From NCBI RefSeq assembly GCF_026151205.1, contig NC_087081.1, positions 2,237,246 through 2,301,245 of the forward strand: 64,000 nt of DNA, given 5' to 3'. Below the pieces are notes generated by a model. That model was not told the origin of the DNA. It saw nothing but the letters and a program-made list of their open reading frames with translations, and searched no databases. Made by a program: the position numbers and the translations under genes. Positions 1 to 64,000 of the stretch are shown here, one piece after another (position 1 is the first letter of the stretch; each line of letters starts with the position of its first letter). This DNA is from Bolinopsis microptera. Taxonomy: Eukaryota > Ctenophora > Tentaculata > Lobata > Bolinopsidae.

Positions 1-649
1 TGTGGGAGGGAGGGAAAGAGCCCTCTATTTATATTGAATTTTAGTGTACCTCAGTACGACGTTATCATAGCTTAACTCTATAGGGTGTGTTAAGTTTGAT
101 CTGTGACGAAATTATCATGGGCTAACACGCTATTCCGCATGAAATAATGTGCTATACAGCAAGGAATATGCTCACGTGATTACTATAGTAGGCACTGAGT
201 GGATGCTTCTGATGATCTAATATCAACTATCAAAGTTACCCATCCGGGTTCAACATGAAATAACGACTCATATACATTCGAAGGGTGGATTCCTCTACTT
301 GCTTCATATGTATAATTCCATACAATAAGAACTTTGAAAGCTATTAGCTTCAATGGGTAATATTTATCTTACAAACACATGTACCATGCTCTGAACGATT
401 CTTGAACACCCAAATAAATTATTCGTTATATTATAAACCTGGGGAACTGTACAAAATTTAGCACTCAACGTACTCAACGTACTCAAATTACCCACAGCAC
501 TTGCGGAACGGCGACCGCTACTGGTTTAATTAAGTGACGAGAACTTTACTTATATCATACCAAACAAGTGACGAGGACTTTACTTATATTATATCTACTG
601 AGGGTACAAGAGATTGAAATTAAATTATCTCAAATTAAGTATCATCAAA
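1..649. other. No gene recognised
   Basis: AT-rich sequence downstream (in gene sense) of the minus-strand TSP1 gene, so it may hold that gene's 3' UTR. A short direct repeat (about 30 bp, ending in ACTTTACTTATAT) occurs twice near 533-592. I see no exon, RNA gene or mobile element. Confidence 0.4.
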
Positions 650-1416
650 CTAACCGTTGCATCCTCTCCAGCATTGTCCACTGTAACAAGAATATGAACA
701 GGCAGTTTTCTTGTCGCACTGGTAACCTTCACCCCACCCACATATTGCTGGGGTACAAGTTTTGTTAAAGGTGTTAATTGTTAAACTATAATAGTGGGCA
801 TTCAAATTAATGCTTGTATATTTAGTGCACATCATGCGTATATTCAGTGCGAATATTTTGTGCATATTTAATTTTTAACAATTCAAATTTAAGAAATGCC
901 ACTTATAAGTTATAAAGTTTAGTTTATGGTTTAGTACCAGGGCATTCAGCAATCATGCATTCCTTCGATTCAACTGCTTCACCACCACAATCTTTTCCAC
1001 CGCTGGCTGGAGGTGGGTTATTGCAGGTTTTGGACCGGGTCTGTGTCCCTTTTCCACAACCTGCTGAGCAAGCACCCCAGTCGTTGTAGTCACTCCACCC
1101 TCCATCAACTGAAAGTATGGTTTTAATTTAGTCAACAGAAAAATAATCACTCAACTCCCTACTTCATACTCCCTAATTAATTCAGTTTAACTTCAATTAT
1201 TAAAGTCGATTTATTATGTAAAACTTAAAGCCTGTGGGAGAAATATAAAATTTTATCATACTTCCTACGGCACATTTTTCTTCAAAAGCTTTCTTTGTGT
1301 TTTCCAACTTTTTTTATCATAGTCGTTATCTTTTTGTTCATATTTTTACATTTTCCCGTATAATTTTCTGCACTTGTCAGACCAAGAGTGAGGATAACCA
1401 GAAGAGTCACTAACAT
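650..1416 (-). CDS. Small secreted thrombospondin type 1 / cysteine-rich protein
   Basis: Three-exon model of 111 residues: 1416-1350 (start codon and signal peptide), 1108-938 and 747-650 (stop TAG). Both introns are phase 1, as is usual for extracellular modules. Residues 1-16 form a signal peptide (MLVTLLVILTLGLTSA). Residues about 26-79 form a TSP1 repeat with the WSDYNDWGACSAGCGKGTQTR core and six cysteines. Residues 82-109 form a second six-cysteine module (spacing C-x7-C-x5-C-x3-C-x4-C-x3-C) that I do not recognise. The protein should be secreted; TSP1 repeats usually bind matrix or other extracellular proteins. Weak points: the first donor is GTAAAA, and the last exon could instead splice at the GTTAGT overlapping the stop, which would extend the protein. 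No homology search was run. Confidence 0.72.
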
Positions 1417-2607
1417 TGTCGCTAGCTTTATAATAAATCAGCGTATTAAACCTCCGATAATAGCAGAATGGTAAACCTTTCATTTTGGAATGGGATTTCG
1501 ATTTTAAGCTTAATATTTTTGACGCTATCTAGGGCAGATAGTGACTTAGACAATGCTTAGATTTGTGCTACCATATATGCATGATAAAAGAAAACGTATA
1601 TCATGACCGGATAACAATTAAAAACTATGATAAAATTTTTCAGAATCGAAATTCAAGTTCAAAATAAGCTTCAGAGATTAGAGAACGTAAAAAAAATATC
1701 ATCAACACGGAGGTCGCAGCTGATTCATTTTCCTGTACTTATATGCTTTTCGCTTGTCATCCTAACAGCCGATAACTGCACACACTTTGAGTAGGGCGTA
1801 GGCTGGGACCTGGCAGTCGTTCTGCCATACTTCATATCAACAAATGGGCTCATTCGTCTCGTGCCAAAATAGGAAAAATAAACAATTTCCCGGCAGAGTT
1901 TACTAGTGAACGCATGAGATCCAAATAATGGGCCACCTCATGAAACAACCTCCAAGTTTTCAATAACTCAAGCTCTGGCTGCTTCATGGCAACCCACAAA
2001 AATGCCACGACTATCTATTTTCCCGCATAGAGCTCAGTTTTTCACCGTCTTCTTTCTGATCCAAATAGGCACCTCATCAAACTATTGTTAACTCTTCCTG
2101 TTTGTCAGTTTTCTCAATTTATAGTCTTTCCAATAACTACCGTATAGCAACTTTGTTTTTTATAGTTGAACTAATGTTCTTATTGATGCCGTTAGACACA
2201 CAGAACAGTGTACCTGTCTTAATAATAGTCTGAATTTAAATTTGATCGGCTATGAAGTATGATCATTGATCAAGCGAGTCAGAGGATAAACATCTTGCGA
2301 TGGTGTTGGCAGATAAAACTGACGACGATGGTGCCAAGTTCCTAATAATACTGCATCATATTGTTTCTGGGGTGGAATCGAAATCCCAAAACACAGGATG
2401 AATAAAATTATAAGTGCAATTGCAAAGCGATATATAAGACTGTAGAGGTTGTAATTTACCGGCATCTAGAGGACTAGTCAGGTACTTATTTAGTTGTTGG
2501 GTTCAAAGTGAAACGCGTTAAATTAGGTTGACTTTTTTGGGAATCAAAGTCAGCAAAGGAATTTTAGTAGTACTGGAACTGAATTCAAATTGTTGCGTAT
2601 GTTACAG
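1417..2607. other. No gene recognised; short duplicated segment
   Basis: Upstream flank of the TSP1 gene. A minus-strand ORF at 2250-2465 (71 residues) has one hydrophobic stretch, but nothing else marks it as coding. About 30 bp at 2331-2360 recur with few changes at 2960-2991 in the same orientation, so a local duplication has occurred. No RNA gene or mobile element is seen. Confidence 0.4.
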
Positions 2608-2721
2608 ATCTGATGATAAAATTGGATCTATTTACAAACAGATCCACGGATTGCATGCGTCTGTTACAGATCTCCTAATAATTGGACGTATTTACAATCA
2701 GACCCACGGACGGCTATGTAG
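2608..2721 (+). CDS. Candidate upstream exon of the CC-rich membrane protein gene
   Basis: This stretch starts after an acceptor-like GTTACAG and ends before GTGAAA. It is open in a frame whose phase (2 to 2) joins the next exon at 3015. It contains two related halves (IGSIYKQIHG and IGRIYNQTHG) because about 57 bp including the acceptor is duplicated. An alternative donor (GTAGGT, a few bases earlier) gives another reading that also fits the next exon's phase, so the exact exon is unresolved. No signal-peptide exon was found further upstream. Confidence 0.3.
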
Positions 2722-3014
2722 GTGAAAGAAGAGTCATATGGTCATTTGATTCGTGGTTCTCGAATGTGATTGGTTGGCTGTGAAGAGTGAAGGTTGTTAC
2801 TTAAAAGGGTTGTCTGGATGAATTCGTTGGGGAGGTGCCGCTAGATGGTTTGAAGTCAATATGCTGGTTAATGTGGAATTAGTTTGGGTTGAGCTGGAGC
2901 CGTCCGGGAATAAATCATGAAATATAAGTTTTTAATAATTGATAAAGTTATATACTGTACAGTGCCAAGTTCCTAACAATACTGCATCTTATTATTCTAA
3001 ACTAAATTAACCAG

Positions 3015-4828
3015 GTGCTGTGATGAGGTCACGGAGGAATGTTGTACAGACAACTTGGGTATTAGGATGTGTTGTCCTAGAGGAGGTGATGGTAAATGAA
3101 TTATAATAATAAATTAAATTAGATTATAATAATTAATTAAATTAGATTATTATAATTAATTAAATTAGATTATAATAATTAATCAAATTAGTTATAATAA
3201 TTAATTAAATTAGATTATTATAATTAATTAAATTAGATTATAATAATTAATCAAATTAAATTATAATAATTAATCAAATTAGATTAAAATAATTAATTTA
3301 GTTTTGATGCCTAATTTGGTTATAGTATTACTATCATATTAAGACGCAATGAAACTACCGGGCTACGATGTATGGGGACTTGCCACCCCATGGCAACATT
3401 AAAATACATCGACTCTGTTACATTGTTTTCTGTTAATATAAAACTACGTTACAAACTGAACTGAGATATATTTGAATTTTGAGTGGCGTTGTTACAACCG
3501 GGGATACGAATTCAAAATTCGTCTTTCCTACAGGCACGGGTGCAACGAGTGTTAATGATATGGTGTACATCTTGGCGATAATTCTGTTGGCGATAATTCT
3601 GGCGATAATTGCTTTCTGTGCTCATATCAGACACAACGCTAGTATCCAAAATAGGGTGTGTTCACTGTGTATGATAATGAATCAAAAATTATTTCCGTAT
3701 CAAATCTTCAAAGTATATTTTATTATTTAAAGGTTTTACAAAAAAAACGTGTAAAAGCATCGGTGTTTTATTTCCCCAATTTGATCAGGGACTCAATACG
3801 GGGCGAGAAAATGGACTGACAATGTTTGGTTTATCGAGGAATATAAGTAATGATCACCCTAACGATTTCGATGACTTAGATCAGCTGCCACCCTACAAAG
3901 AACAAACCCCGCCTCCCAAGTTAGAATTTTATCACGAAATAAACATAAACTCTGATCACTAATTTTATAGATTAAAATTAAAATGCATTCATATCCATTT
4001 ATGATATGTTGTGATGTAAGTTGTAACCTTAACATTCACAATCATTAATATAATCTCGGACAGCGAGCCTACATTACCATACTTATAGTTAAAACCTACA
4101 GGTATGAGGACATTTTAGCACAGGTTCGAGAGATAGAGAGAGTTTATCATGGTGCCGTGCCTTCCTCAAACTCTCCCTCCTCATCAAGAGACCACAACAA
4201 CCAAACACCTCCCAACATACCACATGATCTCGTTACCTCACGTGATTACGCTACGTCACATGATCTCGTTACCTCACGTGATCACGCTACGTCACGTGAT
4301 CACGCTACGTCACGTGATCACGCTACGTCACGTGATAACGCTACGTCACGTGATAACGCTACGTCACGTGATAACGCTACGTCACGTGATCACGCTACGT
4401 CACGTGATAACGCTACGTCACGTGATCACGCTACGTCACGTGATAACGCTACGTCACGTGATCACGCTACGTCACGTGATCCAACAAACGGTGTTATATC
4501 AGAATCAGTGACTGATTCCTCAACATATGACGCTTTAATGGAAGTAAGATTGGGGGCTACAAGTTCCGGTGTTATACCAGCTGAAGATACACGCTATCAA
4601 ATAGAAAACTCAAATTCTGCACGATCGAGACGCTCATCAGGCGTATCCGATACGAATCAGAGCTTTTTATCTAACGTCTCCTCAGTTTCAAGTGGAGTTA
4701 TAACGACACTACGGGGTGTCATGGAGACCCAACGTGAGACTCCGGGGCCACGTGATCATAACCAGGAAGACATGTATACTGAAGAAAATATATACGAGGA
4801 TCCCGAGATATATGCCCGTCAAGTATGA
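3015..4828 (+). CDS. Single-pass membrane protein, six-cysteine ectodomain and PPxY tail (partial)
   Basis: Four exons joined by phase: 3015-3085, 3534-3655, 3789-3919, 4102-4828 (stop TGA). Together they encode 349 residues; the 5' end is missing. The first exon has three CC pairs (CCDEVTEECCTDNLGIRMCC). The second has a transmembrane helix (VYILAIILLAIILAIIAF). The third starts the cytoplasmic tail with the PPxY motif LPPYKEQ, and the junction to the fourth creates PPPKYED. The tail ends with tyrosine motifs (EENIYEDPEIYA). Six cysteines in pairs, one helix and a PPxY tail match the layout of the Shisa/WBP1/VOPP1/CYYR1 (STMC6) superfamily, whose members bind WW-domain proteins and act in trafficking; that assignment is inference from architecture. 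Part of the tail is encoded by the 18-bp repeat described separately. Confidence 0.65.
3095..3300. repeat. AT-rich minisatellite in an intron
   Basis: About nine imperfect copies of a 20-25 bp unit built on TTATAATAATTAATTAAATTAG. It lies in the intron between the cysteine-rich exon and the transmembrane exon of the membrane protein gene. Confidence 0.8.
4222..4480 (+). repeat. 18-bp coding minisatellite with an E-box in each unit
   Basis: About 14 tandem 18-bp units (TCACGTGATCACGCTACG) inside the last exon of the membrane protein gene. The first units are more divergent and the later ones differ only by C/A at one site. The unit length is a multiple of three, so the frame is kept and the protein reads (S-R-D-H/N-A-T) repeatedly. 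Each unit carries the palindrome CACGTG, the core E-box bound by bHLH factors. Confidence 0.9.
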
Positions 4829-7800
4829 TTGATATTGTAATATATTGATATAATTAGTTGATTGAGATTAAATTATGTTATGCCTTTAATGTTATAGCTA
4901 TAGCATACCTAGGGCAGAAGACACCGTGCCTGTAGGATAGCAGTCATTTTTGGCAATGTGGCATTTGATGTTATGCCAATAAGTACAGGGTAGTTTAATA
5001 TGCTGCACTTGTAGATTTGGTGCCTGAAAGTCCCACTACTCCATTAGAAACAGTGCTCTTATTTGTCTGTAATTAGTACGTGGTGTATTTAAATCAACCC
5101 CTTTGCTCAGTTACTCGAGTAGTTTTACTGTAAATGTCAATTAATCGTAAATACGTACGTGGTTAAATTTAATATTCGGGCAAAATTGCCCCAGACAACT
5201 TATATTTTTATATAAAGACTGTTATTTAGTCTAGTTAGTAGTTATATGCAACCACGGAACATGCACTAAATTAACACCTCGGTCATTCTGTAAAAGCAAA
5301 AAGTGTAGCTTCACTCATGACGATCATGACGCATTTCCAAAAGCCAGTTTGGCTCTGTAATAAGGATAACTAGCTAACCGGGATAACGGGATATTATGAA
5401 TATTGTGCGTTGTATTGTATTGCTTGCGGAGTTGTGCTATACTCATGATCTCAAAGTATTAGTTATAGTATTGCTTGCGGAGTGTTAGTGTTGCTGTAGT
5501 GCACTGGATAGCGGTTCATCCCACGCCGCGTCTAGTTGACCGATCCAGCTTTGTTTATATCGTAGTTTATACCGTAGTGTGTCAGTATTATGGATAATTT
5601 GCTTATATTATAAAGTCTCGTTGTAATATGTGACATAGTAACCAGTAGGTCTAAATCTTAAAGTTAATACGATTAGAGTAAGCTGAGATTTCTCGGTTTT
5701 TTTAAAATCTAGATATTTATTCATGGCAGTTATACTTAGACACTCTGGAATTAGAGTCAATAAGTCTAGTTCAACGTCTACAATTATCGTCTCGATCCTA
5801 TATACTTATAGTTGTAGATTATAATGTACTATACGTATTTGTAGCTGAGGAAAAAGCGTACGTGCGCGACCGGGAGGCCACAGGTATATAATGAGTATGA
5901 CTGCAATTTCAGACGTTGTCAAAATTTATCGGCCATTTCGGGATTTTGCTCTATTTTTTGCAATTATTTTTTCATATCAACAACAGTTTTGTTTGTTCCT
6001 AATTTTACCAATAATGCCAATAACCACGAAATAAATTAGTGCCGCAAATAACTTAAATCTTGGCTTTGTGCCATGCATTTTAGTGACTAAAAGAATTACA
6101 CAATTACAATCTGCATCACCATCACAATTCCATATATCAATAAGTTGATTGATCACTTGACATCTTAATTTTTGAGATAATCAATGAAAAGAGCAAAATG
6201 AATTTACTTTAATTAAATGGGAAACTTGTCAGCAAGAACAGGATACACCAAGGCTATAAAAAACTTTTGAATCGGTATTTAACCGGCCGTTGCATCGTTA
6301 ATTTTAGCTCAAGTATTAGTGCTGCTTATTTTCTTGCGCTAATTTATCGTCACTTCATTTACCACTTTTCCAGTATGTACGAGAATTCATTTGTTCATCG
6401 GCATCGCTTTTGTCGGTTTTTTTGGTTCTATCATTGCCTGTTCTTGGTCTCGTACATTATCTCTACTTTGCAATATATTTTTGTAAAACTTGTAACACCT
6501 TAAAAACGTGTAAACTTGTAAAACTTTAAAAATGTGACTTCCTCAAGCTTTTCCAGGATACAGGCTATAAATCGATTACTAATTTTGCCTATAAAAATTG
6601 TACTACTTTCTCTCTTGACTGGCTGCATGTGCAATGCAGCTACTGCACACCTTTCAGTCGGGTAATGAAACAAATTAAATATATGCACAATTTCTCGTCT
6701 TCCAATCCACTTTATTTGGTGTTTTGCCGGCTAAGTATGTCACTGTCTACTCTTGACAACATTTTCACGGTAGTGTCAAAATTGTAGCCAGAAATGATAT
6801 TTGTGGTTTGGAAATGCACGCCTTGGCCGGCTTATTTGCTTTATGGTTATTGGTTCGGTTGCAAAGCTTAACATTACCGTCAGATTGACTGACTCTTTAA
6901 CAATTTCATCGCTTCCAACCTAATTCACACTTTCATGGGTGTTTCCAGCTCAATTATATATGGACACAGTAAACAGTTGGATTAACAGTTGGATTATAAC
7001 AGTCTGCCATGTATTATATGCAACATTTACAGTTTAATAATAATAATATGACGAAATTGTACACACAACTCACCCGCACGCCTATTAAACCAGTCAGTCT
7101 ATTTATATATTTTAACTACTTTAACTTATAGCCATTATGTATATCTTACAGATTATATTGGAACCCGTTCTTTCAATTTGTCGTAGTTCGTCCTTGACCT
7201 TTGCCAGTAGTACTAGTAGTCATGCCAACATCGACCACACTAGGGCCGGCAAAATCAGGGGCGAAATTCAATATAATTGGTTGTTTGGTTACTGAACGGC
7301 GCCAGCCTCTTCCCCCGTTTAATCTTCCATCGTCTTTGTTGTTTAGCAACAAAGCCGTCCTCCGCTAACTGTGTTTGCCGTTTGGACGATCATAATTCTA
7401 ATTCTAATGACAAAAGTGTCTTTACCGTGCCTTAATCGTGCCTTAAGTAACGCTTAGAAGTGTGCCAACCTTGCGTTAACCTTACGTTAATTGTTCATCG
7501 ACAGATTATCAATTCTTCAACATAACCTAGTTAGTAGTTAACCTAAACCAAGGGGTTAAAATGTTGAGGGGGACATTCCCGTCCCAGTACTGTTCCTAAA
7601 TGATTTCTTTTATTGTTGTGTTAAGAAAACCTTAGGTGCTTTCGGTTTAGATTCAGGTCAACTTTAAACCATTGTTTGTTTTGCTGACTGTTACTGTTAG
7701 CATCACAAATCTGCACAATATGATGAACTGCAGGTCAGGATAATTATATAGGTTCATTACATTAAATCGTTCTAACCCCGACTTAATAAGCCATGCTCAC

Positions 7801-8083
7801 CATACCACACGTACCATGATGTTAAATTCAAGAAAACAACCGTTTAGCTCATAGTTATACCATACTATTGCTTCACACCAGGGCATATATTAGACTGAGA
7901 CATTCATGACTGTACACACATTATAATAGAACTATAGGAGCCAAAACTAACCGGACGTAGTGGCATCTCTAATGTCAGTGATAATTTGCAAAGTGAGCGC
8001 CCATTTTCTAACCCCAGTACAAGTCACAATGTAATAACCCAGTGCGGGTTTCATGGGAGAGTAGGCATGGTTCCTTATAACAT
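4829..8083. other. No gene recognised
   Basis: About 3.2 kb without a convincing exon, RNA gene or transposon. ORFs here are short and without recognisable domains. The left end may include the 3' UTR of the membrane protein gene. The right end runs into the 61-bp satellite. Confidence 0.45.
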
Positions 8084-9211
8084 AGCTCTCACTGGGAAAC
8101 CACCAGCCAGTATTTCTAGAGTAGTTATATAAAGTTATAATATCAGCTCTCACTGGGAAACCACCAGCCAGTATTTCTAGAGTAGTTATATAAAGTTATA
8201 TTATCAGCTCTCACTGTGAAACCACCAGCCAGTATTTCTAGAGTAGTTATATAAAGTTATATTATCAGCTCTCACTGTGAAACCACCAGCCAGTATTTCT
8301 AGAGTAGTTATATAAAGTTATATTATCAGCTCTCACTGGGAAACCACCAGCCAGTATTTCTAGAGTAGTTATATAAAGTTATATTATCAGCTCTCACTGG
8401 GAAACCACCAGCCAGTATTTCTAGAGTAGTTATATAAAGTTATATTATCAGCTCTCACTGGGAAACCACCAGCCAGTATTTCTAGAGTAGTTATATAAAG
8501 TTATATTATCAGCTCTCACTGTGAAACCACCAGCCAGTATTTCTAGAGTAGTTATATAAAGTTATATTATCAGCTCTCACTGTGAAACCACCAGCCAGTA
8601 TTTCTAGAGTAGTTATATAAAGTTATATTATCAGCTCTCACTGTGAAACCACCAGCCAGTATTTCTAGAGTAGTTATATAAAGTTATATTATCAGCTCTC
8701 ACTGGGAAACCACCAGCCAGTATTTCTAGAGTAGTTATATAAAGTTATATTATCAGCTCTCACTGGGAAACCACCAGCCAGTATTTCTAGAGTAGTTATA
8801 TAAAGTTATATTATCAGCTCTCACTGGGAAACCACCAGCCAGTATTTCTAGAGTAGTTATATAAAGTTATATTATCAGCTCTCACTGTGAAACCACCAGC
8901 CAGTATTTCTAGAGTAGTTATATAAAGTTATATTATCAGCTCTCACTGGGAAACCACCAGCCAGTATTTCTAGAGTAGTTATATAAAGTTATATTATCAG
9001 CTCTCACTGGGAAACCACCAGCCAGTATTTCTAGAGTAGTTATATAAAGTTATATTATCAGCTCTCACTGGGAAACCACCAGCCAGTATTTCTAGAGTAG
9101 TTATATAAAGTTATATTATCAGCTCTCACTGGGAAACCACCAGCCAGTATTTCTAGAGTAGTTATATAAAGTTATATTATCAGCTCTCACTGGGAAACCA
9201 CCAGCCAGTAT
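8084..9211. repeat. 61-bp satellite, about 18.5 units
   Basis: Tandem 61-bp units beginning AGCTCTCACTGGGAAACCAC and including TCTAGAGTAGTTATATAAAG. Units are nearly identical. The main variant is G or T in CACTGGGAA/CACTGTGAA, which occurs in short runs of like units, suggesting that blocks of units were duplicated together. The unit length is not a multiple of three and no ORF spans the array. Confidence 0.95.
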
Positions 9212-9384
9212 AATTCTTCGTGTGGGATGCTTATTGCTTGTTTATAGTTTTGTACGCAGAATAACTGGATTGCTGGTGTTACCTCGACTTTATTTACTTC
9301 TAGTGCAATGATTAGTGCTGCTGTTAATGGTGCTGGCAGGCCTAGTGCTTCTAGGACTGCCGGGATTGATTTCTTCAACAACCT

Positions 9385-11254
9385 AGGGAGACACGGTAAG
9401 TCTAATATTAGCGTCATTATTTCACGTCTCTTAGGGAGACACGGTAAGTCTAATATTAGCGTCATTATTTCACGTCTCTTAGGGAGACACGGTAAGTCTA
9501 ATATTAGCGTCATTATTTCACGTCTCTTAGGGAGACACGGTAAGTCTAATATTAGCGTCATTATTTCACGTCTCTTAGGGAGACACGGTAAGTCTAATAT
9601 TAGCGTCATTATTTCACGTCTCTTAGGGAGACACGGTAAGTCTAATATTAGCGTCATTATTTCACGTCTCTTAGGGAGACACGGTAAGTCTAATATTAGC
9701 GTCATTATTTCACGTCTCTTAGGGAGACACGGTAAGTCTAATATTAGCGTCATTATTTCACGTCTCTTAGGGAGACACGGTAAGTCTAATATTAGCGTCA
9801 TTATTTCACGTCTCTTAGGGAGACACGGTAAGTCTAATATTAGCGTCATTATTTCACGTCTCTTAGGGAGACACGGTAAGTCTAATATTAGCGTCATTAT
9901 TTCACGTCTCTTAGGGAGACACGGTAAGTCTAATATTAGCGTCATTATTTCACGTCTCTTAGGGAGACACGGTAAGTCTAATATTAGCGTCATTATTTCA
10001 CGTCTCTTAGGGAGACACGGTAAGTCTAATATTAGCGTCATTATTTCACGTCTCTTAGGGAGACACGGTAAGTCTAATATTAGCGTCATTATTTCACGTC
10101 TCTTAGGGAGACACGGTAAGTCTAATATTAGCGTCATTATTTCACGTCTCTTAGGGAGACACGGTAAGTCTAATATTAGCGTCATTATTTCACGTCTCTT
10201 AGGGAGACACGGTAAGTCTAATATTAGCGTCATTATTTCACGTCTCTTAGGGAGACACGGTAAGTCTAATATTAGCGTCATTATTTCACGTCTCTTAGGG
10301 AGACACGGTAAGTCTAATATTAGCGTCATTATTTCACGTCTCTTAGGGAGACACGGTAAGTCTAATATTAGCGTCATTATTTCACGTCTCTTAGGGAGAC
10401 ACGGTAAGTCTAATATTAGCGTCATTATTTCACGTCTCTTAGGGAGACACGGTAAGTCTAATATTAGCGTCATTATTTCACGTCTCTTAGGGAGACACGG
10501 TAAGTCTAATATTAGCGTCATTATTTCACGTCTCTTAGGGAGACACGGTAAGTCTAATATTAGCGTCATTATTTCACGTCTCTTAGGGAGACACGGTAAG
10601 TCTAATATTAGCGTCATTATTTCACGTCTCTTAGGGAGACACGGTAAGTCTAATATTAGCGTCATTATTTCACGTCTCTTAGGGAGACACGGTAAGTCTA
10701 ATATTAGCGTCATTATTTCACGTCTCTTAGGGAGACACGGTAAGTCTAATATTAGCGTCATTATTTCACGTCTCTTAGGGAGACACGGTAAGTCTAATAT
10801 TAGCGTCATTATTTCACGTCTCTTAGGGAGACACGGTAAGTCTAATATTAGCGTCATTATTTCACGTCTCTTAGGGAGACACGGTAAGTCTAATATTAGC
10901 GTCATTATTTCACGTCTCTTAGGGAGACACGGTAAGTCTAATATTAGCGTCATTATTTCACGTCTCTTAGGGAGACACGGTAAGTCTAATATTAGCGTCA
11001 TTATTTCACGTCTCTTAGGGAGACACGGTAAGTCTAATATTAGCGTCATTATTTCACGTCTCTTAGGGAGACACGGTAAGTCTAATATTAGCGTCATTAT
11101 TTCACGTCTCTTAGGGAGACACGGTAAGTCTAATATTAGCGTCATTATTTCACGTCTCTTAGGGAGACACGGTAAGTCTAATATTAGCGTCATTATTTCA
11201 CGTCTCTTAGGGAGACACGGTAAGTCTAATATTAGCATCATTATTTCACGTCTC
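9385..11254. repeat. 48-bp satellite, 39 units
   Basis: Thirty-nine tandem 48-bp units (AGGGAGACACGGTAAGTCTA, then ATATTAGCGTCATTATTTCA, then CGTCTCTT). All look identical except the last, which has GCATC for GCGTC and lacks the final TT. Because 48 is divisible by three, both strands carry ORFs of nearly 700 codons through the array; these are consequences of periodicity and I do not call them genes. Each unit has a consensus-like splice donor (CGGTAAGT), and each junction has a GTCTC/GAGAC hairpin. About 170 bp of unique sequence separates it from the 61-bp array. Confidence 0.95.
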
Positions 11255-12236
11255 GAATTTCTATCATTTAAGTTTTGCTTTGATTTTTTATGGCTTCGAA
11301 TATTTTGGCACTGCTTTTCACAGCTAGACTGCTTTGCATGTCAGTTTATCGCTTGGTTTTTTGTTGTTGCTTTGTCGCTGTTATCTAAGTTTTAATTCCT
11401 ACATAACTCGGCTCAATTTCAATTCTCACAATAAAGACTTAATTTTGCATTTATAGTGCCTCTTAATTTTATTCTGAGTGTGCTTCATAATTACTTTAAT
11501 CTAATTGCTTTTATAGCACTCTTCTGATCTGCAAGTCCTGTAAATGTAACGCAGTTCTAGATTATATCTATAGCTTCTTTTTTCTGACAACTTTCGAAAT
11601 CCCATTTTTAAAATGGACAGTGTTATCGATTTCTTAATGAAAACAATAGATTCGTTAACGCAAAGTGAATAAACAAATAAAGATTCGTTACCAGCCGAAA
11701 GTACAAGTTCTGATATGCGTGCGATGGTATTATAATCACCTCATTCAAGTTGAGAGATGTGAGATTATGTGAGAAAGAACGAATGAGACCAAGAAGACAC
11801 AAACTTCCCTTTTATCATGTATGCAGTGTATGGTGAGCGATTTGAAAATATTTTGAATCTGATAAATCTCCGATTGATATGCAGTCTCCTCAATAATCAT
11901 AGCCATACTTACAGTTAAATAATTCAACTATAAAAAATCAGTTATTGGCAAAGAATGTTTGGCGTTGTTGACTAACAATAGCTATAATTAGAGATTTACA
12001 ATCTAAGTTTCGTCATTGACTCATCGGTAAATAGAACGTATTGTGATGTAAAAGTTGATATCAACATCAATATTCGTGCCATCGATACTTACAATTAATC
12101 AATGCATTCTATTTCATTGTTCTAGACATATCCTATATTTTTGATCTATATGATAACGATACAAATATATAATAGAATTATAATGCCCTAACAATATATT
12201 ATAATAATCCGCCAGCGCATGCCTTGATTTCAAGTC
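11255..12236. other. No gene recognised
   Basis: AT-rich sequence between the satellite block and the presumed 5' end of the SLC6 gene. No exon, RNA gene or element is seen. It may hold the SLC6 promoter. Confidence 0.4.
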
Positions 12237-12585
12237 ATGATCTTTCGATATTGTTGGTTGAAGAAATTAAATTCTTCCGACTTTTATTTATATGACAATA
12301 ACCGGCTGTTAGTATTTAGTTGGTTGGTTGGTGAGTTGTCCGATAACTATAAGTTGTTGCGAACGTGTGATCACCTGAACATGCAGTCCATAGTATTACA
12401 TGATACACCGGCCAGACCCCTGAGTATGAGTGAAATAAAGCAGCATTCTCATAATAGTAAATTTGGTCCTGGACATCGTCCATCGAAACGAATAGATCTG
12501 AGCCATAACCAAAAGTTTAATATGGTACAAAATCACAAGCGAGATCTTCGTGTTGAGTATCTTTTGCAGATGAGCGGTTCTAACG
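12237..12585 (+). CDS. Candidate 5' exon of the SLC6 gene
   Basis: An ORF open from 12237, with in-frame ATGs at 12237 and 12381, ends at a strong donor (ACG|GTAAGT) after SNG. The predicted peptide is basic and hydrophilic, as expected for a cytoplasmic N-terminus. It lies about 500 bp before the first firm SLC6 exon. The problem is phase: this donor is phase 1 while the next firm exon starts at phase 0, so a small exon would have to lie between, or this exon belongs to something else. Confidence 0.35.
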
Positions 12586-13110
12586 GTAAGTAACGCGTGA
12601 TATTTAACGCGTGATAAGTGGCGCGTGATAAGTGGCGCGTGATAAGTAAATAAAGCTTAACAGCCTAAAATCCAATTTTAATCAGCAATATTTGTCGCAC
12701 TGCAGTGAACTATAATAGTCCATTACCATAACCTACTGACAGACGTGTTTAACTCCTGCTTACAGTGCTGAGTGCTATGTAATCCTGAACTACGGTGCTA
12801 TAATTACGACAATAACTATACTATATGGCTGCATTTTTCTGCGGTATCGGACACCTGTTTTTTAGTTCTAAACTACTCAGAAATATTTCGAAAATAGTTG
12901 TCTAAGTGTGTAGTACATTCGTGTTGTTATCGAAATTGAGCTGTGTCCGTGTTATCCTTGGACACATCTTATAATCAGGAATTTGATGAATGATTCGAAC
13001 AATCCATAATGTTTAACTACTTTGCAATAACTGGTAACTATAAACTGGTAACTATAAACTGGTAACTGGTAACTATAAACTGGTAACTGGTAACTAAACT
13101 TGTTTTCCAG

Positions 13111-16100
13111 AACCAACGTGTGCAAACTCGCCATTTTTTTGAACAACCATACCAAGCTTTTAAACGGTCTAAATTAACTATTAGTAACTGTAAGAAGAAG
13201 TATGTTCGATCCTCAACTTTTTCAGCAACAGGACGAAATGCTCGGTTCAATCAATTTAAGAACCGAGCAAGCTTCGTTAAGAAGAATGTAAAGCAGGTCG
13301 ATAAGCAGGAGGAATGGGGGAGCAAGTCAGAGGTGAATAATCGCTATCAGTTTATCTATTTTATCTGTCACAACTCGTTTATTTTCAATCGTATGATCCT
13401 TTTTATTGATTAAATCATGATTTGATAATTGATTAATTGGTTATCTTTTCAGTATATTCTTTCACTGATTGGGTTTGCAGTTGGTATTGGTAACATATGG
13501 AGATTTCCTTACCTATGTCAGAAACACGGCGGAGGTAAGTAAACCAATTTATTTAAAATAAAATTTACTAAGCAATAAGTATAAGTAAATTCATCCGATT
13601 GTCATCAATGATATGGTTATCGCTGGTGTTGCAGGAACAGCGCTTCATATGGATAATATCTGTTAACATATTATTCCGGAAAAAAAATTTCTTCTTTAAC
13701 AAATAATACATTTTCTGTTTGCTATGCGATTTCCACATACATTTCTAGGGCTGTAAGCATTCTTGGGGCTAGTTATTTTGGGCGGATGTGCAGTATTATT
13801 GTGATACATTAGTACCTTTACTGGTTTGCACTTTGCACATGTAAAGCCCACACTTGCTCAGATAATTGTTCCAATTTGTTCTATGACAGGCTGGCTTAAC
13901 ATTTGCATTATTTGTCGCACCATGTTGGTTTGTAACTTTATACCTATCTAGCTGATCATTTTTATTTCGCATGTACATTGTAAACTGTACGTACGTTAAT
14001 ATTGCAGTTTCGTGTTTCTTCTTAATATTATGCATATTACATCCTGAATCCTGATTCCTGTGTAATATATTGTAGTTTTAAAGTATCAGCTGGTTCGGAC
14101 ACACTGCTGTCTGCAATCCTTTTGCATTTTTTACTTTGTTTAAAAAGTTTAAAAGTAGCTCAAGAGTGGCTCTCGGAAGATTTAAAGCACAATCGATTTC
14201 ACAAGGTTTTAAAAACAATGGACTCCACTCTAGCAATGAACCGGAAAAAGGCTGCATCAGCAGCTAAGAAGAAGGAAGCAGTGGAACTGAAAAAGGAACA
14301 AGAACAGCTAATGGAGGACGCCACAACCACGCTTAGCCAATACTTCATGTTTGCAGTGGGAATGGTTATCATTATCTACATCGGATTCTGCTACCAAGAA
14401 ATGGCTAAAGACATCGAGCGAACCTTTTTCAGCTTACCTGATCAATGTGGCGAGAAGGAAATAAAACAAAACTCTTCCAACTACGAATACGGGTTAGATA
14501 GTTTGGTAATGTTGGGAGATGTGCAAGTTCCCAAGGCTGTTGCACAAGAAAGTAATGACTATGAGGAACCTGAAAGTTGGATACTTAACGGTGACACAAT
14601 AACAAAAGTAGGAGGAAACTACTGGTATGTAGCTGTAGATACCGATATGTCAGGTATTTCAGGGGGTATGTTGAGGAACTGGTTTGAAACTGTTAATTGT
14701 TCAGATATGTATAAGTGGTGGCATCCAAAGGATCATGAATATGGTGTTTGGTTGGATCATGACACCTACGAAGCAAGCAGCTCCCTTGTTGGCAGACAGG
14801 GTAAGATTCACAGGGTTAAAGAGAGAGTTGGAGACAAAATGAACAAGCTAGATATATTCTTCCACGATCCGTGTGTTGGGAAAGATTGTGACGTCCTAAA
14901 AACACAGGGTGTAGAACTGATCCTATCCGGAAAAGTCCACGCTCATCTGACTCCCATAGGACGAGTCTACGCTGGGTTCTTTATCCACACACTCAGAGTA
15001 GATGACACAGGAAGCACTCTCCACTCACGCTTCACTATGGGCAAGGACGTGCACTGCCTGGATAGTCCCAACTCTTGGGGGTGCTTCTTTCTTGACACTT
15101 TTCAGTGGCTTGTTAAGAAGATTATGTTATCAGATAAGAACGCTGCGAGCATTTTCATTCATTGTCGGGAAGAGATGTTTACTTTGGGTAGGCTACTGGC
15201 TAAATTGAATAACGTTGCTGCTAGGGGATGAGCTAAATTCCTGTTCTGTGTTTATGAAATTGTACGGAATTTGATGAAAGTTTTGATTATGTGTTTATTG
15301 ATGGATGAACTGAAATTAAAAAATTTTATGTTACCCTACTCGATTTACTTTATAAGGGAAGCAAATTGGTATTATTTTCTGCCAAATATACATACATGAA
15401 TTCAACATTGAGTCAAGAATCAAAATTATTTTCAAGTTGATCCATCAAACCAAACAGATGTTTATCTAACCCTTTTCTGTTTTCGAGGAGCTAATTAAAA
15501 TATCAATTAACTTGTCGCGACATTGTCTATTGAGATAACTATTTTCTATTTAATTTGATAAAATAGTCTTTATTCATTTCGATTGTTACCAAATTTTTAT
15601 TGTACGAACAGAATATTCGAAATTTCAAGGTACGATTGTCGATTCATGAACGACAAAAAATATGGTCTTGACATATTTTAAGCTATAAAACCGGAAAACG
15701 GATATATGGTAAATTAAAAAGGTTCTTGCGTGATGGCAGTTCGGCTAATATTTTCATCAGAGGGTCAATAACTTGAATTATAAAACTGAACTTTCAATTA
15801 ACTTAAAAACTCCTCCCTCTAATTTGACCAGGTGCGTTCCTGTTCGCGTACGTGGTGATGGTGATTATTGAGGGTCTGCCACTCTTTTGTCTAGAACTTC
15901 ACATCGGTAATCACTTTAAGAAGAGTGTTAGTGGTAGTATGAGGGTGAGTGACTTCAAATGTGAAAATTATTAGTAATTATTAGTAACTATTAGTGATCA
16001 TTATTATAATTCATAAATTGCTTTAGTTTAATCGATAATATTATAATTCATAAATTGCTTTAGTTTAATCGATAATATTATAATTCATAAATTGCTTTAG

Positions 16101-19100
16101 TTTAATTGCTATAGTATAAAACTTGAAGCTGAACTTTCCATTTGAACTTTGATTTATTTGTTCTATAATTCATAAATTAGATTATCAACAATATGATATT
16201 CTATGAACAAAATTAATAGTAATCGATCAAATGTCGTAGCTTAAATATGTCGTTGAGAATTGCCTGATCGCACCACTTTAGATTTCATCCCTGAATCAGT
16301 AAGTCAGTACGAAAAGGGAACCAATTTTGACAACTGACAACTGCTGTATGTCGTACAGGAATCGTTTATATACGTACTTGGTTTTCATTGGTCACTGCTG
16401 CAACCAGTCAGCAAATCTCGGTCACCAAGACCGATACAGTTCGCTAGCTCCCAGAAGTAGTCATAATATCCATTAACCAGCAAATAAATCCGCCTTATTC
16501 AAAGATCAGCACTAACATTAACAATGTTTTCAGCACATCAAGAAGGGGTTGGTTGGAGTGGGCTGGTGTACTATCACAGTGTGTTTCCTGTGTGCTGTTT
16601 ACTACAACTCTATTATCATGTGGATTATAAGGTGAGAACATGTTTAGATTATTGTGGAATGAAGTTGTCAAAATGGCAATGCATTTCACATATTCAGTGC
16701 AGAGACAGTAACTACTACTAGAATAAACCTCGAATAAAGATCATTATAACTGATCGGCGATGATAAAGTAGGAACTGATAAGAAGTTCAATTTTCTCAAT
16801 TAAAAATAACTTTGCAGGTACTTTTTGTAAAGATAAGGAGTTGCTAACCTAAAAATAACTTGTCAGATACTTGTTCGAGTCCTTCGTGAATCCCTTACCT
16901 TGGTCAGAGTGTAAGACGGATCATATCTGCTGTCTGGAAGACAAGACTCAATACTACTGGTATGGATACTTGTGGCATAGTGAAGTGCTTTAAACTTAAC
17001 ATAAGTGTTTAAATTTAAAGTTTTACTCAGCAAATAAAGTCAAATAACTTGAACAAACATTAAGTTTATTGTCAGTTAAATAAAATTGGATCTCTTATAT
17101 ATTTACTTACTTCACACTTAATTAATTAACTGCTAAATTACTCAATTCAATCTAATTAGGTATTACGAACACTTGCGGCTGTCTCCTGATATCCGTGAAC
17201 TGGGTTCCTTCAACCCAACTTTAGTGGTCTGTTTGATCATCTCCTGGGTCACCATCTTCATCTGTATTTCTAGAGGAATCAAGAGCTCTGGAAAGGTAAT
17301 ATAACACGTAATAATTACTAATCCACTAATTGTACTAATTAATTTCTGTTTTGCAACATTGAACATGGAATTAGCATATTTGACTGAGAGCCAAAAACAA
17401 CGAGAATTAGTGTGGTATTAAAATGTTATTCGTGAAGTTGAATACCTATTTCAGATACTTAATTTTCATTTATTTAATTGGACGCGATTATTAACAAGGA
17501 ATGGGGCCTATATAATGCGTCTCTCGATGTTTATAAGAATTCATTCGTTAAGATGATAAAGGGAATCGGAAATGAAGGGGAACTTAAAGATGAACGGTTA
17601 AAACGGCTACGTAGGTTTGTAAGTATGCCAGCATCAGCCAAGAATGACATAGATTTGTCATGAGCGAGATAAATATGAATATGTAAAAGTGATCAGAAAG
17701 ATAAAGGTGAATCCAAGTAGGGAGTGGAAACTGGAAAGTTCCAAAAGCAACCCACTCTAAATGATCACTATGGTTCTTCGAATGATTCTTCGAATGATTC
17801 TTTAAATGATCCTTCTTAAATCTTGATCTAAAGAGCTCTCTCATCTTTTCTGTAGCGATATTGTATGCTTACCTGAATAATCATGTTGGATGAGCGATTA
17901 GTTTAAATTCCTATTGAATATCTTATTAATCTTGAATAGATCAATTCACACCGATCGGATCTATAATAAAATTGCAGCTGTATGCCCTCAATTTCGTCTT
18001 ACAATAAAATATATTTCACACTATTGTTAGTTTTGTACAGGCGAGATAAGCTAGAAACCTATGTCTCCTCAGGTGGTATATTTCTCAGCAACAGCCCCGT
18101 ATGTGGTACTGATAATCCTTCTGTTCCGCGGGGCCACCCTGGATGGAGCAAAGGATGGTATCATGTACTTCCTCAAGCCGGATGTAAGTTACTCTTCCCT
18201 TGTTGTATCCCGTCTCTATGCTGTATAAATCATAAAACATGATGTTAATGCAGAGTAGAACCGTATGGAACTTCGTAATTTCTGTCCCTTGTTTATAAGG
18301 TGTCTTTATAGCTGTATATAACAATGATATTCACATTTCACCGCCTCACTAAAATGCTCATAGGCAAAAAAGCTGTTAGACCTAAGTCTATGGTCGGATG
18401 CAGCCTCGCAGATATTCTACTCTCTTGGTATTGGGTTTGGTGCTATCGTGTCATTCGCCTCCTTTACCAAAAACTGCGACAACGTCATCAGAGACAGGTT
18501 AGATAACAGTTCACGTCATTATCATAACTCATAAGCTATTATAGAGATACAAATTTAATGGCACAATTTTGCTTCCATGTAATACAATATTCAAGGATAT
18601 TTGCTCAGAATTCAGCGTAATTATTATTCATGAGTTATCATATTAATTACTATGAATATTAATTTAAAAATTTTAAGTAAAAAGTAAAAGTCCGAATAAT
18701 AATAGTACAACCACCACGAAAAGTCATGGTGACGAAAAATTCAAAGTTAGAAATTGAGAGGCAGCAGTTATATATATACTCGTATATAGTGTAAGCCAAT
18801 CATCTCAGAACATGGACAAAAGGATTTCGCGATTATTTTGGCCAAAAATCGCGATACCGCGATTTTTAACAGGCTATACATTAAACTATACATAAAATTT
18901 GTCGCAAATAATGGGAAAATCGTGATTCCGTACACGCCGCGATTTCCTTTTGTCCGTGTCTCAGAACTGCATGAGCCAACACCCAACATCTGATGTGCGA
19001 ACTGCGAATTTAACAACGAGGTCTGATCCTCACCTCGTTACATGTTCGATGTCTGTGTGAAGGTAAAATGGTGAAATCTTCTGGATCAGGCAGAGGTGGA

Positions 19101-21468
19101 GTGTTGCTCTACCACTTTGACTTATGTCCCTTAAGCGCTTTCAACTACCGTTCACCGAGCTTTGACTGCGGCTTTGCTAACAAGGTTTGGCCGGTGGACT
19201 GTGGAGGGTCCACAGTAGTCCCATTACCTTAGTGATGTGCGAATTAAATAAAATGTGAATTTATTCCAGCATCATCATCACGGTGGTAAACTGCTCTACA
19301 TCAATATTGGGAGGGTTTGTCATCTTCAGCATTGTAGGCTACCGAAAACACATGACAGGTGCAGACTTTGATCAGGTAAATGAAAGAGGTTAATTGATTG
19401 GTTAATTAGTTAATTGATTGGTTAATTAGTTAATGGATTAAATGATAAGCTTTATAAATTTGCAGTTATATTTAATTAAAGGAAATATGATCAGTGCCAA
19501 AATTCTCGTAATTTTTTTGATATATATAAATTTCCATTGCACGTAACCTCTGGTAGCTCAGTTGGCAGAGCGGAGGACTGTAATGGTATCCCCAAAGTAA
19601 TCCTTAGGTCACCAGTTCAAATCTGGTTCGGAGGATATTTTGATGATTTTGATTAGTAAAACGTATCTATTTTTAGCTCTTACACATATTACATGTTTTC
19701 AGCTTGGCTCAGGGCCAGGTTTGGCATTTGTAGCGATAGCTGAAGCAGTGGCCAACATGCACATCTCGCCTTTGTGGGCCGTCTTGTTTTACAGGTGAAA
19801 GTATTATTTTTTATTGACAGGGTGATTCAAATCAATATTATCCATAATGAATTGCGTAATCAATTAATATATAACTGATTATGTAATTGATATGCCAATT
19901 AACTAATTATGTAATCAGTATGTTGCTGCTACTTGGATTGGACAGTTTGTTCGGCTTGATGGAGAGTATGTTGCATCAACTCAGAGAAGAAATCCCCGTT
20001 TTGAAGAGGATTAAGAAACACGGTGTCAACGGTTAGTTCAGGTTCTTTTCACTGCTATTACTGATACTACTATCATAATTAGTTTTAACTCTAAATATCG
20101 AAAACTCATGTACAATGTATTATAGTATTATGTATATTGTATAATGTACACATATCCTTATACTATATACATTATACATTATACATCGGTCAGGGATATA
20201 CAATATATCACGAATACACCCTCCATTACTTTCAGCATGTGTGTGTTTCCTTATGTTCCTCCTGGCCCTGCCTACAGCTACTAACGGTGGACAGTACATT
20301 GTTAACCTGATGGACACCTGGGCGGTCTCCATCCCCCTGTTGTTCGTTGCTTTGGGAGAGATAGTCTCCATTGTATGGTTCTACGGTATACACAGGTTAG
20401 ATTAAACCCTGTAAATAGTGGAACACTTTATGTTATTTTAGCATCCGCTAAAAATTTTTTCGGTGGTCTAATGGCTAAATATCCTGATGATCTGAGTTCA
20501 ATTCTCACTGCTGTACCTTACACTTCCTTCTAACTGCCCTGCAGGTTCACGAGAGAAGTGAAAGAGAAGACAGGGTACCAGATAGGATGGTACTGGCAGA
20601 TATGTTGGGTGGTGCTGTCTCCCTTGGTCCTGCTCATCCTCATCGGCTTCTCGCTATTCTCCTACTTTGGGGACATGTCTTACAGTCAGTTTATTGGCTG
20701 TGCGGGGATTAATAGTGGACTGGTACGTCCTTTGGTAGATTTTTTCTAGAGTTTTATACTCACGGCCACATACTAGCTAGCCAACTGCCACGACTCTTGC
20801 TTCTATGTTACACTACGTTTTGATAAGAAGTAGAAAGTGCCAATATTTACTGCAATTATAATTAAATTTTTGAATGAATAACCTTGAAGTTAAATTCTAA
20901 CCAGAAAATGAATGTTGATAGAATTACCCAACGGGCACTTTGAATGATAAATTGCATTTACATGACAACCATTTACAGGCAAGTGAAAACGGCTCAATGT
21001 TAGAGACAAATAACGGCTCAGCTGATTATAATTTAACTGGAAACATGACCAACTTTAACTATGGTATAGACTACAAAGAGTGGCAAGTCAGTTCTAAACT
21101 GCCAACGGAGGGTATCGTAGCTGCTCTCTTTTTTCTTCTGACGTGAGTTTTTTCTTCTTTTTGATTCCTTTTTCTCCCTTTTCTCCCTTCAAGTGTATAA
21201 ATGGAATGAGTTTATTCTCCTTCAAATATAAAATGTGTCTCCGTTTAACAAGTTGTTCCTCCTCGTGTGAGTTATACATCTTCCTAAAGTTTACTGACAT
21301 TATTTCTTCTCCAAACATTGTTTCCACTTTTAACACAAATCCCCCCACAGACCACTGCTAACCCTCCCCCTGGGAGCTCTCTACGGTCACATATATCCCA
21401 ACACTACAAATGAGGAACAGGTCCAAGCTAACTTGGAATCCTGCCCGGAGGAGAACGAGGTACTCTAA
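13111..21468 (+). CDS. SLC6-family sodium- and chloride-dependent symporter
   Basis: Fifteen exons with matching phases: 13111-13332, 13453-13534, 15832-15944, 16534-16631, 16867-16959, 17160-17295, 18073-18183, 18364-18497, 19270-19375, 19703-19794, 19919-20031, 20236-20395, 20545-20722, 20979-21142, 21351-21468 (stop TAA). They give 639 residues plus an unresolved N-terminus. Family signatures: TM1 [25 protein letters not shown], the second-loop cysteines after [30 protein letters not shown]6 [24 protein letters not shown]7 [15 protein letters not shown]8 [19 protein letters not shown]6 proteins use the sodium gradient to import neurotransmitters, amino acids or osmolytes across the plasma membrane. 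TM1 has glycine where monoamine transporters have aspartate, arguing against a monoamine carrier; the substrate cannot be read further. A possible polyadenylation signal AATAAA is at 21717. Confidence 0.9.
14218..15231 (+). CDS. Membrane-anchored PhlG-like (DAPG hydrolase domain) protein
   Basis: A single-exon gene of 337 residues lying wholly inside the second intron (13535-15831) of the SLC6 gene, same strand. ATG 14218 is chosen as the first in-frame ATG. Residues 8-32 are rich in Lys/Glu. Residues 41-58 are a transmembrane helix, so the enzyme domain is probably anchored. The rest has features I associate with the 2,4-diacetylphloroglucinol hydrolase (PhlG) fold: [36 protein letters not shown] (His169, His173) and C-terminal HCREE (His315, Glu319), an HxxxE pair like the zinc ligands of PhlG. 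PhlG cleaves a C-C bond in a phloroglucinol; the substrate of this protein is unknown. Single-exon structure suggests a retrocopy or horizontal transfer; neither is proved. Confidence 0.7.
   Translation: MDSTLAMNRKKAASAAKKKEAVELKKEQEQLMEDATTTLSQYFMFAVGMVIIIYIGFCYQEMAKDIERTFFSLPDQCGEKEIKQNSSNYEYGLDSLVMLGDVQVPKAVAQESNDYEEPESWILNGDTITKVGGNYWYVAVDTDMSGISGGMLRNWFETVNCSDMYKWWHPKDHEYGVWLDHDTYEASSSLVGRQGKIHRVKERVGDKMNKLDIFFHDPCVGKDCDVLKTQGVELILSGKVHAHLTPIGRVYAGFFIHTLRVDDTGSTLHSRFTMGKDVHCLDSPNSWGCFFLDTFQWLVKKIMLSDKNAASIFIHCREEMFTLGRLLAKLNNVAARG
16005..16108. repeat. Short tandem repeat in SLC6 intron
   Basis: Three copies of a roughly 37-40 bp AT-rich unit containing TTATAATTCATAAATTGCTT and TAGTTTAATCGATAATA, in the intron between the third and fourth SLC6 exons. 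Confidence 0.8.
18811..18958. mobile_element. hAT-type MITE, 148 bp
   Basis: Inverted ends CATGGACAAAAGGATTTCGC (left) and, read inward, CACGGACAAAAGGAAATCGC (right). The element starts with CA and ends with TG. It is flanked by an exact 8-bp direct repeat TCTCAGAA (18803-18810 and 18959-18966), the target duplication length of the hAT superfamily. There is no coding capacity. It lies in the SLC6 intron between exons at 18364 and 19270. Confidence 0.85.
19547..19635 (+). tRNA. tRNA-Tyr (anticodon GTA) with a 16-nt intron
   Basis: The acceptor stem pairs CCTCTGG with TCGGAGG plus discriminator A. The D arm is GCTCAGTTGGCAGAGC. The T arm is ACCAG/TTCAAAT/CTGGT. The anticodon stem GAGGA/TCCTT encloses CTGTAA, then an intron of about 16 nt (TGGTATCCCCAAAGTA) at the canonical position after base 37. 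Eukaryotic tRNA-Tyr genes typically carry an intron here. Mature length is 73 nt before CCA. It is intronic to the SLC6 gene, on the same strand. No clear T-run terminator follows immediately. Confidence 0.92.
20462..20517 (+). pseudogene. tRNA-like relic
   Basis: A short sequence in an SLC6 intron has an A-box-like GTGGTCTAATGGC and a T-arm-like TGAGTTCAATTCTCA, but it is too short and poorly paired for a functional tRNA. It may be a decayed tRNA or SINE head. Confidence 0.35.
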
Positions 21469-24400
21469 ACAATTCTGAGAAAACTTTGAGGTACTCTATA
21501 AAAGAATCTGAAGAATTACAGCCCTACTTGCTACTGATCCAGGACCCTGATCAGTGATCACGCCCTTATAGCAATACAACACTTACTACAGAGTGTCAAC
21601 TCTCTTCACAGCAGTCAAATCCACCATGACGTAATCAGATGTCATTTTAAGGACTATTATAATTTATAATTGATATCTTTGTAGATGTCGGACACGACCA
21701 AGTTATTCAGCATTATAATAAACATTCCGTGACCCTACCTTTAATGCAATATGCAGTCGGCAACGATTAAGACGATCAAATGGTTTATAATTTCTATTTT
21801 GAGCTGAGACATATCAATTTTTGGGACTATTATACTTATAGCGTTAATGGTACGCCGAATGGATGTCACAACTTTTATGAATGCACATATTTATGTATGC
21901 AGTTATTCAATGAATAATTCATTATTAAGTCCCATACTTGTAAAATTATTGGCCCGATTCGACAGTACCAATCACGCGTTTAACGCGTGAGACATCGCCA
22001 AGCGTGATGAATTTAGCCACCGCGCTAACGCGCTCACGCGTGGAGTCGGCCCTAAACTTGAAACCAACGGAAAAAAGTTAGGGTGCACGTCTTGTATTTG
22101 TAAGATTATGTACATTAGATATATTTGATGTTATTTTAAGCTAATATTTTTATGAAAAAGTGACTGTGATTCTGAGTTTTGGCCGATCAATATTGGACGC
22201 TAATTGGTTAATCGCCATGTCACGTGTCAAAAAATATGCCTCACCTCCGCACCAGAATCCATATCTATAAAGTTAAGCGGCTACTACATACTAGTACTAC
22301 TGTCTACTAGTACTACTGGTACTAGCTATAAATGCTTAAAATTGAAATGGAATTACACCAAAAGTCGAAATTCATTAGCCAGCTTTTTATTTTTATAGTT
22401 ATAGTATTAGTAAGCATTTACCTCAACTTCAAGATCCCAGGCTTCCGCTTATTGTTCATAATTAAAAATGACAAGATGGCGTAATGACAGCGGCTGAGCG
22501 CCGCCCTGTTAACGCCGGCCTGTTAATATTGAACATGTGATGTGGGTTAATTATAGGTAGTGCGCCATCGACAGTGTGAGTGAGCCGCGCGTGCCGACTG
22601 TAGGATGGTTTTTAGCGCTAATTTCGTTAAATAGTGCAAAACTTGCTTCCTCGGTCTATTTAAAAAATCCTATCTATATATCTACCAAGTAATACACCAT
22701 ACTTAACTTCAAAATTATATATATATAGGTATACTGCACCATGTTCACTAAATTCGTGGCCGTAGCAAATTAGTTTAACTGCTGCAATAATGAGCAGTCT
22801 AAACGATTTTTGCAGCAAATTGTTTATCTAGAGACAGCTCAAGCTATAAGTGGAAAAAGATCCTGCGACGAATTGTAGTTATAAAAACTTATTTGTAAAT
22901 TTGAAATGTTAATGGTTCCTAATCCTACTTCTTTAGTTGTTCCCAAATCGTGTGAATTGATTCTTAAATGTCGGCGCTATATAATACTCCTACTCCTAGT
23001 ACATAGTATTTTCCGCGGTGCTACAAGCGAGCATGCAACTGCAAATTACTTGAATATGTTGAACCGCGACCGACACGTTCTTGGATGTCTGACAATTACC
23101 GTTTAAACAACTATATATATCAAATATTGTAGTTTATTACTATATTAGCTTTTAGTCTTATTCGGTTACATGACTTTGTCAATGACAGAGTACGTTAATG
23201 TTACACTTAATTATACATTAACATAGCTAAATAAATGTTTCTTGTCATCTGCACCTTGTGTCGTAATTATTTAAGAAATAAATAAATAAAAGCTAATTAA
23301 ATTAGCTTTTACTTATTTATTTCTTAAATTTAAAATTTATTTTTTCGATCATCACGATTCACGAACATGCGGCGGCTTTGGTCTAGGAAACCCAGGAAAG
23401 CTTATATATAAAGCATATACATATATGAAAATAGGACAGCAAATGGAGCCATGTTTGTAGTTTGGCCATATTCTATTTTTTGAAGCTTTCAATTTCTCTC
23501 GATATCTTACTTCCACTTCCAGTACCTTCCAATGTCTTGTGCCAACTTCAGTTGCAGTAAATTTGACACGTTGCAACCCCGGGCGGAGTGCACGCTTCGC
23601 GTGCACGAGAGAGGTATACAATTACGTGTAGTAACCTGCAACAGTAAATGCGTTCAATACCCGAATCTGATATATAATCGTTATGGAAATACTAATTACT
23701 ATTTAAATCCAAATTGTTTAGTCATCCAAATCGTTTAATAAACCCGATTGAAGTATGGGGAAATTATTCAACCAAAGGTGAGACACCATGACCAGACAGT
23801 AAATACTTATATTAAGAACATTGCACTTTCCAATCTCCGTGTCCAATAGCTGCAGTATAAATTGATCGAATTTTGTTGATATAGAGCAGCTTGCCACTTA
23901 GGTCCAGGATCATTATAAAACATAACGCCGGACTTCTAGGCAGTGTGCTTGGTTGTGGGACACACTCAACTAGGAAAGGTTGAGAAACCTGAAAACTCCC
24001 TAAAGAGATATCAACAGAGTGTGGGCTGACTGACTAACCTGTGATTAGAGTTTGCCCGACTCTATGTGCTATGATTGTGGCAGACAGTATCTTCTGAGTT
24101 GTTGAGATTCAGAGTATCCTTTGTCGGTGGTGCTGGTTACAAGCTCTTGTTGTATGTGGTAGAAAGATGATTACTGAGACCAAACTCATTTACATGAAGG
24201 ATAAGAAATAATGAGGTTATGCAAGTGGAAGCTATAAGTATAGGGCAGGTAATGATTAGATGAGTAATAATTATATATAATATAAAAAAGATTAATATAG
24301 TTATACAGTAAACCACTTTTAATAACCATTCGAAATTTCTTGTCGAGATCATTTTCCAATATAAATTTAAGATAATGTAACTCCCTCCCCCCCCCCCTGG

Positions 24401-27400
24401 GCTGATTACGTAATACGTGAATTAATTGACGATGTCAATTCATGGCAGCTCGGCGCGGCACATGACAGTAGCGCATTTCGCCGATCTATAGCCAGAGAAG
24501 CCTTATTAAGTGCGCGGCGCGGCACAGTAACGCATCGCGCTACAATACGCGAACAACCCCTTATAGAGTATTAGCGCTTTATTATTATATGGTATCAGAA
24601 ATATCTATTTTTTGATTTTGACCGATTTTGACCGAATTTGCCAATGGAATGGGTATCGCGATGGGGATGCCTCTTGATCCCCCCTCTAAAGGCGTGTCTA
24701 AAGGAGTGCGTGCGTCATATTTGCAAAACGATCCCTATGTTCTAGACATTTATCTTTCCAGTTCCTCGATGTCAGATTATCAGAAAAGCCAGACTGTGTG
24801 TGGGCGTCATGCGGAGGAACCGTTGATCCTACAAGCACTGTTGTTGAAATCTAAATATAACAACCTAAACATGATTATAAAATTAAAACCAATCGCCGGT
24901 CCTTCATGTAATAATCAGTTACCATGAACAGTGACACCTATCATCCTTATTAGGTGATCATATTGAGTACCGGCTAAATTCATGATGCGTATTTATCGCT
25001 CACCGTTATAAAGCTTTTAATATTAAATACAGTTAGTATATCTGTTTAGCTACAATACTATTTATTACTTCCCCGGCCATTTAAATGGTGCAAATGTGCA
25101 ATATCGATTAGTTCCCATATTTTTTGTTCTGCCTATTTTGCCCTCTCAGACACTGGACAGCTTTTTGCTCTTTTAATTTGAATATTAATTCAACCAATCG
25201 TTTATATGTATAGCAATGGTAGTCAATTCGGTGCTACAGTCATACACGTAAATTGTTCACTAGTACTAATTAGTAGTACAAATGTGGAAAATCCGCGTGA
25301 ATTTGTATACAATATGTTTTTGACCGAAATTTTCAGTAGATCAATCCCGAAGGCATTTTTATAAGGTAGCAACAAATAAATTTAGTCGCTTTGACTATAC
25401 AAACTTTATCCAGCAGACTACAAGCTCTCACAATTTTTTAAATTAATTAGCCATATCGCAAACATTTTTTCCCGTTCGTTCTAAGGAAATCTCTTTCAAG
25501 GGAAATACTTTTAATTTAATGATCGAAGATTGTAGTGTTGTAGGAATGATGAGTCACGTACAAAATCACGAAAAGGTTTGCAGAAAATAAGATTTAAAAA
25601 TAGTGGAATAATTTTATGATATAAACATTGTTTACTAAAATGTCGACTATGTCTTATACCCAAATATTTCAATTCTTCTAGTTCTAGTTCTACACATATG
25701 ACATACACATCAAGTTTCAATAAAACTCATTGCTATACCTTTGCGGGAAAAAAAGTGAGCCATGTGTCAGGAATCATTTTGAAATACATTGACATGTGCA
25801 ATAAAAGAATGTATGCAAATATGTTTCATTAATAAACAGGGGATTCTTGCCATTAAAATGAGAAATATTTGTCATTAACGCGGAAGAATATTGGTCATTT
25901 AGAGAGGAAAAGGGTGAACCTTTTAATAAACCTGTCAGAATGTAGCAGCAGTTATATTTTCCTCTTGGCTCATTTTACCTGACGCTTTGGCGAAACGGCA
26001 TGATCGCCATTTTGACGTCATTCACGCCAATACTTGTATAAATCAGTCGCCAAACTTTGTCATAAAATTCCAAATTCGATCGATCGTAATATCAGTAACC
26101 TAGTTCAAAATACTGCTGAAATAATGGCAGTTGGCTAGACGTGCACTTTGCGACAGTTTCCAATGCGTATTTCTTGTTCAAAGCGTATCTTTTCTTTATT
26201 TATATATTAAAACTTCCGTATCAATTTGCTTTAAATGACATGACAGCTATAATTATAGTCCACTTAATATTACGAGTCAAGTATTTTATTATTAAAATAC
26301 TTGATCTGGAGTGTTCAGAGCAGCCGCAAGGCGCAAACACCGTATTAATAATGGTTAGTGGACTATAATAGATGTCATTTAATTTTTAAAGCAAATCAAT
26401 ACGTATTAAGGTCTAGCTTCACGGCCCCGCGATGATGTCATGACACCAAATTATCCTCCAATATAAAGCGAGGATCTGACAGCTTCTTATTGGTATATTG
26501 GCGAGATGAACCCCATATTTATTTGGAATAATGTACAGGTTAAGCTTCAGTACCATTTTATAATGCATTACGCCCTTACCCAGTCAACTGTGATATCTAT
26601 CTATTTAATTTTTAATGAATTGCTCAGATTTGCGATCAAATTAGTGGCTTGGAAAAGAAAAATATAGAAATTTTGTATTTAAATATTCAAAATCTTTAAT
26701 GTGCACCTTCGATGTGCATTGTATTCAAAATATAATCTATTTTGGAGGTGCAGTGTGCACATTTAAGATTTTGAGATTCGATTTAGAATTAAAATTGCTC
26801 CGAGCGTCCACTGATGACTGTAAGTAAGCAATGATGAAATTTCAGAAATAAACCTGAAAATAAGCTTCGATTAATACGACTTTGAATTTTGAAATTAACT
26901 TAGCTCTCCCAGATTGCTGCTTTTTCACTGTGTCGTATTCAAGTTAAAAACAATCTGAGGGCCCGTTATATTATCTTTAAATCATACTGATCTGTGATTT
27001 AGTACAGATTCGGCTGGTATATTATACACACTCTCTGGCTCGTAGGACTAACCCCATACAGCTAGAGATAAGCACCGCAGGCCATCCCAACTTGCGAGAG
27101 TGACCTGCCCTTGTATCTTGTCTTATTGATCTGTGATATGTGTTCACGTGGCATCAAAAGTCATGTTATCTTATTTATCTTAACGACCATTTCTTGAGAA
27201 AGAAAGGCCTTATTAACCACGCCAAAATGTGTAATGCATTACACAGAAACAATGTTCTGTAAAAGAAGCTATTTCTAACACTTATAACTATCACAATTTG
27301 GTAATATGGAGCACTGAGCAGCTGATATTTGCTTTTTTCAAGTCCTTCTGACGATGCACTCCAAATGAACCTCATCACTTCAGCCTTTATATCAGCAGTA

Positions 27401-28884
27401 ACATAGTCAAGTATAGAGGGGTACATACTAAATCGTTAACTATTTTTGGTGTTGTTGTATCTGGTTATATCATCGAGACATTTATATTCGTGATTTATAA
27501 TTCATGATGTTTTCAAAGCCTATTTTACTCACGATTATATATGTACCCGACAATCAGTTCTTATATCGCTGATTGAAAAGTTTGATTTATTATTACACTG
27601 TGTAATCTGGTGGATTTGTGTAAACAATCAGAAATTTGAATGAAAGAAACATTGCACTGTGAATAAGTCACATTGATGATTTTTTTCTGGTCAGACTATA
27701 TAAGACTTATATATAATCAGAAATTTACTCGAACGAAATTGATTGAAAAAGAGTGAAATAAACTCGAGCTCATGTACGTACGTGTCTATATTGTCTAAGC
27801 TTGTACTTTTTCAATCACATTTTCTTCAATAATGCCGATTCATATTGTATTGTGCAAGGCTCAGCGAAAATGTTTTAATTTTTGTGGGCAGATTTTTGAG
27901 ATGCAGTTATGTGCAACATTGTGCCAGTATTCAAAATGACCACCAGAATGATTCATACAGTCCCGGTATAATAAGAATACGGAAGAAATGCAAGAAGTTC
28001 AAAGATACTATAAGTAAGATTTGAATTTCAGAAATTAAATACCTATTAACCTGAATTGGTATTGAATTAGAAGACATACTGTATAAAATTGCATATGTTC
28101 ACTCACGGGATTCCAATCGTATCAAATTTCGAGTGGTTGAACTTAGAAGAAAATTTCAGGGTTTAGTACGGTTATTCGCGACACAATCATGGCAGCTCCC
28201 CAAATTAGCCTAATTTCTTTGTGGTCCGTGTTTTCAGCAGTAGGTGGCTTCAGATTTCAAAAGCCGCTCATGGCCTCTGCAAATCGTGTCTATTTTAATT
28301 TTTATGGCACGATCGGACTGAAATCTGAAATTCTACTCTTTGTATTCTATAACATGTGTCTTTTGTGAGGTTGCTTCTTTTTTCTTTTTAAAGCTTTAAT
28401 CTCTGTGTTTAAGCCGGACACATCTGATTTGATTAATTTTAGTGCATCAAGTACTGTGTGAACTCAAGTGCCTAGTTTAATTATTCCACTTTTAAAATAT
28501 GGAGAGTCGGAGTTATCCTATTAATTTTAAGAGTGCCAGTTAACAGTAACTTCGACTCTTTATCCTTGCGGATCACTGCAATTTCATTTCTTTTACTGCG
28601 TATCTGCAGAACAAATAGTTGAGGGTTTTTATTCGAGATCTCGGCAATTTATATTATAATTGTTAACCTACAAATTACTTTTACTTCCCCAGAGTTGATG
28701 TTCGGTGCCCTGTATGATGTTTTGTAATGTTGACGCGACGTACTTTAGAAATTAACTCGTCGGCATACGTTAATCTTGCTGATTCATAACTTTACTTATA
28801 TAGCATAAGTGCTACAGGTGCAGGCTGCTATTTTAGTGATGTCAATATTCTAATTTTAATCGGTGTCATCATGAGTGACATGAG
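21469..28884. other. Large gene-free stretch
   Basis: About 7.4 kb between the SLC6 gene and the receptor gene. I found no exon with conserved content, RNA gene or complete transposon. Content seen: the SLC6 3' UTR at the left; a CG-richer patch at 21975-22040 with ACGCGT motifs; an imperfect AT-rich palindrome at 23271-23327; a fragment at 23575-23612 sharing the GTGCACGCTTCGCGTGCACG motif with the repeat family at 48-54 kb; and CGCG-rich patches near 24450-24540. ORFs (for example 24628-24927) have no recognisable features. Confidence 0.4.
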
Positions 28885-28962
28885 AGTATTTTGATTATTT
28901 TGTTTGTTATTTAGTTTGATTATTTTGTTGGTTGTTTAGTTTGATTATTTTGTTGGTTGTTT
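28885..28962. repeat. Short tandem repeat
   Basis: Three copies of a roughly 25-bp unit (TTTGATTATTTTGTTGGTTG and close variants). Confidence 0.8.
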
Positions 28963-29139
28963 AGCGCGGGAAGCTGATTGGTTCATCGCTGTCACGTGCC
29001 AAAACAAATATTGTACACCTCCACACTCCCCACGGTGAAATATGTTCCATCTAAACATTTTAAATGGCAAGTACCCCACACCTCGTAACAGTAGCATTTT
29101 AAGAACTACATTTTGCAGGTGTAACAAAATAAGCTCTCA

Positions 29140-29195
29140 AAAGCAGCTTATTAATTGGAGTGGTATATATACCACTCCAATTAATAAGCTGCTTT
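29140..29195. repeat. Perfect 56-bp palindrome upstream of the receptor gene
   Basis: The arms are AAAGCAGCTTATTAATTGGA, then GTGGTATA, followed by their exact complement, with no spacer (axis at 29167/29168). It ends 66 bp before the presumed receptor start codon, so it lies in the likely promoter or 5' UTR. As RNA it would form a 28-bp hairpin. Confidence 0.85.
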
Positions 29196-29261
29196 AATTT
29201 ATTTATAAATTAAAGGCTTGAACGAATATTATAACAAATCGATGACATAGCAGTAAAAGAT

Positions 29262-32200
29262 ATGAGCGAGTCGATAACCTGTTTTAACCGAACGTACAAC
29301 GGCTCACTTTATGATGGGACCTATTTCTTTAGAGAAGCAGACGTCACACTTGGGCTACTCCTCATTTTAACTGGTAAGTTCGCTTCTTATCCTGTTGTCA
29401 GTTCTGAAATTGTTAATAGGTTAATGTCACACTGTACCAACATATTGTGCAACAGGTGTTGGATGTTAAGCCAGCCAGCTATCTGAGGTAATTCAGACTT
29501 GTGTCTTTATGTTAGCACAGAGCTGAACATGCATACTTCATTTTAAAAATCAATCAGGGGCAAGCGTCCGTGAAATTAACTTTTCTAGTCACGTGGCTGC
29601 AACACACCCAAAATAATACGATTAAAAACTTTTTCAGGAGTAGCAGGGTGCGCCGGGAACATCTTTTCAATCATCTTACTGGGGGTAAATCACAAATTAG
29701 TGCAACTTAAAGTCACGTGGATACTTTTCATTTCTATGGCAGCTGTTGATGCTACTCAGGTTAGACTTTATTAATTCGAAATAAAACCACAAATTTATCT
29801 AGTTTCATAACAATGTTTTAGGTTATAAATACGACGAGGACATCTGCCACTGGGATTATACTCCCTTAATTTTACTGATTCCACTAATAAACGCCTTGAA
29901 CCATTTAAATATCCTTATTATGTCCCTAAACTATACATCTTAAATATCCTCATTATGTCCCTAAACTACATCTTAAATATCCTTGTTATGTCCCTAAACT
30001 ACATCTTAAATATCCTTATTATGTCCCTAAACTACATCTTAGATATCCTTATTATGTCCCTAAACTACATTTTAAATATCCTTATTATGTCCCTAAACTT
30101 TACCTCCGCAGATAATCCCTACATTTACGTGTGGTATGATGTTGTTTAAGCACAGAAAACCAAACGTTGGACCTTTCCTGCTCTGGGGGATTAGGATAGG
30201 GGGCTTCATCATGAACGTAAGTGGAGTTTTTCAATTGAATTATTAATTTTTGTAGTGGTCGGTGGAGTTTAATTGGTTACTGTTGTTATCTAAATTAGCG
30301 AAATCAAAACAACTAAATCGTTTATCATCGTGTGATTGTATGTTGCACATCTACTCTCTGACTAATTAACCATATCAACTTAAATTAGGTGTTTCCATTC
30401 ATAGCGCAGTTGATCACCCTGCTGTTCACGTTTATACGAGGTTTCGTGCACTTGCTCCCATTCCAATCCAGGTAATTAAATTAAATTATATCTTCCAAAT
30501 ATGCGAAAGAGATTTTTAGTGATTTTTAAGTGGTTTTCAGGGATTTTTCCCAATCTGGGTAAGATGATATAAAGTCGATAATTCATTTTCAGTAAAGTTT
30601 GATCGCTGACATGTTTCCAATCTCAGATATTTGTTGACATTTCGGAAAACTCTGTTGGCAATACTGGGATGTTTTGCAATCAACCTCGGTCTCGAGGCGC
30701 TCCTTTTCTCCCCGCAATACGATTTCTCGTATAATCCTTGCACAGGTATAAAAACCTCCATACCAGTATCTAGTTCAATCACCTAATAAGTTTTGTCTTG
30801 GGTACCAATTAATCATTATTCCATACAAAATTTAACGGAAACCATTTTAGGAATTCTGAAGGCTGTTGTGGACCACGAATCACCCACAATATTCTGGTAC
30901 GCGTGGATACGACTTATCCTGTCGCTGGTTCCATTTCTTCTAACCATTTGTGGAAACATTTTACTGGGTATGCCAATGATTCTGTTTTCATAAAAACCTA
31001 AATGTGCTTCAAGTACTTTAAACATGGCTTTAAAACAATTGTAGCTCCACGAGATGTTCATGTCCTGTATCATTTGTGTGTACTATTAGTGTATTATTAG
31101 TACTACTATACCTAGTGTATACAAGAGTATTATACCCAACATTGACCGGCGAACTTAGTGTATACTATTACTATGAAGTGGTGGCGGTAACAGGTTAGCA
31201 GCCATGTAGCCAGCAATGGGACCTTGGATTATGATTCGCATGAGTCATGACCATATTATATTGTGTAATCTGTCTCAGGGATATGTAATTATGTAATTAA
31301 TAATTATATAATCTCAGGGATAGCAGTTGTTAAGTCACATCGCTCGGCAATCCTCCTCCGATCAGTTGACAATCACTCGAATATAAGCCCAAAGTTCCGC
31401 TACGATATTGACGAAACTGGAAAGAGAACCTTGGTCACGGCTTTTCTCTTGGTAGTCTCCAATGTCCTGGGTTATTCTCTGCAGAATGGAGTCTTGGTGA
31501 GCATGCCAACTATATTATAATATAATTACACATAATTATGCCATCTTATCACGTATTTCAAAACTGATCATTTAACCGGATTTTAAAATTCAAATGACCA
31601 GTGAATTAGGGGTAAACACTTTATTTTAATTTTTATTGAACATAAAATAACGATATTATTTCAGTTCTGTTATCTGATAAAGTACCCTAACCCTCCCAGC
31701 AATGTTTCACCCTACCCTGCTTATGAAAGGGTAGCTGCAGGTGAGTGAACACAAAGATATTTTCTGAATTGACGATCTAAAACTTATTCTTTAGTTAAAT
31801 GTATCGATAATTGATTTGTCTCCACTTTACAAAGTAAGCACTGATTAAAGAGAATAGTAATAGATAAAACAGTGGTTAGTACTGACTCAGTACTGACTCA
31901 CTACATCCTGAATCATTTAGTTATCAGGACAGAATTATCAAATATCAAAACAGTTAACGTTCTTTAATCGATAATAACTCATTTACGAAAAACAGTCGAA
32001 ATATTTGAGGCAACGCTTAAACAATTAAAACAGGTCCCAATCTTTTCAGATCTACTTCTACCGGCACTAAATGCGGCTGCGAATTCAGTGGTCTACATCT
32101 TCCACTATCTTCCCACCTTACAGAGAGTCAGAAAGGAAAGCAGACAGGTATATTTTGAATTAGTAAATTTCATTAATCAATACATTTAATTAATCAATAC

Positions 32201-35200
32201 ATTTCATTAATCAATACATTTCATTGATCAATACATTTCATTAATCAATACATTTCATTAATCAAAAGGTCTAAAATTGAATCATCAATTATTTAACGTA
32301 AATCAAATCCAAATATCAGGCGTAAGTACTAACGGCAGGTTCCCACAAATGAAATTTTCTGATCAGGGCTGATAATCGCTTATTAAGCGATTTAAGAGCG
32401 CTTTTTTTTTAAACCGCCGCATATAATTGATTTTTTTAGCGATTATAAGCGGTTCGTCGCAACGGGCTGAAATCTTAAAAATGGAGCTCCAATCTCCATT
32501 ATACTTTTATAGAGTTTCTATATCATGCGTATTGTGTAGAACTAGACTGTCTGTTATACAAGTATCCAAATTACTTCATGATCAAGTAACAAATCATTTG
32601 TTATGCAAAGACTCTAGTAATAGTATCGATGTACATAAATTCTCGAGTTTATAACTCTCAAAGGTTACATCTCACGTTACCACCAGCTTCAATAACCCTT
32701 TTAATTGGTCCATCAAAATAAGCAGATTGTTCTTCACTCAAATATTCGGCCCTCCCTCCCACTTGTCCTTTTCGTACAAATCCAGTCTTCGAACCTTCAG
32801 TAACCCAAGAATAGTTCAGATTGTTGCTCTTTTGCATGTGCTCGAACCCACCTTGTTTGAGAGTCTCAGCAATTATTTCCTCGTCCACAGATAGACCCAG
32901 AAATTCTACCATTTTTCTTAACTCCCTTTCAGTGTCTTCCCTCAGATCTTCATAAGTTACAAACAGGATGTTTTTTCTAGCTGACTGTTCGAGCCATTCT
33001 ATATTGTGATCTTCCCACATACCAAATTCGGCCACATCTTTTTTGGTGTAAATCTGATCAAAATACTCATTAAATGTCATCTCAGCACATATTTTACCAT
33101 AGATTTTCTCCAGAGTTTTCATGTGATGAAAGTATGACACGGCTTGGTCTTTAGGGTTTCTGGAGCAGTAAATAAAACGAGCTGTATCCCTCAACTTCTC
33201 CGGCATCCAGCTCCAGTAATCATGAGTCTTGAACACTCGGGGTCCCTTCATCTTCTCAATATCCTCCAACTTTACTGACCATGAATCCTGTAACCAAGGA
33301 ACTGTCTCAGTAATCCGGACTATGGGTCCGTTGGGGCAACCCACAAGATTGTACACCATGTTTTGGAGCCAAGTGGTGCCACTTTTGGCGAATGTGGACA
33401 CCACAATGTCGTCAGGTCGAGGTGTAAAAGCCTCAGTATGGAGAGCAGCATATCTTTCAGGTGGGCAGTTTGGAGGCACTGCAATGTTGTTATAAACTTG
33501 GTTTGGGAATATGTCGTGCTTTCTGAAAGGGGGAGGACCATTCATAACTCTTTAATTTTTGTAGTTTTACAGGTGTTGGATCGAATATGATATCAACTTA
33601 TCGAGCTTTCTGTAATATTTTAGAATGAACTTTTCAGAAATTAAATTGCAATGCAAATTTACAATCTTACCATATTAATATATAAAGCAAGACGGTATAT
33701 GTATATTATATCTTTATATACATATATAATTCGAATAATTGAAACAAATCAAATTGGCGGGCAAACGATCCGTTTCATGATATGTATAAAACAATACCAA
33801 TATATATATAATTATACAGTTTTAATACTTTCAACACTACAATATAACAAATAATTTGAGGATGACTGTGAAGGTACATTTTACCGACATTTGAAGTCAA
33901 GGCGTTGTTTTACTGACAGTTGTGGCTGACTGACAATATACATATATATGTATGTATATATATATTTCGTTGCTGTACTCCTACACATTAAAAGTTGGTG
34001 TTGATTAGATATATATATATTTTGTTGCTGTACTCCTACACATTAAAAGTCGGTGTTGATTAGATCTTCGAAATAGTTCTTTGCATCATTTTATTAAACA
34101 TCGTTATCTGAGATAAAATTGTTCTAAAAGCAACTGGAATATACACAAATCTTTAAAATAACTTACAAACTAGGAAAGGAAAACAAGTCTTAGGAATACG
34201 TACAAAACTATGTAACTCAAAACGGTACAAAACTAAAAAATACTGAGTGATAATCAAACGAAAAGAATGGCTGAGTACATCTACATCTTATCAAATCTAT
34301 TAAAGATTAGTTTCTCGGAAAAAGCTAGATTTCTCTGAATCAAGCAGTAAAAATATTAAAATAGTGATGAATATAACACGTCTCTGATAGCAATATTGTA
34401 AACTAAACACGGGTTTATAGGCTAAGATCATGTTAAATAAAATAAATAAACTAAACACTAAGCTCCAGCGGATTTAAAAAGGATGTGGTTACTATCGAGG
34501 GTGTTCATACCCCCATAACGCTCAAGGGTTTTCAATTGGGTCTGGTAGAACCCCTCTCTAGCTTCCATGGCCTTTTCCCTATCTGCTTTACTTATTTCAG
34601 GTTTAAATTCTAGAGCGTCCACTATAATAACAGAAAGGTGCGTATTAAGTGAAGAGTTATATAAGGCTACTGAACTAAAATCTAAATCATGATCAATATC
34701 TAAAAAGTGATTTACTAACTTACAACTCCTGATACCTTTCTTAATGTGGCTCTTACTCTCTTATGATTAGAAAATCTCTTAGGGAGATTAGAAGTAGTAT
34801 ATCCTACATACGACTGTTTACAAGTTCTACACTCCATTAAATAAATAAGGTTATTACTCTGACAAGTTATATATTTAGTAATAGGGAAAACTTGTTTGGA
34901 ATGGTGACTACTAAATTTGGAACAAGGGGACAGGAAACTTTGCTTACAAACATAGCATTTTCCACAGGCATGGCACCCTGCGTTGTCAGCCTCCCGAACA
35001 GCCGGCAATATTGCAGCGTCTGGTTCATATATATATATTTGAGACATTCAGTGAAACAGTAAAACACGAAATTCACATTAAGCTATCGATTGTGTAATCT
35101 TTACATGTCTCATTCTGAAAGCAAGTTTATTAAAATAACTGTTCTATGAAGTAAATTAAAAACATGACAAAAATAGATCAATACATAGACCACTCAGGAT

Positions 35201-38200
35201 CCTTAGCTGAGCGTCGACGACGCTCACCCCACGGCTAGTGGCAGAGTCGGGAATCGAACCTGGTACCTCAAGCAATACCAGGCCCGGATTAACCAACTGA
35301 GCCACTAAGCCATAGATGGGAATTTTGTGGGTACGTCTCATTCAATCATAAGATATAAACAAAAGATGCAGAGGTGAAAGTAAACAACAAAATGCAAGTG
35401 TCTGTGGAAACATTAAATATTAAAACATATCATATAAAGGTCAATTTTTTATTTCATTAAGAGCAGCTACGTTTATTAAGTCCTCCAAAATCACTGAGGG
35501 TCATAAGCTGGTTTTGCCAAAATGATTCTCTTTCTTTAGCAACTCTACTTCTATCTTCTAGGGTTAAACATTTTATAAAATCTAGCTTATCAAAAATAAT
35601 AACCTCTATCTGATCGGATAACTCATTATCAAACGTTTTTAAGGGCTCTTTGGTAAGATTATGAAACTGGTTATCGTTAAAATGACAAGAAATTTCACAA
35701 CTCCTAACCGCTTTCCTAATATGTGATTTGTGGTTCTGCCATCTGGTCTTAAAATTGTTAACTGTGCTTCCTACTGAAGCACGTCTGCAGACTTTATCCC
35801 TTACTAGATATTTTATATATATATATATATATTATGATTGGCTACTGGGACACGTCATACACACGGTTGGATTGTTAATTCGGTTGAAGTACCTTTACAT
35901 CCATTATCACCATAATCTGAACATGATTTATTAAAAATTTGCAATATAGAAAAATCTGAATAAACTGAAAATTTTAAAACTGAAAGCTGCACTCAATTGA
36001 TGGAAGGCAAAAATTTACTCATAACTAGCAAGGTAATAACTACAAATGAACAGCAGATTTATAAATCTGCTGATAAAAATTAGATAAAAGACATGGTAAC
36101 TGATAAGAGTTTGAAATTACACGTAAGCAGATAAATTGTCTAAAATTTCTGTCTCAATCAAGTTTATAGTGCATCATGAATTTAGGCTTGTTCGATCAAA
36201 GTTATATTAGGAGATATTAGGAAAATAGTTCGGTCGGCCGGAAGGGAGTCCAGACTGAGTGTGGTGTGGAGGCAGGATCACCGAGAGACTCGAGATGCTT
36301 GTGAGAGTAGTGTACTCATCTATATATATATATATATTATTAGTCAGCCACAACTATCAGTAAAACAACGCCTTGACTTCAAATGTCGGTAAAATATACC
36401 TTTACAGTCATCCTCAACTTATTTGTTATATAGTAGTGTTGAAAGTATATATATCCATAGACACAGTGTTTCGTCCTATTAGGACTCATCAGTATGGCTC
36501 AAATCATCAGGGTTGGTTTGCTGATGGCGGGTATCGATCCAGCAACCTTACGATTACTGGCCCGGAACCACGCCACTGCAAGCCACCAAGCCATTAATGA
36601 TTAGGGAATTACATAGGTACCACAGTGCTCTACAAACTCAATACGAGTTAGGAGCTTTGCATTTAAGCTGAGCGGTAGATCTATTCATTCCCTAGAGTGC
36701 TCAAGCTTAGTAAACTAGGCGAGCATATTTATCCATAGACACAGTGTTTCGTCCTATTGGGACTCATCAGTATTCAGTATGGCTCAAATCATCAGGGTTG
36801 GTTTTGCTGATGGCGGGTATCGATATATATTAATATTATATATGTATATATATATCCGTATCATTTTACTGACACCACGGCATTATCTTTAACACGACTT
36901 TCCGCAAAAACCGTAAAAGATATACAACTTAAACTTTTTGACTGGTTTAAATGCTTTAAATTTAATGGCCTTCAAATCAGCATGAAAAAATAAAAATAGG
37001 CCAAGGAATAAGAATTTGAGTGCCCAAAATATGAACCCCAAGTGGTGTCAAAAACGCGAATTAAATAGGTATTAATTATTTAAGTCTCTTGAGTCTTGAC
37101 AGTGACACCACCTTAGAGTTAGACGGGTTCCTGCTAGTAATAATTACGCAGCAGTGCTGCGGCAGCACTCAAAGTTCAAACTAAAATATCGTCTGAAGTG
37201 TTAAAAGTAAGATAAACTAAAAACTTTTATTTTTAATTGTAGTTGACGAAATGAGAGTCTCCACTCAGTGTGTTAAAACATAATTCTTTGTCGACGTTTC
37301 GGCTACATGCCTTTGTCATAAACAGGACGTACTGAAAACTTACATAGCTGCAAAGATACAATGTTAAAATAATCTATTAATACTACGAAATATAACAACA
37401 AAAATAACATCTTGAAACCCAACAAAGATCACAAATTTTTCCAAAAGAAACATAAAATATAACGGCTAAAAGAATCCACACCGCAACAAGCCGTGAACAA
37501 TTCCTCATAGTACTACAAACATTTTACCAAGATAGCTCCTTCATAAAACTGAGTAATCAAAAATTATCTAGGTTATCTAGGTTAATAAGTTCAATATTAC
37601 ATTAACTTCCAAGTATATACTCAGACAAATGAGTATTTATTTCTGGGTTTTCACGTTTTATTAGAACCGACTGCAGTCGGTTCTAATAAAACGTGAAAAC
37701 CCAGAAATAAATACTCATTTGTCTGAGTATATACTTGGAAGTTAATGTAATATTGAACTTATTAACCTAGATAACCTAGATAATTTTTGATTACTCAGTT
37801 TTATGAAGGAGCTATCTTGGTAAAATGTTTGTAGTACTATGAGGAATTGTTCACGGCTTGTTGCGGTGTGGATTCTTTTAGCCGTTATATTTTATGTTTC
37901 TTTTGGAAAAATTTGTGATCTTTGTTGGGTTTCAAGATGTTATTTTTGTTGTTATATTTCGTAGTATTAATAGATTATTTTAACATTGTATCTTTGCAGC
38001 TATGTAAGTTTTCAGTGCGTCCTGTTTATGACAAAGGCATGTAGCCGAAACGTCGACAAAGAATTATGTTTTAACACACTGAGTGGAGACTCTCATTTCG
38101 TCAACTACAATTAAAAATAAATGATTGACCCACTCATAAGAGCAAAACAAAAAACTAAAAACCTTGTAAAAAGAACAATTAAGAAAATAAATAGTTACCC

Positions 38201-40742
38201 TCACTACCAAACGTGGAAATAGAATTTTATTTTGTAACATACACATAAACTAAAAAGGAACAATCTAAACGTGATATAATTACTGAAGTCAGCCATGAAT
38301 GGCAACAAGATCGTAGGAAATAAGTTATTGGGTTTGGATGTATAAGGTGGCCAAACGTTGCTATGGTGTCAATGATAACGACTCCTTCGCTGCTCCGCAC
38401 TCACAGTTCACAAAACTCAACGTTGTAACCCAATAACATGTGTTTTACAAGTGTTCGTCATTACAGGAAAATGTAATTTGATTTCTGCGGTATCGATAAT
38501 TTTTACGACCTGCTCGGTGTGTACCAGTTCACTTTCAGATCACTCACGTATGGTTTTATTTCACCCCCAGCTGCAGATAACACTTTTAGTTTTACAGGAC
38601 TGTGACCACATGACATGAGGTTCATAATTTCAACATGTTAATGAATGATTTTTGGGGAGTTTTTATCCGTTGCTACCTAGATTCATTCACCACCAAAATT
38701 AATTTCAAGTTCCAACTCAGCTACCTTCCGGCCACTCCCATATTTTTCCCTGATGGTGCCTCTCCCTAAGATTGAACAAATTAGATGATTTTCTTTTTAG
38801 AGGATACGCCGGTAAAATCTCTAAAAAAGTGTGTTTCTAGAGCAAACGCGCAGTTTTTCTAGTAGTACTAGTAGTACCGTAGTTAAGTTTTTCCAAATTG
38901 TCCCACATTTGGCGCCCCCCCCCCCCCCCCCCCTAAAATATTGTATTAAATATAACTAAATAATTTACACAATGTCAATACGGTGCCCAGCCCCATGTCT
39001 GAGCGGCTCTCCTCAAAAAAACTTTTTCTCTTCATCGGACCAGAAAATTAAAATCAAAACACGGGTCTTATAAAATCAAAAAAATACTAAATAATGTTAA
39101 AGAGATAATATCAAATTAACTGTCGCAAAAAATGGTATAAGTATACATACAATATAATTGATTTTATTGACACATTGGTTTAAAACCAAAAAACAGAAAA
39201 TGAATACTCAAAAAAATATGCAAAAAAGACATAGCCACTAGAAATAGCCTAACCAGGCTATAACTGATCATACAAATTGAAATAGTTCTTCAACTTATCC
39301 TTAAAAGACACAATATTATCGATAACATAAAAACACAACTGTTGGGAATTTCTAATTTTTACCACATTACTTCATACTTCATGTATAATTTTGTAAAACT
39401 ATATGTTCTGATCAAGTTGCAGATCATTTGCCATGCAAAGATTCGATGTGCATAAATTCTCGAGTTTATAACTCTTAGAGGTTACACCTCACGTTACCAC
39501 CAGCTTCAATAACCCTTTTAATTGGTCCATCAAAATAAGCAGATTGCTCTTCACTCAAATATTCGGCCCACCCTCCAAACTGACCTTTTCGTACCAATCC
39601 TGTCTTCGAACCTTCAGTAGCCCAAGAGTAGTTCAGATTGCTGCTCTTTTGCATGTGCTTAAACCCACCCTGTTTGAGAGTCTCGGCAATTCTTTCCTCG
39701 TCCACAGATAGACCCAGAAATTCTACCATTTTTCTTAATTCCCTTTCAGTGTCTTCCCTCAGATCTTCATAAGTTACAAACAGGATGTTTTTTCTAGCTG
39801 ACTGTTCGAGCCATTCTATATTGTGATCTTCCCACATTCCAAATTCGGCCACATCTTTTTTGGTGTAAATCTGATCAAAATACTCATTGAATGTCATCTC
39901 AGCACATATTTTACCATAGATTTTCTCCAGAGTTTTCATGTGATGAAAGTATGACACGGCTTGGTCTTTAGGATTTCTGGAGCAGTAAATAAAACGAGCT
40001 GTATCCCTCAACTTCTCCGGCATCCAGCTCCAGTAATCATGAGTCTTGAACACTCGGGGTCCCTTCATATTCTCAATATCCTCCAACTTTACTGACCATG
40101 AATCCTGTAACCAAGGAACTGTCTCAGTAATCCGGACTATGGGTCCGTTGGGGCAACCCACAAGATTGTACACCATGTTTTGGAGCCAAGTGGTGCCACT
40201 TTTGGCGAATGTGGACACCACAATGTCGTCAGGTCGAGGTGTAAAAGCCTCAGTGTGGAGAGCAGCATATCTTTCAGGTGGGCAGAATGGAGGCACTGCA
40301 ATGTTGTTATAAACTTGGTTTGGGAATATGTCGTGCTTTCCAAAAGGGGGAGGATCATTCATAACTCTTTAATTTTTGTAGTTTTACAGATGTTGGATCG
40401 AATATGATATCAACTTATCGAGCTTTCTGTAATATTTTAGAATGAACTTTTCAGAAATTAAATTGCAATGCAAATTTACAATCTTACCATATTAATATAT
40501 AAAGCGAGACAGTATAATATGTATATATATACATAATTCGAACAATTGAAACAAATCAAATTGGCGGGCAAACGATCCGTTTCATGATATGTATAAAACA
40601 ATACCAATATATATATATTTATACAGTTTTAATACTTTCAACACTACTATATAACAAATAATTTGAGGATGACTGTAAAGGTACATTTTACCGACATTTG
40701 AATTCAAGGCGTTGTTTTACTGACAGTTGTGGCTGACTGACA

Positions 40743-40782
<40 letters not shown>

Positions 40783-43700
40783 CATGGCTGGACTTCTACA
40801 CAATAAAAAAAAGCGGTTGTGATTAGATCTTCGAAAGTCTTTGCATCGTTTATTTACATCAATTCTGAGAAATTATATCATTAAAGTAACTACAACAAAT
40901 ACGAATCATATACAATTGAGAATAAATACAAACTAAAAGCAGTGGGAAAATCTGATGAACTGAAATTTAAAAAAGAAACTGAAAGCCGTTAAAAATGTAC
41001 TCTTATCTTATCTCTTATCTAAATACTGATAACTGATTCTCGGAAAATTACTTAAAATCACAACAAAAACCTGTAAAATTTATACTTAAGTAAAAAATGT
41101 AATATGCACGTCTCTGGAATAATGGTATAACTAAATAAAATCTACAAAATATACTAAAACTAAAACTAAGCTCCGGCAGATTTAAAAAGTAGATGGTTAC
41201 TATCAAGGGTGTTCATACCCCCAAACCGTTCAAGGGTTTTCAATTGGGTCTGGTAGAACCCCTCTCTAGCTTCCATAGCCTTTTCTTTGTCTGCTTTACT
41301 AATATTAGGCTCAAATACTAAAGCGTCTACTATAATGACAGAAAGGTGCTTACTAAGTGAGGAATTATAGCAGGCTATGGTACTAAAATCTAAATCATGA
41401 TCAATATCTAAAAAATGGTTAACTAATTTACAACTTCTTATACCTTTCTTTATGTGACTCTTTTGGTTAGAGAATCTCTTAGGGAGATTTGAGGTAGTAT
41501 AACCGACATACGACTGTTTACAAGTCTTACACTCCATTAAATAAATGAGGTTATAACTCTGACAAGATATATACTTAGTTATAGGGAAAACTTGTTTAGA
41601 ATATATATATATATAATATATCCATAGACACAGTGTTTCGTCCTATTAGGACTCATCAGTATGGCTCAAATCATCAGGGTTGGTTTTGCTGATGGCGGGT
41701 ATCGATCCAGCAACGTTACGATTACTGGCCCGGAACCACGCCACTGAGCCACTAAGCCATTAATGATTAGGGAATTACATAGGTACCAGACTGCTCTACA
41801 AACTCAATACGAGTTAGGAGCTTTGCATTTAAGCTGAGCGGTATAGATCTATTCATTCCCTAGAGTGCTCAAGCTTAGTAAACTAGGCGAGCATATTTAT
41901 CCATAGACACAGTTTTTCGTTTTATTGGGACTCATCAGTATGGCTCAAATCATCAGGGTTGGTTTTGCTGATGGCGGGTATCGATATATATTATATATGT
42001 ATATATATCCGTATCATTTTACTGACACCACGGCATCAACTTTAACACGACTTCCCGCAAAAACTGTAAAAGATATACAACTTAAACTTTTTTGACTGGT
42101 TCAAATGCTTTAGATTTAATGGCCTTCAAATCAGCATGAAAAAATAAAAATAGGCCAAGGAATAAGAATTTTAGTGCCCAAAATATGGACCCCAAGTGGT
42201 GTCAAAAAAGCGAATTAAATAGGTACTAATTATTTAAGTCTCTTGAGTCTTGACAGTGACACCACTTTAGAGTTAGACGGGTTCCTGCTAGTAATAATTA
42301 CGCAGCAGTGCTGCGGCAGCACTCAAAGTTCAAACTAAAACATCGTATGAAGTGTTAAAAGTAAGATAAACTAAAAACCTTGTAAAAAGAACAATTAAAA
42401 AAATAAATCGTTACCTTCACTACCAAACGTGGAAATAGAATTGTATTTTGTAACATACACATAAACTAGAAAGGAAAAATCTAAACGTGATATAACTGGA
42501 GTCAGCCAAAGGCAACAAGATCGTAGGAAATAAGTTATTGGGTTTGGATGTATAAGGTGGCCAAACGTTGCTATGGTGTCAATGATAAAGACTCCTTCGC
42601 TGCTCCGCACTCACAGTTCACAAAACTCAACGTTGTAACCCAATAACATGTGTTTTACAAGTGTTCGTCATTATATTGTATATATATTACAGGAAAATGT
42701 AATTTGATTTCTGCGGTATCGATAATTTTTACGACCTGCTAGGTGTGTAGTGTGTACCAGTTCACTTTCAGATCACTCACGTAGGGTTTTATTTCACCCC
42801 CAGCTGCAGATAACACTTTTAGTTTTACAGGACGGTGACCACATGACAGGTTCATAATTTCAACATGTTAATGAATAATTTTTGGGGAGTCTTTATCCGT
42901 TGCTACCTAGATTCATTCACCACAAAAATTAATTTCAAGTTCCAACTCAGCTTATACCTTCCGGCCACTCCCATATTTTGCCTGTTGGCGCCTCTCCCTA
43001 AGATTGAACAAATTAGATGATTTTCTTTTTAGAGGATACGCCGGTAAAATCTCTAAAAAAGTGTGTTTCTAGAGATAAATATCAGATTAACTGTCGCAAA
43101 AAATGGTATACGTAAGTATACATACAATATAATTGATTTTATTGACACATTGGTTTAAAACCAAAAAACAAAAAATGGATACTCAAAAAAATATCCAAAA
43201 AAAGACATAGCCACTAGAAATAGCCTAACCAGGCTATAACTGATCATACAAATTGAAATAGTTCTTCAACTTACCCTTAAAAGACACAATATTATCGATA
43301 ACATAAAAACACAACTGTTGGGAATTTTTAATTTATACCACATTACTTCATACTTCATGTATAATTTTGTAAAACAATATGTTCTGATCAAGTTGCAGAT
43401 CATTTGCCATGCAAAGATTCGATGTACATAAATTCTCGAGTTTATAACTCTTAGAGGTTACACCTCACGTTACCACCAGCTTCAATAACCCTTTTAATTG
43501 GTCCATCAAAATAAGCAGATTGCTTTTCTCTCAAATATTCGGCCCACCCTCCAACCTGACCTTTTCGTACCAATCCTGTCTTCGAACCTTCAGTAGCCCA
43601 AGAGTAGTTCAGATTGCTGCTCTTTTGCATGTGCTTAAACCCACCCTGTTTGAGAGTCTCGGCAATTATTTCCTCGTCCACAGATAGACCCAGAAATTCT

Positions 43701-45983
43701 ATCATTTTTCTTAACTCCCTTTCAGTGTCTTCCCTCAGATCTTCATAAGTTACAAACAGGATGTTTTTTCTAGCTGACTGTTCGAGCCATTCTATATTGT
43801 GATCTTCCCACATACCAAATTCGGCCACATCTTTTTTGGTGTAAATCTGATCAAAATACTCATTGAATGTCATCTCAGCACATATTTTACCATAGATTTT
43901 CTCCAGAGTTTTCATGTGATGAAAGTATGACACGGCTTGGTCTTTAGGATTTCTGGAGCAGTAAATAAAACGAGCTGTATCCCTCAACTTCTCCGGCATC
44001 CAGCTCCAGTAATCATGAGTCTTGAACACTCGGGGTCCCTTCATCTTCTCAATATCCTCCAACTTTACTGACCATGAATCCTGTAACCAAGGAACTGTCT
44101 CAGTAATCCGGACTATGGGTCCGTTGGGGCAACCCACAAGATTGTACACCATGTTTTGGAGCCAAGTGGTGCCACTTTTGGCGAATGTGGACACCACAAT
44201 GTCGTCAGGTCGAGGTGTAAAAGCCTCAGTATGGAGAGCAGCACATCTTTCAGGTGGGCAGTTTGGAGGCACTGCAATGTTGTTATAAACTTGGTTTGGG
44301 AATATGTCGTGCTTTCCGAAAGGGGGAGGACCATTCATAACTCTTTAATTTTTGTAGTTTTGCAGGTGTTGGATCGAATGTCGAGCTTTCTGTAATATTT
44401 GAGAGTAACATCTTAAAGAACCTTTTAGAAATAAAATTGCAATTTGCAATACATATTTATAATACTATTTATTAACGCAGCAGTAATACGGCAGCACTAT
44501 TCAAAGTTCAAACTGAAATATCGTCAAAAGCAGAATAAACCAAGGACCTTGTAAGAAGAAAAAGTTTTTTTCTAGATATCTAAATCAGATTATGCATAAT
44601 CGGTATTATTTCTCATAAACACGATCACGTAGGAATATGCTACGCGTTTCCAAACAATAACACTGAAAACTTGATTATATGATTCAATTTGTATCCTATT
44701 TCTCCTCTTAAAGTTAATTTCACGTCCTACCCATAGAATTTATATTCCTTACATTTTTATTACAAATATATGGTACTTTTCGAAGCTGTAATTTCCGGGT
44801 GCCGGGGACGTGCCCACCAAAATTTTTCTAAATCTCTCAAAGTAGCTCAGGGTTGAGTCTACACAGTGTCGCCACTTGCCGATGCCAGTTGATGCGAGAA
44901 GACACTGATGTAAGTGGGAAGTTATGTCTAAGAAACAGCGTGTGGTTCGGGTGCCGGTTGAACGCATGTAAAAGGGAGGGTATATCCGTATTTCGCTGCT
45001 AGTGATGCAGTCCTTGGCCCGGTAGCTAAGGCTTCCCCGTTTCTTGCTCATCTGGCTCCGATGGGCTTGTGACCTCTGCGGGGGTCAAGTGCAGGATGAG
45101 GGACATGGCCGACCAGGAGAAGGTTGTTTTTGGGAGATAGAGTAGGGTTGGTGTTGTGCCTTCGCAGTTTAACTGTATCTTTACCCCCTGAGTAGTGAGT
45201 ACCGATTGAACTTCCTAGGAACGGACTTAAACGAGGGTGTCTCAAAAATCTTGCAAGGATTTTCTTTTTCGATAACTTTGTATCCATTTGTCTAAACTTC
45301 ATTCTGTAAAAAGTTATTGGTAGTTTTAAGGTTTAATGGTGACTTCTGAATGTAATTCCAAATACTTACCATCCAGAATTCAGAGAATGCAGCACTAAGA
45401 CCGAGGTATGTTAAGAACAGTGTGACTAGAGATTCCACGCTGGATGACGACAGTTTCCACTTTTCGTAAGACATTTACATTCGCTCATCAATCTCTATTT
45501 TCTGAGGATTAATTACCATTTTAATGAAAAATTAGACTCGGGTGTTGTTTTTAAATGTCCCTCGTTTTAATAGGACTTTTATTTGATCATAATAATGCTG
45601 TAAATAACTGACGATTTTTCAGGAACAGCGAAGATAGCTACAGTAGACAGAAATCAACTGCTACACCACGACGGAACAAAGCTAGATCCACCACCAGGAG
45701 GAACCGCTCATCCACTGCGGAGAGCTTTGATTCAGTTACCAACTCTGCTGACAAAAACATGGACCAAATTAGCCAATCTGCTCGCCTTGATAAACTTAAC
45801 AAGGATTGGGATTGCCATAGCGGCAAGAATGGGATTGAAATTAAAACTTTTAAATCTAGTGATGATGGTAACTACAATCAAATGAACGCAGCGGACACCC
45901 CCAGTATTGATAAAATAATGTTAAGAATTTTTACGCCCTCCGATTCAGAATTATTTAAAGAAAATGTAATTAGTGCAGTTTGA
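29262..45983 (+). CDS. Rhodopsin-like seven-transmembrane receptor (orphan)
   Basis: Eleven exons, all phases matching: 29262-29373, 29638-29759, 30112-30216, 30389-30471, 30627-30745, 30851-30967, 31318-31496, 31665-31740, 32050-32147, 45377-45465, 45623-45983. The product is 486 residues. N-glycosylation sites NRT and NGS precede TM1 (about 27-53, with the class A Asn in CAGNIF). TM2 ends MAAVDA. TM3 is about 101-127, with IRG at the DRY position. TM4 is about 148-168, TM5 about 195-219 with LVPFLLTICGN, TM6 about 258-278. TM7 (306-322) has NSVVY in place of NPxxY. The tail (about 160 residues) is rich in Ser/Arg, suited to phosphorylation. I infer a class A GPCR; the ligand is unknown and the DRY/NPxxY motifs are degenerate. 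Intron 9 is 13.2 kb and contains three antisense sulfotransferase genes. The link across that intron rests on phase agreement only. Confidence 0.7.
29905..30098. repeat. 33-bp tandem repeat in receptor intron 2
   Basis: About six units built on TATGTCCCTAAACTACATCT plus TAAATATCCTTAT, ending 13 bp before exon 3 at 30112. The repeat therefore sits where the polypyrimidine tract and branch point of that exon should be. Confidence 0.85.
32160..32262. repeat. 17-bp tandem repeat
   Basis: About six copies of TTCATTAATCAATACAT just after receptor exon 9, at the left end of the large intron. Confidence 0.8.
32658..33545 (-). CDS. Cytosolic sulfotransferase, copy 1
   Basis: Intact single-exon ORF of 295 residues, the usual length of SULT1-type enzymes. 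These transfer sulfate from PAPS to hydroxyl or amino groups of small molecules in the cytosol. The PAPS 5' loop is TFAKSGTTW (Lys54). The catalytic base is His108 in FKTHDY. The 3'-phosphate site is CSRNPKDQAVSY (Arg129, Ser137). The C-terminal PAPS motif is RKGQVGG (Arg258-Gly260). No signal peptide or membrane segment. Differences from the other copies include Arg8, QVGGRAEYL at the RKG motif, and HMQKSNN. The gene lies antisense inside intron 9 of the receptor gene. The substrate cannot be predicted. High identity with copies 2 and 3 and lack of introns suggest a retrocopied ancestor followed by tandem duplication. Confidence 0.93.
   Translation of the reverse strand: MNGPPPFRKHDIFPNQVYNNIAVPPNCPPERYAALHTEAFTPRPDDIVVSTFAKSGTTWLQNMVYNLVGCPNGPIVRITETVPWLQDSWSVKLEDIEKMKGPRVFKTHDYWSWMPEKLRDTARFIYCSRNPKDQAVSYFHHMKTLEKIYGKICAEMTFNEYFDQIYTKKDVAEFGMWEDHNIEWLEQSARKNILFVTYEDLREDTERELRKMVEFLGLSVDEEIIAETLKQGGFEHMQKSNNLNYSWVTEGSKTGFVRKGQVGGRAEYLSEEQSAYFDGPIKRVIEAGGNVRCNL
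33546..34458. repeat. Upstream flank of sulfotransferase 1, duplicated sequence
   Basis: This flank is closely similar to the flank of copy 2 (40363-41165): 5' region, TA microsatellite, then sequence leading into a Penelope fragment. A 57-bp segment with TTGCTGTACTCCTACACATT occurs twice near 33960-34070. The promoter of sulfotransferase 1 presumably lies in 33546-33700. No other gene is seen. Confidence 0.7.
34459..35025 (-). mobile_element. Penelope-like element fragment A (GIY-YIG endonuclease, frameshifted)
   Basis: Minus-strand reading gives the C-terminal endonuclease of a Penelope-like retroelement: Cys knuckle CHACGKCYVCKQ, then NLIYLMECRTCKQSYVGYTT (GIY-YIG core), RFSNHK, then after a frame change KSHIKKGIRSCKL, EAREGFYQTQL, LERYGGMNTLDS and the stop at 34459. 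The first part (34715 upward) and the second part are in different frames because of a few extra bases near 34750; copy B at 41.2 kb lacks them. The reverse transcriptase is missing; the fragment starts at a TA microsatellite. A dead remnant. Confidence 0.85.
35165..35325 (-). mobile_element. tRNA-derived SINE
   Basis: Minus strand: ATGGCTTAGTGGCTCAGTTG contains an A box (TGGCTCAGTTGG), and GGTTCGATTCC about 50 nt later is a full B box; the ends of the tRNA-like part (35232-35313) pair as GGCT.AGTGGC with GCCACTAGCC. A tail of about 65 nt with a GAGCGTC/GACGCTC hairpin follows. Its head is similar to the tRNA-like part of the ribozyme units at 36.5 and 41.7 kb. Confidence 0.75.
35457..35808 (-). 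mobile_element. Penelope-like element fragment C (second family)
   Basis: Minus-strand open frame of about 118 codons up to the stop TAA at 35457-35459. It reads as another GIY-YIG endonuclease C-terminus: VGSTVNNFKTRWQNHKSHIR, then KAVRSCEISCHF, ERESFWQNQLMTL and FGGLN. The sequence differs clearly from fragments A and B, so it comes from a different Penelope lineage. It is truncated at a TA microsatellite. No counterpart is seen in the copy 2 segment. Confidence 0.8.
35809..36454. other. No gene recognised
   Basis: AT-rich sequence between Penelope fragment C and the ribozyme unit. It includes TA microsatellites and a short palindrome (CAGCAGATTTATAAATCTGC, near 36050). The segment GTTGTGGCTGACT near 33905 recurs here inverted (near 36340), so part of the 33.9-kb flank is repeated in reverse at 36330-36450. 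Confidence 0.5.
36455..36497 (-). ncRNA. Hammerhead ribozyme HHR1 (type I), apparently intact
   Basis: Read on the minus strand: stem I CCATA, then core CTGATGAG, stem II GTCC/loop TAATA/GGAC, core GAAA, stem III ACA/loop CTG/TGT, cleavage triplet GTC, then stem I return strand TATGG. All invariant core positions are present (CUGAUGA, GAAA, C17) and stem I pairs perfectly over 5 bp. Predicted self-cleavage is between 36460 and 36459. Very short stem III is typical of Penelope and retrozyme hammerheads, which often work as dimers. Confidence 0.88.
36733..36782 (-). ncRNA. Hammerhead ribozyme HHR2, stem I altered by a 7-nt duplication
   Basis: Same core as HHR1 (CTGATGAG, stem II GTCC/GGAC, GAAA, GTC) but the 5' strand carries a duplication of ATACTGA, which separates CCATA from the core. 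Stem I can still form about 3 bp (ATA/TAT), so activity is probably weakened. The predicted cleavage site at 36738/36737 is 278 nt from that of HHR1. Confidence 0.75.
36850..37140. repeat. Dispersed about 290-bp repeat (family D), copy 1
   Basis: Starts near TATCCGTATCATTTTACTGA and ends near GGGTTCCTGCTAGT. It is also at about 42000-42300 (same duplicated segment) and about 46400-46690 (independent copy). ACTGACACCA near one end and TGACACCA in reverse near the other suggest imperfect terminal inverted repeats. Non-coding; probably a MITE-like element. Confidence 0.65.
37214..38162. mobile_element. Palindromic insertion with 11-bp target-site duplication
   Basis: 37226-38121 is a near-perfect palindrome (arms about 448 bp, axis at 37673/37674 in CCGACTGCAGTCGG, at least one mismatch noted). 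It is followed by about 30 unpaired bases. The insertion is flanked by AAACTAAAAAC at 37214-37224 and 38152-38162. The paralogous segment at 42368-42378 has this 11-mer once and no insert: an empty site. Each arm contains GGCATGTAGCCGAAACGTCG, resembling the 3' half of a hammerhead (stem II, GAAA, ACGTC) with a decayed 5' core. I infer two head-to-head copies of a retroelement end; no coding sequence is seen. Confidence 0.85.
38163..39474. repeat. Duplicated intergenic segment 3' of sulfotransferase 2
   Basis: Closely similar to 42379-43450 beside copy 3, apart from small indels. A C-run of about 19 bases lies near 38916. Sequence 38940-39110 has no counterpart in the copy 3 segment. No gene is seen; annotated as part of the tandem duplication. 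Confidence 0.75.
39475..40362 (-). CDS. Cytosolic sulfotransferase, copy 2
   Basis: Intact single-exon ORF of 295 residues, nearly identical to copies 1 and 3. All PAPS-binding and catalytic motifs are kept: KSGTTW (Lys54), His108, CSRNPKD with Ser137, RKG at 258-260. Copy-specific changes include Asp3, Phe26 (Asn in the others), Asn98, RIAETL for IIAETL and QFGGWAEYL after RKG. Changes sit near the N-terminus and the RKG loop and leave the catalytic residues alone. The gene starts 6,817 bp from copy 1 and 3,976 bp from copy 3. Antisense to, and inside, the receptor gene intron. Cytosolic PAPS-dependent sulfation is inferred from the family; the acceptor is unknown. Confidence 0.93.
   Translation of the reverse strand: MNDPPPFGKHDIFPNQVYNNIAVPPFCPPERYAALHTEAFTPRPDDIVVSTFAKSGTTWLQNMVYNLVGCPNGPIVRITETVPWLQDSWSVKLEDIENMKGPRVFKTHDYWSWMPEKLRDTARFIYCSRNPKDQAVSYFHHMKTLEKIYGKICAEMTFNEYFDQIYTKKDVAEFGMWEDHNIEWLEQSARKNILFVTYEDLREDTERELRKMVEFLGLSVDEERIAETLKQGGFKHMQKSSNLNYSWATEGSKTGLVRKGQFGGWAEYLSEEQSAYFDGPIKRVIEAGGNVRCNL
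40363..41165. repeat. Upstream flank of sulfotransferase 2, duplicated sequence
   Basis: Same order as 33546-34458: promoter region, then a (TA)n microsatellite at about 40745-40782, then AT-rich sequence leading to a Penelope fragment. No separate gene is seen. Confidence 0.7.
41166..41600 (-). mobile_element. Penelope-like element fragment B (GIY-YIG endonuclease, open frame)
   Basis: Homologous to fragment A but without the frameshift. The open frame 41537-41166 reads MECKTCKQSYVGYTTSNLPK, RFSNQKSHIKK, EAREGFYQTQL, FGGMNTLDS to the stop. The sequence continues upstream in the same frame to a TA microsatellite near 41600, where the element is cut off. The reverse transcriptase domain is absent. 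Only about 20 bp separate it from ribozyme HHR3, upstream in the same sense, so the order is pLTR-like unit then endonuclease. Confidence 0.85.
41622..41664 (-). ncRNA. Hammerhead ribozyme HHR3 (type I), apparently intact
   Basis: Identical in core and stems to HHR1: CCATA/TATGG stem I, CTGATGAG, stem II GTCC/GGAC with TAATA loop, GAAA, three-pair stem III, GTC. Predicted cleavage is between 41627 and 41626. Confidence 0.88.
41901..41943 (-). pseudogene. Hammerhead ribozyme HHR4, decayed
   Basis: CTGATGAG, GAAA and stem I are kept, but stem II is broken (GTCC against AAAC, with the 3' strand GGAC lost) and stem III loses pairs (AAC for CAC). It is probably inactive. Position and orientation match HHR2 of segment 1. 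Confidence 0.75.
42000..42300. repeat. Dispersed repeat family D, copy 2
   Basis: Second copy of the repeat at 36850-37140, in the same place relative to the ribozyme unit, so it was carried along by segment duplication. Confidence 0.65.
42301..43450. repeat. Duplicated intergenic segment 3' of sulfotransferase 3
   Basis: Parallels 37140-37224 plus 38152-39474 without the palindromic insertion. The 11-mer AAACTAAAAAC at 42368-42378 marks the empty site. No gene is seen. Confidence 0.75.
43451..44338 (-). CDS. Cytosolic sulfotransferase, copy 3
   Basis: Intact single-exon ORF of 295 residues. Same motifs as the other copies (Lys54 loop, His108, Arg129/Ser137, RKG 258-260). Copy-specific residues include Cys32 (Tyr in the others), KMIEFLGLS and YLREKQ near the C-terminus; it has Asn26 and QVGGWAEYL. 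It shares some states with copy 1 and others with copy 2, as expected after unequal crossing-over or gene conversion. Its upstream flank stays alike only to about 44380, so the duplication unit ends there. Antisense inside receptor intron 9. Confidence 0.93.
   Translation of the reverse strand: MNGPPPFGKHDIFPNQVYNNIAVPPNCPPERCAALHTEAFTPRPDDIVVSTFAKSGTTWLQNMVYNLVGCPNGPIVRITETVPWLQDSWSVKLEDIEKMKGPRVFKTHDYWSWMPEKLRDTARFIYCSRNPKDQAVSYFHHMKTLEKIYGKICAEMTFNEYFDQIYTKKDVAEFGMWEDHNIEWLEQSARKNILFVTYEDLREDTERELRKMIEFLGLSVDEEIIAETLKQGGFKHMQKSSNLNYSWATEGSKTGLVRKGQVGGWAEYLREKQSAYFDGPIKRVIEAGGNVRCNL
44400..45376. other. Intron remainder with an unclassified higher-GC insert
   Basis: 44470-44560 repeats the GCAGCAGT/CGGCAGCACT sequence that follows family D elsewhere. 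44790-45250 is clearly richer in G and C than its surroundings and has the look of an inserted element. I could not identify domains in any frame or terminal repeats. It ends about 125 bp before receptor exon 10. Confidence 0.4.
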
Positions 45984-46395
45984 TGAACACTCGTAATGAC
46001 GGTAATCAGATGATTGTATTTTAATGACTTTTAAAACAGATTAATCAAATCTTGCTGCAATTGAGATCAGAGTGTAGGTATAAAAATATAATTTCCGTGA
46101 TTTCTGTAGGCATATTTAACTAAGATCGTTCATCGTAATTAAATTTTCGTGGAAATGATTAAGATTTGATTTAAATTTCTTACTGTAGGGCCTGTCGTGA
46201 TATCATGGATCGCTTAGGTTCCACCAGGATCTGGTAGTCCTCATAATTCTGCAGCCTCTATGTATCGTCATCTCGCACAACTCCGAAAAACCATTGTGAG
46301 TTTATAGCATGTGAAAATTTGCAGCCTTCCAGACATTGATTGGGTTAACGAATTGTCGTACGTCACCTCAAGATCGGGTGACTATATATAAAGCG
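45984..46395. other. Receptor 3' flank, no further gene
   Basis: Sequence after the receptor stop codon, presumably including its 3' UTR. No exon or element is recognised. Confidence 0.4.
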
Positions 46396-46690
46396 AGACG
46401 ATAGTTATCCGTGCCATTTTACTGACACCACGGCATCAAATTTAACGCAAATTTCCGCAAAAACCATAAAAGATATACAACTGAAACTTTTTTGACTGGG
46501 TCAAATGCTTTAATAGCCACCAAATCAACATAAAAAATAAAAAATTTGCCAAGAAATAGGAGTTTTAGAGCCCAAAATTTGGTACCCAAAGTGGTGTCAA
46601 AAACGCGAATTAAATAGCTATAGGTAATAATTATTTTAGTCTCTTGGGTCTTGACACCATTTTAGGGTTCTACGGCGGGTTCCTGCTAGT
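46396..46690. repeat. Dispersed repeat family D, copy 3
   Basis: Independent, more diverged copy of the repeat at 36850 and 42000, from CCGTGCCATTTTACTGACAC to GGCGGGTTCCTGCTAGT. It lies outside the sulfotransferase duplication and shows that family D is mobile. Confidence 0.65.
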
Positions 46691-46700
46691 TATATTAAAT

Positions 46701-46828
46701 ACTGACAGTTGGATAATATCCGGTTGGAGGACAAGGACAAATGAAACAGGAAGTTAGGAATGTACTATAGGCAAATTGTTTTTGATTTGTCCTTGTCTCT
46801 TCCAACCGGATATTATCCAACTATCAGT
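46701..46828. mobile_element. Hairpin MITE, 128 bp
   Basis: Inverted ends of about 40 bp (ACTGACAGTTGGATAATATC, then CGGTTGGA and ACAAGGACAAAT) surround about 45 bp. No clear target duplication is seen and there is no coding capacity. Confidence 0.75.
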
Positions 46829-47264
46829 CTTTCAATCATGAGACTAATAAACAGCGAACTACTCCATCATTTGATATTATATTAAACAAGCATAATTGAT
46901 CTGGCACAATTAAGCGGTAATTGAACAACTGAACAGTGATCAGCTTAAAACTTGAGGTTATTAAAAGGGTGCTTTTATAGAATGCACATTAAATGATGCA
47001 AACGCTATAAATTTGATGAGGTAATGATAGTAAGTCATGAGTTCGTTTGCAGATCGTGGAGCTTTCCATTTGGCACGGATCAGTTAAGTTTTAGATAGCA
47101 ACTTTTGATTCTAAAGTTTCAGACACTTAGTCAAGATTACTGGGGCGTTGACCAACCGGAATGAATTAGACAGGAGCATGCAAAGCTGAATAACTCCTGA
47201 ATAGCTTGTATCACGTCGTGACCCCTTCATATTTACGTAGTATAGGGGGGGGAGGTTCGGTCTT
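46829..47264. other. No gene recognised
   Basis: AT-rich sequence between two repeat elements. Nothing recognised. Confidence 0.4.
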
Positions 47265-47576
47265 GATTACGGTTGATTACGGATCACAATGCTGGCAAGC
47301 ATTACTGTTGCCTTTATATTCACAATACTATTTACCCCTATACTATTATATCCCCTTTACTGTTTTCCAGGCATTAAGACTCATCGAAAGTAGTTCAGCA
47401 GGTATATTTAAGTACAAAACATTCTAATTCAATGTTAAAGATGACAGGAATAAGAAATAGTTATTTGGAGGTTTTTAAGAAATCCAAATCGACTGTAAAC
47501 AAAATTTCATGTTTCAGGAGTATCGGGAAGTGGGTTTTCTGGAACCCCTGTTTTACAACAGATTGTCGTGAAGTAT
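47265..47576 (+). repeat. Repeat family R, copy 1 (partial)
   Basis: Family R is a non-coding repeat of about 550 bp starting near ATCACAGTGCTGGCAAGCAC. It includes a 15-bp minisatellite (CCCCCTTTACTATTATA type), GGCATTAAGACTCATCG, and ends GATTGTCGTGATA. This copy lacks a middle section and is interrupted at its end by the element at 47577. Confidence 0.75.
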
Positions 47577-48437
47577 TAGTAGAGGCTCTTACGGGCATTG
47601 TCTGCTCGATACGTTAGGGACCCCAGATACACCTTACTAGACGTATTTTTGACCGTAGAATCGATTGAAAGTGGTTTCAAGATGATTGGACTGATTGTTC
47701 TGGGGTAAAATCGCAAAAAACCGATTTTTGGTCCAAAAATAGGCCAAAAAACCATGTTTTTTGATATTTTGAGCAAGTTAATTTTGTTGGCATGTCGGCA
47801 AAACTTGCATAAAGATAGCTAAAAGACAGCCGCACAAGATTGTATAAAAATAAAACAAATCCCTCTATTTGTTCTGAGGTAAAAATCCAAAAAAGTGGTA
47901 AAAATTTTGACTTTTTTGCTTTAAGTTTGAATAATTTTTTGCAGTTGTATTAAATCAACCCAAAAATAGTCACATCGTGTTTGCCTAAATTTTTCCTTTC
48001 CGAGAAGTACCCACTTCATATACTTAATCGAAGTTTGAATATTGTCACTCCGCAAGCGTTTTTGCCAAATTTTCGACGCGCACTACGCGCAAAAGCATTT
48101 AGTTGTTATCAATTGGCACCCGCGCGTTCATCATAAATTTCAAACAGCTATAACTCAGCGAGATTATGTCCGTTCTAGCTCATATTTTCACACTAAATAG
48201 AAAATAATGTGATCTTATTGCTGACAAAATATGGATATAATTACTTTATTTGCCTTAGAGTAATAGACTGTCAAAGTTTAAAACGCGCATTGGTATAGCA
48301 CGTGACTAATAAGGCCAAATTTATACTTCTTAACATATTATCGATCCTTAGACATCATACTATTGTGTCCAATTAGCGGTTAGGTCTCTAAACTCGTAGC
48401 AGAAAACACGTCTTTTTGCCCGTAAGAGCCTCTACTA
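47577..48437. mobile_element. 861-bp element with 20-bp terminal inverted repeats
   Basis: Starts TAGTAGAGGCTCTTACGGGC and ends with its exact complement. It is flanked by TAT on both sides, so a 2-3 bp target duplication is possible but not provable in this AT-rich site. It sits at the boundary between R copies 1 and 2. Internal ORFs are short; probably non-autonomous. Confidence 0.75.
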
Positions 48438-49500
48438 TATATATCACAGTGCTGGCAAGCACCACCGTTGCATTTATTGTGGGTATACTATGTTCCCCAT
48501 TTACTATTATAGCCCCTTTACTATTATACCCCCTTTGGTGCACGTTACAAGCCTCTTTTGTGCACGCGAAGCCGCCGAAGGCCACCGCCTCCGGCAGGAG
48601 TTTTCCAGGCATTAAGACTCATCGGAAGTCGTTCAGCAGATTTATTTTTAGTTCAAAACATTCTAATTTGATGTCAAAGATGACAGGAATAAAAAATAGT
48701 TATGTTGAGATTTTTAAGAAATTTGCATAAAATACTCGCCAGCACTGTTATACGAAATTCGGTAAAAAACCCGAAATCGCCATATTCAGGTGCCTTAAAA
48801 ACCATGTTAAAATTGAGTTAGAGATCTGAAATTTTTCAGGGCGTCTAGACGTTGACCAAATCGACTGCAAAACAAGTTTCAGGTTTCAGGAGCATCGGGA
48901 AGTGGGTTTTCTAGAACCCCTGTTTTACGATAGATTGTCGTGATACATATATCACAGTGCTGGCAAGCACGAGCGGTGTCTTTATTTGGGGTATACTATG
49001 TACCCCCTTTACTATTGTACCCCCTTTACTATTATACCCCCTTTACTATTATACCCCCTTTACTATTATACCCCCTTTGGTACACGTTGGAAGCCTTTTT
49101 CGTGCACGCGAAGCGTGCACTCCGGCCGGAGGCGGCCGCCGCCTCCGGCACGAGTTTTTCAGGCATTAAGACTCATCGGAAGTCGTTCAGCAGATTTATT
49201 TTAAGTTCAAAACGTTCTAATTTGATGTCAAAGATGACAGGAATAAAAAATAGTTATGTTGAGATTTTTAAGAAATTTGCATAAAATACTCGCCAGCACT
49301 GTTATACGAAATTTGGTAAAAAACCCAAAATCGCCATATTCAGGTGCCTTAAAAACCATGTTAAAATTGAGTTAGAGATCTGGAATTTTTCAGGGCGTCT
49401 AGACGTTGACCAAATCGACTGCAAAAAAGTTTCAGGTTTCAGGAGCATCGGGAAATGGGTTTTCTAGAACCCCTGTTTTACGATAGATTGTCGTGATACA
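48438..49500 (+). repeat. Repeat family R, copies 2 and 3 in tandem
   Basis: Two direct copies (about 48438-48935 and 48950-49500), each with the CCCCCTTTACTATTATA array, the GTGCACGCGAAG palindrome-like patch and a CCGCCTCCGGC GC-rich patch. Overlapping ORFs in three frames come from the 15-bp array and are not genes. Confidence 0.8.
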
Positions 49501-49519
49501 TACATACATATATATATAC

Positions 49520-50036
49520 ATATTTGACCAAAACCCATAATCATGGGTAGAGTGGACCGCTGCCAGTGTCTCTCTTTCCCAAACAAAAGGAAATGATATT
49601 AATTTGATTGACCGTTCTCAAATGCAAAATGATACCGAGAATGAAATCGGTCGCTCGCTTTTCCCACTCATTCACGGCTTACGAATTGTAATAAGTTTCG
49701 ATTGATTAGGTACATCAATCAGATGCTGTAAAAATCTCTTTGGGTTGCGTTCGGGTCGGTACCTAGTATTTCGGGGTAAGGGTGGTAGTTATTACTTATT
49801 GAATTAGCTGAAGTTTATTGAATCTTTATTGCCGAGTACAGCTGCCTTTGGGTAGTTCCTCTTAATCTATTACAATTGTAAATGAATGGGAAAAGCGAGC
49901 GACCGATTTCATTCTCGGTATCATTTTGCATTTGAGAACGGTCAATCAAATTAATATCATTTCCTTTTGTTTGGGAAAGAGAGACACTGGCAGCGGTCCA
50001 GTCTACCCATGATTATGGGTTTTGGTCAAATATCAT
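49520..50036. repeat. Foldback repeat F, copy 1
   Basis: Inverted arms of about 150 bp (from TTTGACCAAAACCCATAATC to AAATCGGTCGCTCGCTTTTC) flank a spacer of about 200 bp. Non-coding. Always found joined to a family U copy. Confidence 0.8.
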
Positions 50037-51055
50037 CTCTTTTTGATTATAATGTCAGGGTTCTTTATAAAGTCGAAATATAAACTGATATCTTCATTAA
50101 TAAGGAGGAAGTTTCAACAATTTCGAAATTTTTCCTTTAAAAACATTTCCTTGTGTTTAGGTAAGCATATCGGTCGATCACTGACTGAATATGCCACTTA
50201 ATACTCATTTAAGTTGACATTAAATTCATTTATAATGACATTAAACTGTCGTGGCAAAGCAGAATTTGTTGGAAATCACGAATGAGCAAAATTCTCACCT
50301 TTCGCACGTGCAAACTTTGAGCGGACGTTGCGTGCGCATCCAATATTGAATCGCCGTAAATTTGTGCATGGAATTGTTTTATATATAGCTTGATAAGCAT
50401 GCAAAGGCTCAAAGTATTTCAAGAGGAACTGTAATCACAACGGCACTCTAAAGTTGACAGAAAATGACGAAAACAGCAATTTTCAGTGATTTTAGCAATT
50501 TTCTATCAATTTGGGCGTGTCCCCACGTGTGCAACTTTTCGATTTTTAACTTTAAAACTAGCCTAATGCACAATTTATACCTATAGGAAGCAGAACTGAG
50601 CTCCACAACCCAAGGCATGGCCCAACACCCGAGAATACTAAATCGCAAAAATGACGTTTTTATAAAATAATTCTTCAAAAAAGCACAAACTTCAATGACG
50701 AATATCTTTATGAAGGAGCAAGCTAGAAAAACTTTCCGGTAGATTTTCAGAATGCTTGAACTATTATCTAGATAAAAATTTCCTCAGAGTTTGAATACAA
50801 TTACTTTTTAATGGTGTAAAATCATTTTTAAAAGTTATTACTTTGTCAAAATCAAGTTTTAATAACGGTTAACTTGATGACGTCATCAAGGGGTGTTCAT
50901 GACGTCAAATAATTTGTTTATACAATGTAAACTAAAGTGTAAACAATTATTTTCAAGACCTGTGGTCGGAAATGACTGTATCTTTTATACTTTTGAATCT
51001 ATGGACAATTAAATACAGGCTACAATTGACTGGCAAAGCGTCTATCCCTGAATAT
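50037..51055 (-). repeat. Repeat family U, copy 1 (inverted)
   Basis: About 1 kb of non-coding repeat, reverse orientation relative to copies 2-4. In forward sense it begins ATTCAGGGATAGACGCTTTG and contains CTTGATGACGTCATCAAG (a CRE-type palindrome) and GCGCACGCAACGTCCGCTCA. Confidence 0.8.
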
Positions 51056-51625
51056 ATATATATATCACAGTGCTGGCAAGCACGAGCGGTGTCTTTATTG
51101 GGGGTATATAACTATGTACCCCCTTTACTATTGTACCCCCTTTATTATTATACCCCCTTTACTATTATAACCCCTTTACACCCCCTTTGGTACACGTCGG
51201 AAGCCTCTTTCGTGCACGCGAAGCGTGCACTCCGGCCGGAGGCGGCCGCCAAAGGCCGCCGCCTCCGGCACGAGTTTTTCAGGCATTAAAACTCATCGGA
51301 AGTCGTTCAGCAGATTTATTTTTAGTTCAAAACATTCTAATTTGATGTCAAAGATGACAGAAATAAAAAATAGTTATGTTGAGATTTTAAAGAAATTTGC
51401 ATAAAATACGCGCCAGCACTCTTATACGAAATTCGGTAAAAAACCCGAAATCGCCATATTCAGGTGCCTTAAAAACCATGTTAAAATTGAGTTAGAGATC
51501 TGAAACTTTGCAGGGCGTCTAGACGTTGACCTAATCGACTGTAAAAAAGTTTCAAGTTTCAGGAGCATCGGGAAATGGGTTTTCTAGAACCCCTGTTTTA
51601 CGACAGATTGTCGGGACATATACAT
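51056..51625 (+). repeat. Repeat family R, copy 4
   Basis: Full-length copy lying between inverted copies of family U, so that U-R-U forms a large inverted-repeat structure. Confidence 0.8.
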
Positions 51626-51649
51626 ATATAATAAGTACATATATACATA

Positions 51650-52675
51650 CATTCAGGGATAGACGCTTTGCCAGTCAATTATAGGCTATATTTAGGTGTC
51701 TGTAGATTCAGAAGCTTTAAAGATACAGCCATTTCGGACCACAGGTCTTCAAGATAATTGTTTAGACTTTAGTTTACATTATGTTAAAAAGTAATTCAAC
51801 GTCATTATCACCACTTGATGACGTCATCAAGTTAACCATTTATAAAACTTGATTTTTCACAAAGTAATCATTTTTCAAATCGATTTTACGCCATTAAGAA
51901 GTAATTTTATTCAAAATTTGAGTGCATTTTGAAGTTAGATAATTGTTCAAGCATTCTGAAAATCTACCGGAAAGTTTTTCTAGCTTGCTCCTTCATAAAG
52001 ATATTCGCTATTGAAGTTAGTGCTTTTTTAAAGAATAATTTTATAAAAACGCTAATTTTACGTTCTAGTATTCTCTGGTGTTGCACCATCCCTTGGGTTG
52101 TGGAGCTCAATTTTGCTTCCTAAAGGTATAAATTATGTAATAGGCTAGTTTTAAAGTTGAAAATCGAAAAGTTGCACACGTGGGGTCACGCCCAAATTAA
52201 TAGAAAATTGCTAAAATCACTGAAAATTGCTGTTTTCGCCAATTTCTGTCAACTTTGGAGTGCCGTTGTGATTACAGTTCTTCTTGAAATACTTTGAAAC
52301 TTTTCATGCTTATCAAACTATATATAAAACACCATGATGCAAAAATTTACGGTGATTCAATATTGGATGCGCACGCAACGTCCGCTCAAAGTTTGCACGT
52401 GCGAAAGGTGAGAATTTTGCTCATTCGTGATTTCCAACAAATTCTGCTTTGCCACGACAGTTTAATGTCATTATGTATGAATTTAATGCCAACTTGAATG
52501 AGTATTAAGTGGCATATTAAGTCAGTGATCGACCGATATGCTTACCTAAACACAAGGAAATGTTTTTAAAGGAAAAATTTCGAAATCGTTGAAACTTCCT
52601 CTTATTAATGAAGATATCAGTTTATATTTCGACTTTATAAAGTACCCTGACATTATAATCAAAAAGAGATGATAT
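51650..52675 (+). repeat. Repeat family U, copy 2
   Basis: Forward copy, directly followed by foldback F copy 2. Confidence 0.8.
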
Positions 52676-53180
52676 TTTACCAAAACCCATAATCATGGGT
52701 AGAGTGGACCGCTGCCAGTGTCTCTCTTTCCCAAACAAAAGGAAATGATATTAATTTGATTGACCGTTCTCAAATGCAAAATGATACCGAGAATGAAATC
52801 GGTCGCTCGCTTTTCCCATTCATTTACAATTGTAATATATTAAGAAGAACTACCCAAAGGTGCAGCTGTACTCGGCAATAAAGATTCAATAAACTTCAGC
52901 TAATTCAATAAGTAATAACTACCACCCTTACCCCGAAATACTAAGTATCGACCCGAACGCAACCCAAAGAGATTTTTACAGCATCTGATTGATGTAATCA
53001 ATCGAAACTTATTACAATTCGTAAGCCGTGAATGAATGGGAAAAGCGAGCGACCGATTTCATTCTCGGTATCATTTTGCATTTGAGAACGGTCAATCAAA
53101 TTAATATCATTTCCTTTTGTTTGGGAAAGAGAGACACTGGCAGCGGTCCACTCTACCCATGATTATGGGTTTTGGTAAAA
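52676..53180. repeat. Foldback repeat F, copy 2
   Basis: Same arms and spacer as F copy 1; the spacer is in the other orientation, in keeping with the inverted U partner. Confidence 0.8.
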
Positions 53181-53194
53181 TGTATATATATAGA

Positions 53195-53695
53195 TATCAC
53201 GACAATCTGTCGTAAAACAGGGGTTCTAGAAAACCGACTTCCCGATGTTCCTGAAACCTGAAACTTTTTTTGCAGTCGATTTGGTCAACGTCTAGACGCC
53301 CTGAAAAATTTCAGATCTCTAACTCGATTTTAACATGGTTTTTAAGGCACCTGGATATGGCGATTTTGGGTTTTTTACCGAATTTCGTATAACAGTGCTG
53401 GCGAGTATTTATGCAAATTTCTTAAAAATCTCAACATAACTATTTTTTATTCCTGTCATCTTTGACATCAAATTAGAATGTTTTGAACTAAAAATAAATC
53501 TGCTGAACGACTTCCGATGAGTCTTAATGCCTGGCCTTCGCGTGCACGAAAGAGGCTTGTAACGTGTACCAAAGGGGGTACAATAGTAAAGGGGGTATAA
53601 TAGTAAAGGGGGTATAATAGTAAAGGTGGTATAATAGTAAAGGGGGTACATAGTATACCCACAATACAAATAAATGTAAATGCACCGGTCGTGCT
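53195..53695 (-). repeat. Repeat family R, copy 5 (inverted)
   Basis: Reverse copy. The GC-rich patch is mostly deleted compared with copies 3 and 4. Confidence 0.8.
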
Positions 53696-53714
53696 TTATA
53701 GAAAGCAGAACTGA

Positions 53715-54145
53715 GCTTAATATTCACAATACTATTTGCCCCCTTTACTATTTACCCCCTTTACTATTATACCCCCTTTACTATTATACCCCTTTATTGT
53801 TTTTCAGGCATTAAGACTCATCGAAAGTAGTTCAGCAGGTATATTTAAGTTCAAAACATTCTAATTCAATGTCAAAGATGACAGGAATAAGAAATAGTTA
53901 TGTGGAGGTTTTTTAAGAAATTTGCGCAAAATACGCGCCAGCATGTTATACGAAATTCGGTAAAAAACCGAAAATTGCCATATTCAGGTGCCTTAAAAAC
54001 CATGTTAAAATTGAGTTAGAGACGTGAAACTTTGCAGGGCGTCTAGACGTTGACCAAATCGACTACAAAAAAAGTTTCAAGTTTCAGTAGCATTGGGAAG
54101 TGGGTTTTCTAGAACCCCTGTTTTACGACAGATTGTCGTGATATA
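53715..54145 (+). repeat. Repeat family R, copy 6 (5'-truncated)
   Basis: Forward copy directly after inverted copy 5. It lacks the first part and resembles copy 1 in details such as CATCGAAAGTAGTTCAGCAG. Confidence 0.75.
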
Positions 54146-54154
54146 ATATACATA

Positions 54155-55188
54155 TTCAGGGATAGACGCTTTGACAGTCAAATGTAGTCAATTGTATCCT
54201 AAATTTAAGTGTCCATAGATTCAAAAGTATAAAAGATACAGCCATTTCCGACCACAGGTCTTGAAAATAATTGTTTACACTTTAGTTTACATTGTATACA
54301 AAAATTATTTGACGTCACAAACACCCCTTGATGACGTCATCAAGTTAACCGTTTTTAAAACTTGATTTTTGACAAAGTATTAACTTTTAAAATTAATTTT
54401 ACACCATTTAAAAGAAATTTTTTTCAACATCTGAGGAAATTTTCACCTTAGATAATTGTTCAAGCATTCTGAAAATCTACCGGAAAGTTTTCTTATCTTA
54501 CTCCTTCATAAAGATATTTGCCTTTGAAGTTAGTGCTTTTTTGAAAAATTATTTTATAAAAACGTCAATTTTGCGATTTAGTATTCTCTGGTGTTGGGCT
54601 ATCCCTTGGGTTGTGGAGCTCAGTTCTGCTTCCTATAGGTATAAATTGTGCATTAGGCTAGTTTTAAAGTTGAAAATCGAAAAGTTGCACACGTTGGGAC
54701 ACGCCCAAATTGATAGAAAATCGCTAAAATCACTGAAAATTGGTGTTTTCACGATTTTTATCAACTTTGGAGTCCCGTTGTAATCCAAGTTCTATTTGAA
54801 ATCTTTTGAAACTTTGCACGCTTATCAAACTATATATAAAATACCACTATGCAAAAATTTACGGCGATTCAGTATTGGATGCGCACGCAACGTCCGCTCA
54901 AGGTTTGCACGTGCGAACGGTGAGAATTTTGCTCATTCGTGATTTCGAACAAATTCTGCTTTACCACGACAGTTCAATGTCATTATATATGAATTTAATG
55001 GCATAACTTGAATGATTATAATGTTTTATGTTCAGTCAGTGATAGACCAATATGCTTACTTAAACACAAGGAAATGTTTTTAAAGGAAAAATTTCGAAAT
55101 CGTTGAAACTCCTCCTTAATAATGAAGACATCAGTTTATATTTCGACTTTATAAAGTACCCTGACATTATAATCAAAAAGAGATGATA
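54155..55188 (+). repeat. Repeat family U, copy 3
   Basis: Forward copy followed by foldback F copy 3, with the CRE-type palindrome GATGACGTCATC conserved. Confidence 0.8.
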
Positions 55189-55677
55189 TTTGACCAAAAC
55201 CCATAATCATGGGTAGAGTGGACCGCTGCCAGTGTCTCTCTTTCCCAAACAAAAGGAAATGATATTAATTTGATTGACCGTTCTCAAATGCAAAATGATA
55301 CCGAGAATGAAATCGGTCGCTCGCTTTTCCCATTAATTTACAATTGTAATAGATTAAGAAGAACTACCCGAAGGCAGCTATACTCAGCAATAAAGATTCA
55401 ATAAACTTCAGCTAATTCACTAACTACCAGTACCACCCTTATCCCGAAATACTAGGTATATCGACCCGAACGCAACCCAAAGGAATTTTTACAGCATGTG
55501 ATTAATTGTAAGCCGTGAATGAATGGGAAAAGCGAGCGACCGATTTCATTCTCGGTATCATTTTGCATTTGAGAACGGTCAATCAAATTAATATCATTTC
55601 CTTTTGTTTGGGAAAGAGAGACACTGGCAGCGGTCCACTCTACCCATGATTATGGGTTTTGGACTTTGGTCAAATGT
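55189..55677. repeat. Foldback repeat F, copy 3
   Basis: Same structure as copies 1 and 2, with a shorter spacer. It ends immediately beside the insertion site of the 7.4-kb transposon. Confidence 0.8.
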
Positions 55678-55834
55678 ATATATGAGGGACCACATGCAAA
55701 ACTGGTATATCTGAACATATACCAATTTTGCACAGGTAGCACATAGTCTTCAGGGTGAAAAGGTGCATCTTTGGAACTTTTTTTGAACAATTTTGAAGAA
55801 ATTTTTGAAAAAAAGTGAAATTTTATTTTTCCAA

Positions 55835-56060
55835 AACTGGTATATGTTACAATATACCATTTTAGCTTTTAACAATTATGAAAACAAAATGGTATATCTG
55901 CAGATATACCACCTTCAAGAAACTTATCTTCTATAAAACTGGTATATCTGCAGATATACCGTTTTGTTAGGATACTCGTTGAAAACTCTATGGTTCTAAA
56001 AGTGGTATATGTGTACTTATACCACCTTTTAAAAATTAATCGGAAGGCAAAAATTGGATC
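55835..56060. promoter_or_regulatory. Left subterminal palindrome cluster of the transposon
   Basis: At least four TGGTATAT...ATATACCA hairpins (near 55840, 55890, 55940 and 56000), separated by 20-50 bp. By position and symmetry they are candidate transposase-binding sites. Confidence 0.7.
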
Positions 56061-56874
56061 CAATGTTAAATCTATTCAGATATACCATAAAACTATTCAA
56101 ATTACCAAATTTATTTACTCATTTTAAATAATAACAGTAATCAACATTACCAGGGTTGGAAAAAACGTTTTTTGCGTTTTTTAGAGAACAGCACGGGTCA
56201 AGCACAAAGCATGAAGTATCATTTTAAACAAACACAAACTGAGGCCTGCATCCCCGTCAATACCACACAATCATTTAATGAGTTGCTCAAGGTAGTAGAC
56301 TAGGCCGACGGATCCCCAGTCCGATTTCCGTGAGTATTGTCGCACCCAATTAAGGGAACTCGCACACTACATCACCCTGTACCCAACAGCTTGCAAGCAA
56401 GCTGCCGTTCACCCACCGGTTCACTGAGGTACAGGTAGATTGCCGAAGCATGTGCTACCAACTCTGCAATCATGTGGTACCGGCCAAGGATACAGGTTAT
56501 AAAAATTAAAAATAAAAACAAGCCAGGGCATGGCAAATGGCAGTCTAGTCTCTCCGGACTCTGTGTAAGTGTAATTATACACACAACTCATGGGCATGGC
56601 AGTTAAAAAATCCCATGGAATAATCTGCAAATCTTCATACATTTAGTTTCCTTTTCCTTTGCGTTGTTCTTTTGTTTCTGTTCTTGACATTGGATTGTTC
56701 GATGCTTTTCCGAATTGAAAATATAGCTTAGTGTGATTCTTTCGCTGCGCAGATTTCCGTCCCGAATTTTCAATTCTAATAATATTTTTCCCTACTGCAT
56801 CGACCTTCAAACTCTTTTTGGCCGTATATTAATTTCATATGTTTCCATAGAAACAGTTCTAACTTTGAAGTAGC
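56061..56874. other. Transposon 5' region, probable promoter
   Basis: Between the subterminal palindromes and the transposase start. It contains a more GC-balanced stretch (56200-56560). Short ORFs on the minus strand have no recognisable features. No separate gene is called. Confidence 0.4.
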
Positions 56875-59800
56875 ATGGATTTGAAAGATTGTGAATCCCC
56901 TGCAAAGAAACGTACGAAAAGGCCTCCCAAAAGATATAATACCTCTGCTAGCCCGGTGAGTTAATAGAATTTGACTGCTGTAATGCTTCAGGGCATCCTA
57001 GCAGCTGTTAACCGTCTGTCCGGAAATGAGCCCTCGGCTTTTAAATAGTTTATAAAGCTTAGACTCTAAGCTACATTTATATTTTATTGATGTACAGTAT
57101 CACTCATTATTATATATTTTCAACAGCGTAAGTTCAAGGTAAATGACAAAGTTAAAGCCAAATGGGGTCAACACGGCTGGTTTGATGCAATCGTCACCAA
57201 GGTGAAGTCAAGTAAGTAGCTCACGATTGAACTAATTGATTTATTCCTCTTCGTATATGATTATACTTTTTTTTCTACGATTCCCCGAGTTCCATGCCCT
57301 ACACATCTGAACGGGAAAAATCGAATTAAAATAATGAAACAATCAAAAATTGCCCATATATCATGTTAAAAAACCACCTTAACAGGTGGATACTGTGAAC
57401 TATTGTTTACGGATGGGCACAAGCTGGATACCATCTCAATGGATAAATTGCAGTCATCTGAAGGTACAATCATGCCTCTTAGGACCGCTGCATAACTAAC
57501 GTTTTTTTCTAATCCTAATTCTTGTTAGTATAATTCTAGTCGAATAATGCTGTACAGTAATATTTTAGTATGCAAAGTTGTACATTATTATCATGTATCA
57601 TGATAACATACGATTCCGGTCTTAAAACCTTAATAACTCAGATGTGATAGGCTCAGAGACTGCTGGATCCTCTCCTTCTCCTGACATTGACAACAGCACA
57701 GAGGTCCAGAGTACTGCAGCAGCCTCACTATCCTCTCCTCCTCCTGACATTGACAACAGCACAGAGGTCCAGAGTATTGTAGCAGCCCCACTATCCGCTC
57801 CTCCTCCTGGCATTGACAACAGCACAGAGGTCCAGAGTACTGCAGCAGCCCCACTATCCGCTCCTCCTCCTGGCATTGACAACAGCACAGAGGTCCAGAG
57901 TACTGCAGCAGCCCCACTATCCTCTCCTCCTCCTGGCATTGACAACAGCACAGAGGTCCAGAGTATTGTAGCAGCCCCACTATCCGCTCCTCCTCCTGGC
58001 ATTGACAACAGCACAGAGGTCCAGAGTATTGTAGCAGCCCCACTATCCGCTCCTCCTCCTGGCATTGACAACAGCACAGAGGTCCAGAGTACTGTAGCAG
58101 CCCCACTATCCGCTCCTCCTCCTGGCATTGACAACAGCACAGAGGTCCAGAGTACTGTAGCAGCCCCACTATCCTCTCCTTCTCGTGGCATTGACAACAG
58201 CACAGAGGTCCAGAGTACTGTAGCAGCCCCACTATCCTCTCCTCCTCCTGGCATTGACAACAGCACAGAGGTCCAGAGTACTGTAGCAGCCCCACTATCC
58301 GCTCCTCCTCCTGGCATTGACAACAGCACAGAGGTCCAGAGTACTGTAGCAGCCCCACTATCCTCTCCTTCTCGTGGCATTGACAACAGCACAGAGGTCC
58401 AGAGTACTGTAGCAGCCCCACTATCCTCTCCTTCTCGTGGCATTGACAACAGCACAGAGGTCCAGAGTACTGTAGCAGCCCCACTATCCTCTCCTCCTCC
58501 TGGCATTGACAACAGCACAGAGGTCCAGAGTACTGTAGCAGCCCCACTATCCGCTCCTCCTCCTGGCATTGACAACAGCACAGAGGTCCAGAGTACTGTA
58601 GCAGCCCCACTATCCTCTCCTTCTCGTGGCATTGACAACAGCACAGAGGTCCAGAGTACTGTAGCAGCCCCACTATCCTCTCCTCCTCCTGGCATTGACA
58701 ACAGCACAGAGGTCCAGAGTACTGTAGCAGCCCCACTATCCGCTCCTCCTCCTGGCATTGACAACAGCACAGAGGTCCAGAGTACTGTAGCAGCCCCACT
58801 ATCCGCTCCTCCTCCTGGCATTGACAACAGCACAGAGGTCCAGAGTACTGTAGCAGCCCCACTATCCTCTCCTCCTCCTGGCATTGACAACAGCACAGAG
58901 GTCCAGAGTACTGTAGCAGCCCCACTATCCGCTCCTCCTCCTGGCATTGACAACAGCACAGAGGTCCAGAGTACTGCAGCAGCCTCACTATCCTCTCCTC
59001 CTCCTGACATTGACAACAGCACAGAGGTCCAGAGTATTGTAGCAGCCCCACTATCCGCTCCTCCTCCTGGCATTGACAACAGCACAGAGGTCCAGAGTAT
59101 TGTAGCAGCCCCACTATCCGCTCCTCCTCCTGGCATTGACAACAGCACAGAGGTCCAGAGTACTGTAGCAGCCCCACTATCCTCTCCTTCTCGTGGCATT
59201 GACAACAGCACAACAGCTGTTGGTGTGAAGGCCGTTGCTGATGATCTCCTTTCTGTAATTCAGCCAGCCCCTACACCTACAGACATCACCAGCTCTGAGA
59301 TCAAGACCCCTGATGGACCAACTGAACTAGAGGTCCCTGAGAGAACTTCTCAATTTGGCTATGGTGTAGCTAATGGTTGTCAATATCAGAGCAATAAAAA
59401 CTATTTGTGGCAGACTGGAATAATAGAAAAGAGGATAAGGGACAAAAGTGCCATGGTGGAAGAGCCTCTTTCAAATGGAATTTCTAAATCCGTAACCGAA
59501 ACTCCAATAGCTGAAGAACCTGTTGCTGTCACTGAGACTCCCGTCATCAATACCCCTGCTGTTGAGACCCCAGAAGTTGTAGAATCCAATGACTTTGTTT
59601 TCACAGATCATTCCATCTATGATTCATATTCAGAGTGTCTTTCTGATGCAGTCTCAGATGTTGCAGCTGCTGATGAATTGGAGATTACAGAAGAGGAAAC
59701 AAATTCCAACAGTGAAACCAGACTGGATATAGCAAGGTAAGTTCAACACCGTCACCAGTCCTAATAACACCCTTTTATCACATTCTCCTAGACCCATTAC

Positions 59801-62507
59801 CCTTAGAGAACACTAAGACATTATGTAGTATTGATTGTTAAGACCCCTTACCCTTTCTCCCTTAACCTCACAACTTACTAACGCCTCTCTCCACAGTGAT
59901 CCTCCTCCCACTGAAGAACTTACAGCTGGAAAGGAGGTGCACCTGCTTCATGGCAATAACAAACTCATAAAAGCGATTTGTTTTCCATTTGAGGAGGGGG
60001 TAGAAAGAATTGTGCATTGTAAAGCACTCAACCCTAACGAAGAGCGCTTTATCATAAAAGAAGTATATCATCAGAATTTTAACAATGATATCATATTCAA
60101 TGATGATTTCCATGTAGCGGGTGCCCCCATCAAATGGGACACTCGATGTCTTGCAATTTGTCCAGCAAAAAGGATGACTCTTTACTACAATAAGACTGCA
60201 GTGTTTGCTGGTGTCATCATAAATGATGAAGAGATGAGTAAATCAGATAACAGCTCATGCTCCGTGAAGATAGAATCATGCTTCCTTAGAAGTGCCATGA
60301 AATGGCCAGCCTACAACCAAGAGCAACATACAGTTGGTAGCATTGTCAATTGGAAAAGAAAAGACATGCGTCCAATGAAGGAGAAACAAAGAAAGACAGC
60401 AGCTATTGTACCAGCTCAGCCTGCTACTAATGAGATCACGAGAGAGACCGTCGTAGCTCAGTCTCCTGTTCACGATACACCAGCTGTTGCAGAACCATCT
60501 GCTACACAGTACAACTGCTTTACCAAGCAAGGACAGTGCATTGGGGTTGTCATATGTCACCCTGACTTTACTGTTTTCAAAGGGATGGAAGTAACTGAAA
60601 ACGAAACTGTAATAGAAGTCAAGAGTATTATACCCGGCATTGTCGACTTACCAGATGACTTTACTGAAGGGAAAAAGTTAAGATGGTCGAAAATATCCCT
60701 AGAAAAGATACAGATGAAAGGAATAGACAAGAAAAAGAAAGGGCGAGGTGTAAAACGAGGACAGAACAAAGATACTTGGGACAGATCTATAAACAAGAAA
60801 AAGAGAGAGATGGGCCAGGAGTATATTGGTGGTAGTGGCAAGAAAAGAAAAGCAGTGCCAGCAAAACAATTCGACACTGAATATGTTTGTAAGGAGTCTT
60901 GTTCAATGGACTGCAAAAAGATCCCTCTAGAAGACAGAAAGGTCCTGTTTGAGAAGTATTGGGCATTAGACAAGTCCGGAAAAGACCAAATGCTGATCAT
61001 AAGGGCTACGATGGTGCCAAAAGCTAAATCGAGCAACACGAATGCGCCCTCAAGGCGTAAGAACACTATTCACTACAAACTGAATGATAGAAAAGTTTGT
61101 CAGCAGATGTTCGTGAAAACATTCGCGATAACCAACAATCATATCAACAGATTGTTGAAGAGGCATGGCAGCCAAGGGGTTGGTTCTGGCAATTACGGCA
61201 GAAAAACCTTGTTGACTTCACAAGTTAAGGAAATAATACATGATGTGGTTGAACAGATGCCAAAGTTCAACATTCACTATAGTGACACTTCTAAGGAAGC
61301 AGAGAATGTGGTGTATTTGGCACCGACAACAACGATACAAGGTATATTTGAAGAAGTCGAGAGAAAGCTTGATCTTGCTAAGGTGACTGAGAAGCCCAAA
61401 TATGGAACTTTCCGCATGTATTTTAACAAAGCTTTCCCCAATGTGAAGACAAAAGCTATGAGCACAGATAAGTGCAATGTGTGTGATGATGTCACAAAGA
61501 CCATAGAGGAGAAAGAATTACATGTCCGACAACAGAAAGATGCTATGAGGCAGCATCAAGAGGACCAGAAGGATCCCTGGACTTTCACTTTTGACATGCA
61601 GTCAACAATGCCTCTGCCAAAAGTGGAAAACAACTTGGCATTTTACAAACGTCAGTTGTGGCTGTATAACGAGGGCGTCCATCACCACACTTCAAACAAT
61701 GCGACAATGTTTCTTTGGCTCGAGTCTGAAGGGGGAAAGGGCAGCCACGAGATTTGTTCTGTGCTATATAAGCACATAATGCTACCATCAACACAGAGCA
61801 TAATTGAACAACATGGACGCCTTGTTTACTGGTGCGACTCCACCGTGAGTCAGAACAGGAACACCATCGTCGCCTGGTTTGTTAAATGGGTAGTTGACAA
61901 CACTCCAGGTTTGAAGAAAATTGCCGTTAAGTTTTTTGTAACTGGTCACAGCTACAATGCAGGAGATCGTGACTTTGGTCTAATCAAGAAAAAAATAGCT
62001 AAAGTTGAGTCCATCTTTACTGTGGAGCATTACATGAAGCTGATGGAAAAGGCCAGGAAAAATCCGTATCCCTTCTCCATTGTCAGAATGACGTCTGCTG
62101 ACATATTCGACTTCACAGCTGCTACATTGGCTAATGGGCTTAGCTTCTTCAAGAGCGCAGATATATTTGGAAAGCATCCTAACAGTGAAGCACATGTCAA
62201 AGTACAATGGTTCCTTATCCGCTGCTTCGAGGCTTCTGAAGAACTACTGGGATATAAAGTTGCGTATGACTTTAACAGTGATGATGAGGTCCTTACATGT
62301 GACTTTACTGACCTCAATGACAGGGTAAAAAGAGGGAGAAACAAAGAAAAGAGAGTACATGGCAGCCCTAAGAGGATATACGGTCCAGAAGGAAAGAATA
62401 TCACAAAGGGGAAATTTGAAGACATTCAAGAACTTCTCAAGTTTGTCCCACCTGTTTACCATGCCTTCTACAACGAGCTACCTCATACAGAAAAAAAGAA
62501 GAAATAG
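56875..62507 (+). CDS. Transposase-like protein, Tudor-like N-terminus and DDE-like core
   Basis: Five exons with consistent phases: 56875-56955, 57127-57211, 57386-57463, 57642-59736, 59897-62507; 1,649 residues. A basic N-terminus (KKRTKRPPKR) suits nuclear import. Residues about 28-80 (RKFKVNDKVKAKW..WFDA..GGYCELLFTDGHKLD-like) look like a Tudor/PWWP-type barrel. Residues about 98-605 are 24 repeats of 21 residues (IDNSTEVQS core). A second stretch of similar style starts EVHLLHGNNKLIKA. Then come a Cys cluster (CKESCSMDCKK), CNVCDD, FTFDMQSTMPLP, VYWCDSTVSQNRN and GHSYNAGDRDFG, whose aspartates (near 61593, 61837, 61966) are candidate DDE/RNase H-fold catalytic residues. The C-terminal half resembles a family of uncharacterised animal transposon proteins (I recall DUF7869; unverified). 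Confidence 0.8.
57686..59212 (+). repeat. 63-bp coding minisatellite, 24 units, inside the transposase
   Basis: Units of 63 bp (first to last CAACAGCACA anchor: 57691 to 59203, 24 x 63) encode 21 residues each, with variants PPPG/PSRG, STV/SIV/STA and LSA/LSS. Repeated variant patterns (for example the blocks at both ends with PPPD, SIV, SIV) show duplication of multi-unit blocks. Two ORFs of over 500 codons on the opposite strand are periodicity artefacts. Confidence 0.95.
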
Positions 62508-62744
62508 TTGTATGAAGGACGTGTTAAAAATCCTAATTGAAAGTGTATTTTATCATATTTTTGTAATTTAGAGGCTTTTAAAAAGATTTTTCATAATGGT
62601 ATTTAAGTCATTGCGCACTTAATTGACCACATGGCTGGCTTGTTAGATTATTAATGTCGTTTTGACAAGAAACTTGAGCAAAATCTAATGTATTTTTTCA
62701 AGTCAAATGGTATAACTAGACACATTTTATAGACTTTAGCCAAC
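62508..62744. other. Transposase 3' flank
   Basis: Short AT-rich region after the stop codon, presumably the 3' UTR, before the right palindrome cluster. Confidence 0.5.
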
Positions 62745-62945
62745 CCAAATGGTATATCTTCAGATATACCATTCTCAGTTCAATCATTTTATTGTTTATA
62801 GTATAGAAAAAATGGTATATCGTGAGATATACCAGTTTTAGTATAATTCTAGTTTTAAAAATGGTATATAGACAGATATACCATTTTTAAGAAGTGTTTT
62901 TTACTTAAAAGTGGTATAACTAGTAGTTGAAGGGATATAAATCGC
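62745..62945. promoter_or_regulatory. Right subterminal palindrome cluster of the transposon
   Basis: Three full hairpins of the TGGTATAT/ATATACCA type (near 62750, 62812 and 62862) and a half-site at 62920. They mirror the left cluster. Confidence 0.7.
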
Positions 62946-63137
62946 TTAAATTCAATCTATTTTAAATCATTTTATATATCTGAAGTTCGAGTACTTACTG
63001 TCTATGCCTAAACAAACAATTTAGGCTAAAATCAAGAAGTCATCATGATATGGGATCTTTTAAATCAGTAAAATGCATTTATCTCAAAACTATCAAAAAC
63101 AGATATACCAGTTTTGCATGTGGTCCCTCATATATGT

Positions 63138-64000
63138 ATGTATAGACGCTTCGGCAGTCAATTGTAGCCTACATTTAAGTGTCCGTAGATTCAAAAGTAT
63201 AAAAGATACAGTGCTTTCGAACCACAGGTTTTAAAAATAATCGTTTATACTTTAGTTTACATTATATCGAAAAATAATTTAACGTCATCATCATCACTTG
63301 ATGACGTCATCAAGTTAAGTGTTTTTAAAACTTGATTTTTGACAAAATAACAACTTTTTAAATCGATTTAACACTATTTAGGAGTAATTTTGTTCAAAAT
63401 CTGAGGACATTTTTACCTTAGATAATTGTTCAAGCATTCTGAAAATCTACGGGAAAAGTTTCCTACCTTGCTCCTTCATAAAGATATTCGCTATTGAAGT
63501 TAGTGCTTTTTTGAAGAATAATTTTATAAAAACACAAAAGTTGTGAATTAGTATCCTTTGGTGTTGGGCCATCCCTTGGGTTGTGGAGCTCAATTTTGCT
63601 TTCTAAAGGTCTAAATTGTGTAATAGGCTAGTTTTAAAGTTGAAAATCGAAAAGTCGCACACGTGGGGACACGCCCAAATTGATTTAAAATAGCCAAAAT
63701 CACTGAAAATTGTTATTTTCACGATTTTTATCAAATTTGGAGTCCCGTTGTGATTTAAGTTCTTTTTGAAATCTTCTGAAACTTTGCATGATTATCAAAT
63801 TACTATATATAAAATGCCACTATGCAAAAAGTTACGGTGATTCAATATTGTATGCGCACGCAACGTCCGCTCAAAGTTTGCACGTGCGAAAGGTGAGAAT
63901 TTTGCTCATTCGTGATTTCGAATATATTCTGCACGATATTTAAATGGCATTATATATGAATTTAATGCCAACTTGAATGATTAAAAAGTGCCATATTCAG
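63138..64000 (+). repeat. Repeat family U, copy 4 (cut by window end)
   Basis: Forward copy beginning TATAGACGCTTCGGCAGTCA and running off the window. It retains the CRE-type palindrome and the GCGCACGCAACGTCCGCTCA block. It lies directly beyond the transposon's right end. Confidence 0.8.

Follow-up and report, generated by a model that had tools for sequence, protein, structure and literature searches.

Metazoan non-LTR retrozymes are described as tandem units of 170-400 nt with type I hammerheads, a GC content below 50% and no coding gene, in genomes that also hold Penelope-like elements (PLEs), which the authors of the family name as a strong candidate mover of animal retrozymes (Cervera and de la Pena 2020, PMC7229834). 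Plant LTR retrozymes likewise have a hammerhead-bounded unit and a proposed circular RNA intermediate, but differ in their type III hammerheads, LTRs with PBS and PPT, and circles of 600-800 nt (PMC7229834, PMC7761336). According to a 2020 review, retrozymes seem to lack a promoter and carry no motif that reveals their partner (PMC7761336). The schistosome elements Sm-alpha and Sj-alpha are SINE-like and combine a hammerhead with a tRNA-like head (PMC2770079). PLEs such as Poseidon of Anolis (PMC11167929) and Penelope of Adineta (PMC3846280) have AT-rich targets, an internal start of reverse transcription and 5'-truncated partial tandems; a purified PLE cleaves AT-rich DNA and begins reverse transcription internally (PMC11167929). 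The portions of the open-access literature drawn on here describe neither an AT-microsatellite target nor a PLE-common junction for metazoan retrozymes.

The element analyzed here lies on the minus strand of a 64,000-nt stretch of Bolinopsis microptera contig NC_087081.1 (the window). An Rfam covariance search returned two minus-strand matches to RF00163 (Hammerhead_1), at 36453-36499 (35.9 bits, E 2.6e-5) and 36735-36773 (34.4 bits, E 8.2e-5), both exceeding the gathering score of 34, while no Hammerhead_3 (type III) match occurred at these sites. The original prediction, made from the letters of the sequence, of two tandem type I hammerheads with a full core at both unit ends (CTGATGAG, GAAA, and GTC) was thus borne out, as was its 278-nt unit (36460-36737, minus strand), since the predicted cleavage sites, 36738/36737 and 36460/36459, agree with it. 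The 3'-terminal hammerhead (HHR1, 36453-36499) has its predicted cleavage at the latter site. The upstream hammerhead (HHR2, 36735-36785), with predicted cleavage at 36738/36737, has 7 nt of its stem I 5' arm duplicated in tandem (CATACTGA-ATACTGA), which by reading of the sequence and the Rfam alignment leaves three contiguous stem I pairs. The stem III arm ACACUGUGU is self-complementary at 8 of 9 positions, and the stem II loop is UAAUA. By eye, internal hammerheads show a bulge of 9 nt accompanied by an outer GAG/CUC helix, and duplex energies are blind to tertiary contact. Beyond the unit, the element continues to approximately 36824-36829, the end of a 5'-truncated partial second unit (36738-36829, minus strand) whose 5' breakpoint falls near unit position 198 in the locus alignment. 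It is bordered at the 3' junction by a short AT stretch (36444-36452), right after TATGGAT, and at the 5' junction by an AT-rich stretch (36824-36857). No long ORF was found in the window unit, and the longest ORF listed over the element encodes 74 aa.

We scrutinized the whole genome for the unit, which recurred well outside the duplicated segment of the window. At E <= 0.001, 69 RF00163 matches were listed, 67 of them above the cut-off (74 of 35,411 candidates scored), and an 18-base hammerhead 3' arm occurred 94 times with at most one mismatch, compared to none for the reversed control; the recurrence is not due to chance. We extracted 32 units of 273-308 nt (GC 0.42-0.47) from 18 of the 21 loci tried, 26 of them 276-280 bp long, in layouts from dimers to roughly 6-mers, the largest array having seven hammerhead ends. 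The 56 loci examined, a set that includes near-duplicates, were spread over 13 large contigs plus a single small contig, and their flanks were mostly different. Where the original prediction had left the choice between a Penelope pseudo-LTR and a retrozyme open, the genome-wide recurrence of units of 276-280 bp, their dimeric to roughly 6-meric arrangement, and the lack of a coding gene decide in favor of a metazoan non-LTR retrozyme; the element is one copy of this known family of non-autonomous retroelements. Type I hammerheads, tandem units, low GC, and GIY-YIG matches signaling PLEs in the same genome agree with the family as characterized in PMC7229834, although copies are far fewer here (the 94 hammerhead 3' arms) than in coral or mussel, and also far fewer than for Sm-alpha and Sj-alpha (PMC2770079). 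By analogy with the family, we infer that the RNA self-cleaves and circularizes. In a set of 17 units, each taken from a different locus, 2.9% of hammerhead sites were changed compared to 7.1% for the rest; this conservation was not counted as evidence, since the hammerhead had served to find many of the loci and every unit border.

It is very improbable that these arrays are pseudo-LTRs of a PLE and not a separate retrozyme. PLEs often carry type I hammerheads (PMC7229834, PMC7761336), and PLE pieces adjoin some retrozyme copies. The retrozyme, however, has canonical-looking hammerheads and arrays of units with no long ORF inside, and the three PLE loci searched with Rfam (L107, L068, and L069) returned no hammerhead at E <= 1. 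We rejected the pseudo-LTR reading on these grounds. A Penelope link nevertheless exists in a different form, through target sites common to PLE and retrozyme.

While the retrozyme family is already known, the insertion signature of its copies goes beyond what had been predicted. In 49 of 56 loci the element stopped 7 nt beyond the cleavage site, its 3' end immediately following TATGGAT or a variant differing by one base; L055 and L060 instead ended approximately 2 nt past the cleavage site, and L021, L056, L058, L059, and L061 had no TATGGAT 3' end. Locus finding through the hammerhead favors this fixed end for many loci, and the fixed end was present in 36 of 41 distinct loci matched by DNA query and in 5 of the 9 found by DNA query alone (L056-L064). 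The 5' breakpoints, by comparison, were scattered over the unit from position 1 to 275, with aligned spans of 58-1816 nt, a few target bases counted in. In 34 of the 54 scored loci, all of them among the 49 with the fixed end, the 20 nt following the 3' end were at least 60% alternating A/T, against a background of 0.54% of window positions. Genome-wide, 44 of 67 array-terminal hammerhead ends were followed by 12 A/T (at most one mismatch over a 30-base pattern) and 23 failed this test; among 12-mers of the window, 5.2% are at least 11/12 A/T and 0.9% are entirely A/T.

This junction pattern speaks against plain satellite DNA spread through unequal crossing-over, which we rejected as the least probable of the readings considered: arrays with up to seven hammerhead ends would suit a satellite, whereas 56 loci over 14 contigs with mostly one 3' end, varied 5' ends, and mostly different flanks, together with AT-rich spacers lacking the retrozyme elsewhere in the genome, would not. 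That the element itself produces the AT repeat, as a tail of the kind seen in some SINEs, is improbable too and was likewise rejected. Most copies have AT after their 3' end, but the 5' flank also meets the alternating A/T criterion in 33 of 56 loci, and a dispersed host repeat occurs at 326 places with a 5-35-nt spacer, hence no retrozyme (reversed control, 0), its spacers being AT-rich among the matches listed. By eye, the retrozymes L002, L026, L032, L037, and L047 have this same repeat on either side. Because the repeat carries an AT-rich spacer free of the retrozyme, the AT target appears to exist before insertion. At L041, the two facing retrozymes do not share a single AT repeat.

Most examined copies thus have a common end point within AT repeats, a trait also seen in PLE copies, which suggests a copying route. 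GIY-YIG matches numbered 147 in the genome, many within ORFs of 600-1040 aa; Pfam and PDB sequence searches did not confirm an RT domain. Among 20 PLE loci taken in list order, 18 ended in CCATGAA|(AT)n, L082 and L086 being without this motif, and 120 of 126 ends of this CCATGAA type genome-wide ran into 12 A/T. A 101-bp PLE stretch approximately 600 bp upstream of the GIY-YIG domain was 100% identical in 31 of 40 matches among those listed, a sign that the PLE has many near-identical copies. Two further groups of GIY-YIG loci (L095-L105, which make up 11 of 12 loci retrieved together) showed neither an AT run nor a 3' end over the 1.2 kb examined; their pairwise comparison stayed within the element and is neutral on the PLE reading. 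Eleven of the 56 retrozyme loci (9 once two duplicates are removed) had PLE sequence no farther than approximately 150 bp away, and at least three retrozyme-PLE end pairs were no more than 1.5 kb apart, compared to approximately 0.1 expected. These features suggest that the PLE moves the retrozyme by target-primed reverse transcription of its ligated RNA. With the retrozyme 3' junction fixed in a simple target that the PLE uses as well, the question of the partner becomes testable.

Mobilization by another retroelement using AT-rich sites, for instance a LINE, or opportunistic insertion at common AT hotspots, would account for some of these observations and is in our estimate unlikely. AT microsatellites also flank other dispersed repeats of this genome, so that common AT targets could mean a general hotspot, and the 3' ends of PLE and retrozyme are alike in AT alone, with no clear common sequence beyond it. 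Against this, among the elements examined here the PLE is the one that looks autonomous and has its 3' end equally fixed in AT repeats, and it is closely linked to about a fifth of the retrozyme loci.

The junctions also bear on the template, arguing from DNA alone against a self-cleaved linear monomer. Inserts extend through the cleavage site and start approximately 7 nt from the 5' end of the cleaved monomer; because they cross that predicted site, the template must be a circle or an uncleaved multimer. That an uncleaved multimeric transcript of genomic arrays, not a circle, was copied is a serious possibility, though one we consider less probable than not, and crossing of the cleavage site is equally allowed by it. 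Units within an array were more alike (median identity 95.3%, 33 pairs, reaching 99.6-100% in L022) than units of different arrays (median 90.1%, 463 pairs), as lapping of one circle would give, although a homogeneous source array would match too. Other arrays fit the multimer: L013 combines two unit subtypes in the order A A B B A, the six L002 units differ by 4-9%, and two of five multi-unit arrays (L002 and L056) have units whose closest match lies outside the array. One circle copied faithfully would not be expected to give such patterns. Moreover, a hammerhead mutant of a PLE retained insertion in vitro (PMC11167929).

Each unit may also carry its own promoter. Positions 36526-36587 (minus strand) of the window unit form a tRNA-like head similar to one of this genome's tRNA-Asn genes, tRNA-Asn being the nearer of two tRNAs tested; the head contains possible A and B boxes, which we take to be such from their presumed consensus. 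The putative B box is intact in L024, L044, and L063 and altered in other units. The alignment to tRNA-Asn scored 38 in the window unit, as high as none of 500 shuffles; it topped all 500 shuffles in four of six units, with 2/500 and 9/500 shuffles reaching the score in the other two. The tRNA-like reading draws on this alignment and on the assumed boxes, since Rfam matched no tRNA to the retrozyme even at loose thresholds (E <= 5 and E <= 10). Over the window as a whole, ARAGORN detected no tRNA, yet Rfam reports one at 19547-19635. The tRNA-like part was the most variable region of the unit, with 15.8% changed sites compared to 7.1% for the rest. The head may conceivably serve as a Pol III promoter. 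As in Sm-alpha and Sj-alpha, a hammerhead would thus be combined with a tRNA-like head, although in Sm-alpha of S. mansoni the head is related to tRNA-Gln (PMC2770079); the portion of PMC7229834 drawn on here reports no such head for metazoan non-LTR retrozymes.

Collectively, we consider it probable that the retrozyme is propagated by the RT and endonuclease of the PLE, which would insert its RNA at AT microsatellites. Arrays would be transcribed, perhaps by RNA polymerase III from the tRNA-like head of each unit or by read-through. Hammerheads, whose core motifs are present and whose activity is presumed from the family, would cut the transcript into monomers of approximately 278 nt, and a host ligase would close the monomer into a circle, as assumed for the family. 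The fixed 3' junction, the AT target, and its being common to the PLE are observed features of the following step, in which the PLE RT and GIY-YIG endonuclease, the presumptive enzyme, would cut one strand of an AT microsatellite and start reverse transcription within the RNA, immediately behind UAUGGAU and thus 7 nt beyond the point of ligation. Synthesis of cDNA would then proceed upstream across the ligated junction, stop at random and possibly lap the circle, yielding 5'-truncated fragments, partial dimers, and longer arrays; the observed length pattern is of this kind, and circle and uncleaved multimer both fit it. The fuller version, whereby the PLE copies a circle from a fixed start at AT microsatellites and Pol III transcribes the precursor from the tRNA-like head, we hold tentatively, at somewhat below even confidence. 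If true, the hammerhead sets both ends of the circle and adjoins the start point of insertion.

The window holds further traces of both elements. A third RF00163 match, absent from the original prediction, at 41620-41666 (minus strand, 35.9 bits) marks the type I hammerhead of a second retrozyme copy, a 95% identical partial dimer found by DNA query (41627-41991, minus strand; contig positions 2278872-2279236). Its upstream hammerhead (AATAAAACGAAAAACTG, 41899-41945, minus strand) is degenerate, with stem II lost and no Rfam match. An AT microsatellite (41603-41619, minus strand) separates this copy from a 5'-truncated PLE copy immediately behind it (40772-41602, minus strand), which comprises the GIY-YIG end and 3' UTR, is 99% identical to L107, and has its 3' end motif at contig position 2278026. 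Another PLE fragment, also 5'-truncated but belonging to a second subfamily, lies at 34006-35027 (minus strand) and is 98% identical to L069. Because both window retrozyme copies have the same 5' flank, they look like one insertion, duplicated along with a sulfotransferase cassette.

Rfam Hammerhead_1 matches above the gathering score were found on the minus strand at both ends of the unit, at 36453-36499 (HHR1, the 3'-terminal hammerhead) and 36735-36773 (HHR2, upstream), bearing out the original prediction of tandem type I hammerheads, with a third Rfam match at 41620-41666 (-). The predicted cleavage sites, GTC^TATGG, are spaced 278 nt apart, as had been read from the sequence, and bound a retrozyme unit at 36460-36737 (-). 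Visual inspection gives HHR1 stems of 5 bp (CCAUA/UAUGG), 4 bp (GUCC/GGAC), and 3 bp, the last being the short stem III anticipated, and stem I of HHR2 carries a 7-nt duplication. The upstream hammerhead is degenerate in the second copy, a partial dimer at 41627-41991 (-). Given their common 5' flank and location within a region of tandem sulfotransferase ORFs (295 aa; 32658-33545, 39475-40362, and 43451-44338, the first by Pfam match, the others by near-identical translation), both copies probably descend from one insertion. The window element is confirmed as a retrozyme of the metazoan kind, a member not described before.

The genome-wide search proposed at the outset covered 264.7 Mb (13 contigs of 15-26 Mb) and returned 60 matches to a DNA query comprising the unit and its partial neighbor, and at least 69 RF00163 places with E of 0.001 or less, 67 of which exceed the cut-off, a lower bound since 74 of 35,411 candidates were scored. 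Units extracted from 18 of 21 loci tried (n = 32) measured 273-308 nt, with 26 at 276-280. Arrays held up to seven hammerhead ends (L002), followed by six (L013) and five (L022), and many loci contained less than one unit.

Both ends were located for 56 retrozyme loci, including the segmental near-duplicates L030/L031, L042/L043, L044/L052, L004/L053, and L023/L064. At 49 of these the last bases of the element were TATGGAT, or a variant differing at one base, which places the 3' end 7 nt beyond the cleavage site; L055 and L060 ended ~2 nt past that site, L021 lacked the fixed end as its array is interrupted by an inserted element, and L056, L058, L059, and L061 ended elsewhere. Loci were partly found by their hammerhead, which biases this result toward the fixed end: it occurred in 36 of 41 distinct loci matched by the DNA query, and in only 5 of 9 (L056-L064) that no other query recovered. 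The 5' breakpoints ranged from unit position 1 to 275. The next 20 nt were at least 60% alternating A/T at 34 of 54 scored loci (34/49 with the fixed end), against a background of 0.54% of window positions, and the 5' flank passed the same test at 33/56. Genome-wide, allowing one mismatch, the hammerhead 3' arm occurred at 94 places alone and at 45 with 12 A/T behind it. Once ends followed by a further end at a distance of one or two units were removed, 67 terminal hammerhead ends remained, of which 44 passed the A/T test; among window 12-mers, 0.9% were all A/T and 5.2% had at least 11 of 12.

Several retrozymes had flanks in common, e.g., ...AGCGTCTAT[AT]CTTCACGACAATCTG..., and a pattern search recovered this dispersed repeat, with a spacer of 5-35 nt, too short for a retrozyme unit, at 326 places, against none for the reversed control. 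Among the matches listed, spacers were AT-rich, some not pure AT. As the short-spacer repeat is so widespread and the same repeat lies on both sides of the retrozyme at L002, L026, L032, L037, and L047 (by eye), the sequences indicate that the AT stretch serves as a target and not just as a tail. Retrozymes and at least one Penelope-like element (PLE; L092) sit in or beside copies of AGCGTCTAT..CTTCACGACAATCTG. A further repeat of ~130 bp with AT-repeat borders occurs near retrozymes in both orientations (window 36318-36448, 33825-33952, and 40632-40762), and pieces of it adjoin retrozymes and PLEs elsewhere in the genome.

In a self-cleaved linear monomer, the 7 nt beyond the cleavage site would be the RNA 5' end, and copying from there could yield ~7 nt. 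Because inserts start 7 nt past the site and run upstream across it, with aligned spans of 58-1816 nt, the template must have been ligated RNA (a circle) or uncleaved RNA. Units were more alike within arrays (median identity 95.3%, 33 pairs) than between loci (90.1%, 463 pairs), and those of L022 were 99.6-100% identical, which fits lapping of a circle. Three arrays speak against such lapping: L013 (G000:C6:1742037-1743505), whose units alternate between two subtypes as A A B B A; L002, whose six units are only 90.7-95.7% alike, one of them matching a unit elsewhere at 96.8%; and L056, whose two units are 73.4% alike. Some of the single-base differences within L002 and L056 resemble assembly errors. 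The mixed L013 subtypes suggest template switching or later exchange.

We also scrutinized the genome for PLEs. PF01541 (GIY-YIG) gave 147 matches, many in ORFs of 600-1040 aa; one, L065, is probably an SLX1-type host gene. L107 encodes an intact 917-aa ORF with a GIY-YIG match near its C-terminus and what we read as a reverse transcriptase-type RDD motif at about residue 502; Pfam and PDB sequence searches did not confirm a reverse transcriptase domain in this ORF. Directly upstream lies an apparently 5'-truncated copy, 99.7% identical over 1,087 bp, forming a partial tandem. On the GIY-YIG match, RDD motif, and truncated tandem, we assign L107 to the Penelope-like elements with reasonable though incomplete confidence. 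Of 20 more GIY-YIG loci, examined downstream of the domain in the order listed, 18 ended in GTGTAGAAGTCCAGCCATGAA and then AT repeats, the motif being absent from L082 and L086. This end occurred 126 times genome-wide, 120 with 12 A/T behind (one mismatch allowed in each), and a second subfamily (L069, L106) ends GTACAGC(A/T)ACAAA in AT. In two other GIY-YIG groups with long ORFs (L095-L105), possibly PLEs with permuted domains, similarity between copies continues for 1.2 kb or more beyond the domain, unlike in L107.

PLE sequence lay within ~150 bp of 11 of the 56 retrozyme loci (L008, L014, L023, L035, L039, L042, L043, L048, L057, L062, and L064; nine without the duplicates L043 and L064), in fetched flanks of unequal length, and 1.4 kb from the first window copy. 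The second window copy is followed by an AT stretch and then a 5'-truncated PLE (99% identical to L107). In two PLE pairs (C2:17191803/17191845 and 18436749/18436809) the tails point at each other from either side of a short AT stretch, and at L041 (C9) two retrozymes face each other ~70 bp apart, each with its own AT stretch and a repeat piece between. Among the matches listed (100 of 126 and 100 of 120 PLE places), at least three retrozyme-PLE end pairs fell within 1.5 kb, versus ~0.1 expected for independent positions; a common preference for AT repeats is enough to account for this excess. L062 (G000:C9:15567113) has PLE pieces on either side of a retrozyme fragment, nearly abutting it, and may be a chimeric or nested insertion.

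Cervera and de la Pena describe PLEs as strong candidate movers of metazoan retrozymes (PMC7229834), a 2024 review points to LINEs or PLEs (PMC11722881), and a 2020 review saw in retrozymes neither a partner-revealing motif nor a promoter (PMC7761336). Penelope elements are reported to favor simple AT-rich targets (PMC3846280), and the purified Anolis PLE Poseidon is described as cleaving AT-rich DNA and starting reverse transcription inside its own RNA, from a position without homology to the target (PMC11167929). The junctions may add a genomic link to PLE mobilization. Together with the PLE evidence, they go beyond the original prediction and make the mobilization question directly testable.

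The unit contains a tRNA-like head (window copy, 36526-36587), which can be aligned to a tRNA-Asn gene from this genome (L108, recognized by ARAGORN). The sense-strand alignment scored above all 500 single-base shuffles in four of six units (2 and 9 shuffles reached it in the others), and antisense scores were low. A control tRNA from the window scored lower in each unit, yet in L024 it too exceeded every one of the 500 shuffles (in the remaining five units, 4 to 72 shuffles reached its score); the evidence is hence stronger for tRNA-likeness than for tRNA-Asn in particular. By the consensus we assume, the B box is intact in L024, L044, L052, and L063, and altered in most other units. A working promoter is disfavored, as the tRNA-like part is the most diverged of the unit (15.8%) and Rfam returned no tRNA match in the retrozyme unit. 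The sense strand lacked TTTT in 27 of 32 units, but this says little, since 29% of shuffles of a unit are also free of it. Schistosome Sm-alpha elements, described as combining a tRNA-like head with a hammerhead (PMC2770079), provide a precedent, the head here being tRNA-like by alignment. Against 15 shuffles, indicative only, the predicted circular fold was more stable for a typical unit (z -3.9) and the window unit (z -5.1), and no more stable for the diverged L063 unit (z 0.1).

The element interrupting L021 (its end and the start of L017, G000:C1:about 12166205-12169173) spans ~3 kb, has inverted ends (TAGTACAGACAG...CTGTCTGTACTA), breaks the array inside a hammerhead, and possibly made a 3-bp TGT duplication. 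A near-perfect 906-bp palindrome without spacer (37221-38126; 450 of 453 arm positions complementary), is flanked by the short direct repeat AAACTAAAAAC and has no counterpart in the duplicate segment around 42368-42381; it is either an artefact of assembly or an insertion of the foldback type. Elsewhere, the window contains long minisatellites open in several frames (9187-11395 and 57622-59740) and an ORF with a DAPG hydrolase PhiG domain (14122-15231; Pfam E 2.3e-21).
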